Source: Rhodospirillaceae bacterium (GTDB taxonomy: Bacteria > Pseudomonadota > Alphaproteobacteria > SMXQ01). From it: a stretch of DNA of 55,939 nt. The translations under genes were made by a program, and so were the position numbers. The notes below the pieces were generated by a model. That model saw only the letters and a list, made by a program, of their open reading frames with translations, searched no databases and was not told the DNA's origin. Location of the stretch: assembly GCA_947474495.1 (NCBI GenBank), contig CANJIM010000009.1, positions 1 to 55,939 on the forward strand, written 5' to 3'. Below, in pieces: positions 1 to 55,939 of this stretch (within the stretch, counting starts at the first letter, position 1; each line of letters begins with the position of its first letter).

Positions 1-67
1 AGCCTCGGCTACCGACCGCCGGCCCCGGAAACCGCGACGCTGCCATTGCAGCCTTCCGGTTCCGCTT

Positions 68-148
68 CGCTCCACCTTCAGCCGGCAATGGCGAAGGAGA
101 GACGAATGCACTAACATTCTACCTGGACCACTCGATGGGGGCCGATCA
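68..148 (+). mobile_element. Right-end remnant of an IS630-type element (copy A)
   Basis: This 81-base segment matches 1159-1239 over its full length without gaps at roughly three quarters of positions. The shared parts include CACTAACATTC and ATGGGGGCC. The second copy sits behind an IS630-type transposase N-terminus, so both look like the 3' end of the same element family. The reading frame of the next gene picks up directly after it, so this end probably marks where an insertion cut that gene. The bases before 68 may be more of the decayed element but show no protein match I recognise. Confidence 0.55.
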
Positions 149-961
149 GTCGCGGTACTGAAAGCGCAGGGGCTTTACAAGTCGCCGCTTGGCTCCGGCA
201 AGCACGACATGACATGCCCGTGGGTGGCTGAGCATACCGACGGGTTAGACACGGGTGCCGCCTATTTCGAACCTGACGAACTATATCCTGTCGGCGGCTT
301 TTGCTGCCAACACTCGCATCGAGACAAATATCACATTCGAGCATTGCTCGAATTCCTTGGTGTGCGCAACGCAGAGGCGCGGCACAAGCCGGTGATCCGC
401 GTGGTGGCCGGTGACCTGCACCGCATCGTTGATGCGGCGGAAAAGGAGTTGGCAAACCGTGGGAGGCATTATCAGGCCGGTGGCTTGATTGTTTCCGTCT
501 CGACAGAGCCTACCTGTGGCGACCCTTCGATTGTACCTACCAGCGCACCGGCGCTGACTCGTGAACTATCAGTCGCGGCGACATGGGAAAAATACGACGG
601 GCGAGCGGAAGACTGGGTCCGCTGCGACCCCCCGGCGCGGCATGCCGCCATCCTGTTTGACTCGCAGTGCTTTCGCTACTTGCCGCCATTGGCTGGTGTG
701 GCGCGGCAACCCTACTTTCGGGAGTCTGACGGAGAACTCATCACGCAGCCAGGATACGACAAGACGGCGCAGCGTTTCGGCGTGTTCGATGCGCGGCAGT
801 TCGTCATCCCTGAACCAACACCCGAAGCGGCGCGGGCGGCACTAACCCTGCTTGAAGACCTGCTGACCGAGTTTCACTTTGTGGGTGACAGCGATAAGGC
901 GGCGGCTCTTGCGGCGATCTTCACCGCAGTCGTGCGTCCTACGCTAGTGGATAACACCTGA
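149..961 (+). pseudogene. Fragment of a mobile-element primase/helicase-like protein
   Basis: The frame is open from the IS remnant onward (reading LKAQGLYKSPLGSGKHD before the first ATG at 209) and continues through CPWVAEHTDG and AYFEPDE to GGFCCQHSH, a Cys/His cluster followed by a leucine-rich helix. This arrangement resembles the end of the primase domain and the linker before the helicase domain in replication proteins of phages and integrative elements. The expected N-terminus and the P-loop helicase half are both absent. The frame stops at 961, where the next IS-like sequence begins. I read it as a middle fragment cut on both sides by insertions; the family assignment is tentative. 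It is probably not functional. Confidence 0.45.
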
Positions 962-1239
962 CAGATGAGTCCATTTTTGGGATTCCCTGCGCTGCTGAAC
1001 CGTGCGATTGGGCGTCATGCGCACCGGGATCAAATTCGACGTATCGCCGCCTGACCGGCTTCGGCTTGAACGGGTAGTCAGGGATCGTAACGCGCCGCAA
1101 AAGCATGCGTGGCGAGCATCGATCATCTTGATGTCTGCCGATGGCGCGGGGCCACCTACGCTCCACCTCCAGCCGGTAATCGCGAAGGTCGGCATCATGC
1201 ACTAACATTCAAACCAGACCACCTAATGGGGGCCAATCA
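962..1239 (+). mobile_element. Internally deleted IS630-type element (copy B)
   Basis: From 1017 the frame reads MRTGIKFDVSPPDRLRLE and then VVRDRNAPQKHAWRASII, which is the N-terminal helix-turn-helix start of an IS630-type transposase. After about 45 residues the coding sequence breaks off and joins directly to the element's 3' end (1159-1239, the repeat shared with 68-148). The DDE catalytic core is missing, so this is a small non-autonomous derivative. The left boundary is placed where the preceding gene fragment stops and is approximate. No clean terminal inverted repeats were found. Confidence 0.5.
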
Positions 1240-1378
1240 CTCAACTGATTGCAGCGCATAGCGCAGATGGGCCGCAGGGATGACGGCCCAGCCATATTAG
1301 ATCACCGGGAGTTCAACCTGTGAGCGCGACGATGCGCGGAAGAAACGACTGCGGCGCTGCGCAGAACCGCACAAAGGA

Positions 1379-1406
1379 TTGACATTATTGATAATTTAAA
1401 TATGTT
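1379..1406 (+). promoter_or_regulatory. Candidate sigma70 promoter for the hydratase-aldolase gene
   Basis: TTGACA at 1379-1384 is followed after 16 bases by TATGTT at 1401-1406. The -35 is a perfect consensus and the -10 matches four of six positions. The inverted repeat at 1388-1418 overlaps it, so a bound regulator would block polymerase. Confidence 0.45.
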
Positions 1407-1418
1407 TTCATTTATCAA
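1388..1418. promoter_or_regulatory. Candidate operator (inverted repeat TTGATAA...TTATCAA)
   Basis: Seven-base arms at 1388-1394 and 1412-1418 are separated by 17 bases containing TATGTTTTC, a string that also occurs in the stronger inverted repeat at 3623-3662. It could be a target of the IclR-type regulator encoded at 2646-3500. This is the weakest of the three related sites. Confidence 0.3.
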
Positions 1419-1565
1419 AAAGGATTTCTTAAAAAGAATCGTTACGCGGGATCGGCCGCTACGGCCTGCCACCCAAAGCAGCGGTAGGTTTCAACATTAA
1501 TAAGCCTGTTCGTCCACAACCCCGCATGTGGATGTATAGCGCGCCCGATACCAGGGAGTTCACGC

Positions 1566-2522
1566 ATGATTACGAGTTCGGACCTTTCGGGGCTGATGGC
1601 CATGATGCCGGCCTTCGCCACCGACGACGCGGCCGACATCCACGCCACAAACACGGTCTCGCTCGATCGACTGGAGAAGGGCCTCAACTCAATGATTGGA
1701 GATGGCGCCGATATCATTTCGACCACCGGCAGTTTTGGTGAATTCCATACCTTGTTGCCTGACGAGTTCGAGACGATCACGCGAGCTGCGACCGAGATCA
1801 ACAATCGCCGGGTGCCGATGTTCGTCGGCGTCACCAGCCTGAACACCCGCGAAACTCTTCAGAAAATGCGGATCGTCGCCGAAACCAAAGCCGCGGGCGT
1901 GCTCGTCGGTGTGCCATTCTATTTCCCGTCGTCACCGGAGAACGCGATCCGTTTCTATCGCGATATCGCCGCCGAGTTCCCCAAGCTTGGGATCATGATC
2001 TATCACAATCCGCCGCTGCATAACGTCAAGCTGACGCTCTCGGTGATGCAGGAGATCATGAAGATACCTAACGTGGTGGCGATGAAGGACAGCCATCGCG
2101 AACCTGTCGAGTTCATGCGCCTCGCGCAGATGGCGAAGGGCCGGATGACCGTCGTGGTCAATCAACTGCAATACGCGATGTTTCATCAGACTGGAGCGCG
2201 GGCGTTCTGGTCCATTGATTCGTGGTATGGGCCATGGCCATTGCTTGCTCTGCGCGACGCCGTGGCCCGGGGTGATATGGCGCGTGCCACCGAGATCACT
2301 TTGGATATCGCGCCGCCGGTCGGAGCTAAGCCGAAAAGCCTGTCGTGGCGAGAGACCGCCGCGAAAATCGGCATTCGTTATGCAGGCTACGTCGATCCCG
2401 GACCGCTGCGTTCGCCGTTCGTTGAAATCCCGGCAGAAGTCGATGCCGAGCAGAAAGCCAAAGCGATAAAATGGAAATCCTTGTGCGAAAAATATCGCAA
2501 GGATGTCGCTGTCCCGGCGTAA
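1566..2522 (+). CDS. DHDPS-superfamily hydratase-aldolase (NahE/PhdJ type)
   Basis: This 318-residue class I aldolase of the dihydrodipicolinate synthase/N-acetylneuraminate lyase superfamily has the Schiff-base lysine at K174 (VVAMKDS) and the tyrosine at Y146 (MIYHNPP). Several stretches (STTGSFGE, SLNTRET, GVPFYF, GPLRSPF) resemble the trans-o-hydroxybenzylidenepyruvate hydratase-aldolase branch (NahE, PhdJ) more than DapA. Those enzymes hydrate and cleave an aryl-idene pyruvate to an aromatic aldehyde and pyruvate in the cytoplasm. It stands alone between its own promoter and a terminator, next to a divergent IclR regulator, at the head of a catabolic island. The start is the ATG preceded by AGGGAG. 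Superfamily is confident; the aldolase branch is likely; the substrate is unknown. Confidence 0.8.
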   Translation: MITSSDLSGLMAMMPAFATDDAADIHATNTVSLDRLEKGLNSMIGDGADIISTTGSFGEFHTLLPDEFETITRAATEINNRRVPMFVGVTSLNTRETLQKMRIVAETKAAGVLVGVPFYFPSSPENAIRFYRDIAAEFPKLGIMIYHNPPLHNVKLTLSVMQEIMKIPNVVAMKDSHREPVEFMRLAQMAKGRMTVVVNQLQYAMFHQTGARAFWSIDSWYGPWPLLALRDAVARGDMARATEITLDIAPPVGAKPKSLSWRETAAKIGIRYAGYVDPGPLRSPFVEIPAEVDAEQKAKAIKWKSLCEKYRKDVAVPA

Positions 2523-2548
2523 ACTGACAGGATTTTGTGTTTTTTACG

Positions 2549-2581
2549 GTCCGGCGGAGTGACATCCGTCGGGCCTTTTTG
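2549..2581 (+). terminator. Rho-independent terminator after the hydratase-aldolase gene
   Basis: An 11-base-pair stem (GGTCCGGCGGA at 2549-2559 with TCCGTCGGGCC at 2566-2576, two G-T wobble pairs) has a six-base loop and is followed by TTTTT. It ends the aldolase transcript ahead of the convergent regulator gene. Confidence 0.8.
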
Positions 2582-2645
2582 CATTGGCGCGGGCAAAGGC
2601 CCAGCGGTCAGCGGCTCAGTTCGACCGCGCCGCTTTTGCGATCAT

Positions 2646-3500
2646 CTACGCACCGCCTTCGTTGCGGCGCGACTGCATCGGCGCGCCAAGCTGGCGCGAC
2701 AGTTGATTGGCGCAATCCTTGAGCGCCTTGGCAGGCGCGCCGTCGTAGCTATCGTCGAACGTGCCGATGATACTGATGATTCCCACCGTCATGGCGAGCT
2801 CATTGTCGTGATTGAAAACGGGCGCCGCCAGCGCGGCTAAGCCCGGATTTTCCTCGCCAACCATGCGCCCTAGGCCATACAGCAGAACATTGGCGCGCAA
2901 TTTCACAGCATTTTCCTTGGTTAAGCGCTTGCTCTTCGCCGTCGAAACGCTCTTAGCTTCAATCTCCCGCTCGAGCAGTGGTCGGCAATATTCTTCAGCT
3001 TGATAAGCGAGAAAAACTCGACCGGCGGCCGTTGTCAGAAGCGGAAGGTTTCGCCCTTCGCGGATGCGTAAGGCTGTGTCGATATGGCCATTCTCCCACT
3101 TGATGATCGTCGGGCCATGCGTACCCCAAGTGCAGAGCAGCGAAACCAATCCAGTTCGTTCGGTCAGGGCCACAAGCGCCGCGCTGCCGAGCTTAACGAC
3201 GTCATTCTTACCCAGCGCGATCAAACCGAGTTCAACGATCGTGGCGCCGAGCGCGTATCGGCCCGTGCCGATGTCTTGCTCGACTAACCCGGCATGGATG
3301 AGACCGGCGAGATAACGGTGGGTGCGGCTGGCGGACATACTGGCTACCTCGGCGATCTTCCCGAGCGTCGCGTGGCCTTTGATCGCTGCGATAATCTTGA
3401 GCAGGCGCACCGCTACGACGACTGAGCGGTTGCCATTCGCTACGCCGCCATCGACCGCGGCCGGACGTTTGCGGCCTTTAGCAAGTTGTAATGAAGCCAT
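2646..3500 (-). CDS. IclR-family transcriptional regulator
   Basis: This 284-residue protein has an N-terminal winged helix-turn-helix (about residues 25-90, including KIAEVASMSASRTHRYLAGL and a YALG wing) and a C-terminal IclR effector domain of GAF fold (about 100-270). IclR regulators usually control catabolic operons and bind aromatic or related carboxylic acids. The gene is divergent from the transporter operon, and a 15-base inverted repeat in the shared intergenic region (3623-3662) is a likely binding site. It is the only regulator seen in the island, so it plausibly senses the island's substrate. A run of eleven G (coding strand) lies just ahead of its start codon, where the ribosome binding site should be. 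Confidence 0.88.
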   Translation of the reverse strand: MASLQLAKGRKRPAAVDGGVANGNRSVVVAVRLLKIIAAIKGHATLGKIAEVASMSASRTHRYLAGLIHAGLVEQDIGTGRYALGATIVELGLIALGKNDVVKLGSAALVALTERTGLVSLLCTWGTHGPTIIKWENGHIDTALRIREGRNLPLLTTAAGRVFLAYQAEEYCRPLLEREIEAKSVSTAKSKRLTKENAVKLRANVLLYGLGRMVGEENPGLAALAAPVFNHDNELAMTVGIISIIGTFDDSYDGAPAKALKDCANQLSRQLGAPMQSRRNEGGA

Positions 3501-3508
3501 TGGTCAGA

Positions 3509-3519
3509 CCCCCCCCCCC
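3509..3519 (-). repeat. Homopolymer tract (C11/G11) in the leader of the IclR gene
   Basis: Eleven consecutive C on the plus strand read as G11 on the coding strand of the regulator and end nine bases before its ATG. The tract occupies the Shine-Dalgarno window. Homopolymer runs of this length are prone to slipped-strand mispairing, which would change ribosome binding-site spacing. Confidence 0.7.
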
Positions 3520-3622
3520 GCAATTCGTTAGTCGCGAAAATAACCCATTAAATTCAATCGACTATCTAATTATCATCATACGGGAGTTGAGTGTAGCGAG
3601 CAAGCGCGCGCGCCGCGCGCCA

Positions 3623-3662
3623 GATTTTCAAAAAACAAAACTATTTATGTTTTCTGAAAATC
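3623..3662. promoter_or_regulatory. Candidate IclR operator between regulator and transporter genes
   Basis: A near-perfect inverted repeat: the left arm GATTTTCAAAAAACA (3623-3637) pairs with the right arm TGTTTTCTGAAAATC (3648-3662) at 14 of 15 positions around a ten-base spacer. It lies in the divergent promoter region of the IclR regulator and the TctC gene. A related repeat precedes the ring-cleavage dioxygenase gene (6912-6941). Confidence 0.55.
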
Positions 3663-3723
3663 AGCTTAACGCTAGAAGCAAGTCTGTCATAGCGCAGATA
3701 AAAAAATGGGGAGAAAAGATCAG

Positions 3724-4773
3724 ATGCGTCGACAAACTATTGTTATGTCCGGCACCGCAATATTGCTCTCCGCATTTGGTTCAAGTCCCGCGCTATCTGA
3801 TGATCCGGCTTTTTTTGCGAGACGCGAAATCAAACTGATTGTCGGGACCAGCGCCGGCGGCGGCTATGACTCCTATGCGCGACTAGTCGCACGCTTTTAC
3901 GGTAGGCATATCGCCGGCAATCCAGTCTTCGTGACGCAGGCCATGCCAGGGGCGTCAGGTGCTAAAGCAGTCAATTTCATCTATAGTGCCGCGCCCAATG
4001 ATGGCTCGGTGATCGCCACCTTCAACAACGCCATGCCGTTTTACCAAGCGCTTGGCGAGCCTGGCATCCAATTTAAGTCAGAGGAATTATCCTGGCTTGG
4101 CAGCCTAAGCGGCGTCGTCAACGTGGTCTCCGTTTGGCATACGGCTGGCGTGAGGACTCTCGAGGACGCCAAGCACAAGGAAGTCATGATGGGGGCGACC
4201 GGGGCAGGCGGCACGATGGCGTCCTATCCGGCGATCCTCAACGCGATGCTCGGGACGAAATTTAAGATTGTCACCGGATACGAGGGCGGCAACAGCGTCA
4301 ATCTCGCGATCGAGCGGGGCGAGGTTCAGGGGCGCGGCAGCAATCCGTGGACTTCGTGGAAGGCCACGAACCCCGACTGGGTGCGTGACAAGAAGATCCT
4401 GCCGCTCGTGCAGGTCGGCCTTAAGAAGGACCCCGACTTGCCGGATGTGCCTTTGCTTCTCGATCTGGCTCGCAACGACACCGAACGCCAAATGTTTGAG
4501 TTTGTGGCGTCGAACATCGCCATTGAGCGCCCGTTCGCCGCGCCGCCGCGCATCCCTTCCGCGCGTCTGAAGGCCTATCGCGACGGCTTCGAGAAGATGT
4601 GGAGCGACGCTGAGTTCATTGCGGAAGCTGCGAAGCGCGACATGGATATTGACCCGCTGCGCGGCGAGCGTGTTCAGGAGATTGTGGCCTCGATCATCGC
4701 GACTCCCCCCGACATCATCGAGAAGACTAAGCAGGCGAGCTATGTCAAAGGCGCGACTGGCGGGGCTGATTAA
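3724..4773 (+). CDS. TctC/Bug-type solute receptor of a tripartite tricarboxylate transporter
   Basis: This 349-residue periplasmic binding protein has an N-terminal signal peptide (MRRQTIVMSG to about SPALSDD) and the family start IKLIVGTSAGGGYDSYARL, followed by the NPVFVTQAMPGASGAKAVN signature. TctC proteins bind carboxylates and deliver them to the TctA/TctB membrane unit. The ATG at 3724 is chosen over the in-frame ATG at 3706 because GGGGAGA lies about 12 bases upstream and the signal peptide then begins normally. The gene is followed after about 125 bases by the permease gene, with which it forms the complete transporter. The cargo is presumably the aromatic acid broken down by the neighbouring enzymes, but that is inference. 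Confidence 0.88.
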   Translation: MRRQTIVMSGTAILLSAFGSSPALSDDPAFFARREIKLIVGTSAGGGYDSYARLVARFYGRHIAGNPVFVTQAMPGASGAKAVNFIYSAAPNDGSVIATFNNAMPFYQALGEPGIQFKSEELSWLGSLSGVVNVVSVWHTAGVRTLEDAKHKEVMMGATGAGGTMASYPAILNAMLGTKFKIVTGYEGGNSVNLAIERGEVQGRGSNPWTSWKATNPDWVRDKKILPLVQVGLKKDPDLPDVPLLLDLARNDTERQMFEFVASNIAIERPFAAPPRIPSARLKAYRDGFEKMWSDAEFIAEAAKRDMDIDPLRGERVQEIVASIIATPPDIIEKTKQASYVKGATGGAD

Positions 4774-4899
4774 GATTCTAGGATGTCAACACTGGACGGC
4801 CGAACGATGGGCAGGCCAGTGACCGCGTGAGTCAACTTATCTCTATGTAACTGCGGATAGTCGCATAGGTCCGCCACAAGATTGGCGAGGGGAAAAGCT

Positions 4900-6876
4900 A
4901 TGTTTGATGGCGTAATTGAAGGCCTAATGGGCATTCTGACATGGAAAACCATGCTCTTGATGGTGGCCGGTGTCTGTATATCTAGCTTTTTTGCCGCGGC
5001 GCCCGGTATCGGCGGACTTCTGCTGCTATCCCTGTTGATGCCCTATGCCATGACTTTGCAGCCTTACGAGTTCATCGCGCTCATCATCGGTGCTGCGACC
5101 GTTGGCAACACCGCGTCGACGTTTACGTCAGTGTTGATAGGCGTGCCCGGCGGCGTCGGCTCGCAGGCAACGATTCTCGATGGCTATCCCATGGCCAAAC
5201 GCGGTGAGGCTAACCGCGCCTTTGGCGCAGCCTTTCTCGGCTCGGCCGTCGGCGCGGTGATCGGCGCTGCCACGTTCATTATATCTTTGCCTTTCTTCAG
5301 TCCTCTCGTGCTGAGCATGGGCTCTCCCGAATTCTTCATGTTCGTCTTGTGGGGCTTGACCTCGGTAGCCGTGCTGGGGGGCACTGAGCCAGTGAAAGGG
5401 TTGATCGCGGCGTGCGCCGGGCTGGCAATCGCTCTTATTGGCACCGACGCGCGCACAGGGATAGAACGCTTCACCTTCGGCAGCGCCTATCTATGGGACG
5501 GACTGGAGATTGTCATCATCGGCATGGGCGTTTTCGCAGTCCCGGAAATGTTCGAAATGGCGGTTAAGCGCACGCCAATTGCCAGCGTTCAGTCGCTCGG
5601 CAATGGTCTGGTCGAGGGTATGAAAGACGTCTTTCGCCATAAGTGGCTCGTAGTTCGCGCGAGCATGGTTGGCGTATGGATTGGCGTGCTACCTGGCCTC
5701 GGAAGCTCTGTTGCGGATTGGTTTGCCTACGCCCATGCCGTCCAGACCGAAAAAAACCCCGAAAGATTCGGTACGGGAGACGTCCGAGGCGTCCTGGCTA
5801 CGGAGAGCGCGAACAACGCCAAAGAGGGCGGCGATCTTATTCCGACGTTGCTATTCGGCATTCCGGGCGGGACGTCGATGGCTATTATCCTCGTCGGCCT
5901 CGTCGCTGTCGGCATTCAGCCTGGCGCGAGCATGCTGACGACTCAGCAGCCCTATATGTTTTCCATGATTTGGACGCTAGTGATCGCCAACTTCATGGCG
6001 ACCGGGTTAGCTTTGCTGTTCGCTAAGCAATTCTCCAAGGCCTGTATGGTACCTTTCTACTTTCTGGTGCCAACTGTTTTTCTGTTCTGTATCATCGGCG
6101 CCTTCGCAACCAATCTCGATTACAACGATCTGATCGCTTTTTTAGTATTCTCGGCTATCGGGATATTCATGAAGCGCTTCGGCTGGCCACGTCCGCCCCT
6201 GATTATAGCCGTCGTACTGGGGCCTCAACTTCAGCAGTATTTGTGGCTCTCGACTGATCGCTATGGCCAAGAATGGCTAACCCACCCGAGCATCATCATC
6301 CTAATGATCTTGATTGCGCTCACGGTTATTTGGCCTTTCTGGCGCATGCGCCGCAGCAAGAAAAAAGCGATCGATATGGACATTCAGCACGACGTGCGGC
6401 ATCCGACCGAGAATGGCAGCCTCATCATCTGCGGACTATTGTTGGCCGTGTTTTCCAGCATGATTTTGGTCGCCGCGAATAACTGGCCGATCTTTGCCTC
6501 ACTGTCCGTTTATTTCATTGGGACATTGGGTATCCTGCTTGTGCTTGTGCAGGTCTTTAGGGATGTGCGTTCAAAGCGCCTAATTGCGCTTGGGCTCAGC
6601 TCTCAAGAGGCCACAGTGGCTTGGACATGGGGCGAAGTCAGGCGCGAGCTCATCGCCGGCGCTTGGCTAATCGGACTCGTCGTCTCGCTGGTGCTGGTCG
6701 GCTTTCACATCACCTTCTTCTTCTATCCGCTGATTTACATTTGGATTTACTCCGGCGAATGGAAACGAGGCCTCTATATTTCGGTCAGTGCCGTCGGCCT
6801 CCTCTACCTTATTTTCGATTATATGCAGGGCGCGATCTGGCCGAAGCCGCTGCTGCTGCCCTTCCTCTATTCCTGA
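4900..6876 (+). CDS. Fused TctA-TctB permease of a tripartite tricarboxylate transporter
   Basis: This 658-residue inner-membrane protein begins with a TctA domain (about residues 1-500, ten or more hydrophobic segments) carrying TctA hallmarks: an APGIGGLLLLSLLMPYA stretch, GVPGGVGSQATILDGYPMA with KRGEANRA, and the second-half repeat FGIPGGTSMAIILVGL. The C-terminal 150 residues form about four more hydrophobic segments, the size and layout of the small TctB subunit, so the two subunits are fused. The ATG at 4900 follows GAGGGGAAAAGCT closely; an in-frame TTG at 4882 is less likely. It works with the receptor encoded just upstream and possibly with the two extra receptors at 12.4 and 14.9 kb. 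Confidence 0.88.
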   Translation: MFDGVIEGLMGILTWKTMLLMVAGVCISSFFAAAPGIGGLLLLSLLMPYAMTLQPYEFIALIIGAATVGNTASTFTSVLIGVPGGVGSQATILDGYPMAKRGEANRAFGAAFLGSAVGAVIGAATFIISLPFFSPLVLSMGSPEFFMFVLWGLTSVAVLGGTEPVKGLIAACAGLAIALIGTDARTGIERFTFGSAYLWDGLEIVIIGMGVFAVPEMFEMAVKRTPIASVQSLGNGLVEGMKDVFRHKWLVVRASMVGVWIGVLPGLGSSVADWFAYAHAVQTEKNPERFGTGDVRGVLATESANNAKEGGDLIPTLLFGIPGGTSMAIILVGLVAVGIQPGASMLTTQQPYMFSMIWTLVIANFMATGLALLFAKQFSKACMVPFYFLVPTVFLFCIIGAFATNLDYNDLIAFLVFSAIGIFMKRFGWPRPPLIIAVVLGPQLQQYLWLSTDRYGQEWLTHPSIIILMILIALTVIWPFWRMRRSKKKAIDMDIQHDVRHPTENGSLIICGLLLAVFSSMILVAANNWPIFASLSVYFIGTLGILLVLVQVFRDVRSKRLIALGLSSQEATVAWTWGEVRRELIAGAWLIGLVVSLVLVGFHITFFFYPLIYIWIYSGEWKRGLYISVSAVGLLYLIFDYMQGAIWPKPLLLPFLYS

Positions 6877-6911
6877 TCGGAGCGGATTTCCAGGCGCGCC
6901 GACGCGACCTT

Positions 6912-6941
6912 TCAAAAAGTAAAATCAATTTACATTTTTGA
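6912..6941. promoter_or_regulatory. Candidate operator upstream of the ring-cleavage dioxygenase gene
   Basis: TCAAAAA-GTAAA (6912-6923) faces TTTAC-A-TTTTTGA (6929-6941) across a five-base spacer: twelve paired positions with one bulged base. The half-site resembles that at 3623-3662 (TTTRYRTTTTYTGA-like), suggesting a common regulator. It ends about 24 bases before the first possible start codon of the next gene. Confidence 0.5.
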
Positions 6942-6964
6942 TCTGCAGGCGTTAAAAATACGAT

Positions 6965-8119
6965 ATGTTGACTGCGGCAAGTTTAGGAAAGTTTTCGTAT
7001 AAAACTATGGATACCAAGTCGCAGAAAATCTTAGAAGACTCATCCGTCGCGAATAACCCATCGCGATCGGGGCGGCCTTCTCGCGAAGAGGAGAAGGCGA
7101 GCCTCGCTCGCTACGACAGCGCTGCCTTGGAGCTGTTTCAAGCCGATCTGGCGCAGGCCCATATCCGCGGTCAGTGGCAGAACGAAGTTTTGCGTAAATC
7201 GGGCAATGCGGGCGTATGGAGCGACGGCAGCCTCGCGCCAAAGTCGGGCGGGCAGCCTTTCTTGTGGCAGTGGAGGCTCATCAAGGGCTTTCTCGAGCAA
7301 TCCTGTCTCGCGGTTCCCGAAAGCTACACCTCGCGCCGCTCTCTGATGTTTAACAATCCGGAGTTGGCGCGGGGCACCACCAATACGATCAATATGGGCG
7401 TGCAGATGATCCGCCCTGGTGAAATGGCTTGGGCGCATCGCCATAGCATCTCGGCGTTGCGATTCGTGATCAGCGGCGACCCGAATATCTTCACAGTGGT
7501 CGATGGCGTGCGCTGCGCGATGGAAACAGGCGACCTAATTCTGACTCCGCAATGGCGGTGGCACGACCACTATAACCAAACTGCCAATCCGGCTATTTGG
7601 CTCGACGTGCTAGATGGTCCAGTGATGGGCGCATTTAATCAGGTCGTTTTCGAATCCTATGGCGAGCGCCAGCAGCCGATCCTTAACTACGAGAGCGATG
7701 TCGCCGAGGATGGACGAGTCTTGCGCTTCCGCTTCCAGGATGTCGTCGCCGCGCTCGCAGCCATGCCGCAAGAGGCGGTCTCGGCTGCCGACGGTTTTGT
7801 CTACGAGTATCGTGATCCGGTCACCGCGCAGGCGCCGCTGCCGACGCTCGGTTGTCGGATGCTGCGCTTGGCGGCAGGTTTTTCTGGCGAAAACTGTCGG
7901 CGCAGCACGAGCGAAATCTATCACGTCGTGCGCGGCCACGGCCGCGCCATCATCGGCGATAGGGTTCTTGAATGGGGGCCGGGCGACTGCTTCGCGCTGC
8001 CCAACTGGAGTTGGCGCTCAATCCAGAACGCGTCCAGCGAGGAAGATGCCCTCCTGTTCGCGGCGCATGATCGACCGCTCATAGATATGCTCGGCCTCTA
8101 TAGAGAGGCGCGCGGCTAA
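6965..8119 (+). CDS. Gentisate 1,2-dioxygenase-family bicupin (ring-cleaving dioxygenase)
   Basis: This 384-residue two-cupin protein resembles gentisate, salicylate and 1-hydroxy-2-naphthoate dioxygenases. The N-terminal cupin has the iron ligands expected for the family: H158 and H160 in GEMAWAHRHS-ISALRFV, and H200 in TPQWRWHDHYN, about forty residues later as in known gentisate dioxygenases. The C-terminal cupin (about 280-375) keeps the fold but lacks the histidine set. The family opens an aromatic ring between carboxyl- and hydroxyl-bearing carbons using Fe(II) and O2. It heads the long plus-strand run of island genes. The start is uncertain: ATG 6965 has no clear ribosome binding site, and ATG 7007 is also possible. 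The substrate is not predictable from sequence alone. Confidence 0.82.
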   Translation: MLTAASLGKFSYKTMDTKSQKILEDSSVANNPSRSGRPSREEEKASLARYDSAALELFQADLAQAHIRGQWQNEVLRKSGNAGVWSDGSLAPKSGGQPFLWQWRLIKGFLEQSCLAVPESYTSRRSLMFNNPELARGTTNTINMGVQMIRPGEMAWAHRHSISALRFVISGDPNIFTVVDGVRCAMETGDLILTPQWRWHDHYNQTANPAIWLDVLDGPVMGAFNQVVFESYGERQQPILNYESDVAEDGRVLRFRFQDVVAALAAMPQEAVSAADGFVYEYRDPVTAQAPLPTLGCRMLRLAAGFSGENCRRSTSEIYHVVRGHGRAIIGDRVLEWGPGDCFALPNWSWRSIQNASSEEDALLFAAHDRPLIDMLGLYREARG

Positions 8120-8128
8120 ATAATGCGA

Positions 8129-8150
8129 CCGCCCGCTGAAATACGGGCGG
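8129..8150 (+). other. Intergenic hairpin between dioxygenase and HDO genes
   Basis: CCGCCCG (8129-8135) pairs with CGGGCGG (8144-8150) around an eight-base loop. No T run follows, so it is more likely an mRNA stability or attenuation element than a full terminator. Confidence 0.45.
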
Positions 8151-8179
8151 CCAAACATAGTGTAAGCGAGGAGATAACC

Positions 8180-8917
8180 ATGGCGACTGCCCTGAAATCC
8201 GATATCGACCTGAACGCCTTCGTCAAAAAAGTCAGCGCCATGGCGAGCGCTCAATTCGACTCCCAGCAGTACAAGCGGTTGCTGTCGACGCCGCTGACCG
8301 TCGCGCGGGCGCAGCGTTATACTTTGCAGAAAGCTTTTTGGAATATTAATCGCCGCGACTGCTGGGCGTTAGCTCAAGGCATAGCGCCTATGGACATCAA
8401 AAAGCTCGTGTGGGCGCACGAGGAGGACGAGCTTTCCGGCAACAAGGCGCGTGGGGTTGCCGATCATTACAGCCTCCAAGTCAAACAGTCTGAGCTGATC
8501 GGCCTTTCCCCGGAGGACTTCATGAACGAAAAGATCGGCGGCGAGACTCGGACGGTCATCCACGCCTGGTTGCATTTGTGCAAGCATAGTCCTTGGCAGA
8601 AGTCGCTGGCTGCCTGCATGGCGCTAGAGGTCAGCAATTCAACTGAATGGGTGCCAGCAGGCGGTATGTCCTATCGTATGGGCAAGAAGTATGAAAAAGA
8701 CCTGGGTATCCCGTTCGACAAGCAGATCAATGCCAAGGAGCACGCCGAGGTCGACGTCGATCACGGCCATATGCTGGTTCAGATTATGGAGATGTACGGT
8801 TCACAGCCCGGTACGCTCGACCTAATCATGGAAGGCTTGATCGAAAGCTGGGAGATCGAGCGAGTGTGGAAGGGTCTATTGGCCGACATGATGGCCGAGA
8901 TTCCCGTCACACAATAA
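8180..8917 (+). CDS. Heme-oxygenase-like diiron (HDO) protein, TenA/PqqC/CADD superfamily
   Basis: This 245-residue, all-helical protein has the third-core-helix motif HxxxDxxH at H188-AEV-D192-VD-H195, the metal-binding motif of heme-oxygenase-like diiron oxidases such as CADD and SznF. Plausible partners are E84, H96 and E150 (in MALEVSN), although the spacing between E84 and H96 is longer than in CADD. Such enzymes activate O2 for N-oxygenation, oxidative C-C cleavage or self-processing; PqqC-like members are cofactorless. The ATG at 8180 has GAGGAG six bases upstream; in-frame codons further upstream are part of the hairpin leader. It lies between the ring-cleavage dioxygenase and the three bicupins, so an oxidative step in the same pathway is inferred. 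The actual reaction is unknown. Confidence 0.72.
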   Translation: MATALKSDIDLNAFVKKVSAMASAQFDSQQYKRLLSTPLTVARAQRYTLQKAFWNINRRDCWALAQGIAPMDIKKLVWAHEEDELSGNKARGVADHYSLQVKQSELIGLSPEDFMNEKIGGETRTVIHAWLHLCKHSPWQKSLAACMALEVSNSTEWVPAGGMSYRMGKKYEKDLGIPFDKQINAKEHAEVDVDHGHMLVQIMEMYGSQPGTLDLIMEGLIESWEIERVWKGLLADMMAEIPVTQ

Positions 8918-8952
8918 ATCAATAATCCAGATCGAAAAGTGGATTGCCGCAC

Positions 8953-10059
8953 ATGACGGATCAGCCCCTCAGATACTTGCTCGATCCCTACGGAGATTGG
9001 GCAAAGGATGAGGGGATTCCGATCACCGAAGATGTCGCTGTCGATTTGCATGCGGTCGAGGTTGGCCCCTGGGCCCGTTGGGACGCTCGCGGAGGATTCG
9101 TGCACCTTCGTGGGCGCGGCGACTTCGTCGCTCTCCAGGTCGTCGATCTTCCACCCGGGGGGAAGACTGCGCCGCAGCGCCACTTGTACGATGAGGTGTT
9201 CTACGTTCTCTCGGGCCACGGCAGCGCCATCATCGAGACGGTGGATGGCCGTAAGGCGAGCTTTGAGTGGGGCCCGCGCAGCCTGTTTTCGCCGCCGTTG
9301 AACGCGCCCTTCCAACTGTTTAACGGCTCCGGCGTCGATTCGGCACGCATCGTCTCAGCTAACGATTTGCCGCTGATGATGAATATGCTGCACGCGCCGC
9401 ATTTCATCTTTGACAACGCCTGGAGCTTTTTGGACCGCGCAGGCAAGCAGTCTTATTACGCCGGCGAAGGAGACTTTCTCCCGCTCAAGCCTGGCAAGCA
9501 CATGTGGGAAACGAACTTCGTTCCAGATCTCGGCACGTTCGCGTTGCCAGACTGGGAAGCGCGCGGCACCGGCAGCAAGAACATCAAGTTTATTCTGGCT
9601 GATAGCGTCATGCATGCGCACACCTCGGAGATGGCGGTGGGCACCTACAAGAAGGGCCATCGCCACGGCGCCGGCGCGCATGTCTTCGCGGTTAGCGGAA
9701 CCGGGTACACGCTCATGTGGTACGATGGTGACAAAGAATTCACGCGTCATGAATGGCGGCACGGTTTTGTGTTCGCGCCGGCCGATGGCATGTTCCATCA
9801 GCATTTTAACACCAGCGGCGATCCGGCGCGATATTTGGCGCTTTCATTCGGCAGCCATCGTTATCCCGTTCTTCAACGCAAGAGGGACCGCAAGCAGAAT
9901 CCTGAAGCTAGCGTCAAGGATGGCGGATTGCAGATCGACTATGAAGATCAGGATCCGAGCATCCATGCGATCTGGCTGCGTGAGCTGGGTAAAACAGGCG
10001 TGCCGTCGCGCATGGGGCATATATTTGATGAAACACGAATGAAGAATGAGATGTCCTGA
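8953..10059 (+). CDS. Tandem bicupin paralogue 1
   Basis: This 368-residue protein has two cupin domains. Cupin 1 (about 55-130) has H77 and E81 in QRHLYDEVFYVLSGHG but lacks a histidine in its second motif (SLFSPPLNAPFQLFNG). Cupin 2 (about 220-300) keeps H236, H238 and H243 in YKKGHRHGAGAH and H282/H284 in MFHQHFNTS, so it should bind a metal. There is no signal peptide. It is the first of three adjacent paralogues, beginning 36 bases after the HDO gene. The ATG at 8953 is preferred over the TTG at 8944; neither has a strong ribosome binding site. Cupins of this kind can be dioxygenases, isomerases or decarboxylases; I do not recognise a characterised homologue. Confidence 0.75.
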   Translation: MTDQPLRYLLDPYGDWAKDEGIPITEDVAVDLHAVEVGPWARWDARGGFVHLRGRGDFVALQVVDLPPGGKTAPQRHLYDEVFYVLSGHGSAIIETVDGRKASFEWGPRSLFSPPLNAPFQLFNGSGVDSARIVSANDLPLMMNMLHAPHFIFDNAWSFLDRAGKQSYYAGEGDFLPLKPGKHMWETNFVPDLGTFALPDWEARGTGSKNIKFILADSVMHAHTSEMAVGTYKKGHRHGAGAHVFAVSGTGYTLMWYDGDKEFTRHEWRHGFVFAPADGMFHQHFNTSGDPARYLALSFGSHRYPVLQRKRDRKQNPEASVKDGGLQIDYEDQDPSIHAIWLRELGKTGVPSRMGHIFDETRMKNEMS

Positions 10060-10060
10060 C

Positions 10061-11161
10061 ATGGCCGAATCTACTGTCAAATTCCTTCTTGATCCTTACA
10101 TGGACTGGGCGCGCGGTGAGGGAATACCGCTAATCGATGAATTCGGCGTCGATCTCCTGTCTTTGGAGACCAAGTCTTGGCCGCGTCTCGGCTCTGGCTG
10201 CGGCGGCGCAGTCGTCAACCTCAAGGGGCGCGGCGACTATATGACCGTGTTCCTTATGGAGATTGGGCCGGGCGGCAAGTCGGATACGCAGCGACATCTC
10301 TATGAGGAGGTTTTCTATGTGCTGTCGGGCCATGGCAGCGTCACGATCGAGACGTCAGATGGGCGGCGTCATAGCTTCGAATGGGGGCCGCAGAGCCTAT
10401 TCTCGCTGCCGCTCAACGCGTCCTATGTAATTTATAACGGTTCAGGGCGAGAGGCGGCCCGACTCGCCTCGGCGAATAATTTTCCGCTGATGATGAATGT
10501 GTTTCACAACGAGGCGTTTATCTTCGGCAATCCCTGCAAGTTTCCCGAGCGCGAAGGGCCGACGGGCTACTTTAGCGGTGAAGGCGAGCTGACGGCGATC
10601 CGTCCCGGACGCAATTTATGGGAGACGAGCTTCGTCCCTGACGTCGGCGCCTTCGAGTTGATGGCATGGGAAGCGCGCGGGGCAGGCTCGTCAAATATGC
10701 AGTTCATCCTGGCCGACGGCTGCATGGGCGCGCATACCTCTGAAATGCCGGTCGGCACCTACAAGAAGGGGCATCGCCACGGACCCGGACTGCATATTTT
10801 CATGGTGCATGGCGAAGGTTACAGCTTGCTGTGGTACGAGGGAGATAAGGATTTTCATCGCATAGACTGGCGACACGGTATGCTTTTCGCGCCGCCAGAA
10901 AACATGTTCCATCAGCATTTTGACACCAGCCCGACGCCTGCGCGTTATCTCGCTATCGGCTTTGGCTCGAAGCGCTATCCGGTTGTCTATGCTCGGCGGG
11001 CCGGTTCAGAGAACCAGCGCTCCGACGTGAGCATTAAAGAGGGCGGCCGTCAGGTCGAGTACGAGGACCAGGATCCGCGTATCCATGCCATGTGGCTGGG
11101 CGAGTTGAAGAAAACCGGCGTTAAGTCCGGTATGAGTAAAATTTTCCCTGAATCCAATTGA
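10061..11161 (+). CDS. Tandem bicupin paralogue 2
   Basis: This 366-residue bicupin is clearly related to both neighbours along its whole length (for example QRHLYEEVFYVLSGHGSV, SFEWGPQSLFSLPLNA and GTYKKGHRHGPGLHIF). The second cupin again has HxH-x4-H plus FHQHFDTS. The first cupin retains H and E in QRHLYEE but no histidine in motif 2. The ATG at 10061 follows the previous stop codon by one base, indicating translational coupling; an in-frame ATG at 10046 overlaps the previous gene. Sequence drift between the copies is large enough that they are probably old duplicates with separate roles, perhaps subunits of one hetero-oligomer. Confidence 0.75.
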   Translation: MAESTVKFLLDPYMDWARGEGIPLIDEFGVDLLSLETKSWPRLGSGCGGAVVNLKGRGDYMTVFLMEIGPGGKSDTQRHLYEEVFYVLSGHGSVTIETSDGRRHSFEWGPQSLFSLPLNASYVIYNGSGREAARLASANNFPLMMNVFHNEAFIFGNPCKFPEREGPTGYFSGEGELTAIRPGRNLWETSFVPDVGAFELMAWEARGAGSSNMQFILADGCMGAHTSEMPVGTYKKGHRHGPGLHIFMVHGEGYSLLWYEGDKDFHRIDWRHGMLFAPPENMFHQHFDTSPTPARYLAIGFGSKRYPVVYARRAGSENQRSDVSIKEGGRQVEYEDQDPRIHAMWLGELKKTGVKSGMSKIFPESN

Positions 11162-11163
11162 GA

Positions 11164-12285
11164 ATGGATGATCAAAGCATGAACGATATGAGCGAGCCGC
11201 GCTTTTTGGTCGATGCCTATCTCGACTGGATCGCGAAAGAGAAAATCCCGGTCGTCGAGGACTTTTGCGTCGATCTGATGAAAGTCGAGACAGGCCCCTG
11301 GAGCCGTCTCGGGGCCGATGCGGCCTACGTCCACATGAAGGGGCGTGGCGATTTCATATCTATTCTGCTGATAGACTTGCCGCCGGGCGGCAAGTCGGCG
11401 CGTCAGCAGCATCTCTACGAGGAAGTGTTCTACGTGCTGTCCGGATACGGCACCGTCGTCGTTGAGGATCCGCAGGGCCGTGAGCACAGTTTCGAGTGGG
11501 GCCCGCGCAGCCTGTTTTCTCTGCCGCTCAACGCGCCCTACCGCTTCTTCAACGGCTCGGGTCGTGATCGCGTGCGAATCGCCTCGACCAACAACTTGCC
11601 GATGATCATGAACAGCTTCCGCAACGAGGGGTTCATATTTGAGAACAAGTCGATCTTTCCCGAGCGCTTCGGCAAGGAAGGCTACTTTGCCGGCGAGGGT
11701 GAATTGGTTCCGACCCACGGCGGCCGCAAGATGTGGGAGACAAACTTCGTTCCCGATCTCGGTGAATTCGTGCTGAATAAGTGGAACACCCGCGGCGCCG
11801 GTAGCGCCAATATGGTGTTCAGCCTCGCCGAAGGCACGATGCATGCCCATTGCTCCGAAATGTCTACAGGTACTTACAAGAAGGGCCACCGCCATGGTCC
11901 CGACTTCCACGTCTTTATCGTCAAGGGACAGGGCTACTCTCTTTTCTGGCATGAGGGAGAGGACATGAAGCGGTACGACTGGCATGAGGGCTGCGTGTTC
12001 GCACCAACCGACATGATCTGGCACCAGCACTTCAACACGGGCAAGGAGCCTGTACGCTACATGGCGACCGCCTATGGCAGTAGTCGTTATCCCTTCTCCA
12101 ACGAGAAGCGCCGAATCAAGCTTGGCGTCGATGTTAGCGTTAAGAAGGGTGGCGCACAGATCGAGTATGAGGACCAGGATCCGCGGATTCATCGCATGTT
12201 CTTAGAGGAATTAACGAAAAATGAGGTTCAGTGCCGCATGAATGAATTCATGGACGAAAGTATTCTATTAAAAAAAGATACTTAG
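11164..12285 (+). CDS. Tandem bicupin paralogue 3
   Basis: This 373-residue bicupin is the third of the set. Cupin 1 has QQHLYEEVFYVLSGYG, so the QRH of the other two has become QQH while the metal-type H and E remain. Cupin 2 has YKKGHRHGPDFHVF and IWHQHFNTG. The C-terminus GAQIEYEDQDPRIHRMFLEE is shared with its paralogues. It begins two bases after the preceding stop; ATG 11164 is used here, and ATG 11179 is also possible because GGATGA precedes it. A gap of about 110 bases follows before the next gene. The function is not known to me; its position implies the same pathway as the HDO and ring-cleavage enzymes. Confidence 0.75.
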   Translation: MDDQSMNDMSEPRFLVDAYLDWIAKEKIPVVEDFCVDLMKVETGPWSRLGADAAYVHMKGRGDFISILLIDLPPGGKSARQQHLYEEVFYVLSGYGTVVVEDPQGREHSFEWGPRSLFSLPLNAPYRFFNGSGRDRVRIASTNNLPMIMNSFRNEGFIFENKSIFPERFGKEGYFAGEGELVPTHGGRKMWETNFVPDLGEFVLNKWNTRGAGSANMVFSLAEGTMHAHCSEMSTGTYKKGHRHGPDFHVFIVKGQGYSLFWHEGEDMKRYDWHEGCVFAPTDMIWHQHFNTGKEPVRYMATAYGSSRYPFSNEKRRIKLGVDVSVKKGGAQIEYEDQDPRIHRMFLEELTKNEVQCRMNEFMDESILLKKDT

Positions 12286-12395
12286 CACCTCAAACCCAAG
12301 CATGGTCCGAAGAGCTATCGCAAAAAAGTCAGGGAATTCATCGTCCAAGAAAAGCTGCAATAAAATTAAAAAAGCTTAGATCTAGGGAGGGCGTA

Positions 12396-13736
12396 ATGAA
12401 GTACTCAATGATAAGTGCGTTTTATTACATCGTCGCTTTCGCCGCAGCGGCTGTGTTTTCGTCTGGCGCCGTCGCTCAAAGCATTGACTTCCGCGGTAAG
12501 CGAATCGACGTCATCATGGGTTCCGCGTCTGGCGGTGGGACCGATACCACTACTCGCTTGGTTGGACGATTCTTGACTAAGTATCTGCCGGGTAATCCTG
12601 AGATGAACTACCGCAACCTGCCTGGCGGCCAAGGCACCAAGGCTCTCAACTATTTTGCAGAATCGGCGCGGCCCGATGGCCTGACATGGATCGGCGGCAG
12701 CAGTTCGCACATCGACCCAAATAGCTTGCTTAAGCCAGCGATTCATTACGATCCGACCAAATTCAATTACATCGGCGGCGCCTCGCGAGGGGGGTCGATC
12801 ATTTTCATGCGTAAGGAAAATCTGAAGAAGCTCACCGATCGGTCGCTACCGCCAGTGATAGTCGGCGAGCTCGACGGCAACCGCAGTTGGGCCCAGATGG
12901 TGTTGTGGGGGGCTGACGCCCTCGACTGGAACATTAAGTTCGTCATCGGCTATCCAGGGACTTCGTTTTTGCTGTTGGCTATCCGGCGAGGCGAGATTGA
13001 TATGATGGGCACGTCGAATCTGACGCAGCTGCGCGATATGTTGAAGACAGGTGACTTCGTCGGCGTCGCTCAAATGGGCGATACTAGTTTAACTAATGGA
13101 TTAGTGACGAGCCGCTCGACCTTCCCGGATATCCCGGTGATGGAAGCGATGGTAGACGGCAAGCTTGTAGGTATCCAAAAGGACGCCTTCGATTTCTGGG
13201 TTGGCCTCAATGCTCTAGACAAGTGGTACGCATTGCCGCCAGGCACACCGCAGGCGGTGATCAATACCTACCAGACTGCTTACGGCAACCTGGTCAAGGA
13301 TCCCGAGTTTCTCAAACTTGCTCAGATGGTCAGCGAAGACTTCGAGCCGATGAGTGGTCCGACAATCCAACACATCGTCGCGAAGACAAGTTATCCGCCG
13401 AAGAAAATTACCGACTACATCGAGAGCATGAAGTGGAAGAACGGCCTCCCTGCGGAAGGGCTCTCCGACGAGGAACTCGCCAAGCTCGCTAGAGAAAAAG
13501 GGTTCGACAAGATGGGCTCGTTCGAAGCCGTTCTGAAGCAAGTCGGTGACGGTGGCCGCAATATCGTTTTTTCTGTCGCCGAGAAAGATGTGACAGCGGA
13601 CGTAAGCTCGAGCGGTACCAACGTTATGATTGCAGGGCAGAAGGTCGAACGCCTCGCGCTTAAGGCCGGCATGGTCTGCGAGATCAGCCATCCAGGCGGC
13701 GAGAAGCAGGCTGCAACTGCTGTCCATTGTAAATGA
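12396..13736 (+). CDS. TctC-type solute receptor with C-terminal extension
   Basis: This 446-residue protein has a signal peptide (to about SSGAVAQS) and a TctC/Bug domain (about 28-345) with SASGGGTDTTTRLVGRFL and LPGNPEMNYRNLPGGQG. It is closer to the receptor at 14882 than to the one at 3724. Residues about 345-446 form an extension not usual for TctC. It has a helical KWKNGLPAEGLSDEEL part, then a beta-like end with KDVTADVSSSGTNV and two cysteines (MVCEIS, AVHCK). GGGAGGG precedes the ATG. No TctA/TctB gene adjoins it, so it may feed the fused permease at 4900 or act as a sensor-type receptor. A hairpin follows the gene. Confidence 0.82.
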   Translation: MKYSMISAFYYIVAFAAAAVFSSGAVAQSIDFRGKRIDVIMGSASGGGTDTTTRLVGRFLTKYLPGNPEMNYRNLPGGQGTKALNYFAESARPDGLTWIGGSSSHIDPNSLLKPAIHYDPTKFNYIGGASRGGSIIFMRKENLKKLTDRSLPPVIVGELDGNRSWAQMVLWGADALDWNIKFVIGYPGTSFLLLAIRRGEIDMMGTSNLTQLRDMLKTGDFVGVAQMGDTSLTNGLVTSRSTFPDIPVMEAMVDGKLVGIQKDAFDFWVGLNALDKWYALPPGTPQAVINTYQTAYGNLVKDPEFLKLAQMVSEDFEPMSGPTIQHIVAKTSYPPKKITDYIESMKWKNGLPAEGLSDEELAKLAREKGFDKMGSFEAVLKQVGDGGRNIVFSVAEKDVTADVSSSGTNVMIAGQKVERLALKAGMVCEISHPGGEKQAATAVHCK

Positions 13737-13743
13737 CTGTGTG

Positions 13744-13780
13744 GGGCGCCAGCTAAAACCGCTGGCGCCCTGTAGTTTTA
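13744..13780 (+). terminator. Hairpin after the second TctC gene
   Basis: A perfect ten-base-pair stem (GGGCGCCAGC at 13744-13753 with GCTGGCGCCC at 13761-13770) around TAAAACC is followed by TGTAGTTTTA. The T run is broken, so it is a moderate terminator or attenuator. Confidence 0.6.
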
Positions 13781-13825
13781 GTTCGAGGCGCCAGGCCAGC
13801 ACTTGATTTTTTTAAGGAGCAGAAA

Positions 13826-14809
13826 GTGGACCACATCAATTTTCCCTATAGATCGACTAGCCATCTAGCCCTGATGCACATCGTCGCCGAATGCGGCGCT
13901 TTTGAGCGCCAGAATTTGGATGTGGATTATGACAAGCCGATTGGTAGAGAGGACGCTCATCGTCTCGTGCCCACTGGCGAGATCGAATTCACTAGCGGCA
14001 ACCACGTTTCGACCTATGCGGCACGCGTGCGCGGAGATAACTGGGTTTATCTCGGTCAGTCAGTTAGCCTTAACCACCTTAACCTCGTGGTGCGGGCCGA
14101 CTCGGAGATTAACAAACTTGAAGATATGCGTAAGAAGAAGTTCGGCTCGAAGGGCCGCCACCCCGGCCTTAACGATTGGCTCTATCTCAAGCAGCATGGT
14201 CTCGATGTCGATCGTGACGACGTCGAGTTCCTGCAGTTTGGTAGCGTCACCAATGATTCGGAGCGCAAGAAGCTGAACTTGATTGAGGCGGTTAAGACTG
14301 GAGCTGCAGACGGCTGTTTTCTCTCTCAGCCCAAGCGCGAGTTCGCCGAACGCGAGGGGCTGAAGATCATTCCGCTTGAGTCTCAGCCGATGGTGTTTTT
14401 CGCAACGGTCTCGAGCAGTTTGCCGTTCGTCCAGAAGCATCCCGATATCGCCAAGCGCATGCTTAAGGCGCTGATCGACGGTATCGCCTATATCAAGACG
14501 CATCCGCAAGAGTCCATCAGGATTCTGATGGAGAAGCACACCAAGGAAGGCAAGTTGGACCTCAATACGGCGACCAAGCTCTACAACGAGTTAGCGCCTA
14601 CATTGGAGCCCAAGCTCTATCCGTCGCTCGAAGCGGTCTTTAATGTCTACGAGGAAGCGAAGCGCCAGAACAAGGAGGCGGAGAAAATCCACCCGCTCGC
14701 TCTGTGGGACTTCCATCTGCTGCGTGAAATCGATGACTCCGGTTACATCGACGATCTCTATGCCAAGTACAACATGAAGGCTCAGGCGCGGGCATTCCCA
14801 GTGAGTTAG
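13826..14809 (+). CDS. NMT1/THI5-type periplasmic-binding-fold protein lacking a signal peptide
   Basis: This 327-residue protein has the two-lobed fold pattern of NMT1/THI5-like and ABC nitrate/sulfonate-type binding proteins (INFPYRSTSHLALMHIVAE, ADSEINKLEDMRKKKFGSKG, VSSSLPFVQKHPDIAKRML). It starts at GTG 13826, with AAGGAG six bases upstream, and neither this start nor the open frame just upstream encodes a signal peptide, so it should be cytoplasmic. Cytoplasmic relatives include THI5-type enzymes and 4,5-dihydroxyphthalate decarboxylase, which shares the fold; a decarboxylase role would suit an aromatic-acid pathway. A lost signal peptide on a former transporter receptor is the other reading. 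Fold confidence is good; the function is open. Confidence 0.65.
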   Translation: MDHINFPYRSTSHLALMHIVAECGAFERQNLDVDYDKPIGREDAHRLVPTGEIEFTSGNHVSTYAARVRGDNWVYLGQSVSLNHLNLVVRADSEINKLEDMRKKKFGSKGRHPGLNDWLYLKQHGLDVDRDDVEFLQFGSVTNDSERKKLNLIEAVKTGAADGCFLSQPKREFAEREGLKIIPLESQPMVFFATVSSSLPFVQKHPDIAKRMLKALIDGIAYIKTHPQESIRILMEKHTKEGKLDLNTATKLYNELAPTLEPKLYPSLEAVFNVYEEAKRQNKEAEKIHPLALWDFHLLREIDDSGYIDDLYAKYNMKAQARAFPVS

Positions 14810-14881
14810 CGCATGGGCGGGTGCCCATTCACGGGACGACCGGCATGCAATAAATTCATAAGAGCGGGTAGACTGACGATC

Positions 14882-15934
14882 ATGACACCATTGAAAATCG
14901 TGGCTGCGACCATAGCAGCAGTCGGCATGACCGTGTCGGCAGCCGCGGCGAACGAGATTAGCTTCAGGGGAAAGACAATTTCTCTGATCATTAACTCGAC
15001 GCCGGGCGGCGGAACGGACACGGCCGCGCGCCTAACCGGCAATGCGCTGGCGAAGTACCTGCCTGGCAACCCGACGATCATCTATCGTAATTTGCCGGGC
15101 GGTGGCGGCCTCAAGGCAAACAATTATTTTGCCAACCAAGTGCCGCCGGACGGAATGACGCTGCTGTCGGGCTCGCGCACACAGATAAGCCCGGCAAAGC
15201 TGCGTGGGCCACAAGTCCAGTATGATCCGTCGAAGTACGAATTCATCGGCGGAGACGCCAACCTCGGCACCGTGATGTTGATCCGCAAGGAAGACGTGCC
15301 GAGTCTGACAGACCCAAAGGCGCAGCCGTTGGTCTACGGCGACATCGACGGAACGCGCTCCGGTCTTCTGATCAGCTTATGGGCCAAGGAATACCTCGGC
15401 TGGAACATCCGCTGGGTCATCGGCTATTCGGGCACCTCGACGATGCTGATGGCTTTGCAGAGCGGTGAGTTGCACATGGCCGCCAACCAGAATGCCTTTA
15501 CCCTGGGCCCGCTTCTAAAGGCCGGCAGGTTCGTCGGCATGGCGCAGCTCGGAGCTCTTGACGATAACGGCAATCGCGTGCGCCGCGACGCCTTTGCCGA
15601 TGTGCCTTTGCTGGACGAGTTGATCCTGCCGAAGCTGACGGAACAGCAAAAATCCGTTTATCTCGGCATGCAGGCGGATTTCGCTATCAACAAATGGTTG
15701 GCCTTGCCGCCCGGGACGCCCAAGCCGATGGTCGCCGCCTACCGGGAGGCTTACATGAAGTCTGTCAAGGATGAGGACTTCCTGGCGATGGCCACCAAGC
15801 AGATCGACGAAGATTTCACCCCGCTCAGCGGCGTGCAGGTCGCCAAGATCGTGGCTGATCTCGCCTTGATCACCGACGCAGAGATCGAATTTGTCAATCA
15901 GCTGCGGAGAAAGAACAATCTGCCGGTCGAATGA
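14882..15934 (+). CDS. TctC-type solute receptor (third of the island)
   Basis: This 350-residue protein has a signal peptide (MTPLKIVAAT to about VSAAAAN) and a TctC domain starting ISLIINSTPGGGTDTAARL, with LPGNPTIIYRNLPGGGGLKA. It is recognisably paralogous to the protein at 12396 but lacks its long C-terminal extension, ending at VNQLRRKNNLPVE. The ATG at 14882 is chosen because the signal peptide starts there; the open frame reaches back to an ATG at 14813 that would put 23 polar residues in front. With the receptor at 3724 this makes three receptors for one permease in the island. A strong hairpin follows. Confidence 0.83.
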   Translation: MTPLKIVAATIAAVGMTVSAAAANEISFRGKTISLIINSTPGGGTDTAARLTGNALAKYLPGNPTIIYRNLPGGGGLKANNYFANQVPPDGMTLLSGSRTQISPAKLRGPQVQYDPSKYEFIGGDANLGTVMLIRKEDVPSLTDPKAQPLVYGDIDGTRSGLLISLWAKEYLGWNIRWVIGYSGTSTMLMALQSGELHMAANQNAFTLGPLLKAGRFVGMAQLGALDDNGNRVRRDAFADVPLLDELILPKLTEQQKSVYLGMQADFAINKWLALPPGTPKPMVAAYREAYMKSVKDEDFLAMATKQIDEDFTPLSGVQVAKIVADLALITDAEIEFVNQLRRKNNLPVE

Positions 15935-15944
15935 CGATCTCGAT

Positions 15945-15996
15945 TTCCTGGAGGAAAGAGCCGCAAGGACTGGTCTCCGGCTCTTTCCTCCAGGAA
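15945..15996. terminator. Perfect 19-bp inverted repeat after the third TctC gene
   Basis: The arm 15945-15963 (TTCCTGGAGGAAAGAGCCG) is the exact reverse complement of 15978-15996, with a 14-base loop. It begins eleven bases after the TctC stop codon. No T run follows on the plus strand, so a simple intrinsic terminator is not assured; a stability hairpin or bidirectional terminator is also possible. Confidence 0.6.
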
Positions 15997-16157
15997 GAGT
16001 GAAGCCTTGCGAGACGAGAGGCGTTATCGATATGGTTGGCGATATCGGCGCTTTTCGCGTGCCTTAAAAGCGTGACCGCTGCCGTCGGACTGGGGCGTCG
16101 CCGCCTCGGCGCAGCAAGTGGCCTGATATCTCCTCTGCGTTTGGTAGGATTGCATCC

Positions 16158-16544
16158 ATGAGCTTTCGTCCTCTTTACGATTATATTTTAGTCGAGCCGG
16201 CGCAGGCCGCGGCCAGCGCCTCGTCGGTCCTGTTGCCGGAAACTGTGCAGAAGAAGCCGCAGCAGGGATGCGTTTTGGCGATCGGACGCGGCCGGCGTGA
16301 CAAAGACGGAAAGCGCGCCATGCCGCAAGTCGCTGTAGGTGACAAGGTGATCTACGGAGCCTGGACCGGTATTGAGGCCAAGATCAAAGGCGTGGATTGT
16401 CTGATCATGAAGCAAGGAGATGTGCTGGGCGTGGTCAGCGGCGCCGGCGAGGTGGTTGTCCGCGATCGCTTGGGGGCCGGGGCCAACACGGCCACGTCCT
16501 GCGTGGTCGATCATGTCCATGGCCTGGACTGCTGCGATGACTGA
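16158..16544 (+). CDS. Divergent GroES (Cpn10)-like co-chaperonin with Cys/His tail
   Basis: This 128-residue protein carries a Cpn10 domain over residues 1-95: FRPLYDYILVEP matches Gro[14 protein letters not shown], and the mobile-loop region reads SSVLLPETVQKKPQQG, ending with LIMKQGDVLGVV. The housekeeping GroES of this chromosome is at 27551-27838, so this is a second, divergent copy. The tail (about 97-128) is extra and contains C115, H119, H121, C125 and C126 before a DD end, recalling the metal-binding tail of Helicobacter HspA. The gene overlaps or adjoins the UbiD gene. A dedicated helper for folding or metal supply to island enzymes is inferred; no companion GroEL is nearby. Confidence 0.75.
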   Translation: MSFRPLYDYILVEPAQAAASASSVLLPETVQKKPQQGCVLAIGRGRRDKDGKRAMPQVAVGDKVIYGAWTGIEAKIKGVDCLIMKQGDVLGVVSGAGEVVVRDRLGAGANTATSCVVDHVHGLDCCDD

Positions 16545-16569
16545 GAAGAAAGACGAGAGGGCGAACGCC

Positions 16570-18042
16570 ATGACGAGCAAGGGGTCGGCGCAAAACGATG
16601 GCCGCAACGTTTCGCTGGAGGCGATGGCCGACCTGCGCGTCTTTTTGCGCGAGGCGGAACAGGCGGGCGAGTTGGTACATGTGCATGGCGCAGATCCCGA
16701 ATTGGAGATGGGAGCGCTGTTCGAGTTGAGCCATGAGCATCTCTACCCCCCCGTGCTGCTGTTCGACCAAGTGAAGAACTGCGCGCCTCAATTTCGAGTC
16801 CTATCTAACGTGCGTACGGCGCGGTTCATGGTTGGCGAGCTCACGCTCGATGCAGTCAAGGCCTATCGCAACCGCCCGAAGGAAAAGAAGGCGCCGATCC
16901 CGCCGCAGGAGGTGAATTATGGCCCCGTCATGGAGAACGTGATCGAGGGCGATGCAGTCGACGTGCTGAAATTTCCAGCGCCGCGTTGGCATGCTAAGGA
17001 TGGCGGCCGCTACATCGGCACTGAATGCGTCGTCATCTGCAAGGACCCAGATAGCGATTGGGTCAATCTGGGCACCTATCGCGTGATGGTGCATGACAAG
17101 ACCACACTGGGCGTGTTCATCGAGCCGGGCAAGGATGGCGACGCGATCCGCAGGAAATATTGGGCTAAGGGCCAGCCCTGTCCGATGGTCATCAGCGTCG
17201 GCCAGGCGCCGATCCTCGGCGTCGTGGCCTCGGTTGCGGCGAAGAATGGCGAGTCGGAATATGCGATCGCAGGCGGGCGCGTCGGCCGCCCCATCCGCAC
17301 TATCCGCGGCAAAGTGACGGGGCTGCCTATTCCTGCCGACGCTGAACTGGTGTTCGAGGGTTTCATGCCGGCGCCGGAGGTCGATGCGCGTACCGAGGGG
17401 CCGTTCGGCGAATGGCCGGGTTACTACGCGTCTGACGAGCGACCGGAGCCAGTCCTGCAAGTTAAGGCGATTTATCATCGCGACGATGCCATCATCATCG
17501 GTCAACCGCCGACGATGCCGACATATCCTGGCCGCCAGATCAAAATCCCGCGCGTTGCCGCTCTCTGGGATGCGATCGAAGCGGCGGGTGTTCCGGAGAT
17601 CCGTGGCGTGTGGAAGTTGCTGGGTGGTGGTTCCCGCTTTATCGACGTGATCGCCATCAAACAACTTCATCCGGGGCATGCCAAGATGGCGGGTCTGGTT
17701 GCAGCCGGCTGTGGCCAATCCTACATGAATCGCTTGATCATCATCGTCGACGAGGATATCGACATCACGAATCCTGCCGAGGTGATGTGGGCGGTGGCGT
17801 CGCGCTGGGATCCCAAGAGTCAAACCGACCTGATCGATGGTTGTTGGACTGGCTACATTGATCCGCGGCTGTCGCCCGACAAACGCGCGAACGGCGATAT
17901 CACTACGAGCCGCATGATCATTTATGCGGTTCGCCCCTATCACTGGCGTGACGGATTTCCTGAGGTCAATATGGTTGATCGCGACCTGGCTGCGCAAGTC
18001 CGCGGCAAGTGGCAGGATCAGCTTCCGTTCCTTCGGAAATAG
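16570..18042 (+). CDS. UbiD-family prenylated-FMN-dependent decarboxylase
   Basis: This 490-residue protein has the UbiD length and catalytic set. R171 lies in LGTYRVMVHDK, and E276 and E281 lie in RTEGPFGEWPGYY, matching almost number for number the Arg173-Glu277-Glu282 triad of fungal Fdc1. UbiD enzymes reversibly decarboxylate aromatic or alpha,beta-unsaturated acids using prenyl-FMN, which a UbiX-type prenyltransferase must supply; none is encoded in this window. The ATG at 16570 has GAGAGGG nine bases upstream; an ATG at 16537 overlaps the end of the GroES-like gene and has no ribosome binding site. It is the last gene of the island before the IS6 element. The substrate is unknown. Confidence 0.87.
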   Translation: MTSKGSAQNDGRNVSLEAMADLRVFLREAEQAGELVHVHGADPELEMGALFELSHEHLYPPVLLFDQVKNCAPQFRVLSNVRTARFMVGELTLDAVKAYRNRPKEKKAPIPPQEVNYGPVMENVIEGDAVDVLKFPAPRWHAKDGGRYIGTECVVICKDPDSDWVNLGTYRVMVHDKTTLGVFIEPGKDGDAIRRKYWAKGQPCPMVISVGQAPILGVVASVAAKNGESEYAIAGGRVGRPIRTIRGKVTGLPIPADAELVFEGFMPAPEVDARTEGPFGEWPGYYASDERPEPVLQVKAIYHRDDAIIIGQPPTMPTYPGRQIKIPRVAALWDAIEAAGVPEIRGVWKLLGGGSRFIDVIAIKQLHPGHAKMAGLVAAGCGQSYMNRLIIIVDEDIDITNPAEVMWAVASRWDPKSQTDLIDGCWTGYIDPRLSPDKRANGDITTSRMIIYAVRPYHWRDGFPEVNMVDRDLAAQVRGKWQDQLPFLRK

Positions 18043-18083
18043 CGGCGCAAATCAGTTCCTTCGTCACTACGATGTGACCAAAA

Positions 18084-18883
18084 GGGATTGTCAGGTTAAG
18101 TGTTGGGGCCGAGCAAATTCTGTGAGCGCAAAGCTCACGCACTAGCGACGGACGCGGCCATCCATCCCGCCATGGCGTCGGCCCGGAATGTGCGCAGTGT
18201 TGTTCGTGAAATCAGGTGACGCTGGAGGTTGAAGAGATTGTAGATGGCGCCATGCGTGGCAACGAAGCGCTGGGCTTCGCCCTGCGATTTGAAGCGCTGC
18301 ATCTTGCGCTCTCGCCGTCGCACTGAGAGATGCGAATTCTCGGCTCGATTGTTGTCGCGCAAACGACCCGGGCGATGACGTGAACGGCCGCCCAAAGTAT
18401 CGAGCGCCGCCCCGTAAGAGGCCAGCCCGTCGGTCACTATTCCATCCGGCGCATAGCCCTGCTTGCGCATTAATTTACGTAGCAATTTGAGCGCTGCGCG
18501 TTTGTTGCGGCGCTTCTGAACCAGCACGTCCAGAACTTCGCCTTCCTGGTCGACAGCCCGCCGCATGAACATGTGGCGTCCGTTGATACGGACGACCATT
18601 TCATCGAGATGCCAGACAGAACCTGGGCGAGGGCGCATTCGACGAATGTTCGCCGCAATGGCTCCGCCGAATTTCTCCGCCCAACAGCGGACCGTCTCGT
18701 AGGAGACGTCGATCCCGCGCTCGGCGAGAATCTCCTCTACATCCCGCAAACTCAGGGTGTATTTGAAATACAGCCAAACGGCTTGGCGGATGATTTCGGG
18801 TGGGAAGCGGTGTCTTTTATAGGAGATGGTTTTCATCCCGCAAGCTTATATCAGAGACAAGTTGCAGTTAGACTGACAGCACC
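18084..18883 (-). mobile_element. IS6-family insertion sequence
   Basis: An element of about 800 bases, a normal IS6 size, enclosing a full-length transposase. Its proposed ends are imperfect inverted repeats: reading inward, GGGATTGTCAGGTTAAGTG on the left and GGTGCTGTCAGTCTAACTG on the right, sharing GG...TGTCAG..TAA.TG. The eight bases outside each end (GACCAAAA and AATGGCAT) differ, so no target duplication is seen. It sits exactly between the catabolic island and chromosomal backbone genes. Confidence 0.75.
18135..18836 (-). CDS. IS6-family transposase
   Basis: This 233-residue transposase has an N-terminal helix-turn-helix (YTLSLRDVEEILAERGIDVSYETVRCW) and the IS6 DDE core: D in SVWHLDEMVV, D in IVTDGLASYG and E in NNRAENSHLSVRRRER. 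It is full length with no frameshift, so the element may be active. IS6 elements move by replicative transposition and can join flanking DNA to new sites, which suits a position at the edge of an acquired region. Confidence 0.92.
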   Translation of the reverse strand: MKTISYKRHRFPPEIIRQAVWLYFKYTLSLRDVEEILAERGIDVSYETVRCWAEKFGGAIAANIRRMRPRPGSVWHLDEMVVRINGRHMFMRRAVDQEGEVLDVLVQKRRNKRAALKLLRKLMRKQGYAPDGIVTDGLASYGAALDTLGGRSRHRPGRLRDNNRAENSHLSVRRRERKMQRFKSQGEAQRFVATHGAIYNLFNLQRHLISRTTLRTFRADAMAGWMAASVASA

Positions 18884-18891
18884 AATGGCAT

Positions 18892-20109
18892 TCACCTTTG
18901 CTGCAGCGCGGGGTGGTCGACCAGTTCATCGATCTCGGCGTCGGTCATGCCCGACTGGCCTTCGAGCGCCTTGAGCAGCGAATCGATATGCTCGCGTGGA
19001 ATGTCGCGGGTGATGAAAACGATCTTGCTGCGGTGATCGTCGCTCGGCCATTGGTCGAGCCAAACCACCGGATGGAAGATGTGCTGCACGCCATGCAGCA
19101 CCGCTGGCTGGCCCGGCCGCTCGGCAATATTGAGCAGTCCTTTCACGCGCAGCAGGTCGTCGCCTTTGTTGGCGACGAGCAATTCGAGGAACATCGTGAA
19201 GGCGACGCCGCCGATCGGCTTGTCGCGAATGATGCTGTAAGAACGAATGTGGTCGTCGTGGCGGTTCACGTCGAGGGCTGAATGGTCATGTTCGTGATGG
19301 TCATGATCATGGTCGTGATGATCGTGGCCATCGTCATGACCATCGTCATGCCCATGGTGATCGTGCCCATGATCGTGGTCGTGGTCATGCCCATGGTCGT
19401 GACCGCCTTCATAAGCTTCGGCGCGAAGCCAGGCGTTTACGTCAGCCGACTTGACCGACACGTTGTAATAGCCGGCCGACAGCAGCTTGACGGGGTCGGC
19501 CATGGCCTCGTCGGGCGTGAGATACAGCGCCGCGGGATTGAGCAGCCAGAGGCGCTTGCGCAATTCAGCGGTCTTCGCTTCCGGCAGATCGGTCTTGCTG
19601 ATGACGAGACGGTCGGCGACCGCCGCCTGCTTGAGCGCCTCAGGATGGGCATCGAGGCTGGCGAGGCCGTTCACCGCGTCGATCACGGTGATCACGCTGT
19701 CGAGGGCAAAATTGGCGGCGATCAGCGGATCGTTGAGCAAGGTGTGCAGAATGGGGGCGGGGTCGGCCAACCCCGTGGTCTCGATCACCACGCGCTTGAA
19801 CCAGGGCACCTGGCTTTTCACGCGCTTCATGAACAGCTCGCGCATGGTGTCGATCAGATCGCCGCGAATCGTGCAGCACAGACAGCCGCTCGACAGCTCG
19901 ACGAAATTTTCGCCGCTTTTTTCGACCAGCAAGTGATCGAGGCCCACCTCGCCGAACTCGTTGATGATCACCGCCGTGTCCTTCAGCGCCGGATCGCGCA
20001 ACAGGCGGGAGAGCAGGGTGGTCTTGCCGGCGCCGAGGAACCCCGTCAGCACGGTGACGGGAATGATGTCGGAGATGGGCGAGGCGGGAGGCTGTACGGA
20101 GGGGGCCAC
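18892..20109 (-). CDS. COG0523 (CobW/ZNG1-type) GTPase metallochaperone
   Basis: This 405-residue G3E-family GTPase has a Walker A motif TGFLGAGKTTLL, the metal-binding GCLCC motif (CxCC), and the guanine-recognition SKTD. A long run of His and Asp follows (about residues 235-275, HDHGHDHDHDHGHDHHGHDD and more), then the C-terminal CobW domain. Such proteins deliver zinc to client enzymes under zinc limitation. GTG 20109 is taken as the start, preceded by AGGAAA; the open frame continues much further upstream but only across the antisense of the next gene. A Zur-like box 32 bases upstream supports control by zinc. Confidence 0.87.
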   Translation of the reverse strand: MAPSVQPPASPISDIIPVTVLTGFLGAGKTTLLSRLLRDPALKDTAVIINEFGEVGLDHLLVEKSGENFVELSSGCLCCTIRGDLIDTMRELFMKRVKSQVPWFKRVVIETTGLADPAPILHTLLNDPLIAANFALDSVITVIDAVNGLASLDAHPEALKQAAVADRLVISKTDLPEAKTAELRKRLWLLNPAALYLTPDEAMADPVKLLSAGYYNVSVKSADVNAWLRAEAYEGGHDHGHDHDHDHGHDHHGHDDGHDDGHDHHDHDHDHHEHDHSALDVNRHDDHIRSYSIIRDKPIGGVAFTMFLELLVANKGDDLLRVKGLLNIAERPGQPAVLHGVQHIFHPVVWLDQWPSDDHRSKIVFITRDIPREHIDSLLKALEGQSGMTDAEIDELVDHPALQQR

Positions 20110-20140
20110 GGCGGAGTTTCCTGACGATGAAGCTGATATG

Positions 20141-20153
20141 GTTATATTGTAAC
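20141..20153 (-). promoter_or_regulatory. Candidate Zur box upstream of the COG0523 gene
   Basis: GTTATATTGTAAC matches the alphaproteobacterial Zur palindrome core GTTATA-N-TATAAC with one change in the right arm. It lies 32 bases upstream of the GTG start of the metallochaperone gene, in its promoter zone. Zur with zinc would repress the gene. Confidence 0.6.
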
Positions 20154-20238
20154 ATTCCCGAGATAAACCGCCAGAGGCCGCCTTGGGGCCGCGCAAACGG
20201 TTGAGATCGTTGCGTTCGGCGCGTATATCCCAGGCATC

Positions 20239-21048
20239 ATGCTGGTCGATAGCCACTGTCATCTGGATTACGCCGATTACGGCACGGACCGCGACGACGT
20301 TATGCGCCGCGCGCGGCTCGCTGGCGTCAGCACCATGCTGACGATCTCGACCAAGCTGAGCGCCTTTCCGGCGGTGCGCGCCATCGCCGAACAATACCCG
20401 GACGTGTTCTGCACGGTCGGCGTCCATCCGCACGAGGCCGCCAGCGAAGGTCCCGACGCCGACACCGCCAAGCTCCTGGCGCTGGCCAGCCATCCGCGCG
20501 TCGTCGGCATCGGCGAGACCGGCCTCGACTATTATTACGAACATGCGCCGCGCCAGGCCCAGGCCGACAGCTTTCGCGCCCATATCGCCGCGGCGCGCGC
20601 CAGCCAGCTGCCGCTGATCGTCCACACCCGCGACGCCGACGACGACATGATCGCCATCCTGACCGAGGAGCAGGGCAAAGGGACATTCCCCGGCCTGCTG
20701 CATTGCTTCAGCTCGGCCCGCGCCGTGGCGGAGGCGGCCTTGGAGCAGGGGTTTTACGTGTCGTTTTCCGGCATCCTGACCTTCAAGAATGCGGTCGCCG
20801 TGCGCGAGGTCGCCCAGATGGTGCCGCTCGACCGGCTGCTGGTTGAGACCGACGCACCGTATCTGGCGCCGGTGCCCAACCGCGGCAAGCGCAACGAGCC
20901 GGCGTTCGTGGCGCACACGGCCCAAACGCTCGCCGAACTGCGCGGCCTGACGGTCGCCGAATTGGCCGACATCACCACGGAGAATTTCTTCCGGCTGTTC
21001 ACCAAAGCCACGCGCCCGCCAGCCCCTAAAATCGTGTCGGCCGCATGA
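20239..21048 (+). CDS. tatD: TatD-family metal-dependent DNase
   Basis: This 269-residue TIM-barrel hydrolase has the TatD ligand set: HCH in VDSHCHLDY, E in GIGETGLDYYY, H in LIVHTRDA, H in LLHCFSS and D in VETDAPYLAP. TatD enzymes are Mg-dependent 3'-5' nucleases linked to DNA repair and RNA quality control. The ATG at 20239 gives the standard N-terminus. Its last bases overlap the next gene's ATG (ATGA), so the two are co-translated. Confidence 0.9.
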   Translation: MLVDSHCHLDYADYGTDRDDVMRRARLAGVSTMLTISTKLSAFPAVRAIAEQYPDVFCTVGVHPHEAASEGPDADTAKLLALASHPRVVGIGETGLDYYYEHAPRQAQADSFRAHIAAARASQLPLIVHTRDADDDMIAILTEEQGKGTFPGLLHCFSSARAVAEAALEQGFYVSFSGILTFKNAVAVREVAQMVPLDRLLVETDAPYLAPVPNRGKRNEPAFVAHTAQTLAELRGLTVAELADITTENFFRLFTKATRPPAPKIVSAA

Positions 21049-21890
21049 GGGTCACGGTGCTCGGATGCGGCGGCGCCGGCGGCGTCCCGCTGGTCGGCGG
21101 CGATTGGGGCGCCTGTAATCCGCGCGAGCCGAAGAACCGCCGCCGCCGTGTCTCGATCCTGATCGAGGATGGCCCGGATCTTGGGAGCCCTGGGGGAAAC
21201 CCGACGCGCCTGATGGTCGACACCTCGCCGGATTTGCGCGAACAGGTGCTCGAGGCCGGCGTGCAGCGTGTCGACGGCATCGTTTTCACCCACAACCATG
21301 CCGACCATATCCACGGCATCGACGATCTCCGCCAGTTCAACCGCCGCCAGCAGGCGATCATTCCGGCCTTTACCAACGCCCAAACCGCCGAAAGCCTGCG
21401 CCAGCGCTTCGGCTATGTCTTCGGGCCGCCGGGCGAGCACAATGGCAAGCCGAATTATTACAAACCCTGCCTCAGCCTGACCGAGATCGCCGCCGGAGAT
21501 CGCTTCGACGTGACCGGTCCGGGCGGTCCGATCGAGGTCCAGACCTTCGACCAGGACCATGGCTTCATGCGGACCCTGGGCCTGCGCTTCGGCGACGTGG
21601 CCTATTCGACCGACGTGGTGAACATGCCCGAGGCCGGTTTCGAGGCCTTGGCTGGGGTCGGGCTATGGATCGTCGATTGCTTCGCCCGCGAGCCGCATCC
21701 GACCCATGTCCATCTGGCCAAGGTGCTGCAATGGATCGAGCGGGTGCAGCCGGACTGCGCCGTACTGACCCATATGGGCACAGCGATGGACTACGGGACG
21801 CTGCTGCGCGAGCTGCCGCAAGGCGTCGTGCCGGGCTATGACGGCATGACAATCGATGTGGCGGAGGATAGCCTTAAGCTCATAAAGTAA
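21045..21890 (+). CDS. MBL-fold hydrolase, PhnP-like
   Basis: This 281-residue metallo-beta-lactamase-fold protein has the metal motif HNHADH in IVFTHNHADHIHGIDD, plus downstream DQDHG, YSTDV and LTHMG. The N-terminus VTVLGCGGAGGVPLVGG is the start typical of PhnP-type phosphodiesterases, which cleave cyclic phosphate esters. It overlaps tatD by four bases, a frequent neighbour in Alphaproteobacteria. No phn genes are nearby, so a role in phosphonate use is not implied. Confidence 0.85.
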   Translation: MRVTVLGCGGAGGVPLVGGDWGACNPREPKNRRRRVSILIEDGPDLGSPGGNPTRLMVDTSPDLREQVLEAGVQRVDGIVFTHNHADHIHGIDDLRQFNRRQQAIIPAFTNAQTAESLRQRFGYVFGPPGEHNGKPNYYKPCLSLTEIAAGDRFDVTGPGGPIEVQTFDQDHGFMRTLGLRFGDVAYSTDVVNMPEAGFEALAGVGLWIVDCFAREPHPTHVHLAKVLQWIERVQPDCAVLTHMGTAMDYGTLLRELPQGVVPGYDGMTIDVAEDSLKLIK

Positions 21891-22105
21891 TTTTTGAGGA
21901 ATAGAAGATTTTCACGCAATTCCAATTTATTGAGATTTAATCCTCTTAAATCACTCTATATTTTCCATAATATACATTATGCGATATATACCTGCCAGAT
22001 AACCGACATAAATTACGCCAATTGTCCCGGCCTCCCCACCGGTTTAGAACCGCCTGACGAGCCCGCCGTGCCGCGTCCCATCACTCCCCGTCCGAGGCCG
22101 CTTCC

Positions 22106-22438
22106 ATGATCCGTCCCATCGTCCTGTTCGCCTCGGCGGCCGTCCTCCTGAGCGCCGCGTCTGCCGCTGCGCCGGCCCGCGCCGAGGGCTACTGCAAGAC
22201 TGGCGACAATTACGACGAGGCCAAGGGCCTCTGCTACACCCCGAGCGCCGCCTACAAGCCGGATGTGCCCAAGGGCGAAAGCCCGACCGGCAGCTGGATC
22301 CCGAGCCTCGGCGGCGTCACCAATTCTATCGCCGGCAAGGCCGTGTTCTGCAATTACGGCGACCGCTTGGTCGGTTCGGGCGACCAGGCCTATTGCTTGT
22401 CCAAAGCCACCAACAAGCCCTATCCGGCCGGCCGTTAG
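22106..22438 (+). CDS. Small secreted four-cysteine protein
   Basis: This 110-residue protein has a clear signal peptide (MIRPIVLFAS to about APARAEG). The mature part has four cysteines in two related pairs: GYCKTGDNYDEAKGLCY and VFCNYGDRLVGSGDQAYC, each with Cys-x12-15-Cys and adjacent aromatic residues. They probably form two disulfides in the periplasm. I do not recognise the family. The stop is separated by three bases from the mazG start. An A+T-rich 216-base gap precedes it, presumably its promoter. Confidence 0.7.
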   Translation: MIRPIVLFASAAVLLSAASAAAPARAEGYCKTGDNYDEAKGLCYTPSAAYKPDVPKGESPTGSWIPSLGGVTNSIAGKAVFCNYGDRLVGSGDQAYCLSKATNKPYPAGR

Positions 22439-22441
22439 CCC

Positions 22442-23284
22442 ATGAACGCCCCGGAGACGAAGAAACCCACTGCCGCCGAAGCACTCGAGCGGCTGCTCGG
22501 CGTCATGGCCAAGCTGCGGGCGCCCGACGGCGGCTGCCCCTGGGACCTCGAGCAGACCTTCGCCACCATCGCGCCCTTCACCATCGAAGAGGCCTACGAG
22601 GTGGCCGACGCCATCGCCGGCGGCAACATGGCCACCATCCGCGAGGAAGTCGGGGATCTCCTGTTCCAGGTGGTGTTCTACGCCCAGATGGCGCGCGAGG
22701 CCGGCGACTTCGACTTCGCCGACATCGCCCTCGGCACCGCCGAAAAGATGGAGCGCCGCCATCCGCATGTGTTCGGCCCCGATGCCGCGCGCCCGGCCAC
22801 GGCCACCGCTCAGGTCGCCGCCTGGGAAGCCGTCAAGGACGTCGAGCGCACCGGCAAGCGCGCCGAGGTCGGCAAAGCCGCCAGCGTGCTGTCCGGCGTG
22901 GCGCGCGCCCTGCCCGCGCTGACGCGCGCTGAGAAGCTGACCAAGCGCGCCGCGCGTCACCGTTTCGACTGGCCCGACGCCGGCCAGGTGCTCGACAAAA
23001 TCGAAGAGGAAATCGCCGAACTACGCGTCGAGATTGCAGGCGGTGCAGCAAAAGAACGCGTCGCAGACGAGCTCGGCGATCTCCTGCTCGCCGTCGCCAA
23101 TCTCGGCCGCAAGCTCGAAGTTGATCCGGAAGCCGCCTTGCGGGGCGCCAACGATAAATTCACCCGCCGCTTCCAGCGCGTCGAGGCGTTGCTCCGCGAG
23201 CGCGGCAAATCCCCCAGCGAATCGACGCTGGAGGAAATGGACGCGCTATGGGATCAGGCGAAAGCAGAAGAGCGGCGCGGCTAA
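22442..23284 (+). CDS. mazG: Nucleoside triphosphate pyrophosphohydrolase MazG
   Basis: This 280-residue protein has two MazG domains. The first contains TIEEAYEVADAI and REEVGDLLFQVVFYAQMA, the second IEEEIAELRVEI and VADELGDLLLAVANLGRKL, giving the paired E-x2-E...E-x2-D metal sites. MazG hydrolyses NTPs to NMPs, limiting aberrant nucleotides and (p)ppGpp-linked stress. CPWDLEQTFATIAPF is the standard N-terminal signature. Start ATG 22442 is three bases after the previous gene. Confidence 0.92.
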   Translation: MNAPETKKPTAAEALERLLGVMAKLRAPDGGCPWDLEQTFATIAPFTIEEAYEVADAIAGGNMATIREEVGDLLFQVVFYAQMAREAGDFDFADIALGTAEKMERRHPHVFGPDAARPATATAQVAAWEAVKDVERTGKRAEVGKAASVLSGVARALPALTRAEKLTKRAARHRFDWPDAGQVLDKIEEEIAELRVEIAGGAAKERVADELGDLLLAVANLGRKLEVDPEAALRGANDKFTRRFQRVEALLRERGKSPSESTLEEMDALWDQAKAEERRG

Positions 23285-23306
23285 GCCGCACCGCCTTCCC
23301 GCCTGT

Positions 23307-24335
23307 TCAGCCAGCTTCGCCGGTCGCTTCCGCCGCTTTGGCGATCACATCTTTCGGCACTTTATAGAGCCGCTCGATGAGGACATGGATATCCTTGCCG
23401 GTCATTGGATTGTTCAGATCGAGCTTCTGCTTGGCGGCCAGCGCCAGCATCTCCGGATCCTTCATCAGCGCATCGAACGCCGTGCGGTAGACGCTGCCGA
23501 TGGCGTCCGGCGTACCCGGCGCCAGCATGAAGGGCCGCCCCATTTCCTGCCGCGCGAAAACGAGATCGATGAGTTGCTTCTGCTCGTCGGTCTTGGCGAG
23601 GTCCGGCACCGCCGGCACGTTGGGGAATTTTTCGTGGCGACGCAATGACAGCTGCAGCAGCACATTCACCAGCTTGTCGTCGATCCAGGCCGGATTGCGC
23701 GTGATGATGCTGGAATAATGGTAGCTCGCGGTGCCCTGAAGTTCGCCGCGCTCGATCGCGAGCGCGATATCGCCGGTGCTCTTGTAACCTGGGATAATCT
23801 TGAACTTGGTGCCGAGCACGCGGTTCATCACATTGGGAAACACGACGTTGCCCGACGTCGGACCACCGCCGCCGACGATCAATTCCTGCTCATAGACCTG
23901 CTGGATGCTTTTGATCGGCTGGCTGTGCCAGGACACCACGAGGCCGACCTCGCTGTTCATGCTGCCGACCCAGACATAGTCGCGCGGATCGAAGCGCACG
24001 CCCTGCGAACCGAACATATGCGCCGTCGCGGTGCCGCCGCCGACCGTGCCGAGCGCGGTGCCGTCCTTCGGCGCCACTTCATACATGTAATTGGCGGCAC
24101 GCAAAGTGCCGGCACCCGGCATGTTTTTGACGACGAAGGATGGCGCGCCCGGCAGATGCTTGCCGAAAAATTGCGCCAGCAAGCGCCCATAGATGTCGTA
24201 ACCGCCGACGTCGCCGCCAGCGAAGATCGTCACCATCTGACCTTTGAAATTCTGCGCCTGTGCCGGTGCTGTTGCCAAACCGCAAATTGCCAGCAGTCCG
24301 CATAATGCGGACATGCGTCCCCCCACTCTCGACAT
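23307..24335 (-). CDS. Orphan TctC/Bug-type solute receptor
   Basis: This 342-residue protein has a signal peptide (MSRVGGRMSA to about APAQAQN) and a TctC domain: MVTIFAGGDVGGYDIYGRL, PSFVVKNMPGAG, and the C-terminal KPM-type end. The ATG at 24335 has AGGGAG six bases upstream; a second ATG at 24314 is also possible. No TctA or TctB gene adjoins it, so it is an orphan receptor like many Bug proteins. It is outside the island, in backbone DNA, and is closer in style to the receptor at 3724 (GGYDSYARL) than to the other two. The ligand is unknown. Confidence 0.85.
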   Translation of the reverse strand: MSRVGGRMSALCGLLAICGLATAPAQAQNFKGQMVTIFAGGDVGGYDIYGRLLAQFFGKHLPGAPSFVVKNMPGAGTLRAANYMYEVAPKDGTALGTVGGGTATAHMFGSQGVRFDPRDYVWVGSMNSEVGLVVSWHSQPIKSIQQVYEQELIVGGGGPTSGNVVFPNVMNRVLGTKFKIIPGYKSTGDIALAIERGELQGTASYHYSSIITRNPAWIDDKLVNVLLQLSLRRHEKFPNVPAVPDLAKTDEQKQLIDLVFARQEMGRPFMLAPGTPDAIGSVYRTAFDALMKDPEMLALAAKQKLDLNNPMTGKDIHVLIERLYKVPKDVIAKAAEATGEAG

Positions 24336-24497
24336 GCTTCGCTCCCTATGACGGCGCGGCCTTTATCGACCGTCGCCTTTTTCACGGGAAAGCATAACCG
24401 AGCCGTGCGGACCGCGCCCGGCAAATTACGGCCCGCCGACGAATGCCGGCAGGCCGTTGAAAGACAAAAGATTTCTTAGGGTGACGGACGCGAAGAC

Positions 24498-24803
24498 TTA
24501 CGTCTTGTCGTCTTCCTCGACTTTCAGAATATCCTTCGTGGTGAAGAGATATTCCTTCAGCTCCTTGGCGAAGGTCTCGTCATTGCGGCGCAGCCATTCG
24601 ATCAGCATGGCGGCATGCTCGATCTCTTCCTTCATATTGTGCAGAAGGATGCCCTTGAGGGCCGCATCTTCGCAATCATCGGCGCGCTGGCGGTACCAGT
24701 CGGACGCCTCCAATTCCTCCATCAGTGACACCGTCGCCTGATGCTTGGAAATGGTGGTCTTGGCAAGCCGCTCGCGCGGCGCGTGAAGGTCTTCGCTAGA
24801 CAT
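24498..24803 (-). CDS. EncFtn-type encapsulated-ferritin-like protein
   Basis: This 101-residue, two-helix ferritin-like protein matches the encapsulated ferritins of Rhodospirillum type. The first helix has SLMEELEASDWY (E29, E30, W36, Y37), the second EEIEHAAMLIEWLRRND (E59, E60, E62, H63), followed by the YLFTTKDI end. EncFtn dimers form a ferroxidase site between subunits and assemble as a ring. Normally a C-terminal targeting peptide directs the protein into an encapsulin shell; here the protein ends at KVEEDDKT with no such peptide, and no shell gene is adjacent. It probably oxidises iron in the open cytoplasm or is packaged in trans. Confidence 0.8.
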   Translation of the reverse strand: MSSEDLHAPRERLAKTTISKHQATVSLMEELEASDWYRQRADDCEDAALKGILLHNMKEEIEHAAMLIEWLRRNDETFAKELKEYLFTTKDILKVEEDDKT

Positions 24804-24867
24804 GGTTGTTCCTTTGAACGGTGTGAGGCGCTCTCTCGGAACTAACGACTAAAAGCCTAGGTAAGTT

Positions 24868-25743
24868 TCATTCCCGCGTCAGCAAATCGATCAGGCTGGA
24901 GGTATCCCAGCGGTTGCCGCCCCTCGCCTGCACCTGGGCATAGAACTGGTCGACCAGGGCCGCCACCGGCAAGCGCGCGCCGTTGCGCCGCGCCTCGGCC
25001 AGGCAAATCCCCAAATCCTTGCGCATCCAGTCGACGGCGAAGCCGAAGTCGAACTTGCCCTCGGCCATGGTCTTGCCGCGGTTTTCCATCTGCCAGGACT
25101 GCGCCGCGCCCTTGGAAATGACGCCGAGCAACTTCTCGACATCGAGCCCCGCCTTCTGCGCGAAAGCGACGCCTTCGGACAGGCCCTGCACCAAGCCGGC
25201 GATGCAGATTTGGTTGACCATCTTGGCGAGCTGGCCACTGCCGGCTGGGCCCATCAGAGTCACCGCCTTGCCATAGGCCTTCATCGCCGCTTCAGTTTTG
25301 GCGAAGGTGCCGCTATCGCCGCCAACCATGACGGTGAGCTGACCGTTCTCGGCGCCCGCCTGGCCGCCCGACACCGGCGCGTCGAGGAAGCCGAGGCCCC
25401 TCGCCTGCGCGGCGCCTTCCAGCTCGCGCGCGATGTCCGCCGAGGCCGTGGTGTGATCGACGAAGATGGCGCCCTTCGCCATGCCAGCGAACGCCCCGTC
25501 GGCCCCGAGCGTGATGGCGCGCAGATCGTCGTCATTGCCGACGCAGGCAAAGACGATCGCCGCGCCCGTGGCGGCGGCGGCCGGCGTCGGCGCAGCAGTG
25601 CCGCCGTGTTTGGCGGCCCAGGCGGCCGATTTGGCGGCGGTGCGGTTATAGACCGTCACCGCATAGCCTGCCTTCGCCAGATGGCCGGCCATGGGAAAGC
25701 CCATGACGCCGAGCCCGAGAAACGCGATTTTTTCGCCAGCCAT
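24868..25743 (-). CDS. Beta-hydroxyacid dehydrogenase (GarR/3-hydroxyisobutyrate type)
   Basis: This 291-residue NAD(P)-dependent oxidoreductase has an N-terminal Rossmann motif GLGVMGFPMAGHLAKAG, the substrate loop DAPVSGGQAGAENGQLTVMV, and the catalytic lysine in SGQLAKMVNQICIAG. This family reduces tartronate semialdehyde or oxidises 3-hydroxyisobutyrate and similar beta-hydroxy acids. Context (the EncFtn gene downstream, groEL upstream) gives no hint to the substrate. Confidence 0.88.
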   Translation of the reverse strand: MAGEKIAFLGLGVMGFPMAGHLAKAGYAVTVYNRTAAKSAAWAAKHGGTAAPTPAAAATGAAIVFACVGNDDDLRAITLGADGAFAGMAKGAIFVDHTTASADIARELEGAAQARGLGFLDAPVSGGQAGAENGQLTVMVGGDSGTFAKTEAAMKAYGKAVTLMGPAGSGQLAKMVNQICIAGLVQGLSEGVAFAQKAGLDVEKLLGVISKGAAQSWQMENRGKTMAEGKFDFGFAVDWMRKDLGICLAEARRNGARLPVAALVDQFYAQVQARGGNRWDTSSLIDLLTRE

Positions 25744-25833
25744 TCGGATCGCTCCTTACGCATCGAATTCAGTCGTGCCGAATCATGGATTGCCCGGTCA
25801 AGCCGGGCAATGATGAAAGAGATGTCCGCGCGC

Positions 25834-25862
25834 AAAAAGAAAGGGGCCGCAGCTGCGGCCCC
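25834..25862 (-). terminator. Terminator of the groESL operon
   Basis: The perfect 20-base palindrome GGGGCCGCAGCTGCGGCCCC (25843-25862) lies just downstream of groEL on the minus strand and is followed by TTTCTTTTT on that strand. It is a strong intrinsic terminator. Confidence 0.88.
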
Positions 25863-25894
25863 TTCCCGTTTCGTCAGGCGTTGGTTGGCTGGAC

Positions 25895-27550
<1,656 letters not shown>

Positions 27551-27838
27551 TTATTCGACGATGCCCATGATGTCGGACTCTTTGATGATCAGCATTTCGT
27601 CGCCGTCCACCTTCACTTCGGTGCCCGACCACTTGCCGTACAGGACGCGATCGCCCTTCTTGACTTCCATCGGGACGAGCTTGCCGTCCTCGCCACGCGC
27701 GCCGGTACCGACGGCGATGACTTTGCCCTCCATGGGCTTTTCCTTGGCGGTGTCGGGGATAATGATGCCGCCGGCGGTCTTGGTCTCAGCCTCGAGGGGC
27801 TTCACCAGCACGCGGTCGTGCAGGGGCCTGAACTTCAT
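27551..27838 (-). CDS. groES: Co-chaperonin GroES
   Basis: This 95-residue Cpn10 starts [18 protein letters not shown] and has the mobile loop [16 protein letters not shown] and the end [12 protein letters not shown]. The ATG at 27838 is the conserved start; the in-frame ATG 15 bases upstream (MESQT) is less likely. It caps the GroEL ring and is transcribed first in the operon. Confidence 0.96.
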
Positions 27839-27922
27839 TGTCTGGCTCTCCATGAGAGATTGGGGAAAGAATGTTTCTCGCCGAACGGGGGCCGCCTTGA
27901 ACCCTTGCCGGGGCACAGGCTG

Positions 27923-27949
27923 TTAGCACTCCTGCTCTTTGAGTGCCAG
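27923..27949 (-). promoter_or_regulatory. CIRCE element (HrcA operator) of groESL
   Basis: TTAGCACTC at 27923-27931, a nine-base spacer and GAGTGCCAG at 27941-27949 match the CIRCE consensus TTAGCACTC-N9-GAGTGCTAA with two changes in the right arm. It lies about 85 bases upstream of groES, so HrcA should repress the operon until heat stress. Confidence 0.9.
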
Positions 27950-28098
27950 ATATCTAGGCCCAAGCTGGCCAAGAGTCAACCCGGCTGAGCCGGTGTAAAC
28001 CTGATTTATTGCAGGAATATGAGGGGATTAAGGAGTTTTCTCCGGCCTTAAGGGCTTGATTCCAAACCCTTGCGTCCTAGCCGCCCCTTGGCACTCAG

Positions 28099-29130
28099 TT
28101 AAACCAGGGCAGGCGCCGAATGGTCGATCTTGCTGCCGTAGAACATGTCCATGCGCGGATCGAACGGCCGGCCCTTCGGCAAGGCCTTCAGCCAGAGGCG
28201 CAGGAGGTGGCGGCGCCGCTCGGGCTCAGGATAGTCCTCGAACTCGGTGCGGGCATGCAGACAGGTGAGATTGCTCAGAAAGACCATCTCGCCGCGCTCC
28301 AGCGTGAACTCGACGCCGAAGCTGGGGCGCGTCTTGATGGCGTCGAAATAATCGAGCGCCTCTTCCAGGTCGGGCGGCAGCGGCTCGCCGCGTTCCTTCG
28401 CTGTCAGCATCATGAAGTTGCGGACATAGCGGCAGCTGACATAGCCGTCGATATTGCAAAACACCGGCGTGTCGAACGGCGCGATATCCGGCTCGCCGAG
28501 CGGCTGGCGGCCCTTGCGGTGATAGGGATAGCCCTTGTAGAGCGCCGCCATCAGATCGGGCCGCCGCTCGAGAATCTCGTTATGCACGGCGAGCGAGCTG
28601 GCGACGCGGCTGATCCCGCCCGACTTGGCGGTTTGTAGCGTCATCAAGCCGAGAATCTCGCCCGACGCGTTGTCCGTGTGGAGCAGCAATTCGCCGTTGC
28701 CATATTGGGTGCGCGGCCGCTCGCGGCCCGTCGGGTTGTAGCCCGAGTCGCGGATGTGATCGATGCGCTCGCCCGCCGCGGTCTGCGGCAAAGCCACCCC
28801 GAGATGCAGCCCGACGCCCCAGAAGGCGCGCGCCATGTCGTCGTCGGAATAGCGCGCCGGCGTGCAACCCTCGATGATGGCGACGCCCCTGCCCGCTTGA
28901 ATCTCGCGTGCGACATCGGCCAGGAACGGATCAAGCGCCGGATGGCTGAAGTCGGCGCGGGTGATTGCTTCGGTCTCGATGGTCCGCGTGCGGGCGAGAA
29001 TCTCGTCGAGCGCGGCGAGATGCGCAGCGGTCATGCGCAGCGTCAGCCCGGCCTTGCCGGCGACGGTGCCGCCATCGGCGACACTGCGCCAGGCCGAGCT
29101 TTCGGGAATGAGCTTGTCGTAAATCTGCAT
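28099..29130 (-). CDS. TauD/TfdA-family Fe(II)/2-oxoglutarate dioxygenase
   Basis: This 343-residue protein has the 2-His-1-carboxylate motif HTD in ELLLHTDNASG, the distal histidine in TCLHARTEFEDY, and the 2-oxoglutarate-binding arginine in RRRHLLRLWL. The DSGYNP and KGYPYHRKGRQP segments are typical of uncharacterised TfdA-family proteins related to taurine dioxygenase. Such enzymes hydroxylate small organic acids with Fe(II), O2 and 2-oxoglutarate. ATG 29130 is taken as the start; a TTG 36 bases earlier is in frame. It lies alone between groES and hflX. Confidence 0.83.
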   Translation of the reverse strand: MQIYDKLIPESSAWRSVADGGTVAGKAGLTLRMTAAHLAALDEILARTRTIETEAITRADFSHPALDPFLADVAREIQAGRGVAIIEGCTPARYSDDDMARAFWGVGLHLGVALPQTAAGERIDHIRDSGYNPTGRERPRTQYGNGELLLHTDNASGEILGLMTLQTAKSGGISRVASSLAVHNEILERRPDLMAALYKGYPYHRKGRQPLGEPDIAPFDTPVFCNIDGYVSCRYVRNFMMLTAKERGEPLPPDLEEALDYFDAIKTRPSFGVEFTLERGEMVFLSNLTCLHARTEFEDYPEPERRRHLLRLWLKALPKGRPFDPRMDMFYGSKIDHSAPALV

Positions 29131-29184
29131 GCGGCGATTTTGCGCCTTTAGGCCGCGGCCTGACAAGAGGCCGAACGGCCTAAA

Positions 29185-30633
29185 TTACGAGGCTTTACGC
29201 CGTTCGAAACGGGCCGCCGTGTCCGCATCCATGCCGACGGTCAACCGGACCAGTCCGTCGTCGCCATCCTTGCGGCTCAGCACATCCGCATGGTCATAGA
29301 GCCAGGCGATCGACGCGCCGTCGCCGGCCGGCAATTCAAACTCGCGCACTTCGCGGCCGATCGCGGCCCGCTCGTCGAGCAAGGCGAGCAAGGCATCGCA
29401 GCCTTCGCCGGTGAGCGCCGAAACCGCGACCACATCAGGATCGCGCGCGGTCACCGACAGCAGACGCTGATGCGCCCCTTCGTCAAGCCGATCTAGTTTG
29501 TTGAGAACTTCGACGACGCGAGCTTCGCTTTCCGCTTCGACGCCGAGCTGCGACAGCACATTCAGCACGTCCAGACGTTGCGCTTCGCTATCTTCATGGG
29601 CGACGTCGCGCACATGCAGGATCACGTCGGCCGCCAAGACTTCTTCCAGAGTGGCACGGAAGGCGGCGACCAGATCAGTCGGCAGATCGGAGATGAAGCC
29701 GACAGTGTCCGACATGATGACGCGGCGGCCCGACGGGAGTTTGACCGCCCGCATGGTCGGATCGAGCGTGGCGAACAGCAGATCCTTCGCCAGCACGTCA
29801 GAATGGGTCAGCCGGTTGAACAGCGTCGACTTGCCGGCATTGGTATAGCCGACCAGGGCGATGACCGGATAGGGCACGCGCTCGCGCGCCTTGCGATGCA
29901 GGGAGCGGGTGCGGCGCACATCTTCCAATTCGCGCTTGAGCTTGCCGATGCGCTCGTCGATCAAGCGACGGTCGGCTTCGATCTGCGTTTCGCCGGGGCC
30001 GCCGAGGAAGCCGAAGCCGCCGCGCTGACGCTCCAGGTGAGTCCAGGACCGCACCAAGCGACTGCGCTGATAGTTGAGCGAGGCCAGTTCGACTTGTAAG
30101 CGGCCTTCGCGCGTCCGCGCGCGGGCGCCGAAAATTTCGAGGATCAAGCCAGTGCGGTCGATCACCTTGCAGGACCAGGCAAGCTCGAGGTTGCGTTGCT
30201 GCACCGGCGTCAGCGAGGCATCGACGACGACGACCTGCACCTCTTCCGCCTCGACCACTTCCTTGATGCGGTCGACCGCGCCGCTGCCGAGCAGCGTATT
30301 CGGCCGCGGCTGACGCAACGGCACGACTTCCGTATGGACCACTTGAAGGTCGATGGCGAGCGCCAGGCCGATGGCCTCTTCAAGCCGCGATTGCGGATCG
30401 CGCGCCGCTTGCGCCTCTGCCTTGGCGCCGCTGCGAAAATCGGGATGGACGACGGCCGTGCGGCCGGTGGTGACGCGCGTCTCAACCTTGCCGGTCAGAT
30501 TGACGTTCTGATCGGGCGCGTATGTGCCGTGAGACTCGGTCTTGCGGGATTTGGCTTTTTTGCCTTTCGGCGACGCGCCCCGGACCTCATCGGTCCGGGG
30601 GCTATGGTCGTCACGATCATCGTCGCGGGGCAA
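29185..30633 (-). CDS. hflX: Ribosome-splitting GTPase HflX
   Basis: This 482-residue protein has the HflX N-terminal domain (RPNTLLGSGAVDRIKE, LASLNYQRSRLVR), a glycine-rich GFGFLGGPGETQIE linker, then a G domain with GYTNAGKSTLFN, DTVGFISDLP and the NKLD motif. HflX rescues stalled ribosomes, notably after heat. About 60 charged, Lys- and Asp-rich residues precede the conserved part, probably disordered. It follows hfq by seven bases, the usual hfq-hflX operon. Confidence 0.95.
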   Translation of the reverse strand: MPRDDDRDDHSPRTDEVRGASPKGKKAKSRKTESHGTYAPDQNVNLTGKVETRVTTGRTAVVHPDFRSGAKAEAQAARDPQSRLEEAIGLALAIDLQVVHTEVVPLRQPRPNTLLGSGAVDRIKEVVEAEEVQVVVVDASLTPVQQRNLELAWSCKVIDRTGLILEIFGARARTREGRLQVELASLNYQRSRLVRSWTHLERQRGGFGFLGGPGETQIEADRRLIDERIGKLKRELEDVRRTRSLHRKARERVPYPVIALVGYTNAGKSTLFNRLTHSDVLAKDLLFATLDPTMRAVKLPSGRRVIMSDTVGFISDLPTDLVAAFRATLEEVLAADVILHVRDVAHEDSEAQRLDVLNVLSQLGVEAESEARVVEVLNKLDRLDEGAHQRLLSVTARDPDVVAVSALTGEGCDALLALLDERAAIGREVREFELPAGDGASIAWLYDHADVLSRKDGDDGLVRLTVGMDADTAARFERRKAS

Positions 30634-30640
30634 TGGAATG

Positions 30641-30880
30641 CTATTCCTGTTCCGGCTCGAAGAGCTGGATCGGCGTGGTCGGCATCACGGTCGAGATTGC
30701 GTGCTTGTAGACGAGCTGGGAATGGCTATCCCGGCGCAGCAGCACGGAGAAGTTATCGAACCAAGTCACAATGCCTTGAAGCTTCACGCCGTTGACAAGA
30801 AACACAGTCACCGAAGTCTTGTTCTTACGAATATTGTTTAGGAACACGTCCTGGAGGTTCTGGGATTTTTCTGAAGACAT
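30641..30880 (-). CDS. hfq: RNA chaperone Hfq
   Basis: This 79-residue Sm-like protein has [19 protein letters not shown], Sm1 ([17 protein letters not shown]) and Sm2 ([11 protein letters not shown] with the YKH motif). It forms a hexamer that pairs small RNAs with mRNAs. The ATG at 30880 gives the standard start; in-frame codons further upstream are not conserved-looking. Confidence 0.96.
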
Positions 30881-31003
30881 TTTTGACCTCGTTTTTCTTA
30901 GGCTTTTTGCATTATTGCAAATGATGGCCGCGGCCGCCACGCACATGCCGCGAAAGGATCTCGAACTCACGAAGTTCTGAAACCTCGTGTGTCATATAGG
31001 AGC

Positions 31004-31678
31004 TTATAGGCTTCGCACAAGGGCGGCGAGAGCGGCGCAATCCGGTAATGTCCAGACACCGCCAGAGGCTTGAGGAATCAGCATTTCTTGCGGGATAGGT
31101 TCGCCCGTCGGCTCGCCGACGAGAAAGCCGGTGAGCCCGGCGTTGCGCGCGCATTCGAGATCCACCGCGCCGTCGCCGACGAACCAAACATTGGCATCTC
31201 GTTTAATGCCGCTACCGGCCAGCGCCATATCCACAGGTTCTATCGCCGGTTTATCGCGCGCCGCGTCCGTCGCGCCGACCAACGTCCGAAAATAGACATG
31301 CCAGCCGAGCCGTTCCGCTTCGAGCCGCAGAAATTTGCCGGTCTTGTTGCTCACAACGCCGAGATAAAAACCGCGCTCGCGCAATTCCGCGAGAAGTTCC
31401 ACGGCGCCGTCCTTCGGCCGCAGCGTCTCAAGATGCACTTCGGCAAAGCTACGATAATAAATATCGCGCGCCTCGTCCCAGCGTTCCCCGAACAGTTGCG
31501 GAAAGCTGTCGCGCAAGGATCGCTGGATACGACGCTTCGCCTCGTCAAGCGACCACGGCTGCTGGCCCATGGCGATCAGCGTGCGGTTCACGGCGGCGTG
31601 AATCGCCGGCCAACTGTCGACCAGCGTATTGTCCCAATCAAACAGGATGGCGGTCGGTTTTGGCGGAACCGGCGGCAT
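31004..31678 (-). CDS. HAD-family phosphatase
   Basis: This 224-residue haloacid-dehalogenase-type hydrolase has motif I AILFDWDNTLVDSW (DxDxT), motif II VVSNK, motif III lysine in DKPAIEP, and motif IV WFVGDGAVDLECARNAG. The cap region and size resemble phosphoglycolate phosphatase-like members. It lies nine bases after the transaminase gene, suggesting co-transcription; the substrate cannot be told. Confidence 0.88.
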   Translation of the reverse strand: MPPVPPKPTAILFDWDNTLVDSWPAIHAAVNRTLIAMGQQPWSLDEAKRRIQRSLRDSFPQLFGERWDEARDIYYRSFAEVHLETLRPKDGAVELLAELRERGFYLGVVSNKTGKFLRLEAERLGWHVYFRTLVGATDAARDKPAIEPVDMALAGSGIKRDANVWFVGDGAVDLECARNAGLTGFLVGEPTGEPIPQEMLIPQASGGVWTLPDCAALAALVRSL

Positions 31679-31686
31679 GAGTCCGC

Positions 31687-32538
31687 TTACGCCTTCGCCA
31701 TATGGGCGATGTAATGCTCACGCAGCTTGCGGGCGAACGGGCCGGGCTTGCCGCCGCCGATCGCCTTGCCATCGATGCGTACCACCGGCATGACGAAATT
31801 GGTCGTGCTGGTGATGAAGGCTTCCTTGGCCTTTACCGCCTCCTTTAGGCTGAAGCTGCGTTCCTCGATCTTCATTTTCTCGGCTTTGGCAAGCGCCAGC
31901 ACGGCAAGACGCGTGACGCCGTTGAGAATTTCCGGACCGGCCTTCCGCGTCACCAGGATGCCCTTGGCGCTGACGATCCAGGCGTTGGTCGAGGAGCCTT
32001 CGGTGACGTTGCCGGCTTGATCGACCAGGAACGCCTCGTAAGCCCCCTGCTCCTTCGCGGCCTGCTTCGCCATCACGTTCGGCAGCAGCGAGAGCGATTT
32101 GATGTCGCAGCGCCCCCAGCGGATGTCCGGCAGAGAAATCACGTCGACGCCACGCGCCACCAGCTTTGGATCCGCCGGCTTGGTGCGCTTGACGGTAACG
32201 ACGACGGCGGGCCGCGTCTTTTTGGGAAACAGATGATCGCGTGCCGCCACGCCACGCGTGATCTGCAGATAGACGATGCCGTCGGCGACGCGGTTGCGGC
32301 GGATCACTTCGGCGATGACATGGCCCAGCGCCGCGCGCGACATCGGCGCGGTGATGCGCATTTCGCGCAATGAGCGCTCCAAGCGTTGCCAATGCAATTC
32401 GGCGTCGATCAGACGGCCGCCGGAGATGGCGACCACCTCGTAAATACCGTCGGCGAACTGATAGCCGCGATCGTCGATATGGACGCCGGCGCGGCGATGC
32501 TCGACATATTGGCCGTTGACGTAAGCGATGCGCGACAT
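31687..32538 (-). CDS. dat: D-amino-acid transaminase
   Basis: This 283-residue class IV PLP aminotransferase has GYQFADGIYEV near the N-terminus, the PLP lysine in CDIKSLSLLPNVMAKQ, and the phosphate-binding EGSSTNAWIV and GVTR motifs. It interconverts D-alanine and D-glutamate type amino acids for peptidoglycan. Gene order trkA-dat is common in Rhizobiales next to ntrYX. Separating it from branched-chain aminotransferases by eye relies on size and the N-terminal motif. Confidence 0.88.
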   Translation of the reverse strand: MSRIAYVNGQYVEHRRAGVHIDDRGYQFADGIYEVVAISGGRLIDAELHWQRLERSLREMRITAPMSRAALGHVIAEVIRRNRVADGIVYLQITRGVAARDHLFPKKTRPAVVVTVKRTKPADPKLVARGVDVISLPDIRWGRCDIKSLSLLPNVMAKQAAKEQGAYEAFLVDQAGNVTEGSSTNAWIVSAKGILVTRKAGPEILNGVTRLAVLALAKAEKMKIEERSFSLKEAVKAKEAFITSTTNFVMPVVRIDGKAIGGGKPGPFARKLREHYIAHMAKA

Positions 32539-32562
32539 AGAGATAGGATACCTGATTACGGA

Positions 32563-33936
32563 TTAGAAAAATTCGAGGCCAACGGAGAACATCTTTTCGA
32601 CCTTGCGGACGTCCGCCGAGGTGGCGAACAGGACGACGCGGTCCTTCGGCTTGATGACCGTCGTCGGATCCGGGACGATGACGACGCCGTCACGCACCAC
32701 CGCGCCGATGATGACGCCCTCGGGAAATCCGACATCCTTGAGGGCGCGTCCGACGACGCCGCAGGTCTCCAGCGCTTCCGCGTCGATGATCTCGCCGAAC
32801 CCATCGCCCAAGGAATGCACGGCGCGGATACGGCCGCGCCGGATGTGTTGCAGGATCGTAGAGACGGTGATGGCGCGTGGGCTGACCACGACGTCAATGC
32901 CGAGCGACGAAACCAATGGCGAGAAATTGCTGGCGTTGATCAGTGTGATGGCACGTTTGCAACCTGCCCGCTTGGCCAACAATGAAGCGAGAATATTGAC
33001 CTCGTCTTCGTTGGTCACCGCGATCACAGCCTCGGCCGAGCCGACATTGGCCTCATCGAGAATCTCCGGATCGAGCGCGTCGCCGTTCAGCACGACCGTG
33101 CGCTGAAGTTCGAGAGCAATCTCCTCGGCACGCGCCTTGCCATGCTCGATGATCTTGGCCGACACGCCCGGATGATCTTCCAACTCGCGGGCGATATAAC
33201 GACCGATGTTGCCGCCGCCCAAAATGACGACGCGGCGCGCCGTCGCTTCTTCATGGCCGAAGGCCATCATCGCGCGATTTACATGATTCGCATCGGCGAC
33301 GAAATAGACCTCGTCGCCGATCAGCATTTCGTCGTCGGCGTCCGGCACGAATCCTTTGCCGTCGCGCATGATGCCGACGATGGTGATATTAAGGTCGGGA
33401 AATAGGCCCGTCAGTTGGCGCAGCGGCGTGTTGACGATCGGTGTCTCGGTCGTGCAGCGCACGCCGATGACGCGCACTTTGCCATCAGCCAGTGGGATCA
33501 TGTCGAACGCCCCCGGCACCCAGAGGCGGCGCGTCACGGCACGGCCGACTTCCAGTTCCGGCGAAATGATCGCGTCAATCGGCATGTTTTCGCGATTGAA
33601 CAGGTCCGACCAGATCGGCTGCAAGTAGCTCTGGTGGCGGACGCGCGCGATCTTGGTGGGCACGTCGAACAGCGAATGGGCCACCTGGCAAGCGATCATG
33701 TTCACTTCGTCGGAATAGGTCACGGCGATGATCATGTCGGCATCGCGCGCCCCGGCCGCCTTGAGGACATCGGGATGCGAGGCGAAGCCTTCCATTGCCT
33801 GCACGTCGAGCGAATCGGCGATCTTACGGACCAGTTCGGGCGATTGGTCGATCACCGTCACATCGTTGTTCTCGGATGCCAAATGGCGAACGATGCTGGT
33901 GCCGACTTGGCCCGCGCCGCAAACGATGACTTTCAT
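32563..33936 (-). CDS. trkA: Trk potassium uptake regulatory protein TrkA
   Basis: This 457-residue peripheral membrane protein consists of two repeated RCK units. The first Rossmann motif is VCGAGQVGTSIVRHL, the second VILGGGNIGRYIARELED, and each is followed by a TrkA-C domain. It gates Trk potassium channels by binding NAD(H)/ATP. It starts nine bases after ntrX, as in other Alphaproteobacteria. Confidence 0.95.
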   Translation of the reverse strand: MKVIVCGAGQVGTSIVRHLASENNDVTVIDQSPELVRKIADSLDVQAMEGFASHPDVLKAAGARDADMIIAVTYSDEVNMIACQVAHSLFDVPTKIARVRHQSYLQPIWSDLFNRENMPIDAIISPELEVGRAVTRRLWVPGAFDMIPLADGKVRVIGVRCTTETPIVNTPLRQLTGLFPDLNITIVGIMRDGKGFVPDADDEMLIGDEVYFVADANHVNRAMMAFGHEEATARRVVILGGGNIGRYIARELEDHPGVSAKIIEHGKARAEEIALELQRTVVLNGDALDPEILDEANVGSAEAVIAVTNEDEVNILASLLAKRAGCKRAITLINASNFSPLVSSLGIDVVVSPRAITVSTILQHIRRGRIRAVHSLGDGFGEIIDAEALETCGVVGRALKDVGFPEGVIIGAVVRDGVVIVPDPTTVIKPKDRVVLFATSADVRKVEKMFSVGLEFF

Positions 33937-33944
33937 GGGAAGGC

Positions 33945-35342
33945 CTAAGTGGTCGGCGCGTCGCCGTTCGTCAAGCCGAGCGACTTCAGCTTGCGATGGA
34001 GCGCGGAGCGTTCCATACCGACGAACGACGCGGTGCGCGTGATGTTGCCGCCGAAACGCAGAATTTGCGCCGCAAGATACTCGCGTTCAAACACTTCACG
34101 CGCATCGCGCAGCGGCAGCGCCATCATCTCGCCCGATTTGTCCCAACGCAGCACGGCCGGGCTGATGTCGAGAATTTCGGGCGGCAACATATCGGCGCGG
34201 ATTTTTCCAGTCGCATCGCCCGGTGCCATGATGAGCATCCACTCGATAGCGTTGCGTAGTTGGCGGACATTGCCGGGCCAGCTATGGGCCTGCAGCGCGG
34301 TCATCGCGTCTTCGCCGATCTCGCGCTCCGGCAGACCGGAGGAACGCGCCGCCATCTGCATGAAATGATGGACCAGCAAGGGAATGTCCTCGCGGCGTTC
34401 TTTCAGCGGCGGCACGCGGATCGGCACCACGTTCAGGCGGTAATAGAGATCCTCGCGGAAGCGGCCGGCGGCGATCTGTTCCTGCAGGTCGCGATTGGTC
34501 GAGGCGATGACGCGCACGTCGACCGCGACCTTCGTATGGCCGCCGACGCGCTCGAAAGTCTGCTCCTGCAGCACGCGGACGATCTTGCCCTGGGTGACGA
34601 GCGGCATGTCGGCTACTTCATCCAAGAACAAAGTGCCGCCATGGGCGTTCTCGAAGGTACCGGTCTTGCGCGGGCTGCCTGGCGCTTCGACCCCGGCCTC
34701 GACGCCGAACAGCGCCATCTCGATATGTTCCGGCGTCATGGCGGCGCAATTGACGGCGACGAACGGACCGGCGCTGCGGCCTGAGCGGTTGTGGATCAGG
34801 CGGGCAACGACTTCCTTGCCGACACCGGGCGGTCCGCCGATCAGAACGCGGCTGTTGGTCGGCGCCACCTTGTCGATCGTCAGGCGCAATTGGTTGGCCG
34901 ACTGGGAATCGCCGACCAGCGCCAGCTCGCCGCCGGCACGCATGCGCAACTCAGCGTTCTCGCGGCGCAGGCGCGAAGCTTCGATGGCGCGCTCGACGAC
35001 CAGCAGCAGCCGGTCGGCCTTGAACGGCTTTTCGATATATTCGTAAGCGCCCTTTTTGATCGCCGTGACGGCGGTCTCGATATTGCCGTGGCCGCTGATC
35101 ATGACCACGGGCATATCGGCGTGATCCTTGCGGATCTGATCAAGGATTTCCAAGCCGTCGAGGCGCGAGTTGTGCAGCCAGATATCAAGGATAACCAGGC
35201 TCGGCCGACGGGCTTGAATCGCCGCCAGAGCCGAATCGCTGTCGGCGGCGTCGCGGGTTTGGTAGCCCTCGTCGCGCAGGACGCCCGACATCAACATGCG
35301 GATGTCGGCTTCGTCATCAACGATCAGGATATCATGACTCAT
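33945..35342 (-). CDS. ntrX: Nitrogen-related response regulator NtrX
   Basis: This 465-residue NtrC-class regulator has a receiver domain (phosphoaspartate in LVILDIWL), a AAA+ domain with GGPPGVGKEVVARLIH and [11 protein letters not shown], and a Fis-type C-terminus (TASFVGMERSALHRKLKSLG). The sigma54-contact GAFTGA loop is absent: the region reads FGVEAGVEAPGSPRKTGTF. That fits reports that NtrX does not act as a classical sigma54 activator. Its start overlaps the ntrY stop by four bases. NtrYX controls nitrogen, redox and envelope functions. Confidence 0.95.
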   Translation of the reverse strand: MSHDILIVDDEADIRMLMSGVLRDEGYQTRDAADSDSALAAIQARRPSLVILDIWLHNSRLDGLEILDQIRKDHADMPVVMISGHGNIETAVTAIKKGAYEYIEKPFKADRLLLVVERAIEASRLRRENAELRMRAGGELALVGDSQSANQLRLTIDKVAPTNSRVLIGGPPGVGKEVVARLIHNRSGRSAGPFVAVNCAAMTPEHIEMALFGVEAGVEAPGSPRKTGTFENAHGGTLFLDEVADMPLVTQGKIVRVLQEQTFERVGGHTKVAVDVRVIASTNRDLQEQIAAGRFREDLYYRLNVVPIRVPPLKERREDIPLLVHHFMQMAARSSGLPEREIGEDAMTALQAHSWPGNVRQLRNAIEWMLIMAPGDATGKIRADMLPPEILDISPAVLRWDKSGEMMALPLRDAREVFEREYLAAQILRFGGNITRTASFVGMERSALHRKLKSLGLTNGDAPTT

Positions 35343-37717
35343 GGGCGGACGATCTTGCGCGCAGGCTCGTGGGTGATGGACGTCGCCGCGGTATCGGCGG
35401 CGGACGGGGCCGTTTCGACGCCCGAATGTATTTCGGTGGATTTGAAAATCAAGCTGACGCGCGCGCCGCCCTCAGGGCGATCCTCCAACAGCAGTTCGCC
35501 GCCATGATCTTCCATGATTTTGCGCACGATAGCTAGCCCCAGGCCGGTTCCAGTCGTTTTGGTCGTGACATAAGGATCGGTCAGCCGGTGACGCTTGTCC
35601 GGCGGCAGGCCGAGGCCGTTGTCGGCGACCGCGACCGCGAGGCGGCCGTCGTCATGAATGAGCTTGAGCTGAATCTCGCCATCGCCTTGCCCGGGATTGA
35701 CGCTCAGCTTCGCGCCCGGCCCGTCGGCCAAGCGTTCTTTGATCGAATCGGCGGCATTTTGCAGCAGATTGGTCAAGGCTTGGCCGATCTGACAGCCGTC
35801 GCACATGTGGATCAGCGGCGCGCTTGGCACGTCATCGAGATAGCGGATGGCCGGGTTGGCGCTCTGCTGCAGGAACAACGCCTGACGCAAAATCTCAGCC
35901 AGATCGCATTCCTTCAGCTCTGGCGACGGCATACGCGCGAAGGACGAGAACTCGTCGATCATGCCGCCGATACTGTCGACCTGGCGGATGATCGTATCGA
36001 TGCACATGCTGAAAATATCCGGGTCCGTCTTGACCTCGGCGAGATATTTCCGGCGCAGACGTTCGGCCGACAGCTGGATCGGCGTCAGCGGATTCTTGAT
36101 TTCGTGCGCCAGCCGGCGCGCCACGTCCGACCAGGTCGCCTTGCGCTGCGCCGATAGCATTTCGGTGATGTCGTCGAAGGTCACAACATAACCGCCGATG
36201 GCGGCGAGCTTACCCTCCCCGGCTTCGGCGGCGATGCGCACCATCAGCGTGCGCGGGCGGCCTTCGCGCACCAGGTCGATCTGCTCTTCATGCACGCGGT
36301 TGGGCCGGCGGCGCGCCGCCTCGAGCAGCGGCTCGACTTCCGGCAGCGTCTCTGAGAGAGGCCGGCCGATCATCGAATAGAGGTCGCTGCCAAGCAGGCG
36401 AACAGCCGAACGGTTGGGGAAATTGATCCGCGCCTGGCCGTCGAGGCCGACGACGCCCGCAGATACGCCCGACAGCACAGCCTCGATGAACCGGCGGCGC
36501 GTGTCGACCTGGCGATTGGCTTCGATCAATTCGGAGCGCTGGGCGGACAATTGGTCGGTCATGCGGTTGAAGGCGCGCGACAAAGAGCCCAGTTCGTCGT
36601 TCGGTGCCCCCTCGTCCACATGCGCCGTCAAATCGCCGGCGCGCACGCGCTCGGCGGCGTTGATCAAGGCGCTGATCGGTTTCGCGAGTTGGTTGGCAAG
36701 CGCCAGGCCGACCCAAACGGCGGCGAACAGCAGCAACAGCGCGACCATGACGAAGATCATGGCGAAGGTGATCTGCAGGCCCGAGCGCCGAGCATCCAAG
36801 CTCTCGTAGGCGCGCACCGCGTCTTGGGTGCTTTCCATATGGTTGATGACCTTGGGGTCGACGAAGCGGCCGACGTAGAGATAGGCGTCGAATAAGCCTT
36901 CGAGCTTGGTCAGGGCGCGCACGCGATCGTCGGTATCGCTGACGAAGATCACCGTTTCGCCGTTGCGGGCGCGCTCCAGCGATTCGGGCGGAATCGGCTC
37001 GAATTCCAGGACGAAGCTCAGACGCGAACGGGCAATGACGCGGCCCGATTCGTCGAAGATCACCGCCTCAGTCAGCGAGCGCAGCAACGCCTGGGTTTCC
37101 ACCAGGTTGTTGAGCCGGGCCGGATTGTCGAGCAGAGTCACGCCGATGCGATTGATGTCGTTGGCCATGGCGAGCACTTCGCCGCGGATGACATTCTGAT
37201 GCTCTTCTACATAGGCTTCGGCCACGGCGAGCGATTCGCGCACGGCGGTGCGGACGCGATCGTCGAACCAGGATTCAACGCCGATGTTGAAGAACAAAGC
37301 CGAGAACACGGCAACGATGATGGCCGGCGTCGCCGCAAGGGCGCTGAACAGCACCACAAGCCGCACATGTAGGCGAGAGCCGGCCGAGCCGCGCCGGCGC
37401 TCCGCCCAGACCTGCACGATACGCCGCGCGACGATACCGCCGAGCGACAGCAGCAGCACGAGATCGATGTTGAGCAGCAGCAGCAGGCTGTTGGTCGAGG
37501 CCGTGAGCGGCGATGAGCCGGTTAGCGTGAGATAGGTCGCAGTACCGGCAAGCACCGCGAGCACGGCCAGGGCGATGGCGAGCTTGCGTCCCAGGCCGAC
37601 GCGCGTGGCCCATAGGATAAAGCGCTCCCGGCGGCTGGTCGGCCCCCCGGGGATGGTCTGGGGCTGGGCCCCGAATTGTGCGGGGGGCAACGCCTCTTGC
37701 GAGACCGGAATGCTCAT
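35339..37717 (-). CDS. ntrY: Sensor histidine kinase NtrY
   Basis: This 792-residue membrane kinase has three hydrophobic segments near the N-terminus (to about 155), a large periplasmic sensor part, another segment (about 315-340), HAMP (ANQLAKPISALINAAERVRAG), PAS, and HisKA with the phosphorylated histidine in [20 protein letters not shown]. An ATPase domain with DNGLGLPP and GTGLGLAIV closes it. It pairs with NtrX, whose gene overlaps it. Confidence 0.95.
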   Translation of the reverse strand: MSIPVSQEALPPAQFGAQPQTIPGGPTSRRERFILWATRVGLGRKLAIALAVLAVLAGTATYLTLTGSSPLTASTNSLLLLLNIDLVLLLSLGGIVARRIVQVWAERRRGSAGSRLHVRLVVLFSALAATPAIIVAVFSALFFNIGVESWFDDRVRTAVRESLAVAEAYVEEHQNVIRGEVLAMANDINRIGVTLLDNPARLNNLVETQALLRSLTEAVIFDESGRVIARSRLSFVLEFEPIPPESLERARNGETVIFVSDTDDRVRALTKLEGLFDAYLYVGRFVDPKVINHMESTQDAVRAYESLDARRSGLQITFAMIFVMVALLLLFAAVWVGLALANQLAKPISALINAAERVRAGDLTAHVDEGAPNDELGSLSRAFNRMTDQLSAQRSELIEANRQVDTRRRFIEAVLSGVSAGVVGLDGQARINFPNRSAVRLLGSDLYSMIGRPLSETLPEVEPLLEAARRRPNRVHEEQIDLVREGRPRTLMVRIAAEAGEGKLAAIGGYVVTFDDITEMLSAQRKATWSDVARRLAHEIKNPLTPIQLSAERLRRKYLAEVKTDPDIFSMCIDTIIRQVDSIGGMIDEFSSFARMPSPELKECDLAEILRQALFLQQSANPAIRYLDDVPSAPLIHMCDGCQIGQALTNLLQNAADSIKERLADGPGAKLSVNPGQGDGEIQLKLIHDDGRLAVAVADNGLGLPPDKRHRLTDPYVTTKTTGTGLGLAIVRKIMEDHGGELLLEDRPEGGARVSLIFKSTEIHSGVETAPSAADTAATSITHEPARKIVRP

Positions 37718-37855
37718 GCGTGGGGGTGGCTCGCCTCGGCAGGCTGATGGCCGTCCGCGCGCTGCGGACGACGGTGGGCCTAACCGTCCTCTACCAGATC
37801 TTCAGGGTCCAAGGCGCCGGCAACGGTCCCACCGCGGCCAGCCCCTTGGCGCGGC

Positions 37856-39297
<1,442 letters not shown>

Positions 39298-39301
<4 letters not shown>

Positions 39302-40422
39302 TGTTTCACGCCGCTCGCATTACGCTGGTGGATCGGGAGGTGGACACGAAAGTTCGTGCCTTTGGTTTGGTTGGCGAATTCGACGATGCCGCCATGGTCG
39401 CCGATGATCTTGGCGACCAATGCAAGACCGAGGCCGGTGCCGTTGACCTTCGTGGTGACGAAGGGATCGAACAGATGGGGCCGCAGATCCTCGGGGATGC
39501 CGTCGCCGTTGTCCTGTACGCTGACGACTAGCGGCAGCTGCGTATGCGTGTCGCTGCCCGGCAGCGCCAAACGCACGCCATGCTGATAGGCGGTGGAAAG
39601 CATCACTTCGCCACCTTGCTGCGGACAAGCCTCGCAGGCGTTCTTCACGAGGTTAAGGAAGACCTGGATGAGCTGGTCGCGGTTGCCGGCGACCGGCGGT
39701 AGCGACGGATCGTAGTTCTCGATGAAGCGGATATGCTTGCCGAAGCCGTTCTGCGCGATTCGCCGCACATGCTCCAGCACCTGATGGATGTTCACCGCGT
39801 CGCGCTCGATATGCGGCCGGTCGGAAAACATTTCCATACGGTCGATCAAGCCGCAGATACGGTCAGTCTCTTCGATGATCAGGCGCGTCAGAGGCCGGTC
39901 GGTGATTTCGGCGTTCTGCTCTAGAAGCTGCGCCGCGCCGCGGATGCCCGACAGCGGATTCTTGATTTCATGGGCGAGGATCGCCGCCATCGCCGTCACC
40001 GAGCGGGCGACGTTGCGGTGCGTCAACTGGCGATCCATTTTCAGCGCGATCGAACGCTCGTGGAACATGACGACCACGGCATCATCACGATCATTGACCA
40101 TGCTGACTTGGATCGTGAGCACATGAGTGCCGATACGTGGCGTTTCCAGCGTCACGCCATATTCGGAGACGCTACTGCCGCTTTGATGCACCTGATCGAT
40201 CAGCGTGAACAGCGGGCTATCGGCCGGAATGAATTCCTGCAACGCCCTGCCTTTGAGATACCCGATGCTGGCTTGCAGGAATTGCTCCGCCGCCGCATTC
40301 ACGTAATCGATGCGATTGCCCGCGCCTATGATGAGAATCGGATCGGGTAGCGCGTTGAGCACCGTCTCATGCAGGCCTTCGCCGCTGCTCGAATAAGGGC
40401 GTTTAAGGAGATTGGCGGTCAT
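39298..40422 (-). CDS. ntrB: Nitrogen regulation histidine kinase NtrB
   Basis: This 374-residue soluble kinase has an N-terminal PAS domain ([20 protein letters not shown]), HisKA with the phosphorylated histidine in [17 protein letters not shown], and an ATPase domain with VQDNGDGIP and [13 protein letters not shown]. It phosphorylates NtrC under nitrogen limitation, controlled by PII. ATG 40422 is chosen because residues further upstream are not family-like. In most Rhizobiales dusB precedes ntrB; here it does not. Confidence 0.94.
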
Positions 40423-40637
40423 CGGGGGAATTTCTCTGCCAGACCATGAGCTTGCCCACAAAGTAGGCATATAAAAATCATGACCAAATGTTAGGCAAGG
40501 GTATCTTCGCCCCTTCGCGTTTGCAATAGAATTGTCAGCAATAAAAATTCACGGCCGGGATGAGCCAAATAGGCCAAACGCATGGCTTCGTTAACTCATC
40601 TCAGCGGAAAAAAGCCGGCGATAAGCCGCCCTATCGC

Positions 40638-41483
40638 TCAATTGCCGCCGATCAGGACATCGGTGACGAATTTGACGCCGGGATAGGCGAAGGCCAGGAC
40701 CAGATAGGCGCCGAGCAGCACGCGGGCGAGCCGGCGACCGCCGACCCCCAACCGCGAATGCAGCAGCAAAAGTGCCACCACGACCGCAAAGGCGAGGAAC
40801 GCCAGGATCACCTTATGGGTGAGCGGCAGCAGCGCGCCGCTCTCGACATACTGGTTCGCCATGCCGCTGATCAGCCCAATTGCCAGAAACAGGGCGGCGG
40901 CGGCGAGCAAGCGACTTTGCAAGCGCTCGCCATCGACAACCGCCGGCATGCGCGCCGCCAGCGAAGAGCCGGGCGGCGCCTTGCGCTTGAGCGCGCCCTC
41001 GCGCAAGAGCACGCCGACGCCGGCGACCGCCGCCAGCGTGGCAAGCGCATAGGCGAGGACGGCGGCCATGATATGCGCCGTCATCCAGGCGCCGAACGGC
41101 CCGACAAGTGGTCGTTCCGGCGCGCCGCTCCACAGCACGGCCGGCACGGCCATCAAGCAGAGATAGACGAACAACGGCGCGGCCAAGCGGCGGGCTGCGA
41201 CAGAGGCGGCGGCAAGGCCCGCGTAGAGCGCAAGGGTGACGACGATGATGAGCCACAGGCTCGGCGCGAAACCCGTGCGCCAACCGGCCGCGAACTGCGC
41301 CGAAGTCCAGGCGAGACTGCCGGCCAGCGCGACGGCCCCCAGCAGCCAAAACAGGCCGGGCGCGCGCGATGTCTCCGGCCCGACCGGAAAGGCGCGCGGT
41401 GACAAAGCGTAGAGCGTGGCCGGCAACAGCGAGACAAGCGCCGTGAGGCCGAAAATGAAGCTATGGGGAGTGGCGATGACCAT
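40638..41483 (-). CDS. CcsA/YpjD-like cytochrome c assembly family membrane protein
   Basis: This 281-residue integral membrane protein has about eight hydrophobic segments. The middle holds AHIMAAVLAYALATLAAVAG and, near the end, LTHKVILAFLAFAVVVALLLLHSR, the histidine-bearing helices typical of the CcsA/YpjD (HemX-like) family that handles heme in cytochrome c maturation. Many residues upstream in frame are only antisense to ispDF, so ATG 41483 (MVIATPHSFIFG) is chosen. It reads toward ntrB with a gap of about 215 bases and is divergent from ispDF. Confidence 0.82.
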   Translation of the reverse strand: MVIATPHSFIFGLTALVSLLPATLYALSPRAFPVGPETSRAPGLFWLLGAVALAGSLAWTSAQFAAGWRTGFAPSLWLIIVVTLALYAGLAAASVAARRLAAPLFVYLCLMAVPAVLWSGAPERPLVGPFGAWMTAHIMAAVLAYALATLAAVAGVGVLLREGALKRKAPPGSSLAARMPAVVDGERLQSRLLAAAALFLAIGLISGMANQYVESGALLPLTHKVILAFLAFAVVVALLLLHSRLGVGGRRLARVLLGAYLVLAFAYPGVKFVTDVLIGGN

Positions 41484-41597
41484 GAGGACACTTATACACC
41501 GATCGCGGCGGGGGCGCCCGCCCAGGCCGTTGATGGCTCTTAAAGCATTTAGGCTTGGCTTGGAAGACGGCGGCGGACGGGCTAGGTTGGCGCCGCC

Positions 41598-42836
41598 ATG
41601 ACAGATAACTCCTGCATCGCTCTGATCGTCGCCGCCGGACGCGGCAGCCGCTTCGCCCCCCCGGAAGGCGATGGTGGTTCTCCTGGCGCGCCGAAGCAAT
41701 ATCGCGCGCTCGGCGGCATGGCCGTGCTGCGCCGCGCCGCCCTGCCCTTTTTGCAGCATCCGAAAGTCAGCGCCGTTCGCGTCGTCATCCATGCCGACGA
41801 CCACGCGCTCTACGACGACGCAATGGCCGGGCTCGATCTGCTGCCGCCAGTCCATGGCGGCGAAGCGCGCCAGGATTCGGTGCGGCTTGGCCTTGAAAGC
41901 CTGGCCGGGCAAACGCCCGCCGCCGTGCTGATCCATGACGCGGCGCGGCCCTTCGTCGATGCCGCGATCATCGACCGCAGTCTCGCCGCGCTCGCACGCT
42001 ATCCCGGCGCCATCGCCGCCGTGCCGCTCGCCGACAGCCTGAAGCGCGGCGCCAACAAACAGGATGGGGCCGATATCGTCAGCGCCGCCGTCGAGCGCGA
42101 AGGCCTGTGGCGCGCGCAAACGCCGCAAGCCTTCCGCTATGCAGATATTCTCGCTGCCCACCGCAAGGTCGCGGCCGCCGAGAACATGGGCTACGACCGC
42201 GGCTTCACCGACGACGCCGCCGTGATGGAACAGGCCGGCGGCACCGTCGGCCTGGTGCTCGGCAGCGAAGACAATTTCAAGATCACCACCGAAGCCGATC
42301 TGGCGCGCGCCGAGCGGCAGCTGCTCGCCTCGCTCGGCGATATTCGCACCGGCTTCGGCGTCGACGTCCATGCCTTCGGCCCCGCAGGCGAGAAGGACCA
42401 TGTAACGCTCTGCGGTCTCAAGATGCCGAGTCCGCGCGGCCTCATTGGTCACTCAGATGCCGACGTCGGCCTGCACGCCATCACCGACGCGCTGCTCGCC
42501 TGCATCGGCGACGGCGACATCGGCAGCCACTTCCCGCCGAGCGATCCGCAATGGAAAGGCGCCGATTCGGCGGTCTTCCTCCGCCACGCCGTCAAGCTCG
42601 TCAAAGCGCGCGGCGGCGTCATCGCCCATCTCGACGTGACCGTGCTGTGCGAACTGCCGAAGGTCTCGCCCCACCGCGAGGCCATGCGCGCGCGGATCGC
42701 CGAGATCGCCGGTCTTTCCATCGGCCGCGTCAGCGTCAAGGCGACGACCACCGAGAAGCTCGGCTTCCTCGGGCGCGGCGAAGGCATCGCCGCCCAGGCC
42801 ATTGCCACCGTCCGGCTGCCCGCCGACGCTTTTTGA
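41598..42836 (+). CDS. ispDF: Bifunctional IspDF enzyme of the MEP isoprenoid pathway
   Basis: This 412-residue fusion carries IspD over residues 1-235 (LIVAAGRGSRFAPPEGDGG, PKQYRALGG, HDAARPFVDAAIID) and IspF over about 250-410 (GFGVDVHAFGP with metal ligands, GHSDADVGLHAITDALL, KATTTEKLGFLGRGEG). IspD makes CDP-methylerythritol; IspF forms the 2,4-cyclodiphosphate. The fusion is typical of Alphaproteobacteria. It heads an operon with pgpA and cinA. Confidence 0.96.
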   Translation: MTDNSCIALIVAAGRGSRFAPPEGDGGSPGAPKQYRALGGMAVLRRAALPFLQHPKVSAVRVVIHADDHALYDDAMAGLDLLPPVHGGEARQDSVRLGLESLAGQTPAAVLIHDAARPFVDAAIIDRSLAALARYPGAIAAVPLADSLKRGANKQDGADIVSAAVEREGLWRAQTPQAFRYADILAAHRKVAAAENMGYDRGFTDDAAVMEQAGGTVGLVLGSEDNFKITTEADLARAERQLLASLGDIRTGFGVDVHAFGPAGEKDHVTLCGLKMPSPRGLIGHSDADVGLHAITDALLACIGDGDIGSHFPPSDPQWKGADSAVFLRHAVKLVKARGGVIAHLDVTVLCELPKVSPHREAMRARIAEIAGLSIGRVSVKATTTEKLGFLGRGEGIAAQAIATVRLPADAF

Positions 42837-42843
42837 GTACCCC

Positions 42844-43401
42844 ATGACAGACAGCACGCCCGCCCCCGAGACGCCAGCCGGCGCACCGCAGCCCGTCGTG
42901 CCACGCGGTTTGCCCAACTGGCATCCGGCCTATCTCATCGCCACCGGTTTCGGCATCGGCCATCTGCCGAAAGCGCCCGGCAGTTGGGCCTCGCTCGTCG
43001 CCCTGCCCTTCGCCTTCGGCATCTATTATCTCGGCGGCCCACCTGTCCTGCTGCTGTTCGCCCTCTATCTCTTTTGCCTCGGCTGGTGGGCGGCCCATGT
43101 CTACGTGACTCGTCGCCTGATCCGGGACCCTTCCGAGATCGTCATCGACGAAATCGTCGCGCAGATGGCGATCTTCATCGTGGTGCCGCCGACTTGGTAC
43201 AATCTGCTCATCGGTTTCGCCTTGTTCCGGCTCTTCGATATCTGGAAGCCCTGGCCGGTGAGCTGGGCCGACGGTCACATCCATGGCGGATTCGGTGTGC
43301 TTTTCGACGACATCCTCGCCGCCGTCTATGCCGGCGGCATCCTATGGATCATCAATTCGATCATCGTCTTCAACATGGCCCCAAACATGGTCAGCCCATG
43401 A
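42844..43401 (+). CDS. pgpA: Phosphatidylglycerophosphatase A
   Basis: This 185-residue membrane enzyme has the PgpA signature GIGHLPKAPGSWASLVALPF, a central two-helix membrane portion, EIVIDEIVAQM with acidic residues, and FRLFDIWKPWP. It removes phosphate from phosphatidylglycerophosphate in phospholipid synthesis. ATG 42844 is used, eight bases after ispDF; an earlier in-frame ATG lies inside ispDF. It overlaps cinA by four bases. Confidence 0.93.
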   Translation: MTDSTPAPETPAGAPQPVVPRGLPNWHPAYLIATGFGIGHLPKAPGSWASLVALPFAFGIYYLGGPPVLLLFALYLFCLGWWAAHVYVTRRLIRDPSEIVIDEIVAQMAIFIVVPPTWYNLLIGFALFRLFDIWKPWPVSWADGHIHGGFGVLFDDILAAVYAGGILWIINSIIVFNMAPNMVSP

Positions 43402-43895
43402 CGTTTCCGGCCGACATTCTGCGTCAGGCCGAACAGCTGCTCGCCGCGGCGCGGGCAGGCCAACTGAAACTCGCGACGGTCGAATCCTGCACCGGCGGCT
43501 TGGTCGCCGGCGCGCTCACCGAGATTGCCGGCTCGTCGGATGTCGTTGAGCGCGGCTTCGTCACCTACGCGAACGAAGCCAAAACCGACATGGTCGGCGT
43601 GCCTGCCGCGCTGATCGTCCAGGTCGGCGCGGTGAGCGAAGAGGTCGCGCGCGCCATGGCGGAAGGTGCCCTTGCCAATGCACCAGTCGATCTCGCCGTC
43701 GCCATCACCGGCGTCGCCGGTCCCGGTGGCGGCTCGCCGTCCAAGCCTGTCGGCCTCGTGCATTTCGCCTGCGCCCGCCGCGACCGCGCAACCGTGCATG
43801 AACGTCATCTGTTTTCTGGTGACCGTTCCGACATTCGGCTCGCGGCCGTGCGCGTCGCCTTGGCGCTTCTCGAAGCCGGAACTCGGCAGGCATAA
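43398..43895 (+). CDS. CinA-family nicotinamide-nucleotide amidohydrolase
   Basis: This 165-residue protein corresponds to the C-terminal amidase domain of CinA as a stand-alone protein (PncC type). It has KLATVESCTGGLVAGALTEI, SSDVVERGFVTYANEAK and the GVAGPGGGSPSKPVGLV loop. It deamidates nicotinamide mononucleotide in NAD salvage. Its ATG overlaps the pgpA stop (ATGA), so it is translated with pgpA. Confidence 0.92.
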   Translation: MTFPADILRQAEQLLAAARAGQLKLATVESCTGGLVAGALTEIAGSSDVVERGFVTYANEAKTDMVGVPAALIVQVGAVSEEVARAMAEGALANAPVDLAVAITGVAGPGGGSPSKPVGLVHFACARRDRATVHERHLFSGDRSDIRLAAVRVALALLEAGTRQA

Positions 43896-43986
43896 ATCCC
43901 TTCTTCGGTTCCTGTCTTGAGTTGCAGGAACGAGAGTCATCACTTGTCGTTGGATAGTCTCAACTATAATTTGAGGAGTAAATCCC

Positions 43987-44472
43987 ATGACAATCCGCAA
44001 TTTGCTTTTGGCCGGCACCGCCGTGATGGCGATGAGCACGGCGTCCGCCTTTGCCGCCGATCCGGCGCCGGGTTCGCAGTCGAACGACGTGATCCGCAGC
44101 GGCACTCCGAGCGACACGATGTCTCCGTCCTCGCCGCGCACAACCGCAAACAACGCCGACCGCGCCGCGAATAGCTCGCTCACCGTGCTCAAGAACAACG
44201 ACACCGTCGTTGCGCCTTACAACATCACCGTCGGCAAGCTGGAAGGCACCGATGTGATCGGCGCCAACAACAAGAAGATCGGCGATGTTGAAGACGTGCT
44301 GGCGGATTCGTCCGGCAAGGCCGTTGCCGTCTCGGTCGATGCCGGCAGCTATTTCAAGATGAACAAGAAAGAAGTCGTCATGCAGCTGAAGGATCTTCAG
44401 ATGCGCGACGGCAAGCTGCATACCTCGATGACGGAAGCGCAGGTCGGCGCCCTGCCCGAACATAACGACTAA
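43987..44472 (+). CDS. Secreted PRC-barrel domain protein
   Basis: This 161-residue protein has a signal peptide (MTIRNLLLAGTAVMAMS to about AFAAD), a low-complexity Ser/Asn-rich linker, and a PRC-barrel (about 80-150) with GTDVIGANNKKIGDVEDVLA. Rhizobiales carry many such envelope proteins of unknown role. AGGAG precedes the ATG by about seven bases and a terminator follows, so it is a single-gene unit. Confidence 0.85.
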   Translation: MTIRNLLLAGTAVMAMSTASAFAADPAPGSQSNDVIRSGTPSDTMSPSSPRTTANNADRAANSSLTVLKNNDTVVAPYNITVGKLEGTDVIGANNKKIGDVEDVLADSSGKAVAVSVDAGSYFKMNKKEVVMQLKDLQMRDGKLHTSMTEAQVGALPEHND

Positions 44473-44495
44473 TGTTGCAAGAATGATGCGGAAAG

Positions 44496-44520
44496 GGCGG
44501 CGCAATAGCGCCGCCTTTTT
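44496..44520 (+). terminator. Rho-independent terminator after the PRC-barrel gene
   Basis: GGCGGCGC (44496-44503) pairs with GCGCCGCC (44508-44515) across AATA and is followed by TTTTT. It also lies just past the convergent COQ10-like gene and could stop both transcripts. Confidence 0.88.
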
Positions 44521-44522
44521 CG

Positions 44523-44987
44523 TTAGACCGGCGTGATCGGTTGCGAGCCGTAGAGCTTGGCCGCGCGGGTTTCGAAGGCATTGACCATGCGCCGCACAGC
44601 TTCATGGAATAACGCGCCGATCAGTGTTTCCAAAATTTTCGAGCGGAACTCAAACTCGACATGGAAATCGATCAACGTGCCGCCATCACGCGCGTTGAAC
44701 ACCCATTTGTTGCTCATGTGACGCATGGGTCCGTCGATATAGGCGACCTCAATGCGCGGCACGACGCCCTCGACGGGTGGCGTCAGCGTGACGCGCGACG
44801 TGAATTTCTCGCGAATCATCTTGAAGCCGATCACCAGGTCGGCGATCACCTCGGTTGGGCGGCGCTCGCGGATGCGCGCGCCGACGCACCAAGGCAGAAA
44901 CTCCGGATATTTCTCGATATCGGCCACGAGCGCGTAGAGCTGCTCGGGACTGTAAGGCATGAACTTCTGCTCGGCATGAACCGGCAT
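44523..44987 (-). CDS. COQ10/RatA-type START-domain protein
   Basis: This 154-residue polyketide-cyclase/START-fold protein has PYSPEQLYALVADIEKYPEFLPWC and FEFRSKILETLIGALFHEA, matching the bacterial family that includes COQ10 (ubiquinone-binding) and RatA. A role in ubiquinone function is more likely here than toxicity, because a ratB partner is absent and the gene sits after lipA, a usual alphaproteobacterial arrangement. Confidence 0.88.
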   Translation of the reverse strand: MPVHAEQKFMPYSPEQLYALVADIEKYPEFLPWCVGARIRERRPTEVIADLVIGFKMIREKFTSRVTLTPPVEGVVPRIEVAYIDGPMRHMSNKWVFNARDGGTLIDFHVEFEFRSKILETLIGALFHEAVRRMVNAFETRAAKLYGSQPITPV

Positions 44988-44997
44988 TGCGAGATGC

Positions 44998-45933
44998 CTA
45001 ACCCCGTGCGGCGGCGAGCTTCTTCTCGCGCGCCTCGCGCAGACGGCGGAAATCCTCTTCCGCGTGATAGGACGAGCGCGTCAGCGGCGACGACGACACC
45101 AGCAGAAAGCCCTTGGCGCGCGCCTTGGCGGCGTAGGTATTGAATTCGTCGGGCGTGACGTAGCGTTCGATCTTGGCGTGCTTCGGCGTCGGCTGCAGAT
45201 ATTGGCCGATGGTCAGGAAATCGACATCGGCGGCGCGCAGATCGTCCATCACCTGATAGATCTCCTCCGCCGTCTCGCCTAGGCCGACCATGATGCCGGA
45301 CTTGGTGAAGATCGACGGGACGACCTTCTTCACGCGGTCGAGTAGCCGCAGTGAATTGAAGTAGCGCGCGCCGGGGCGAATCGTCGCGTAGAGGCGCGGC
45401 ACGGTCTCGAGATTGTGGTTGTAGACATCCGGCCGCGCATTGGCGACGAGATCGATGCTTTCGGGTTGGCGCAGGAAGTCCGGCGTCAGCACCTCGATGG
45501 TGGTGCCCGGTGCTTTCACGCGCAGCTTCTCGATGCATTGCACGAATTGATTGGCGCCGCCGTCCTTCAGATCGTCGCGGTCGACCGAGGTGATAACGAC
45601 ATGCTCAAGGCCGAGCGTGGCGATGGCGGTAGCTAGATTATCAGGCTCGTGCGGATCGACGAGATTGGGCTTGCCGGTCTTGACGTTGCAGAAGGCGCAG
45701 GCGCGCGTGCAGGTGTCGCCGAGAATCATCACCGTGGCGTGCTTTTTGGTCCAGCACTCGCCGATATTCGGGCAGGCCGCTTCTTCGCAGACCGTGTGCA
45801 GCTTCAGACCATGCAGCAGCTTGCGCGTCTCGTTGTATTGCAACGAGTTGGGCGCCTTCACCCGAATCCAGTCGGGTTTTGGCACACGCGGCGGCTTGGC
45901 GGCTGGCGTCTCGCTGGCGATATCGTCGCTCAT
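44998..45933 (-). CDS. lipA: Lipoyl synthase
   Basis: This 311-residue radical-SAM enzyme has the auxiliary cluster [13 protein letters not shown] and the SAM cluster CTRACAFC (CxxxCxxC), with the conserved RSSYHAEE end. It inserts two sulfurs into octanoyl-protein to make the lipoyl cofactor used by the pyruvate dehydrogenase subunits encoded just upstream. Function and neighbours therefore match. Confidence 0.96.
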
Positions 45934-45972
45934 AACGTCTCCAAAGCCCCCGCCTCGGATCCCCGCTCTAGT

Positions 45973-47400
45973 CTAGATGTGGATCACGCGGCCGAAGGCG
46001 TCAAGCACGCCCTCATGCATGACCTCGGAAATGGTCGGATGCGGGAAGACCGTCTCCATCAGTTCCGCTTCCGTCGTCTCGAGCTGACGGCCGATCACGT
46101 AACCCTGGATCATTTCGGTCACTTCGGCGCCGATCATATGCGCGCCCAAGAGCGCGCCGGTCTTGGCGTCGAACACGGTCTTCACCAGGCCGTCTGGCTC
46201 GCCCATGGCGACGGCCTTGCCGTTGCCGAGGAACGGGAAACGGCCGACCTTGACCTGGAAGCCCTTGTCCTTGGCCGCCTTCTCGGTCAGGCCGACGCTC
46301 GCCACTTGCGGGCGGCAATAGGTGCAGCCGGGAATGTTGTCGGTCTTGAACGGATGCACGCCCGGCACGCCGGCGATCTTCTCGACGCAGACGACGCCTT
46401 CGTGGCTCGCCTTATGCGCCAGCCAGGGCGGACCCGTGAGATCGCCGATGGCGTAGACGCCCGGCTCGCCGGTCTGGCCATAGCCGTCGACCGTCACGTG
46501 CGTGCGGTCGACCTTCACCTTGGTGCCTTCGAGGCCGAGATTTTCGACATTGCCGACGATGCCGACGGCGAGGATGACGCGATCGACTGTCAGCGATTCC
46601 GTCTTCGTCTTGCCGTCCTTATCCTTCAGCTCGATGGTGGCGGTGACATTGTCTTTGCCGGTCTTTAGGCCCTTCACGGTCGCGCCGGTATGAATCTTCA
46701 TGCCGCGCTTCTCGAACGCCTTGCGCGCGAAAGCCGAGATGTCCTCGTCCTCGACCGGAAGCACGCGGTCCATCACCTCGACGACAGTCACCTCGGCGCC
46801 CAGATCGCGGAAGAAGCTGGCGAATTCGATGCCGATGGCGCCCGAGCCGACGACGAGCAGCGATTTCGGCATGGTGTTGGGCACCAGCGCCTCGCGGTAG
46901 GTCCAGATCAGCTTGCCGTCCGGCTCCATGCCCGGCATCACGCGGGCGCGCGCGCCGGTGGCCAGGATGACATGCTTGGCGGTCAGATTCGTCACCTTGC
47001 CACCCTCGCCGGTGACGGCGACCTTGCGCAAGGGACCAGCCACGCCGTCGAGCTTGGCCGCGCCGACGACGACCTCGATCTTGTTCTTCTTCATCAAGAA
47101 GGAGATGCCCTTAGACATCTGCGACGCGACGCCGCGCGAGCGCTCGACGATCTTCTTCAGATCGAAGTCGATGCCCTTGGCGCTGAGACCGTAGCTCTCG
47201 GCATGCTGCATCGAGTGATAGACCTCGGCGCTGCGCAGCAGCGCCTTGGTCGGGATGCAGCCCCAGTTGAGGCAGATGCCGCCGAGCTCGGCGCGTTCGA
47301 CGATAGCGACCTTCAACTTGAGCTGGGCCGCGCGAATGGCCGTGACATAGCCGCCCGGGCCGCTGCCGACGACAATGACGTCGAAATTGGTCTCAGCCAT
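45973..47400 (-). CDS. lpdA: Dihydrolipoyl dehydrogenase (E3)
   Basis: This 475-residue flavoprotein has the FAD motif VGSGPGGYVTAIRAAQ, the redox disulfide in GGICLNWGCIPTKALL, an NAD motif VGSGAIGIEFASFF, and the catalytic histidine in VFPHPTISEVMHE. It reoxidises dihydrolipoamide of the PDH complex with NAD. It is last of the pdh operon, ten bases after the E2 gene. Confidence 0.96.
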   Translation of the reverse strand: MAETNFDVIVVGSGPGGYVTAIRAAQLKLKVAIVERAELGGICLNWGCIPTKALLRSAEVYHSMQHAESYGLSAKGIDFDLKKIVERSRGVASQMSKGISFLMKKNKIEVVVGAAKLDGVAGPLRKVAVTGEGGKVTNLTAKHVILATGARARVMPGMEPDGKLIWTYREALVPNTMPKSLLVVGSGAIGIEFASFFRDLGAEVTVVEVMDRVLPVEDEDISAFARKAFEKRGMKIHTGATVKGLKTGKDNVTATIELKDKDGKTKTESLTVDRVILAVGIVGNVENLGLEGTKVKVDRTHVTVDGYGQTGEPGVYAIGDLTGPPWLAHKASHEGVVCVEKIAGVPGVHPFKTDNIPGCTYCRPQVASVGLTEKAAKDKGFQVKVGRFPFLGNGKAVAMGEPDGLVKTVFDAKTGALLGAHMIGAEVTEMIQGYVIGRQLETTEAELMETVFPHPTISEVMHEGVLDAFGRVIHI

Positions 47401-47409
47401 GGTCGGCTC

Positions 47410-48696
47410 CTACAACACGAGCTTGATCGGATGTTCGATCAGATTCTTGAAGGCCTGCATATATTGCGCGCCGAGTGCGCCGTCGACGACGCGGTGATCG
47501 CAAGACAGCGTGCAGGTCATCACCGTAGCGACGGCAAGCTGGCCGTTCTTCACCACGGCGCGCTGCTCGCCGGCCGAGACCGCGAGGATGGCACCCTGCG
47601 GCGGATTGATGATCGCCGAGAAGTCCTTCACGCCGAACATGCCGAGGTTCGACAGCGAGAAGGTGCCGCCCTGGAATTCCTCAGGCTTCAGCTTGCCTTC
47701 CTTGGCGCGTGTCGCCAGGTCCCTCATCTCGGCAGAGATAACGGCGAGGCCCTTCTTCTCTGCGCTCTTGATGATCGGCGTGATCAGGCCGCCGGGGATC
47801 GACACGGCGACCGAGATGTCCGCCGAGTCGAACATCATGGCGCCTTCGTCGCTCCACGCGGCATTGGCGCCCGGCACCTGCATCAGGGCCAGCGCAGCGG
47901 CGCGGATGGCGAAGTCATTGACGGAGATCTTCGTCTTCTCGTCGATGGCGTTGATCTCGGCGCGCAGGTCCATGAGACGGTCCAGATCGATGTCGACGCT
48001 GACATAGAAATGAGGAACCGTTTGCTTGGATTCAACCAGGCGCTTGGCGATGACCTTGCGCATGGTGCTATGCGGCACCAACTTGCTCTTGGCCGGTGCG
48101 AAAGTCGCGCCCGAACCGAGACGCAACCCACCGCCGGCGCCGCCGACTGAGGTGCCGCCCTTGAAGTTCTCGACATCGGAGCGCGTGATGCGGCCATGCG
48201 GACCGCTGCCGGTGACGCTGGCGATATCGAAGCCCTTATCTTTGGCGATGCGTCGCGCCAGCGGCGTCGCGAAGACGCGGCCGCCAGCAGAAGCTGCGGC
48301 GGGCGCAGCCGCCGGCTTCGGCGCGGGCGCAGCGGCCGGAGCCGGCGCAGCCTTCGGTTCTTCTGTCTTCGGCTCTTCCTTCGGCGCGCTCTTGGCGGCC
48401 TCAGTCTTTGCAGGAGCCGCGCCTGACATGCCTTCCAGCGCCTTCTTGTCCTCGCCGTCTTCCAGCAGCAGGGCGATCACGTCGTTGACCTTGACGCCCT
48501 GGCTGCCGGCGGCGACCACGATCTTGCCGAGGGTGCCCTCGTCGACCGCTTCGACTTCCATCGTCGCCTTGTCGGTTTCGATCTCGGCGAGTACTTCGCC
48601 GGACTTGACCTTGTCGCCTTCCTTCTTGAGCCAGCGGGCGATATTGCCCTCGGTCATGGTCGGCGACAGCGCGGGCATCAAAATCTTGATCGGCAT
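47410..48696 (-). CDS. pdhC: Dihydrolipoamide acetyltransferase (E2) of pyruvate dehydrogenase
   Basis: This 428-residue protein has an N-terminal lipoyl domain (lysine in [11 protein letters not shown]), a long Ala/Pro-rich linker, a peripheral-subunit-binding domain ([17 protein letters not shown]), and a C-terminal catalytic domain with [15 protein letters not shown], the HxxxD active site. It transfers acetyl to CoA and forms the complex core. Confidence 0.96.
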
Positions 48697-48744
48697 GGCG
48701 GGTTTTCCCTAGAAACGGACGGGACGCTGCAGGTGAGCGTCTTC

Positions 48745-50130
48745 TTAGCGGTAGAGAACCTCTTTCGCCGCGGCGACCACATGACCGGCCTGCGGCAAGG
48801 CGAGTTTTTCGAGGTTGGCGGCATAGGGCAGCGGCACGTCGACGGCGCAGACGCGCTTGACCGGCGCGTCGAGATGATCGAACGCCTGTTCCATCATCAG
48901 CGCGGCGAGTTCGGAGCCGATGCCGGCGAAGGGCCAGCCCTCCTCCACGCTCACCAGCCGGTTGGTCTTCTTGACCGACTCGACGATGGTCGCAGTATCG
49001 AGCGGACGCAGCGTGCGCAGGTCGATGACCTCGGCGTCGATGCCCTCTTTGGCCAATTCCTCGGCCGCTTCCAGCGCGACGCCGACCATGATCGAGAAGG
49101 CCGTGATGGTCACGTCCTTGCCCTTACGGACGATGCGCGCCTTGCCGATCGGCACGGTGTAATCGGGGTCGACCGGCACCGGGAAGCTGCGGCCGTAGAG
49201 CATCTCGTTCTCGAGGAAGATCACCGGATTGGGATCGCGGATCGCCGACTTGAGCAGGCCCTTGGCGTCGTCCGCCGAATAGGGCGACACGACGATGAGG
49301 CCCGGCACATGGGCGTACCAGCTGGCGAAGCATTGCGAATGCTGGGCACCGACGCGCGACGCGGCGCCGTTGGGGCCGCGGAACACCATCGGCGAACCCA
49401 TCTGGCCGCCCGACATGTAACGCGTCTTGGCGGCCGAATTGATGATGTGGTCCATCGCCTGCAGGGCGAAGTTCCAGGTCATGAATTCGACGACGGGCTT
49501 GAGCTTGGCAAAGGCGGCGCCGACGGCCAAGCCAGCGAAGCCGTGCTCGGTGATCGGCGTGTCGACGACGCGGCGGTCGCCGAACTCCTGCAGCAAGCCC
49601 TGAGTGACTTTGTAGGCGCCCTGATACTCGGCGACTTCTTCGCCCATGACGAAGACGTCCGGATCGCGGCGCATTTCCTCGGCCATGGCGTCGCGCAGCG
49701 CTTCGCGCACCGTCATCACCTTGGTCTCGCCGAGATCGGTATCGTCCTGATGGCCGTAGGTCGAGGCCGGCGCGACGGGCGCGGCGGCGGCTTTAGCTTC
49801 CGCTTTCGGCGATTCGTCCTGCGTCTCGGCTTTCGCTTCCGTCTTTTTCGCGGCGGGCTTCCCCGCGCCGATCGACTTGGCGTCTTCGCCTTCGCCGAGG
49901 ATCACGGCGATAGGCTGATTGACGGCGACATTCTCGGTGCCTTCCGGCACCAGAATCTTGCCGAGCGTGCCTTCATCGACCGCCTCGACCTCCATGGTCG
50001 CTTTATCGGTTTCGATTTCGGCCAGCACTTCGCCGGATTTCACGGAATCGCCTTCATGCTTGAGCCAGCGGGCGATTTTGCCTTCCGTCATCGTCGGCGA
50101 CAGGGCCGGCATGAGCACTTCGATGGGCAT
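48745..50130 (-). CDS. pdhB: Pyruvate dehydrogenase E1 beta with N-terminal lipoyl domain
   Basis: This 461-residue protein begins with a lipoyl domain nearly the same as that of E2 ([20 protein letters not shown], lysine in [11 protein letters not shown]). A charged Ala/Lys/Glu linker follows, then the transketolase-like E1 beta domain ([45 protein letters not shown]). A lipoyl domain on E1 beta is a known feature of alphaproteobacterial PDH. Confidence 0.96.
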
Positions 50131-50198
50131 GGAATACCTTCGTCTTCCCTGGGGAAAAAAGAAACGGCCTGTCTAGAAGGACGGGCCGCGGCTGGCCG

Positions 50199-51254
50199 TT
50201 AGGCCAGCACGTCGGTGTAAAGCTCTGCGGGATCGGGCTCGGCATCGGTCAACGCAAAGTCAGCCGCGTCGACAACCTTCTTTTTGACGTCCTGATCGAT
50301 CTTCTTCAGCGCCGCTTCGTCAGCGAAGCCGGCGTCGATGATCTGCGCCTGCAGATGCTCGATGGGGTCGCGCTCGGCGCGCATCTTGTCGACTTCGTCG
50401 CGCGTGCGGTACTTCGCCGGATCGGACATGGAGTGGCCGCGATAGCGGTAAGTCTCCATCTGCAACACGTAAGGACCCTTGCCGGCGCGGCAATGGGCGA
50501 CGGCGATCTCGCCGGCCTCGCGCACCTTGATGACGTCCATGCCGTCGACCTTCATGCTCGGGATGCCGAAGGCCTCGCCGCGTTTGTAAAAGTCCGGAGT
50601 GGAGGCGCCGCGCTTGACCGAGGTGCCCATGGCGTACTGATTGTTCTCGATGACGAACACGGTCGGCAGCTTCCACAGCGCCGCCATGTTGAAGGCTTCG
50701 TAGACCTGGCCCTGGTTGGCCGCGCCGTCGCCGTAATAGGTCAGCGAGACGGTGTTTTTGCCGCTGTACTTGCGTGCGAAGGCGAGGCCGACTCCGATCG
50801 GCACGCTGGCGCCGACAATGCCGTGGCCGCCGTAGAAGTTCTTCTCGGAGCTGAACATGTGCATCGAGCCGCCCTTGCCGCGCGAGTACCCGCCCTGACG
50901 GCCCGTGAGCTCGGCCATGACGCCCTTGGGCTCCATGCCGCAGGCCAGCATGTGACCATGATCGCGATAGGTGGTGATGACAGCATCGTCGTTGGTAATG
51001 GTCGATTGCATACCGACGACCACCGCTTCCTGACCGATGTAGAGATGGCAGAAGCCGCCGATGGCGCCCTGGCCATAGAGCTGGCCCGCCTTCTCTTCGA
51101 AGCGGCGGATCAGCAGCATGTCCTCATACATCTTGAGGAGCAGCTTCTTGTCCTGATTGCTGGGCTTACCCTTCTCGGCTTGTCGCGGCGGCGAAGCCTG
51201 CTTCGTCATGCTGGGTTTGACGGGGGCGGACTTCTTGGCAGTGGCTGCGACCAT
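50199..51254 (-). CDS. pdhA: Pyruvate dehydrogenase E1 alpha
   Basis: This 351-residue thiamine-diphosphate enzyme has the TPP motif YYGDGAANQGQVYEAFNMAA and an ending NN, the phosphorylation-loop-like RYRGHSMSDPAKYR, and TYRDHGHMLACGM. ATG 51254 has AAGGTG seven bases upstream; an in-frame ATG at 51287 is less likely. It is the first gene of the pdh operon, with an A+T-rich leader of about 315 bases. Confidence 0.95.
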   Translation of the reverse strand: MVAATAKKSAPVKPSMTKQASPPRQAEKGKPSNQDKKLLLKMYEDMLLIRRFEEKAGQLYGQGAIGGFCHLYIGQEAVVVGMQSTITNDDAVITTYRDHGHMLACGMEPKGVMAELTGRQGGYSRGKGGSMHMFSSEKNFYGGHGIVGASVPIGVGLAFARKYSGKNTVSLTYYGDGAANQGQVYEAFNMAALWKLPTVFVIENNQYAMGTSVKRGASTPDFYKRGEAFGIPSMKVDGMDVIKVREAGEIAVAHCRAGKGPYVLQMETYRYRGHSMSDPAKYRTRDEVDKMRAERDPIEHLQAQIIDAGFADEAALKKIDQDVKKKVVDAADFALTDAEPDPAELYTDVLA

Positions 51255-51569
51255 ACCGGCACCTTCGCTGCGTGAGGGGAAGCGCATACGCCGCTGGGCG
51301 GCGCAGGCGTCTCATATAGCGACTTCCCCGATGCATTGGAAGGGCCGGCAAACTCCAAAAAATCCTGTTATTGCAATGCGATAATAAAGATTAACTGGAT
51401 TCAAGGTGATATTACGTATTAACCCCTAATGCGCGTAATAATCGAACGCAGCGCCCTATATCGAAGACAGGAATCACCGCAGCAGCACAAAAATATGCTG
51501 CAACTGCGTAATAGCAGAACTCTAAAAATCCTAACCTATTGAATTAGATAGGTCTAATACCAGCAAGCT
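51255..51569 (-). other. Intergenic leader of the pdh operon
   Basis: About 315 bases without a gene lie between the FtsB-like gene and pdhA. It is markedly A+T rich in its middle. Short inverted repeats occur (ATTAGA-TAGG-TCTAAT at 51543-51558, and GCAGC/GCTGC arms around 51480-51500). They could serve ftsB termination or pdh control, but I see no recognisable regulator site. Confidence 0.4.
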
Positions 51570-52094
51570 TTAGCGTGCAGGTGCGAAGGAGACCGTGACC
51601 TTGTTGGCAAACTCGGCCAATTGCGCGGCTTGCGCGCGAACCACCGGCAACGCATCAGCCGCGTGAGCCGCGATGCCTTTCGCGGCCGGCGCGCGGGTCG
51701 GCGTGGCTTGCGGCTCGGTCACGCGGGGCCCAGCCGGCGCGACGGGAGCCGCCCCAGGGGCGGACATCGGGGCTGCCGTGGCGGCGGCGTCCATGATGAC
51801 AATTTCGTTGGGCAGCAACAGCCCCAGGCTGGTTCGCACGCGCTCGTCGAGCAAATCCGGGTCGAGATGGTCGGGCCGCAGCAGATTGGTCCGCCGCTCG
51901 AGGGCGAGACGCTCGCGCGCCACCTTCTCAAAGTTGGCGTTGGCGATCTCAGTCTGCTGGCTGAGGTGAACCCAGGCGATCAAACCGCGATCTCCCTGGA
52001 TCGAGTGGTACGCAAAATAGCCGAACACCGCGATCGCCAGCAGGGGGCCGGTGATATGGCGGGCTCTTTTCTTGATTTCGCGTAACAGGACCAT
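51570..52094 (-). CDS. FtsB/DivIC-family septum formation protein with long C-terminal tail
   Basis: This 174-residue bitopic membrane protein has one transmembrane segment (about 16-33), a coiled-coil (about 44-72) and the DivIC-like LLRPDHLDPDLLDERVRTSLG. The family normally ends near 105 residues; here an Ala/Pro-rich tail of about 70 residues is added. It belongs to the divisome FtsQLB complex. The eno-ftsB-pdhA order is typical of Rhizobiales. Confidence 0.85.
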   Translation of the reverse strand: MVLLREIKKRARHITGPLLAIAVFGYFAYHSIQGDRGLIAWVHLSQQTEIANANFEKVARERLALERRTNLLRPDHLDPDLLDERVRTSLGLLLPNEIVIMDAAATAAPMSAPGAAPVAPAGPRVTEPQATPTRAPAAKGIAAHAADALPVVRAQAAQLAEFANKVTVSFAPAR

Positions 52095-52205
52095 GGGCTT
52101 ACAGAATCACAAGCGATTCATGGCCGTCAATGGTTAATCGTCAAAATCTTAAAAAAGATTCAACGGAATCAAGAATCAAAAGGTAACTGCTCTGATTGGG
52201 AATCA

Positions 52206-52231
52206 GACTCGCGGAGCAAGCCCCGCGAGTC
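52206..52231 (-). terminator. Hairpin downstream of eno
   Basis: GACTCGCGG (52206-52214) pairs with CCGCGAGTC (52223-52231) across eight bases, twelve bases past the eno stop codon. The T run on the minus strand is weak, so termination may be partial. Confidence 0.6.
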
Positions 52232-52243
52232 CGGAGAATATTC

Positions 52244-53581
<1,338 letters not shown>

Positions 53582-54454
53582 TTACGTCGGATCGGACTTG
53601 GCCAGGCTATCGAACGCCAGCAGCGTTTCGAGCAGCTTCGGCATGTCCTTGAGATGAACCATGTTGGGCCCGTCGGACGGGGCCTTGTCGGGATCCTGGT
53701 GCGTCTCCATGAAGACGCCGGCGACGCCGATGGCGACGGCAGCGCGCGCCAGGACCGGCACCATGCGACGATCGCCACCGCTGGTGGTGCCCTGCCCGCC
53801 CGGCTGCTGCACCGAATGGGTGGCGTCGAAGATCACCGGATAGCCCGTTGCCTTCATCACCGGCAGCGAGCGCATGTCGGAGACCAGCGTGTTGTAACCG
53901 AACGACGCTCCACGCTCGCACAGCATGATCTTCTGGTTGCCGGTCGAGGCGATCTTAGCGGCGACGTTGGCCATGTCCCACGGCGCCAAGAATTGGCCCT
54001 TTTTGACGTTGATCGCCTTGCCGGTTTCGCCGGCGGCAATCAAAAGATCGGTCTGGCGAGACAGAAATGCCGGAATCTGCAGGATGTCGACATATTCGGC
54101 AGCCATGGCGCATTGCTCACGCTCATGCACGTCGGTCAGCACCGGGCAGCCGAACTTCTCGCGCACTTCGGCAAGGATCGGCAGGGCTTTCTTGAGGCCC
54201 ATGCCGCGGTCGCTGGTCAGCGACGTGCGGTTGGCCTTGTCGAACGAGCTTTTATAGACCAGGCCAAAGCCGAGCTTCTTGGCCAGTTTGGTCAGCGCCT
54301 CGGCCATCTCCATGGCATGGGCTCGGCTTTCCAGCGCGCAAGGCCCGGCGATCAGCGTCAGACGCATGTCGTTGCCGAAGGTGGTCTTGCCGACTTTAAC
54401 GTGGCGCTGTTTGACGGCGGCTGCAGTCTTCGGGGCTGCGGTTTTCTTGGCCAT
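53582..54454 (-). CDS. kdsA: 3-deoxy-8-phosphooctulonate synthase
   Basis: This 290-residue aldolase-type enzyme has LIAGPCALESRAHAMEMAE, YKSSFDKANRTS, LTDVHE and PGGQGTTSGGDR. It condenses phosphoenolpyruvate with arabinose 5-phosphate to make KDO-8-phosphate for lipopolysaccharide. A Lys/Ala-rich N-terminal extension of about 20 residues precedes the family start. It begins three bases after pyrG. Confidence 0.96.
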   Translation of the reverse strand: MAKKTAAPKTAAAVKQRHVKVGKTTFGNDMRLTLIAGPCALESRAHAMEMAEALTKLAKKLGFGLVYKSSFDKANRTSLTSDRGMGLKKALPILAEVREKFGCPVLTDVHEREQCAMAAEYVDILQIPAFLSRQTDLLIAAGETGKAINVKKGQFLAPWDMANVAAKIASTGNQKIMLCERGASFGYNTLVSDMRSLPVMKATGYPVIFDATHSVQQPGGQGTTSGGDRRMVPVLARAAVAIGVAGVFMETHQDPDKAPSDGPNMVHLKDMPKLLETLLAFDSLAKSDPT

Positions 54455-54457
54455 GAC

Positions 54458-55939
<1,482 letters not shown>

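Follow-up and report, generated by a model that had tools for sequence, protein, structure and literature searches.

A GroES paralogue with an HxH...CC-type tail at its C-terminus is found in 8 of the 11 genomes searched in one alphaproteobacterial order (one family, five genera), including the genome analysed here, and in one Bradyrhizobiaceae MAG. In the window, which is the whole stretch of 55,939 nucleotides that was analysed, this paralogue, groES2, stands directly before ubiD. Judged from sequence comparison, groES2 is quite possibly a specialised co-chaperonin with a metal-binding tail, which would have been imported with an aromatic-degradation island and would serve metal/prFMN enzymes, although our preference for this reading is tentative. 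The initial annotation of the window had suggested that the protein may aid folding or metal/prFMN loading of the island enzymes, and this suggestion is partly supported: the tail is conserved, whereas recurrent linkage with ubiD was not found.

Gene, core and genome context of groES2

The groES2 ORF starts with ATG, is intact and encodes 128 aa (Table 1). The Cpn10 family PF00166 matches residues 3-93 with an E value of 3.2e-24 (85.2 bits versus a cut-off of 21.1), a score that excludes chance for the core, and PDB GroES entries match the protein by sequence as well. The divergent Cpn10 described in the initial annotation is therefore real, and ubiD is indeed the next gene. groES2 is also the second GroES of the genome, as had been claimed, since a canonical copy lies beside the only GroEL; the two GroES genes and the single GroEL gene of this MAG (2.99 Mb, 96% complete) are all on the window's contig. 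A CIRCE element precedes the canonical groES, and none was found upstream of groES2.

The groES2 core has diverged strongly, with an end branch of 2.24 changes per column in the core tree (97 columns), an unusual composition and an identity of just 37-47% to the other tailed GroES proteins. Its mobile loop reads SASSVLL versus TAGGIII, of which AGGIII is kept in the relatives, so that the hydrophobic tripeptide is retained and the GG lost. Judging from the residues, this degenerate loop may weaken GroEL binding, and together with the long branch it may be compatible with drift or with altered GroEL affinity. An AlphaFold2 single-chain model built from a 9-row alignment was of low confidence (pLDDT 51.8), with the tail disordered.

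Table 1. Features of the window that bear on groES2 (positions refer to the window).
Feature	Position	Strand	Remarks
Island genes upstream of the pair: gentisate-dioxygenase-like cupin, haem-oxygenase-like enzyme, three double cupins, TctC-like and NMT1 binding proteins	6965..15934	+	
Perfect 19-bp inverted repeat, 14-nt loop	15945..15996	+	between TctC-like gene end and groES2
groES2 (128 aa), a divergent Cpn10 carrying the Cys/His tail at its C-terminus	16158..16544	+	ORF, PF00166 match
Tail codons S114-D128 of groES2 (SCVVDHVHGLDCCDD)	16497..16541	+	H119, C125 and C126 unchanged across all nine tailed proteins
ubiD, prFMN-type decarboxylase, second gene of the pair	16570..18042	+	alternative start 16537
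IS6-type element, 14-bp ends	18089..18878	-	transposase 18135-18836; right border of the island
groEL, sole GroEL found in the genome	25895..27538	-	
Canonical groES, 95 aa, no tail	27551..27838	-	beside groEL
CIRCE (HrcA site, 2 mismatches)	27923..27949	-	upstream of canonical groES

The Cys/His tail

The groES2 protein ends in CVVDHVHGLDCCDD, and the five residues listed in the initial annotation (C115, H119, H121, C125 and C126, i.e., two His and three Cys) are present in the added tail as described. In an alignment of the nine tailed GroES proteins, the window's tail contains HVHGLDCC and the eight relatives show HxH...CC; C115 is not conserved in the relatives. Seven of the ten other genomes of the order (G002 and G005-G010) encode a second GroES, 124-125 aa long, whose C-terminus follows the pattern HxHxPxxDCC, the endings being HNHLPGSDCC, HTHVPGMDCC, HTHIPGMDCC, HSHVPDMDCC, HTHIPGTDCC or HAHVPGTDCC. 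The tailed GroES of the Bradyrhizobiaceae MAG, G392, ends in HDHIHDSGCCDD (L159:9850-10245). As the tail recurs in relatives, chance is excluded as its source, and the tail conservation on which the initial annotation had staked its proposal was found.

Such tails occur in 9 of the 160 distinct GroES-like ORFs read, namely in the window and the eight relatives. The exact motif HxHxPxxDCC-stop was met in 1 of 385 class genomes, a sample that leaves out most of the tailed family members, and full-length profile matches in the class samples came from the window's order only; these class searches used strict score limits and may overlook tailed proteins whose core has diverged as far as that of groES2. 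No Cys/His tail was found among 80 GroES loci in a viral contig scan. Plasmid tblastn matches apparently covering the tail (Ensifer, H3; Neorhizobium, H9) were rejected because they ran on past the annotated stop, the GroES proteins themselves being tailless.

It is unlikely that the tails of the order, of the window copy and of G392 have separate origins and do not form one family. Five label changes are needed on the core tree and the endings differ (DCC stop versus CCDD), yet a tree of so few columns is poorly resolved, an AU test did not reject a single clade (p = 0.225), and the tails align at HxH...CC.

Tailed groES loci in relatives and origin of the window copy

Regarding the loci in relatives, the gene order CIRCE - tailed groES - groES - groEL was found in all four such loci scanned (G002, G005, G008 and G010), and the neighbourhood of the tailed gene in these loci is syntenic with the window's. 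The slot that the tailed gene occupies there is held in the window by a TauD-family gene (28099-29166, minus strand), which lies between groES and hflX; the same is seen in G001, a genome of the same genus that has neither a tailed GroES nor the window's UbiD clade. Because the TauD-family gene fills this slot in both genomes, the window's groES2 was most likely regained together with the island. A simple move of groES2 out of this genome's own groESL locus is disfavoured, as G001 also has the TauD-family gene there and groES2 shares the codon bias of the island. In G392 the tailed GroES is a lone gene with no CIRCE, and no ubiD was found in the 20 kb read around it. Its core nests inside the GroES clade of the window's order in the core tree, which suggests that the tailed co-chaperonin gene may have reached G392 by transfer.

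The groES2-ubiD pair and the island

The groES2 stop at 16544 and the ubiD ATG at 16570 are spaced by 25 bp, and an alternative in-frame ATG for ubiD, at 16537, lies before that stop and would make the two genes overlap. The inverted repeat upstream of groES2 may set the groES2-ubiD pair apart as its own transcription unit; the terminator scan gave the repeat no score, and no T run follows it. The island extends from about 1.5 to 18 kb and, in addition to the genes in Table 1, includes a DHDPS-family protein, IclR and TctA. Island genes have GC3 values of 0.66-0.75 versus 0.77-0.86 in cobW, tatD, mazG, groEL, hflX and others to the right, and groES2 (0.73) and ubiD (0.72) both group with the foreign genes. 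Taken as a whole, the aromatic-degradation island (window 1566-18042) shows a GC3 of ~0.70 versus ~0.83 in the flanking core genes, and it is probably a horizontally acquired block. The same kinds of island genes recur around ubiD in related genomes, the island of G395 being among the most similar. The three double cupins stand in tandem (window 8944-12282), and their family is greatly expanded in the order, with 5-20 copies per genome. At the right border, no 8-bp target repeat was found at the IS6-type element. Just beyond it lies a CobW/COG0523-type GTPase (window 18892-20100, minus strand) with a very long HDHGHDHDH-type stretch, a potential second metal-handling protein beside the island.

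These features also bear on the view that groES2 is a hitchhiker that the island picked up and that is now drifting, its position beside ubiD being an accident of assembly. The very long branch, the unusual composition, the degenerate mobile loop, the IS6-type element at the island border and an adjacency found only once would all fit such a history. It is nevertheless judged improbable, since the ORF is intact, the H and CC of the tail are kept, and the close spacing to ubiD suggests a selected operon.

Linkage and co-occurrence with UbiD

The window's UbiD was scanned against the genomes of 84,980 species, each represented once. No Cpn10 was found near ubiD in the 76 closest loci, up to 10 kb on each side and 1.15 Mb in total; of the 33 loci with an identity of at least 56%, 31 had 1 kb or more available upstream and 30 had this downstream. 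The recurrent linkage with ubiD that the initial annotation had looked for thus fails as adjacency. Elsewhere, the tailed gene heads a groES-groEL operon or stands alone, not beside ubiD, and the groES-ubiD adjacency is so far unique to the window.

A weaker link holds at the genome level. In the UbiD tree, the window falls into a 14-row clade (support 99/99) from 13 genomes. Nine of these genomes (G000, G002, G005-G010 and G392) have a tailed GroES and four (G395, G397, G399 and G404) do not; in the other direction, the clade is present in all nine genomes with a tailed GroES, so the tail was found only in UbiD-clade genomes. The genomes G391, G393, G394, G396, G398 and G401 are the same as G006, G007, G009, G005, G010 and G008, respectively, with identical coordinates and scores. 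Within the order, the tail is present in 8/8 genomes with the window's UbiD clade versus 0/3 without it, which a simple count puts at 1 in 165 by chance, kinship being uncorrected and the pattern having been noticed after the fact. The best UbiD of the untailed order genomes is 45% identical in G001 and 61-62% in G003 and G004, outside the window's clade. At the thresholds used, both the tail and the window's UbiD are missing from 60 relatives of G392. This co-occurrence rests on no more than three independent contrasts. Double-cupin copy number also separates the genomes (9-20 copies in tailed versus 0-7 in untailed ones), and therefore UbiD is not the sole candidate partner.

The tailed GroES may alternatively be a general metal- or redox-buffering co-chaperonin of the lineage, unrelated to UbiD in particular, the match with the UbiD clade then stemming from common ancestry and from an aromatic lifestyle, rich in metal enzymes, that these genomes share. 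This alternative is plausible but somewhat doubtful. In the relatives, the tailed gene heads a groESL operon under CIRCE, which suggests a general rather than a UbiD-specific role, and both the parallel in double-cupin numbers and the four tailless genomes of the UbiD clade favour it. The window copy, however, lies outside the groESL locus, paired with ubiD and free of a CIRCE, and the single holder outside the order, G392, also has the window's UbiD clade.

Known systems and proposed role

In Helicobacter pylori, the Cys/His tail of HspA binds nickel, and the protein acts as a hydrogenase chaperone (PMC4671568, PMC5116745). This tail contains 8 His and 4 Cys, forms a disulfide lasso and holds two Ni per monomer (PMC5116745, PMC4671568). 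HspA with its domain B resembles groES2 in that a GroES core is followed by a short C-terminal stretch with many His and vicinal Cys residues, including HxH and CC motifs. The likeness to Helicobacter drawn in the initial annotation is apt as an analogy, and groES2 may work in an HspA-like manner. HspA is the sole GroES and has the richer tail, in contrast to groES2, an alphaproteobacterial second GroES with fewer His and Cys. For these reasons groES2 is not classed as HspA, and the likeness of the tails is taken as analogy only. More than one GroES per genome is also known from rhizobia and other Alphaproteobacteria, but the additional copies read from plasmids and the class carry no Cys/His tail. 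Mycobacterial GroEL1 is reported to have a metal-binding His-rich C-terminus (PMC10170517); it is comparable as a chaperonin with a metal-binding tail, but is the Cpn60 partner and not a Cpn10 co-chaperonin.

One paper confines the Cys/His extension of GroES to Helicobacter (PMC4671568), and another confines it to H. pylori and H. acinonychis (PMC5116745). A comparable extension is now seen in an alphaproteobacterial order, on a second GroES and in genomes that encode many UbiD and cupin enzymes, which provides a natural system for testing metal loading of a GroEL client by a co-chaperonin tail. A literature search on GroES with UbiD, or on Cys/His-rich GroES in Alphaproteobacteria, yielded one relevant item, a report in which the UbiD PA0254 was obtained in soluble form with GroES/GroEL co-expression (PMC3650080). 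groES2 is also a candidate helper for UbiD enzymes, of which at least one was thus obtained in soluble form.

For the preferred reading of a specialised co-chaperonin, the predicted mechanism starts from a GroES ring subunit whose flexible His/Cys tail would bind a transition metal. The protein would cap the genome's one GroEL, by itself or as part of mixed rings, and the tails would hold metal near the folding chamber, where island enzymes, UbiD first and double cupins second, could be helped to fold and to take up metal. In the window, groES2 would have left heat-shock control and come to be expressed along with its presumed client. This reading is favoured because H119, C125 and C126 are invariant in nine GroES proteins despite the low identity of groES2 to the others and its long branch, and because the tail is absent from all other GroES read and, by profile and pattern, from class relatives. 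The genome-level co-occurrence with UbiD, including the outside holder G392, the island GC3 shared by groES2 and ubiD, and the precedents of PA0254 and HspA point the same way. It is disfavoured by the lack of ubiD adjacency elsewhere, by the tailless genomes with the UbiD clade, of which G395 has a very similar island, by the CIRCE control of the tailed gene in relatives, and by the degenerate mobile loop. A narrower version appears rather unlikely, namely a metallo-co-chaperonin dedicated to prFMN/UbiD or double-cupin enzymes, whose tail would deliver metal to clients in the GroEL chamber and which would have evolved outside Helicobacter and been recruited into a UbiD operon. As a separate observation on the UbiD proteins, several relatives (L027, L031, L037 and L056) carry, near the gene of the nearer UbiD clade, another UbiD type that is only distantly similar (~28-30% identity) and is perhaps a partner subunit.
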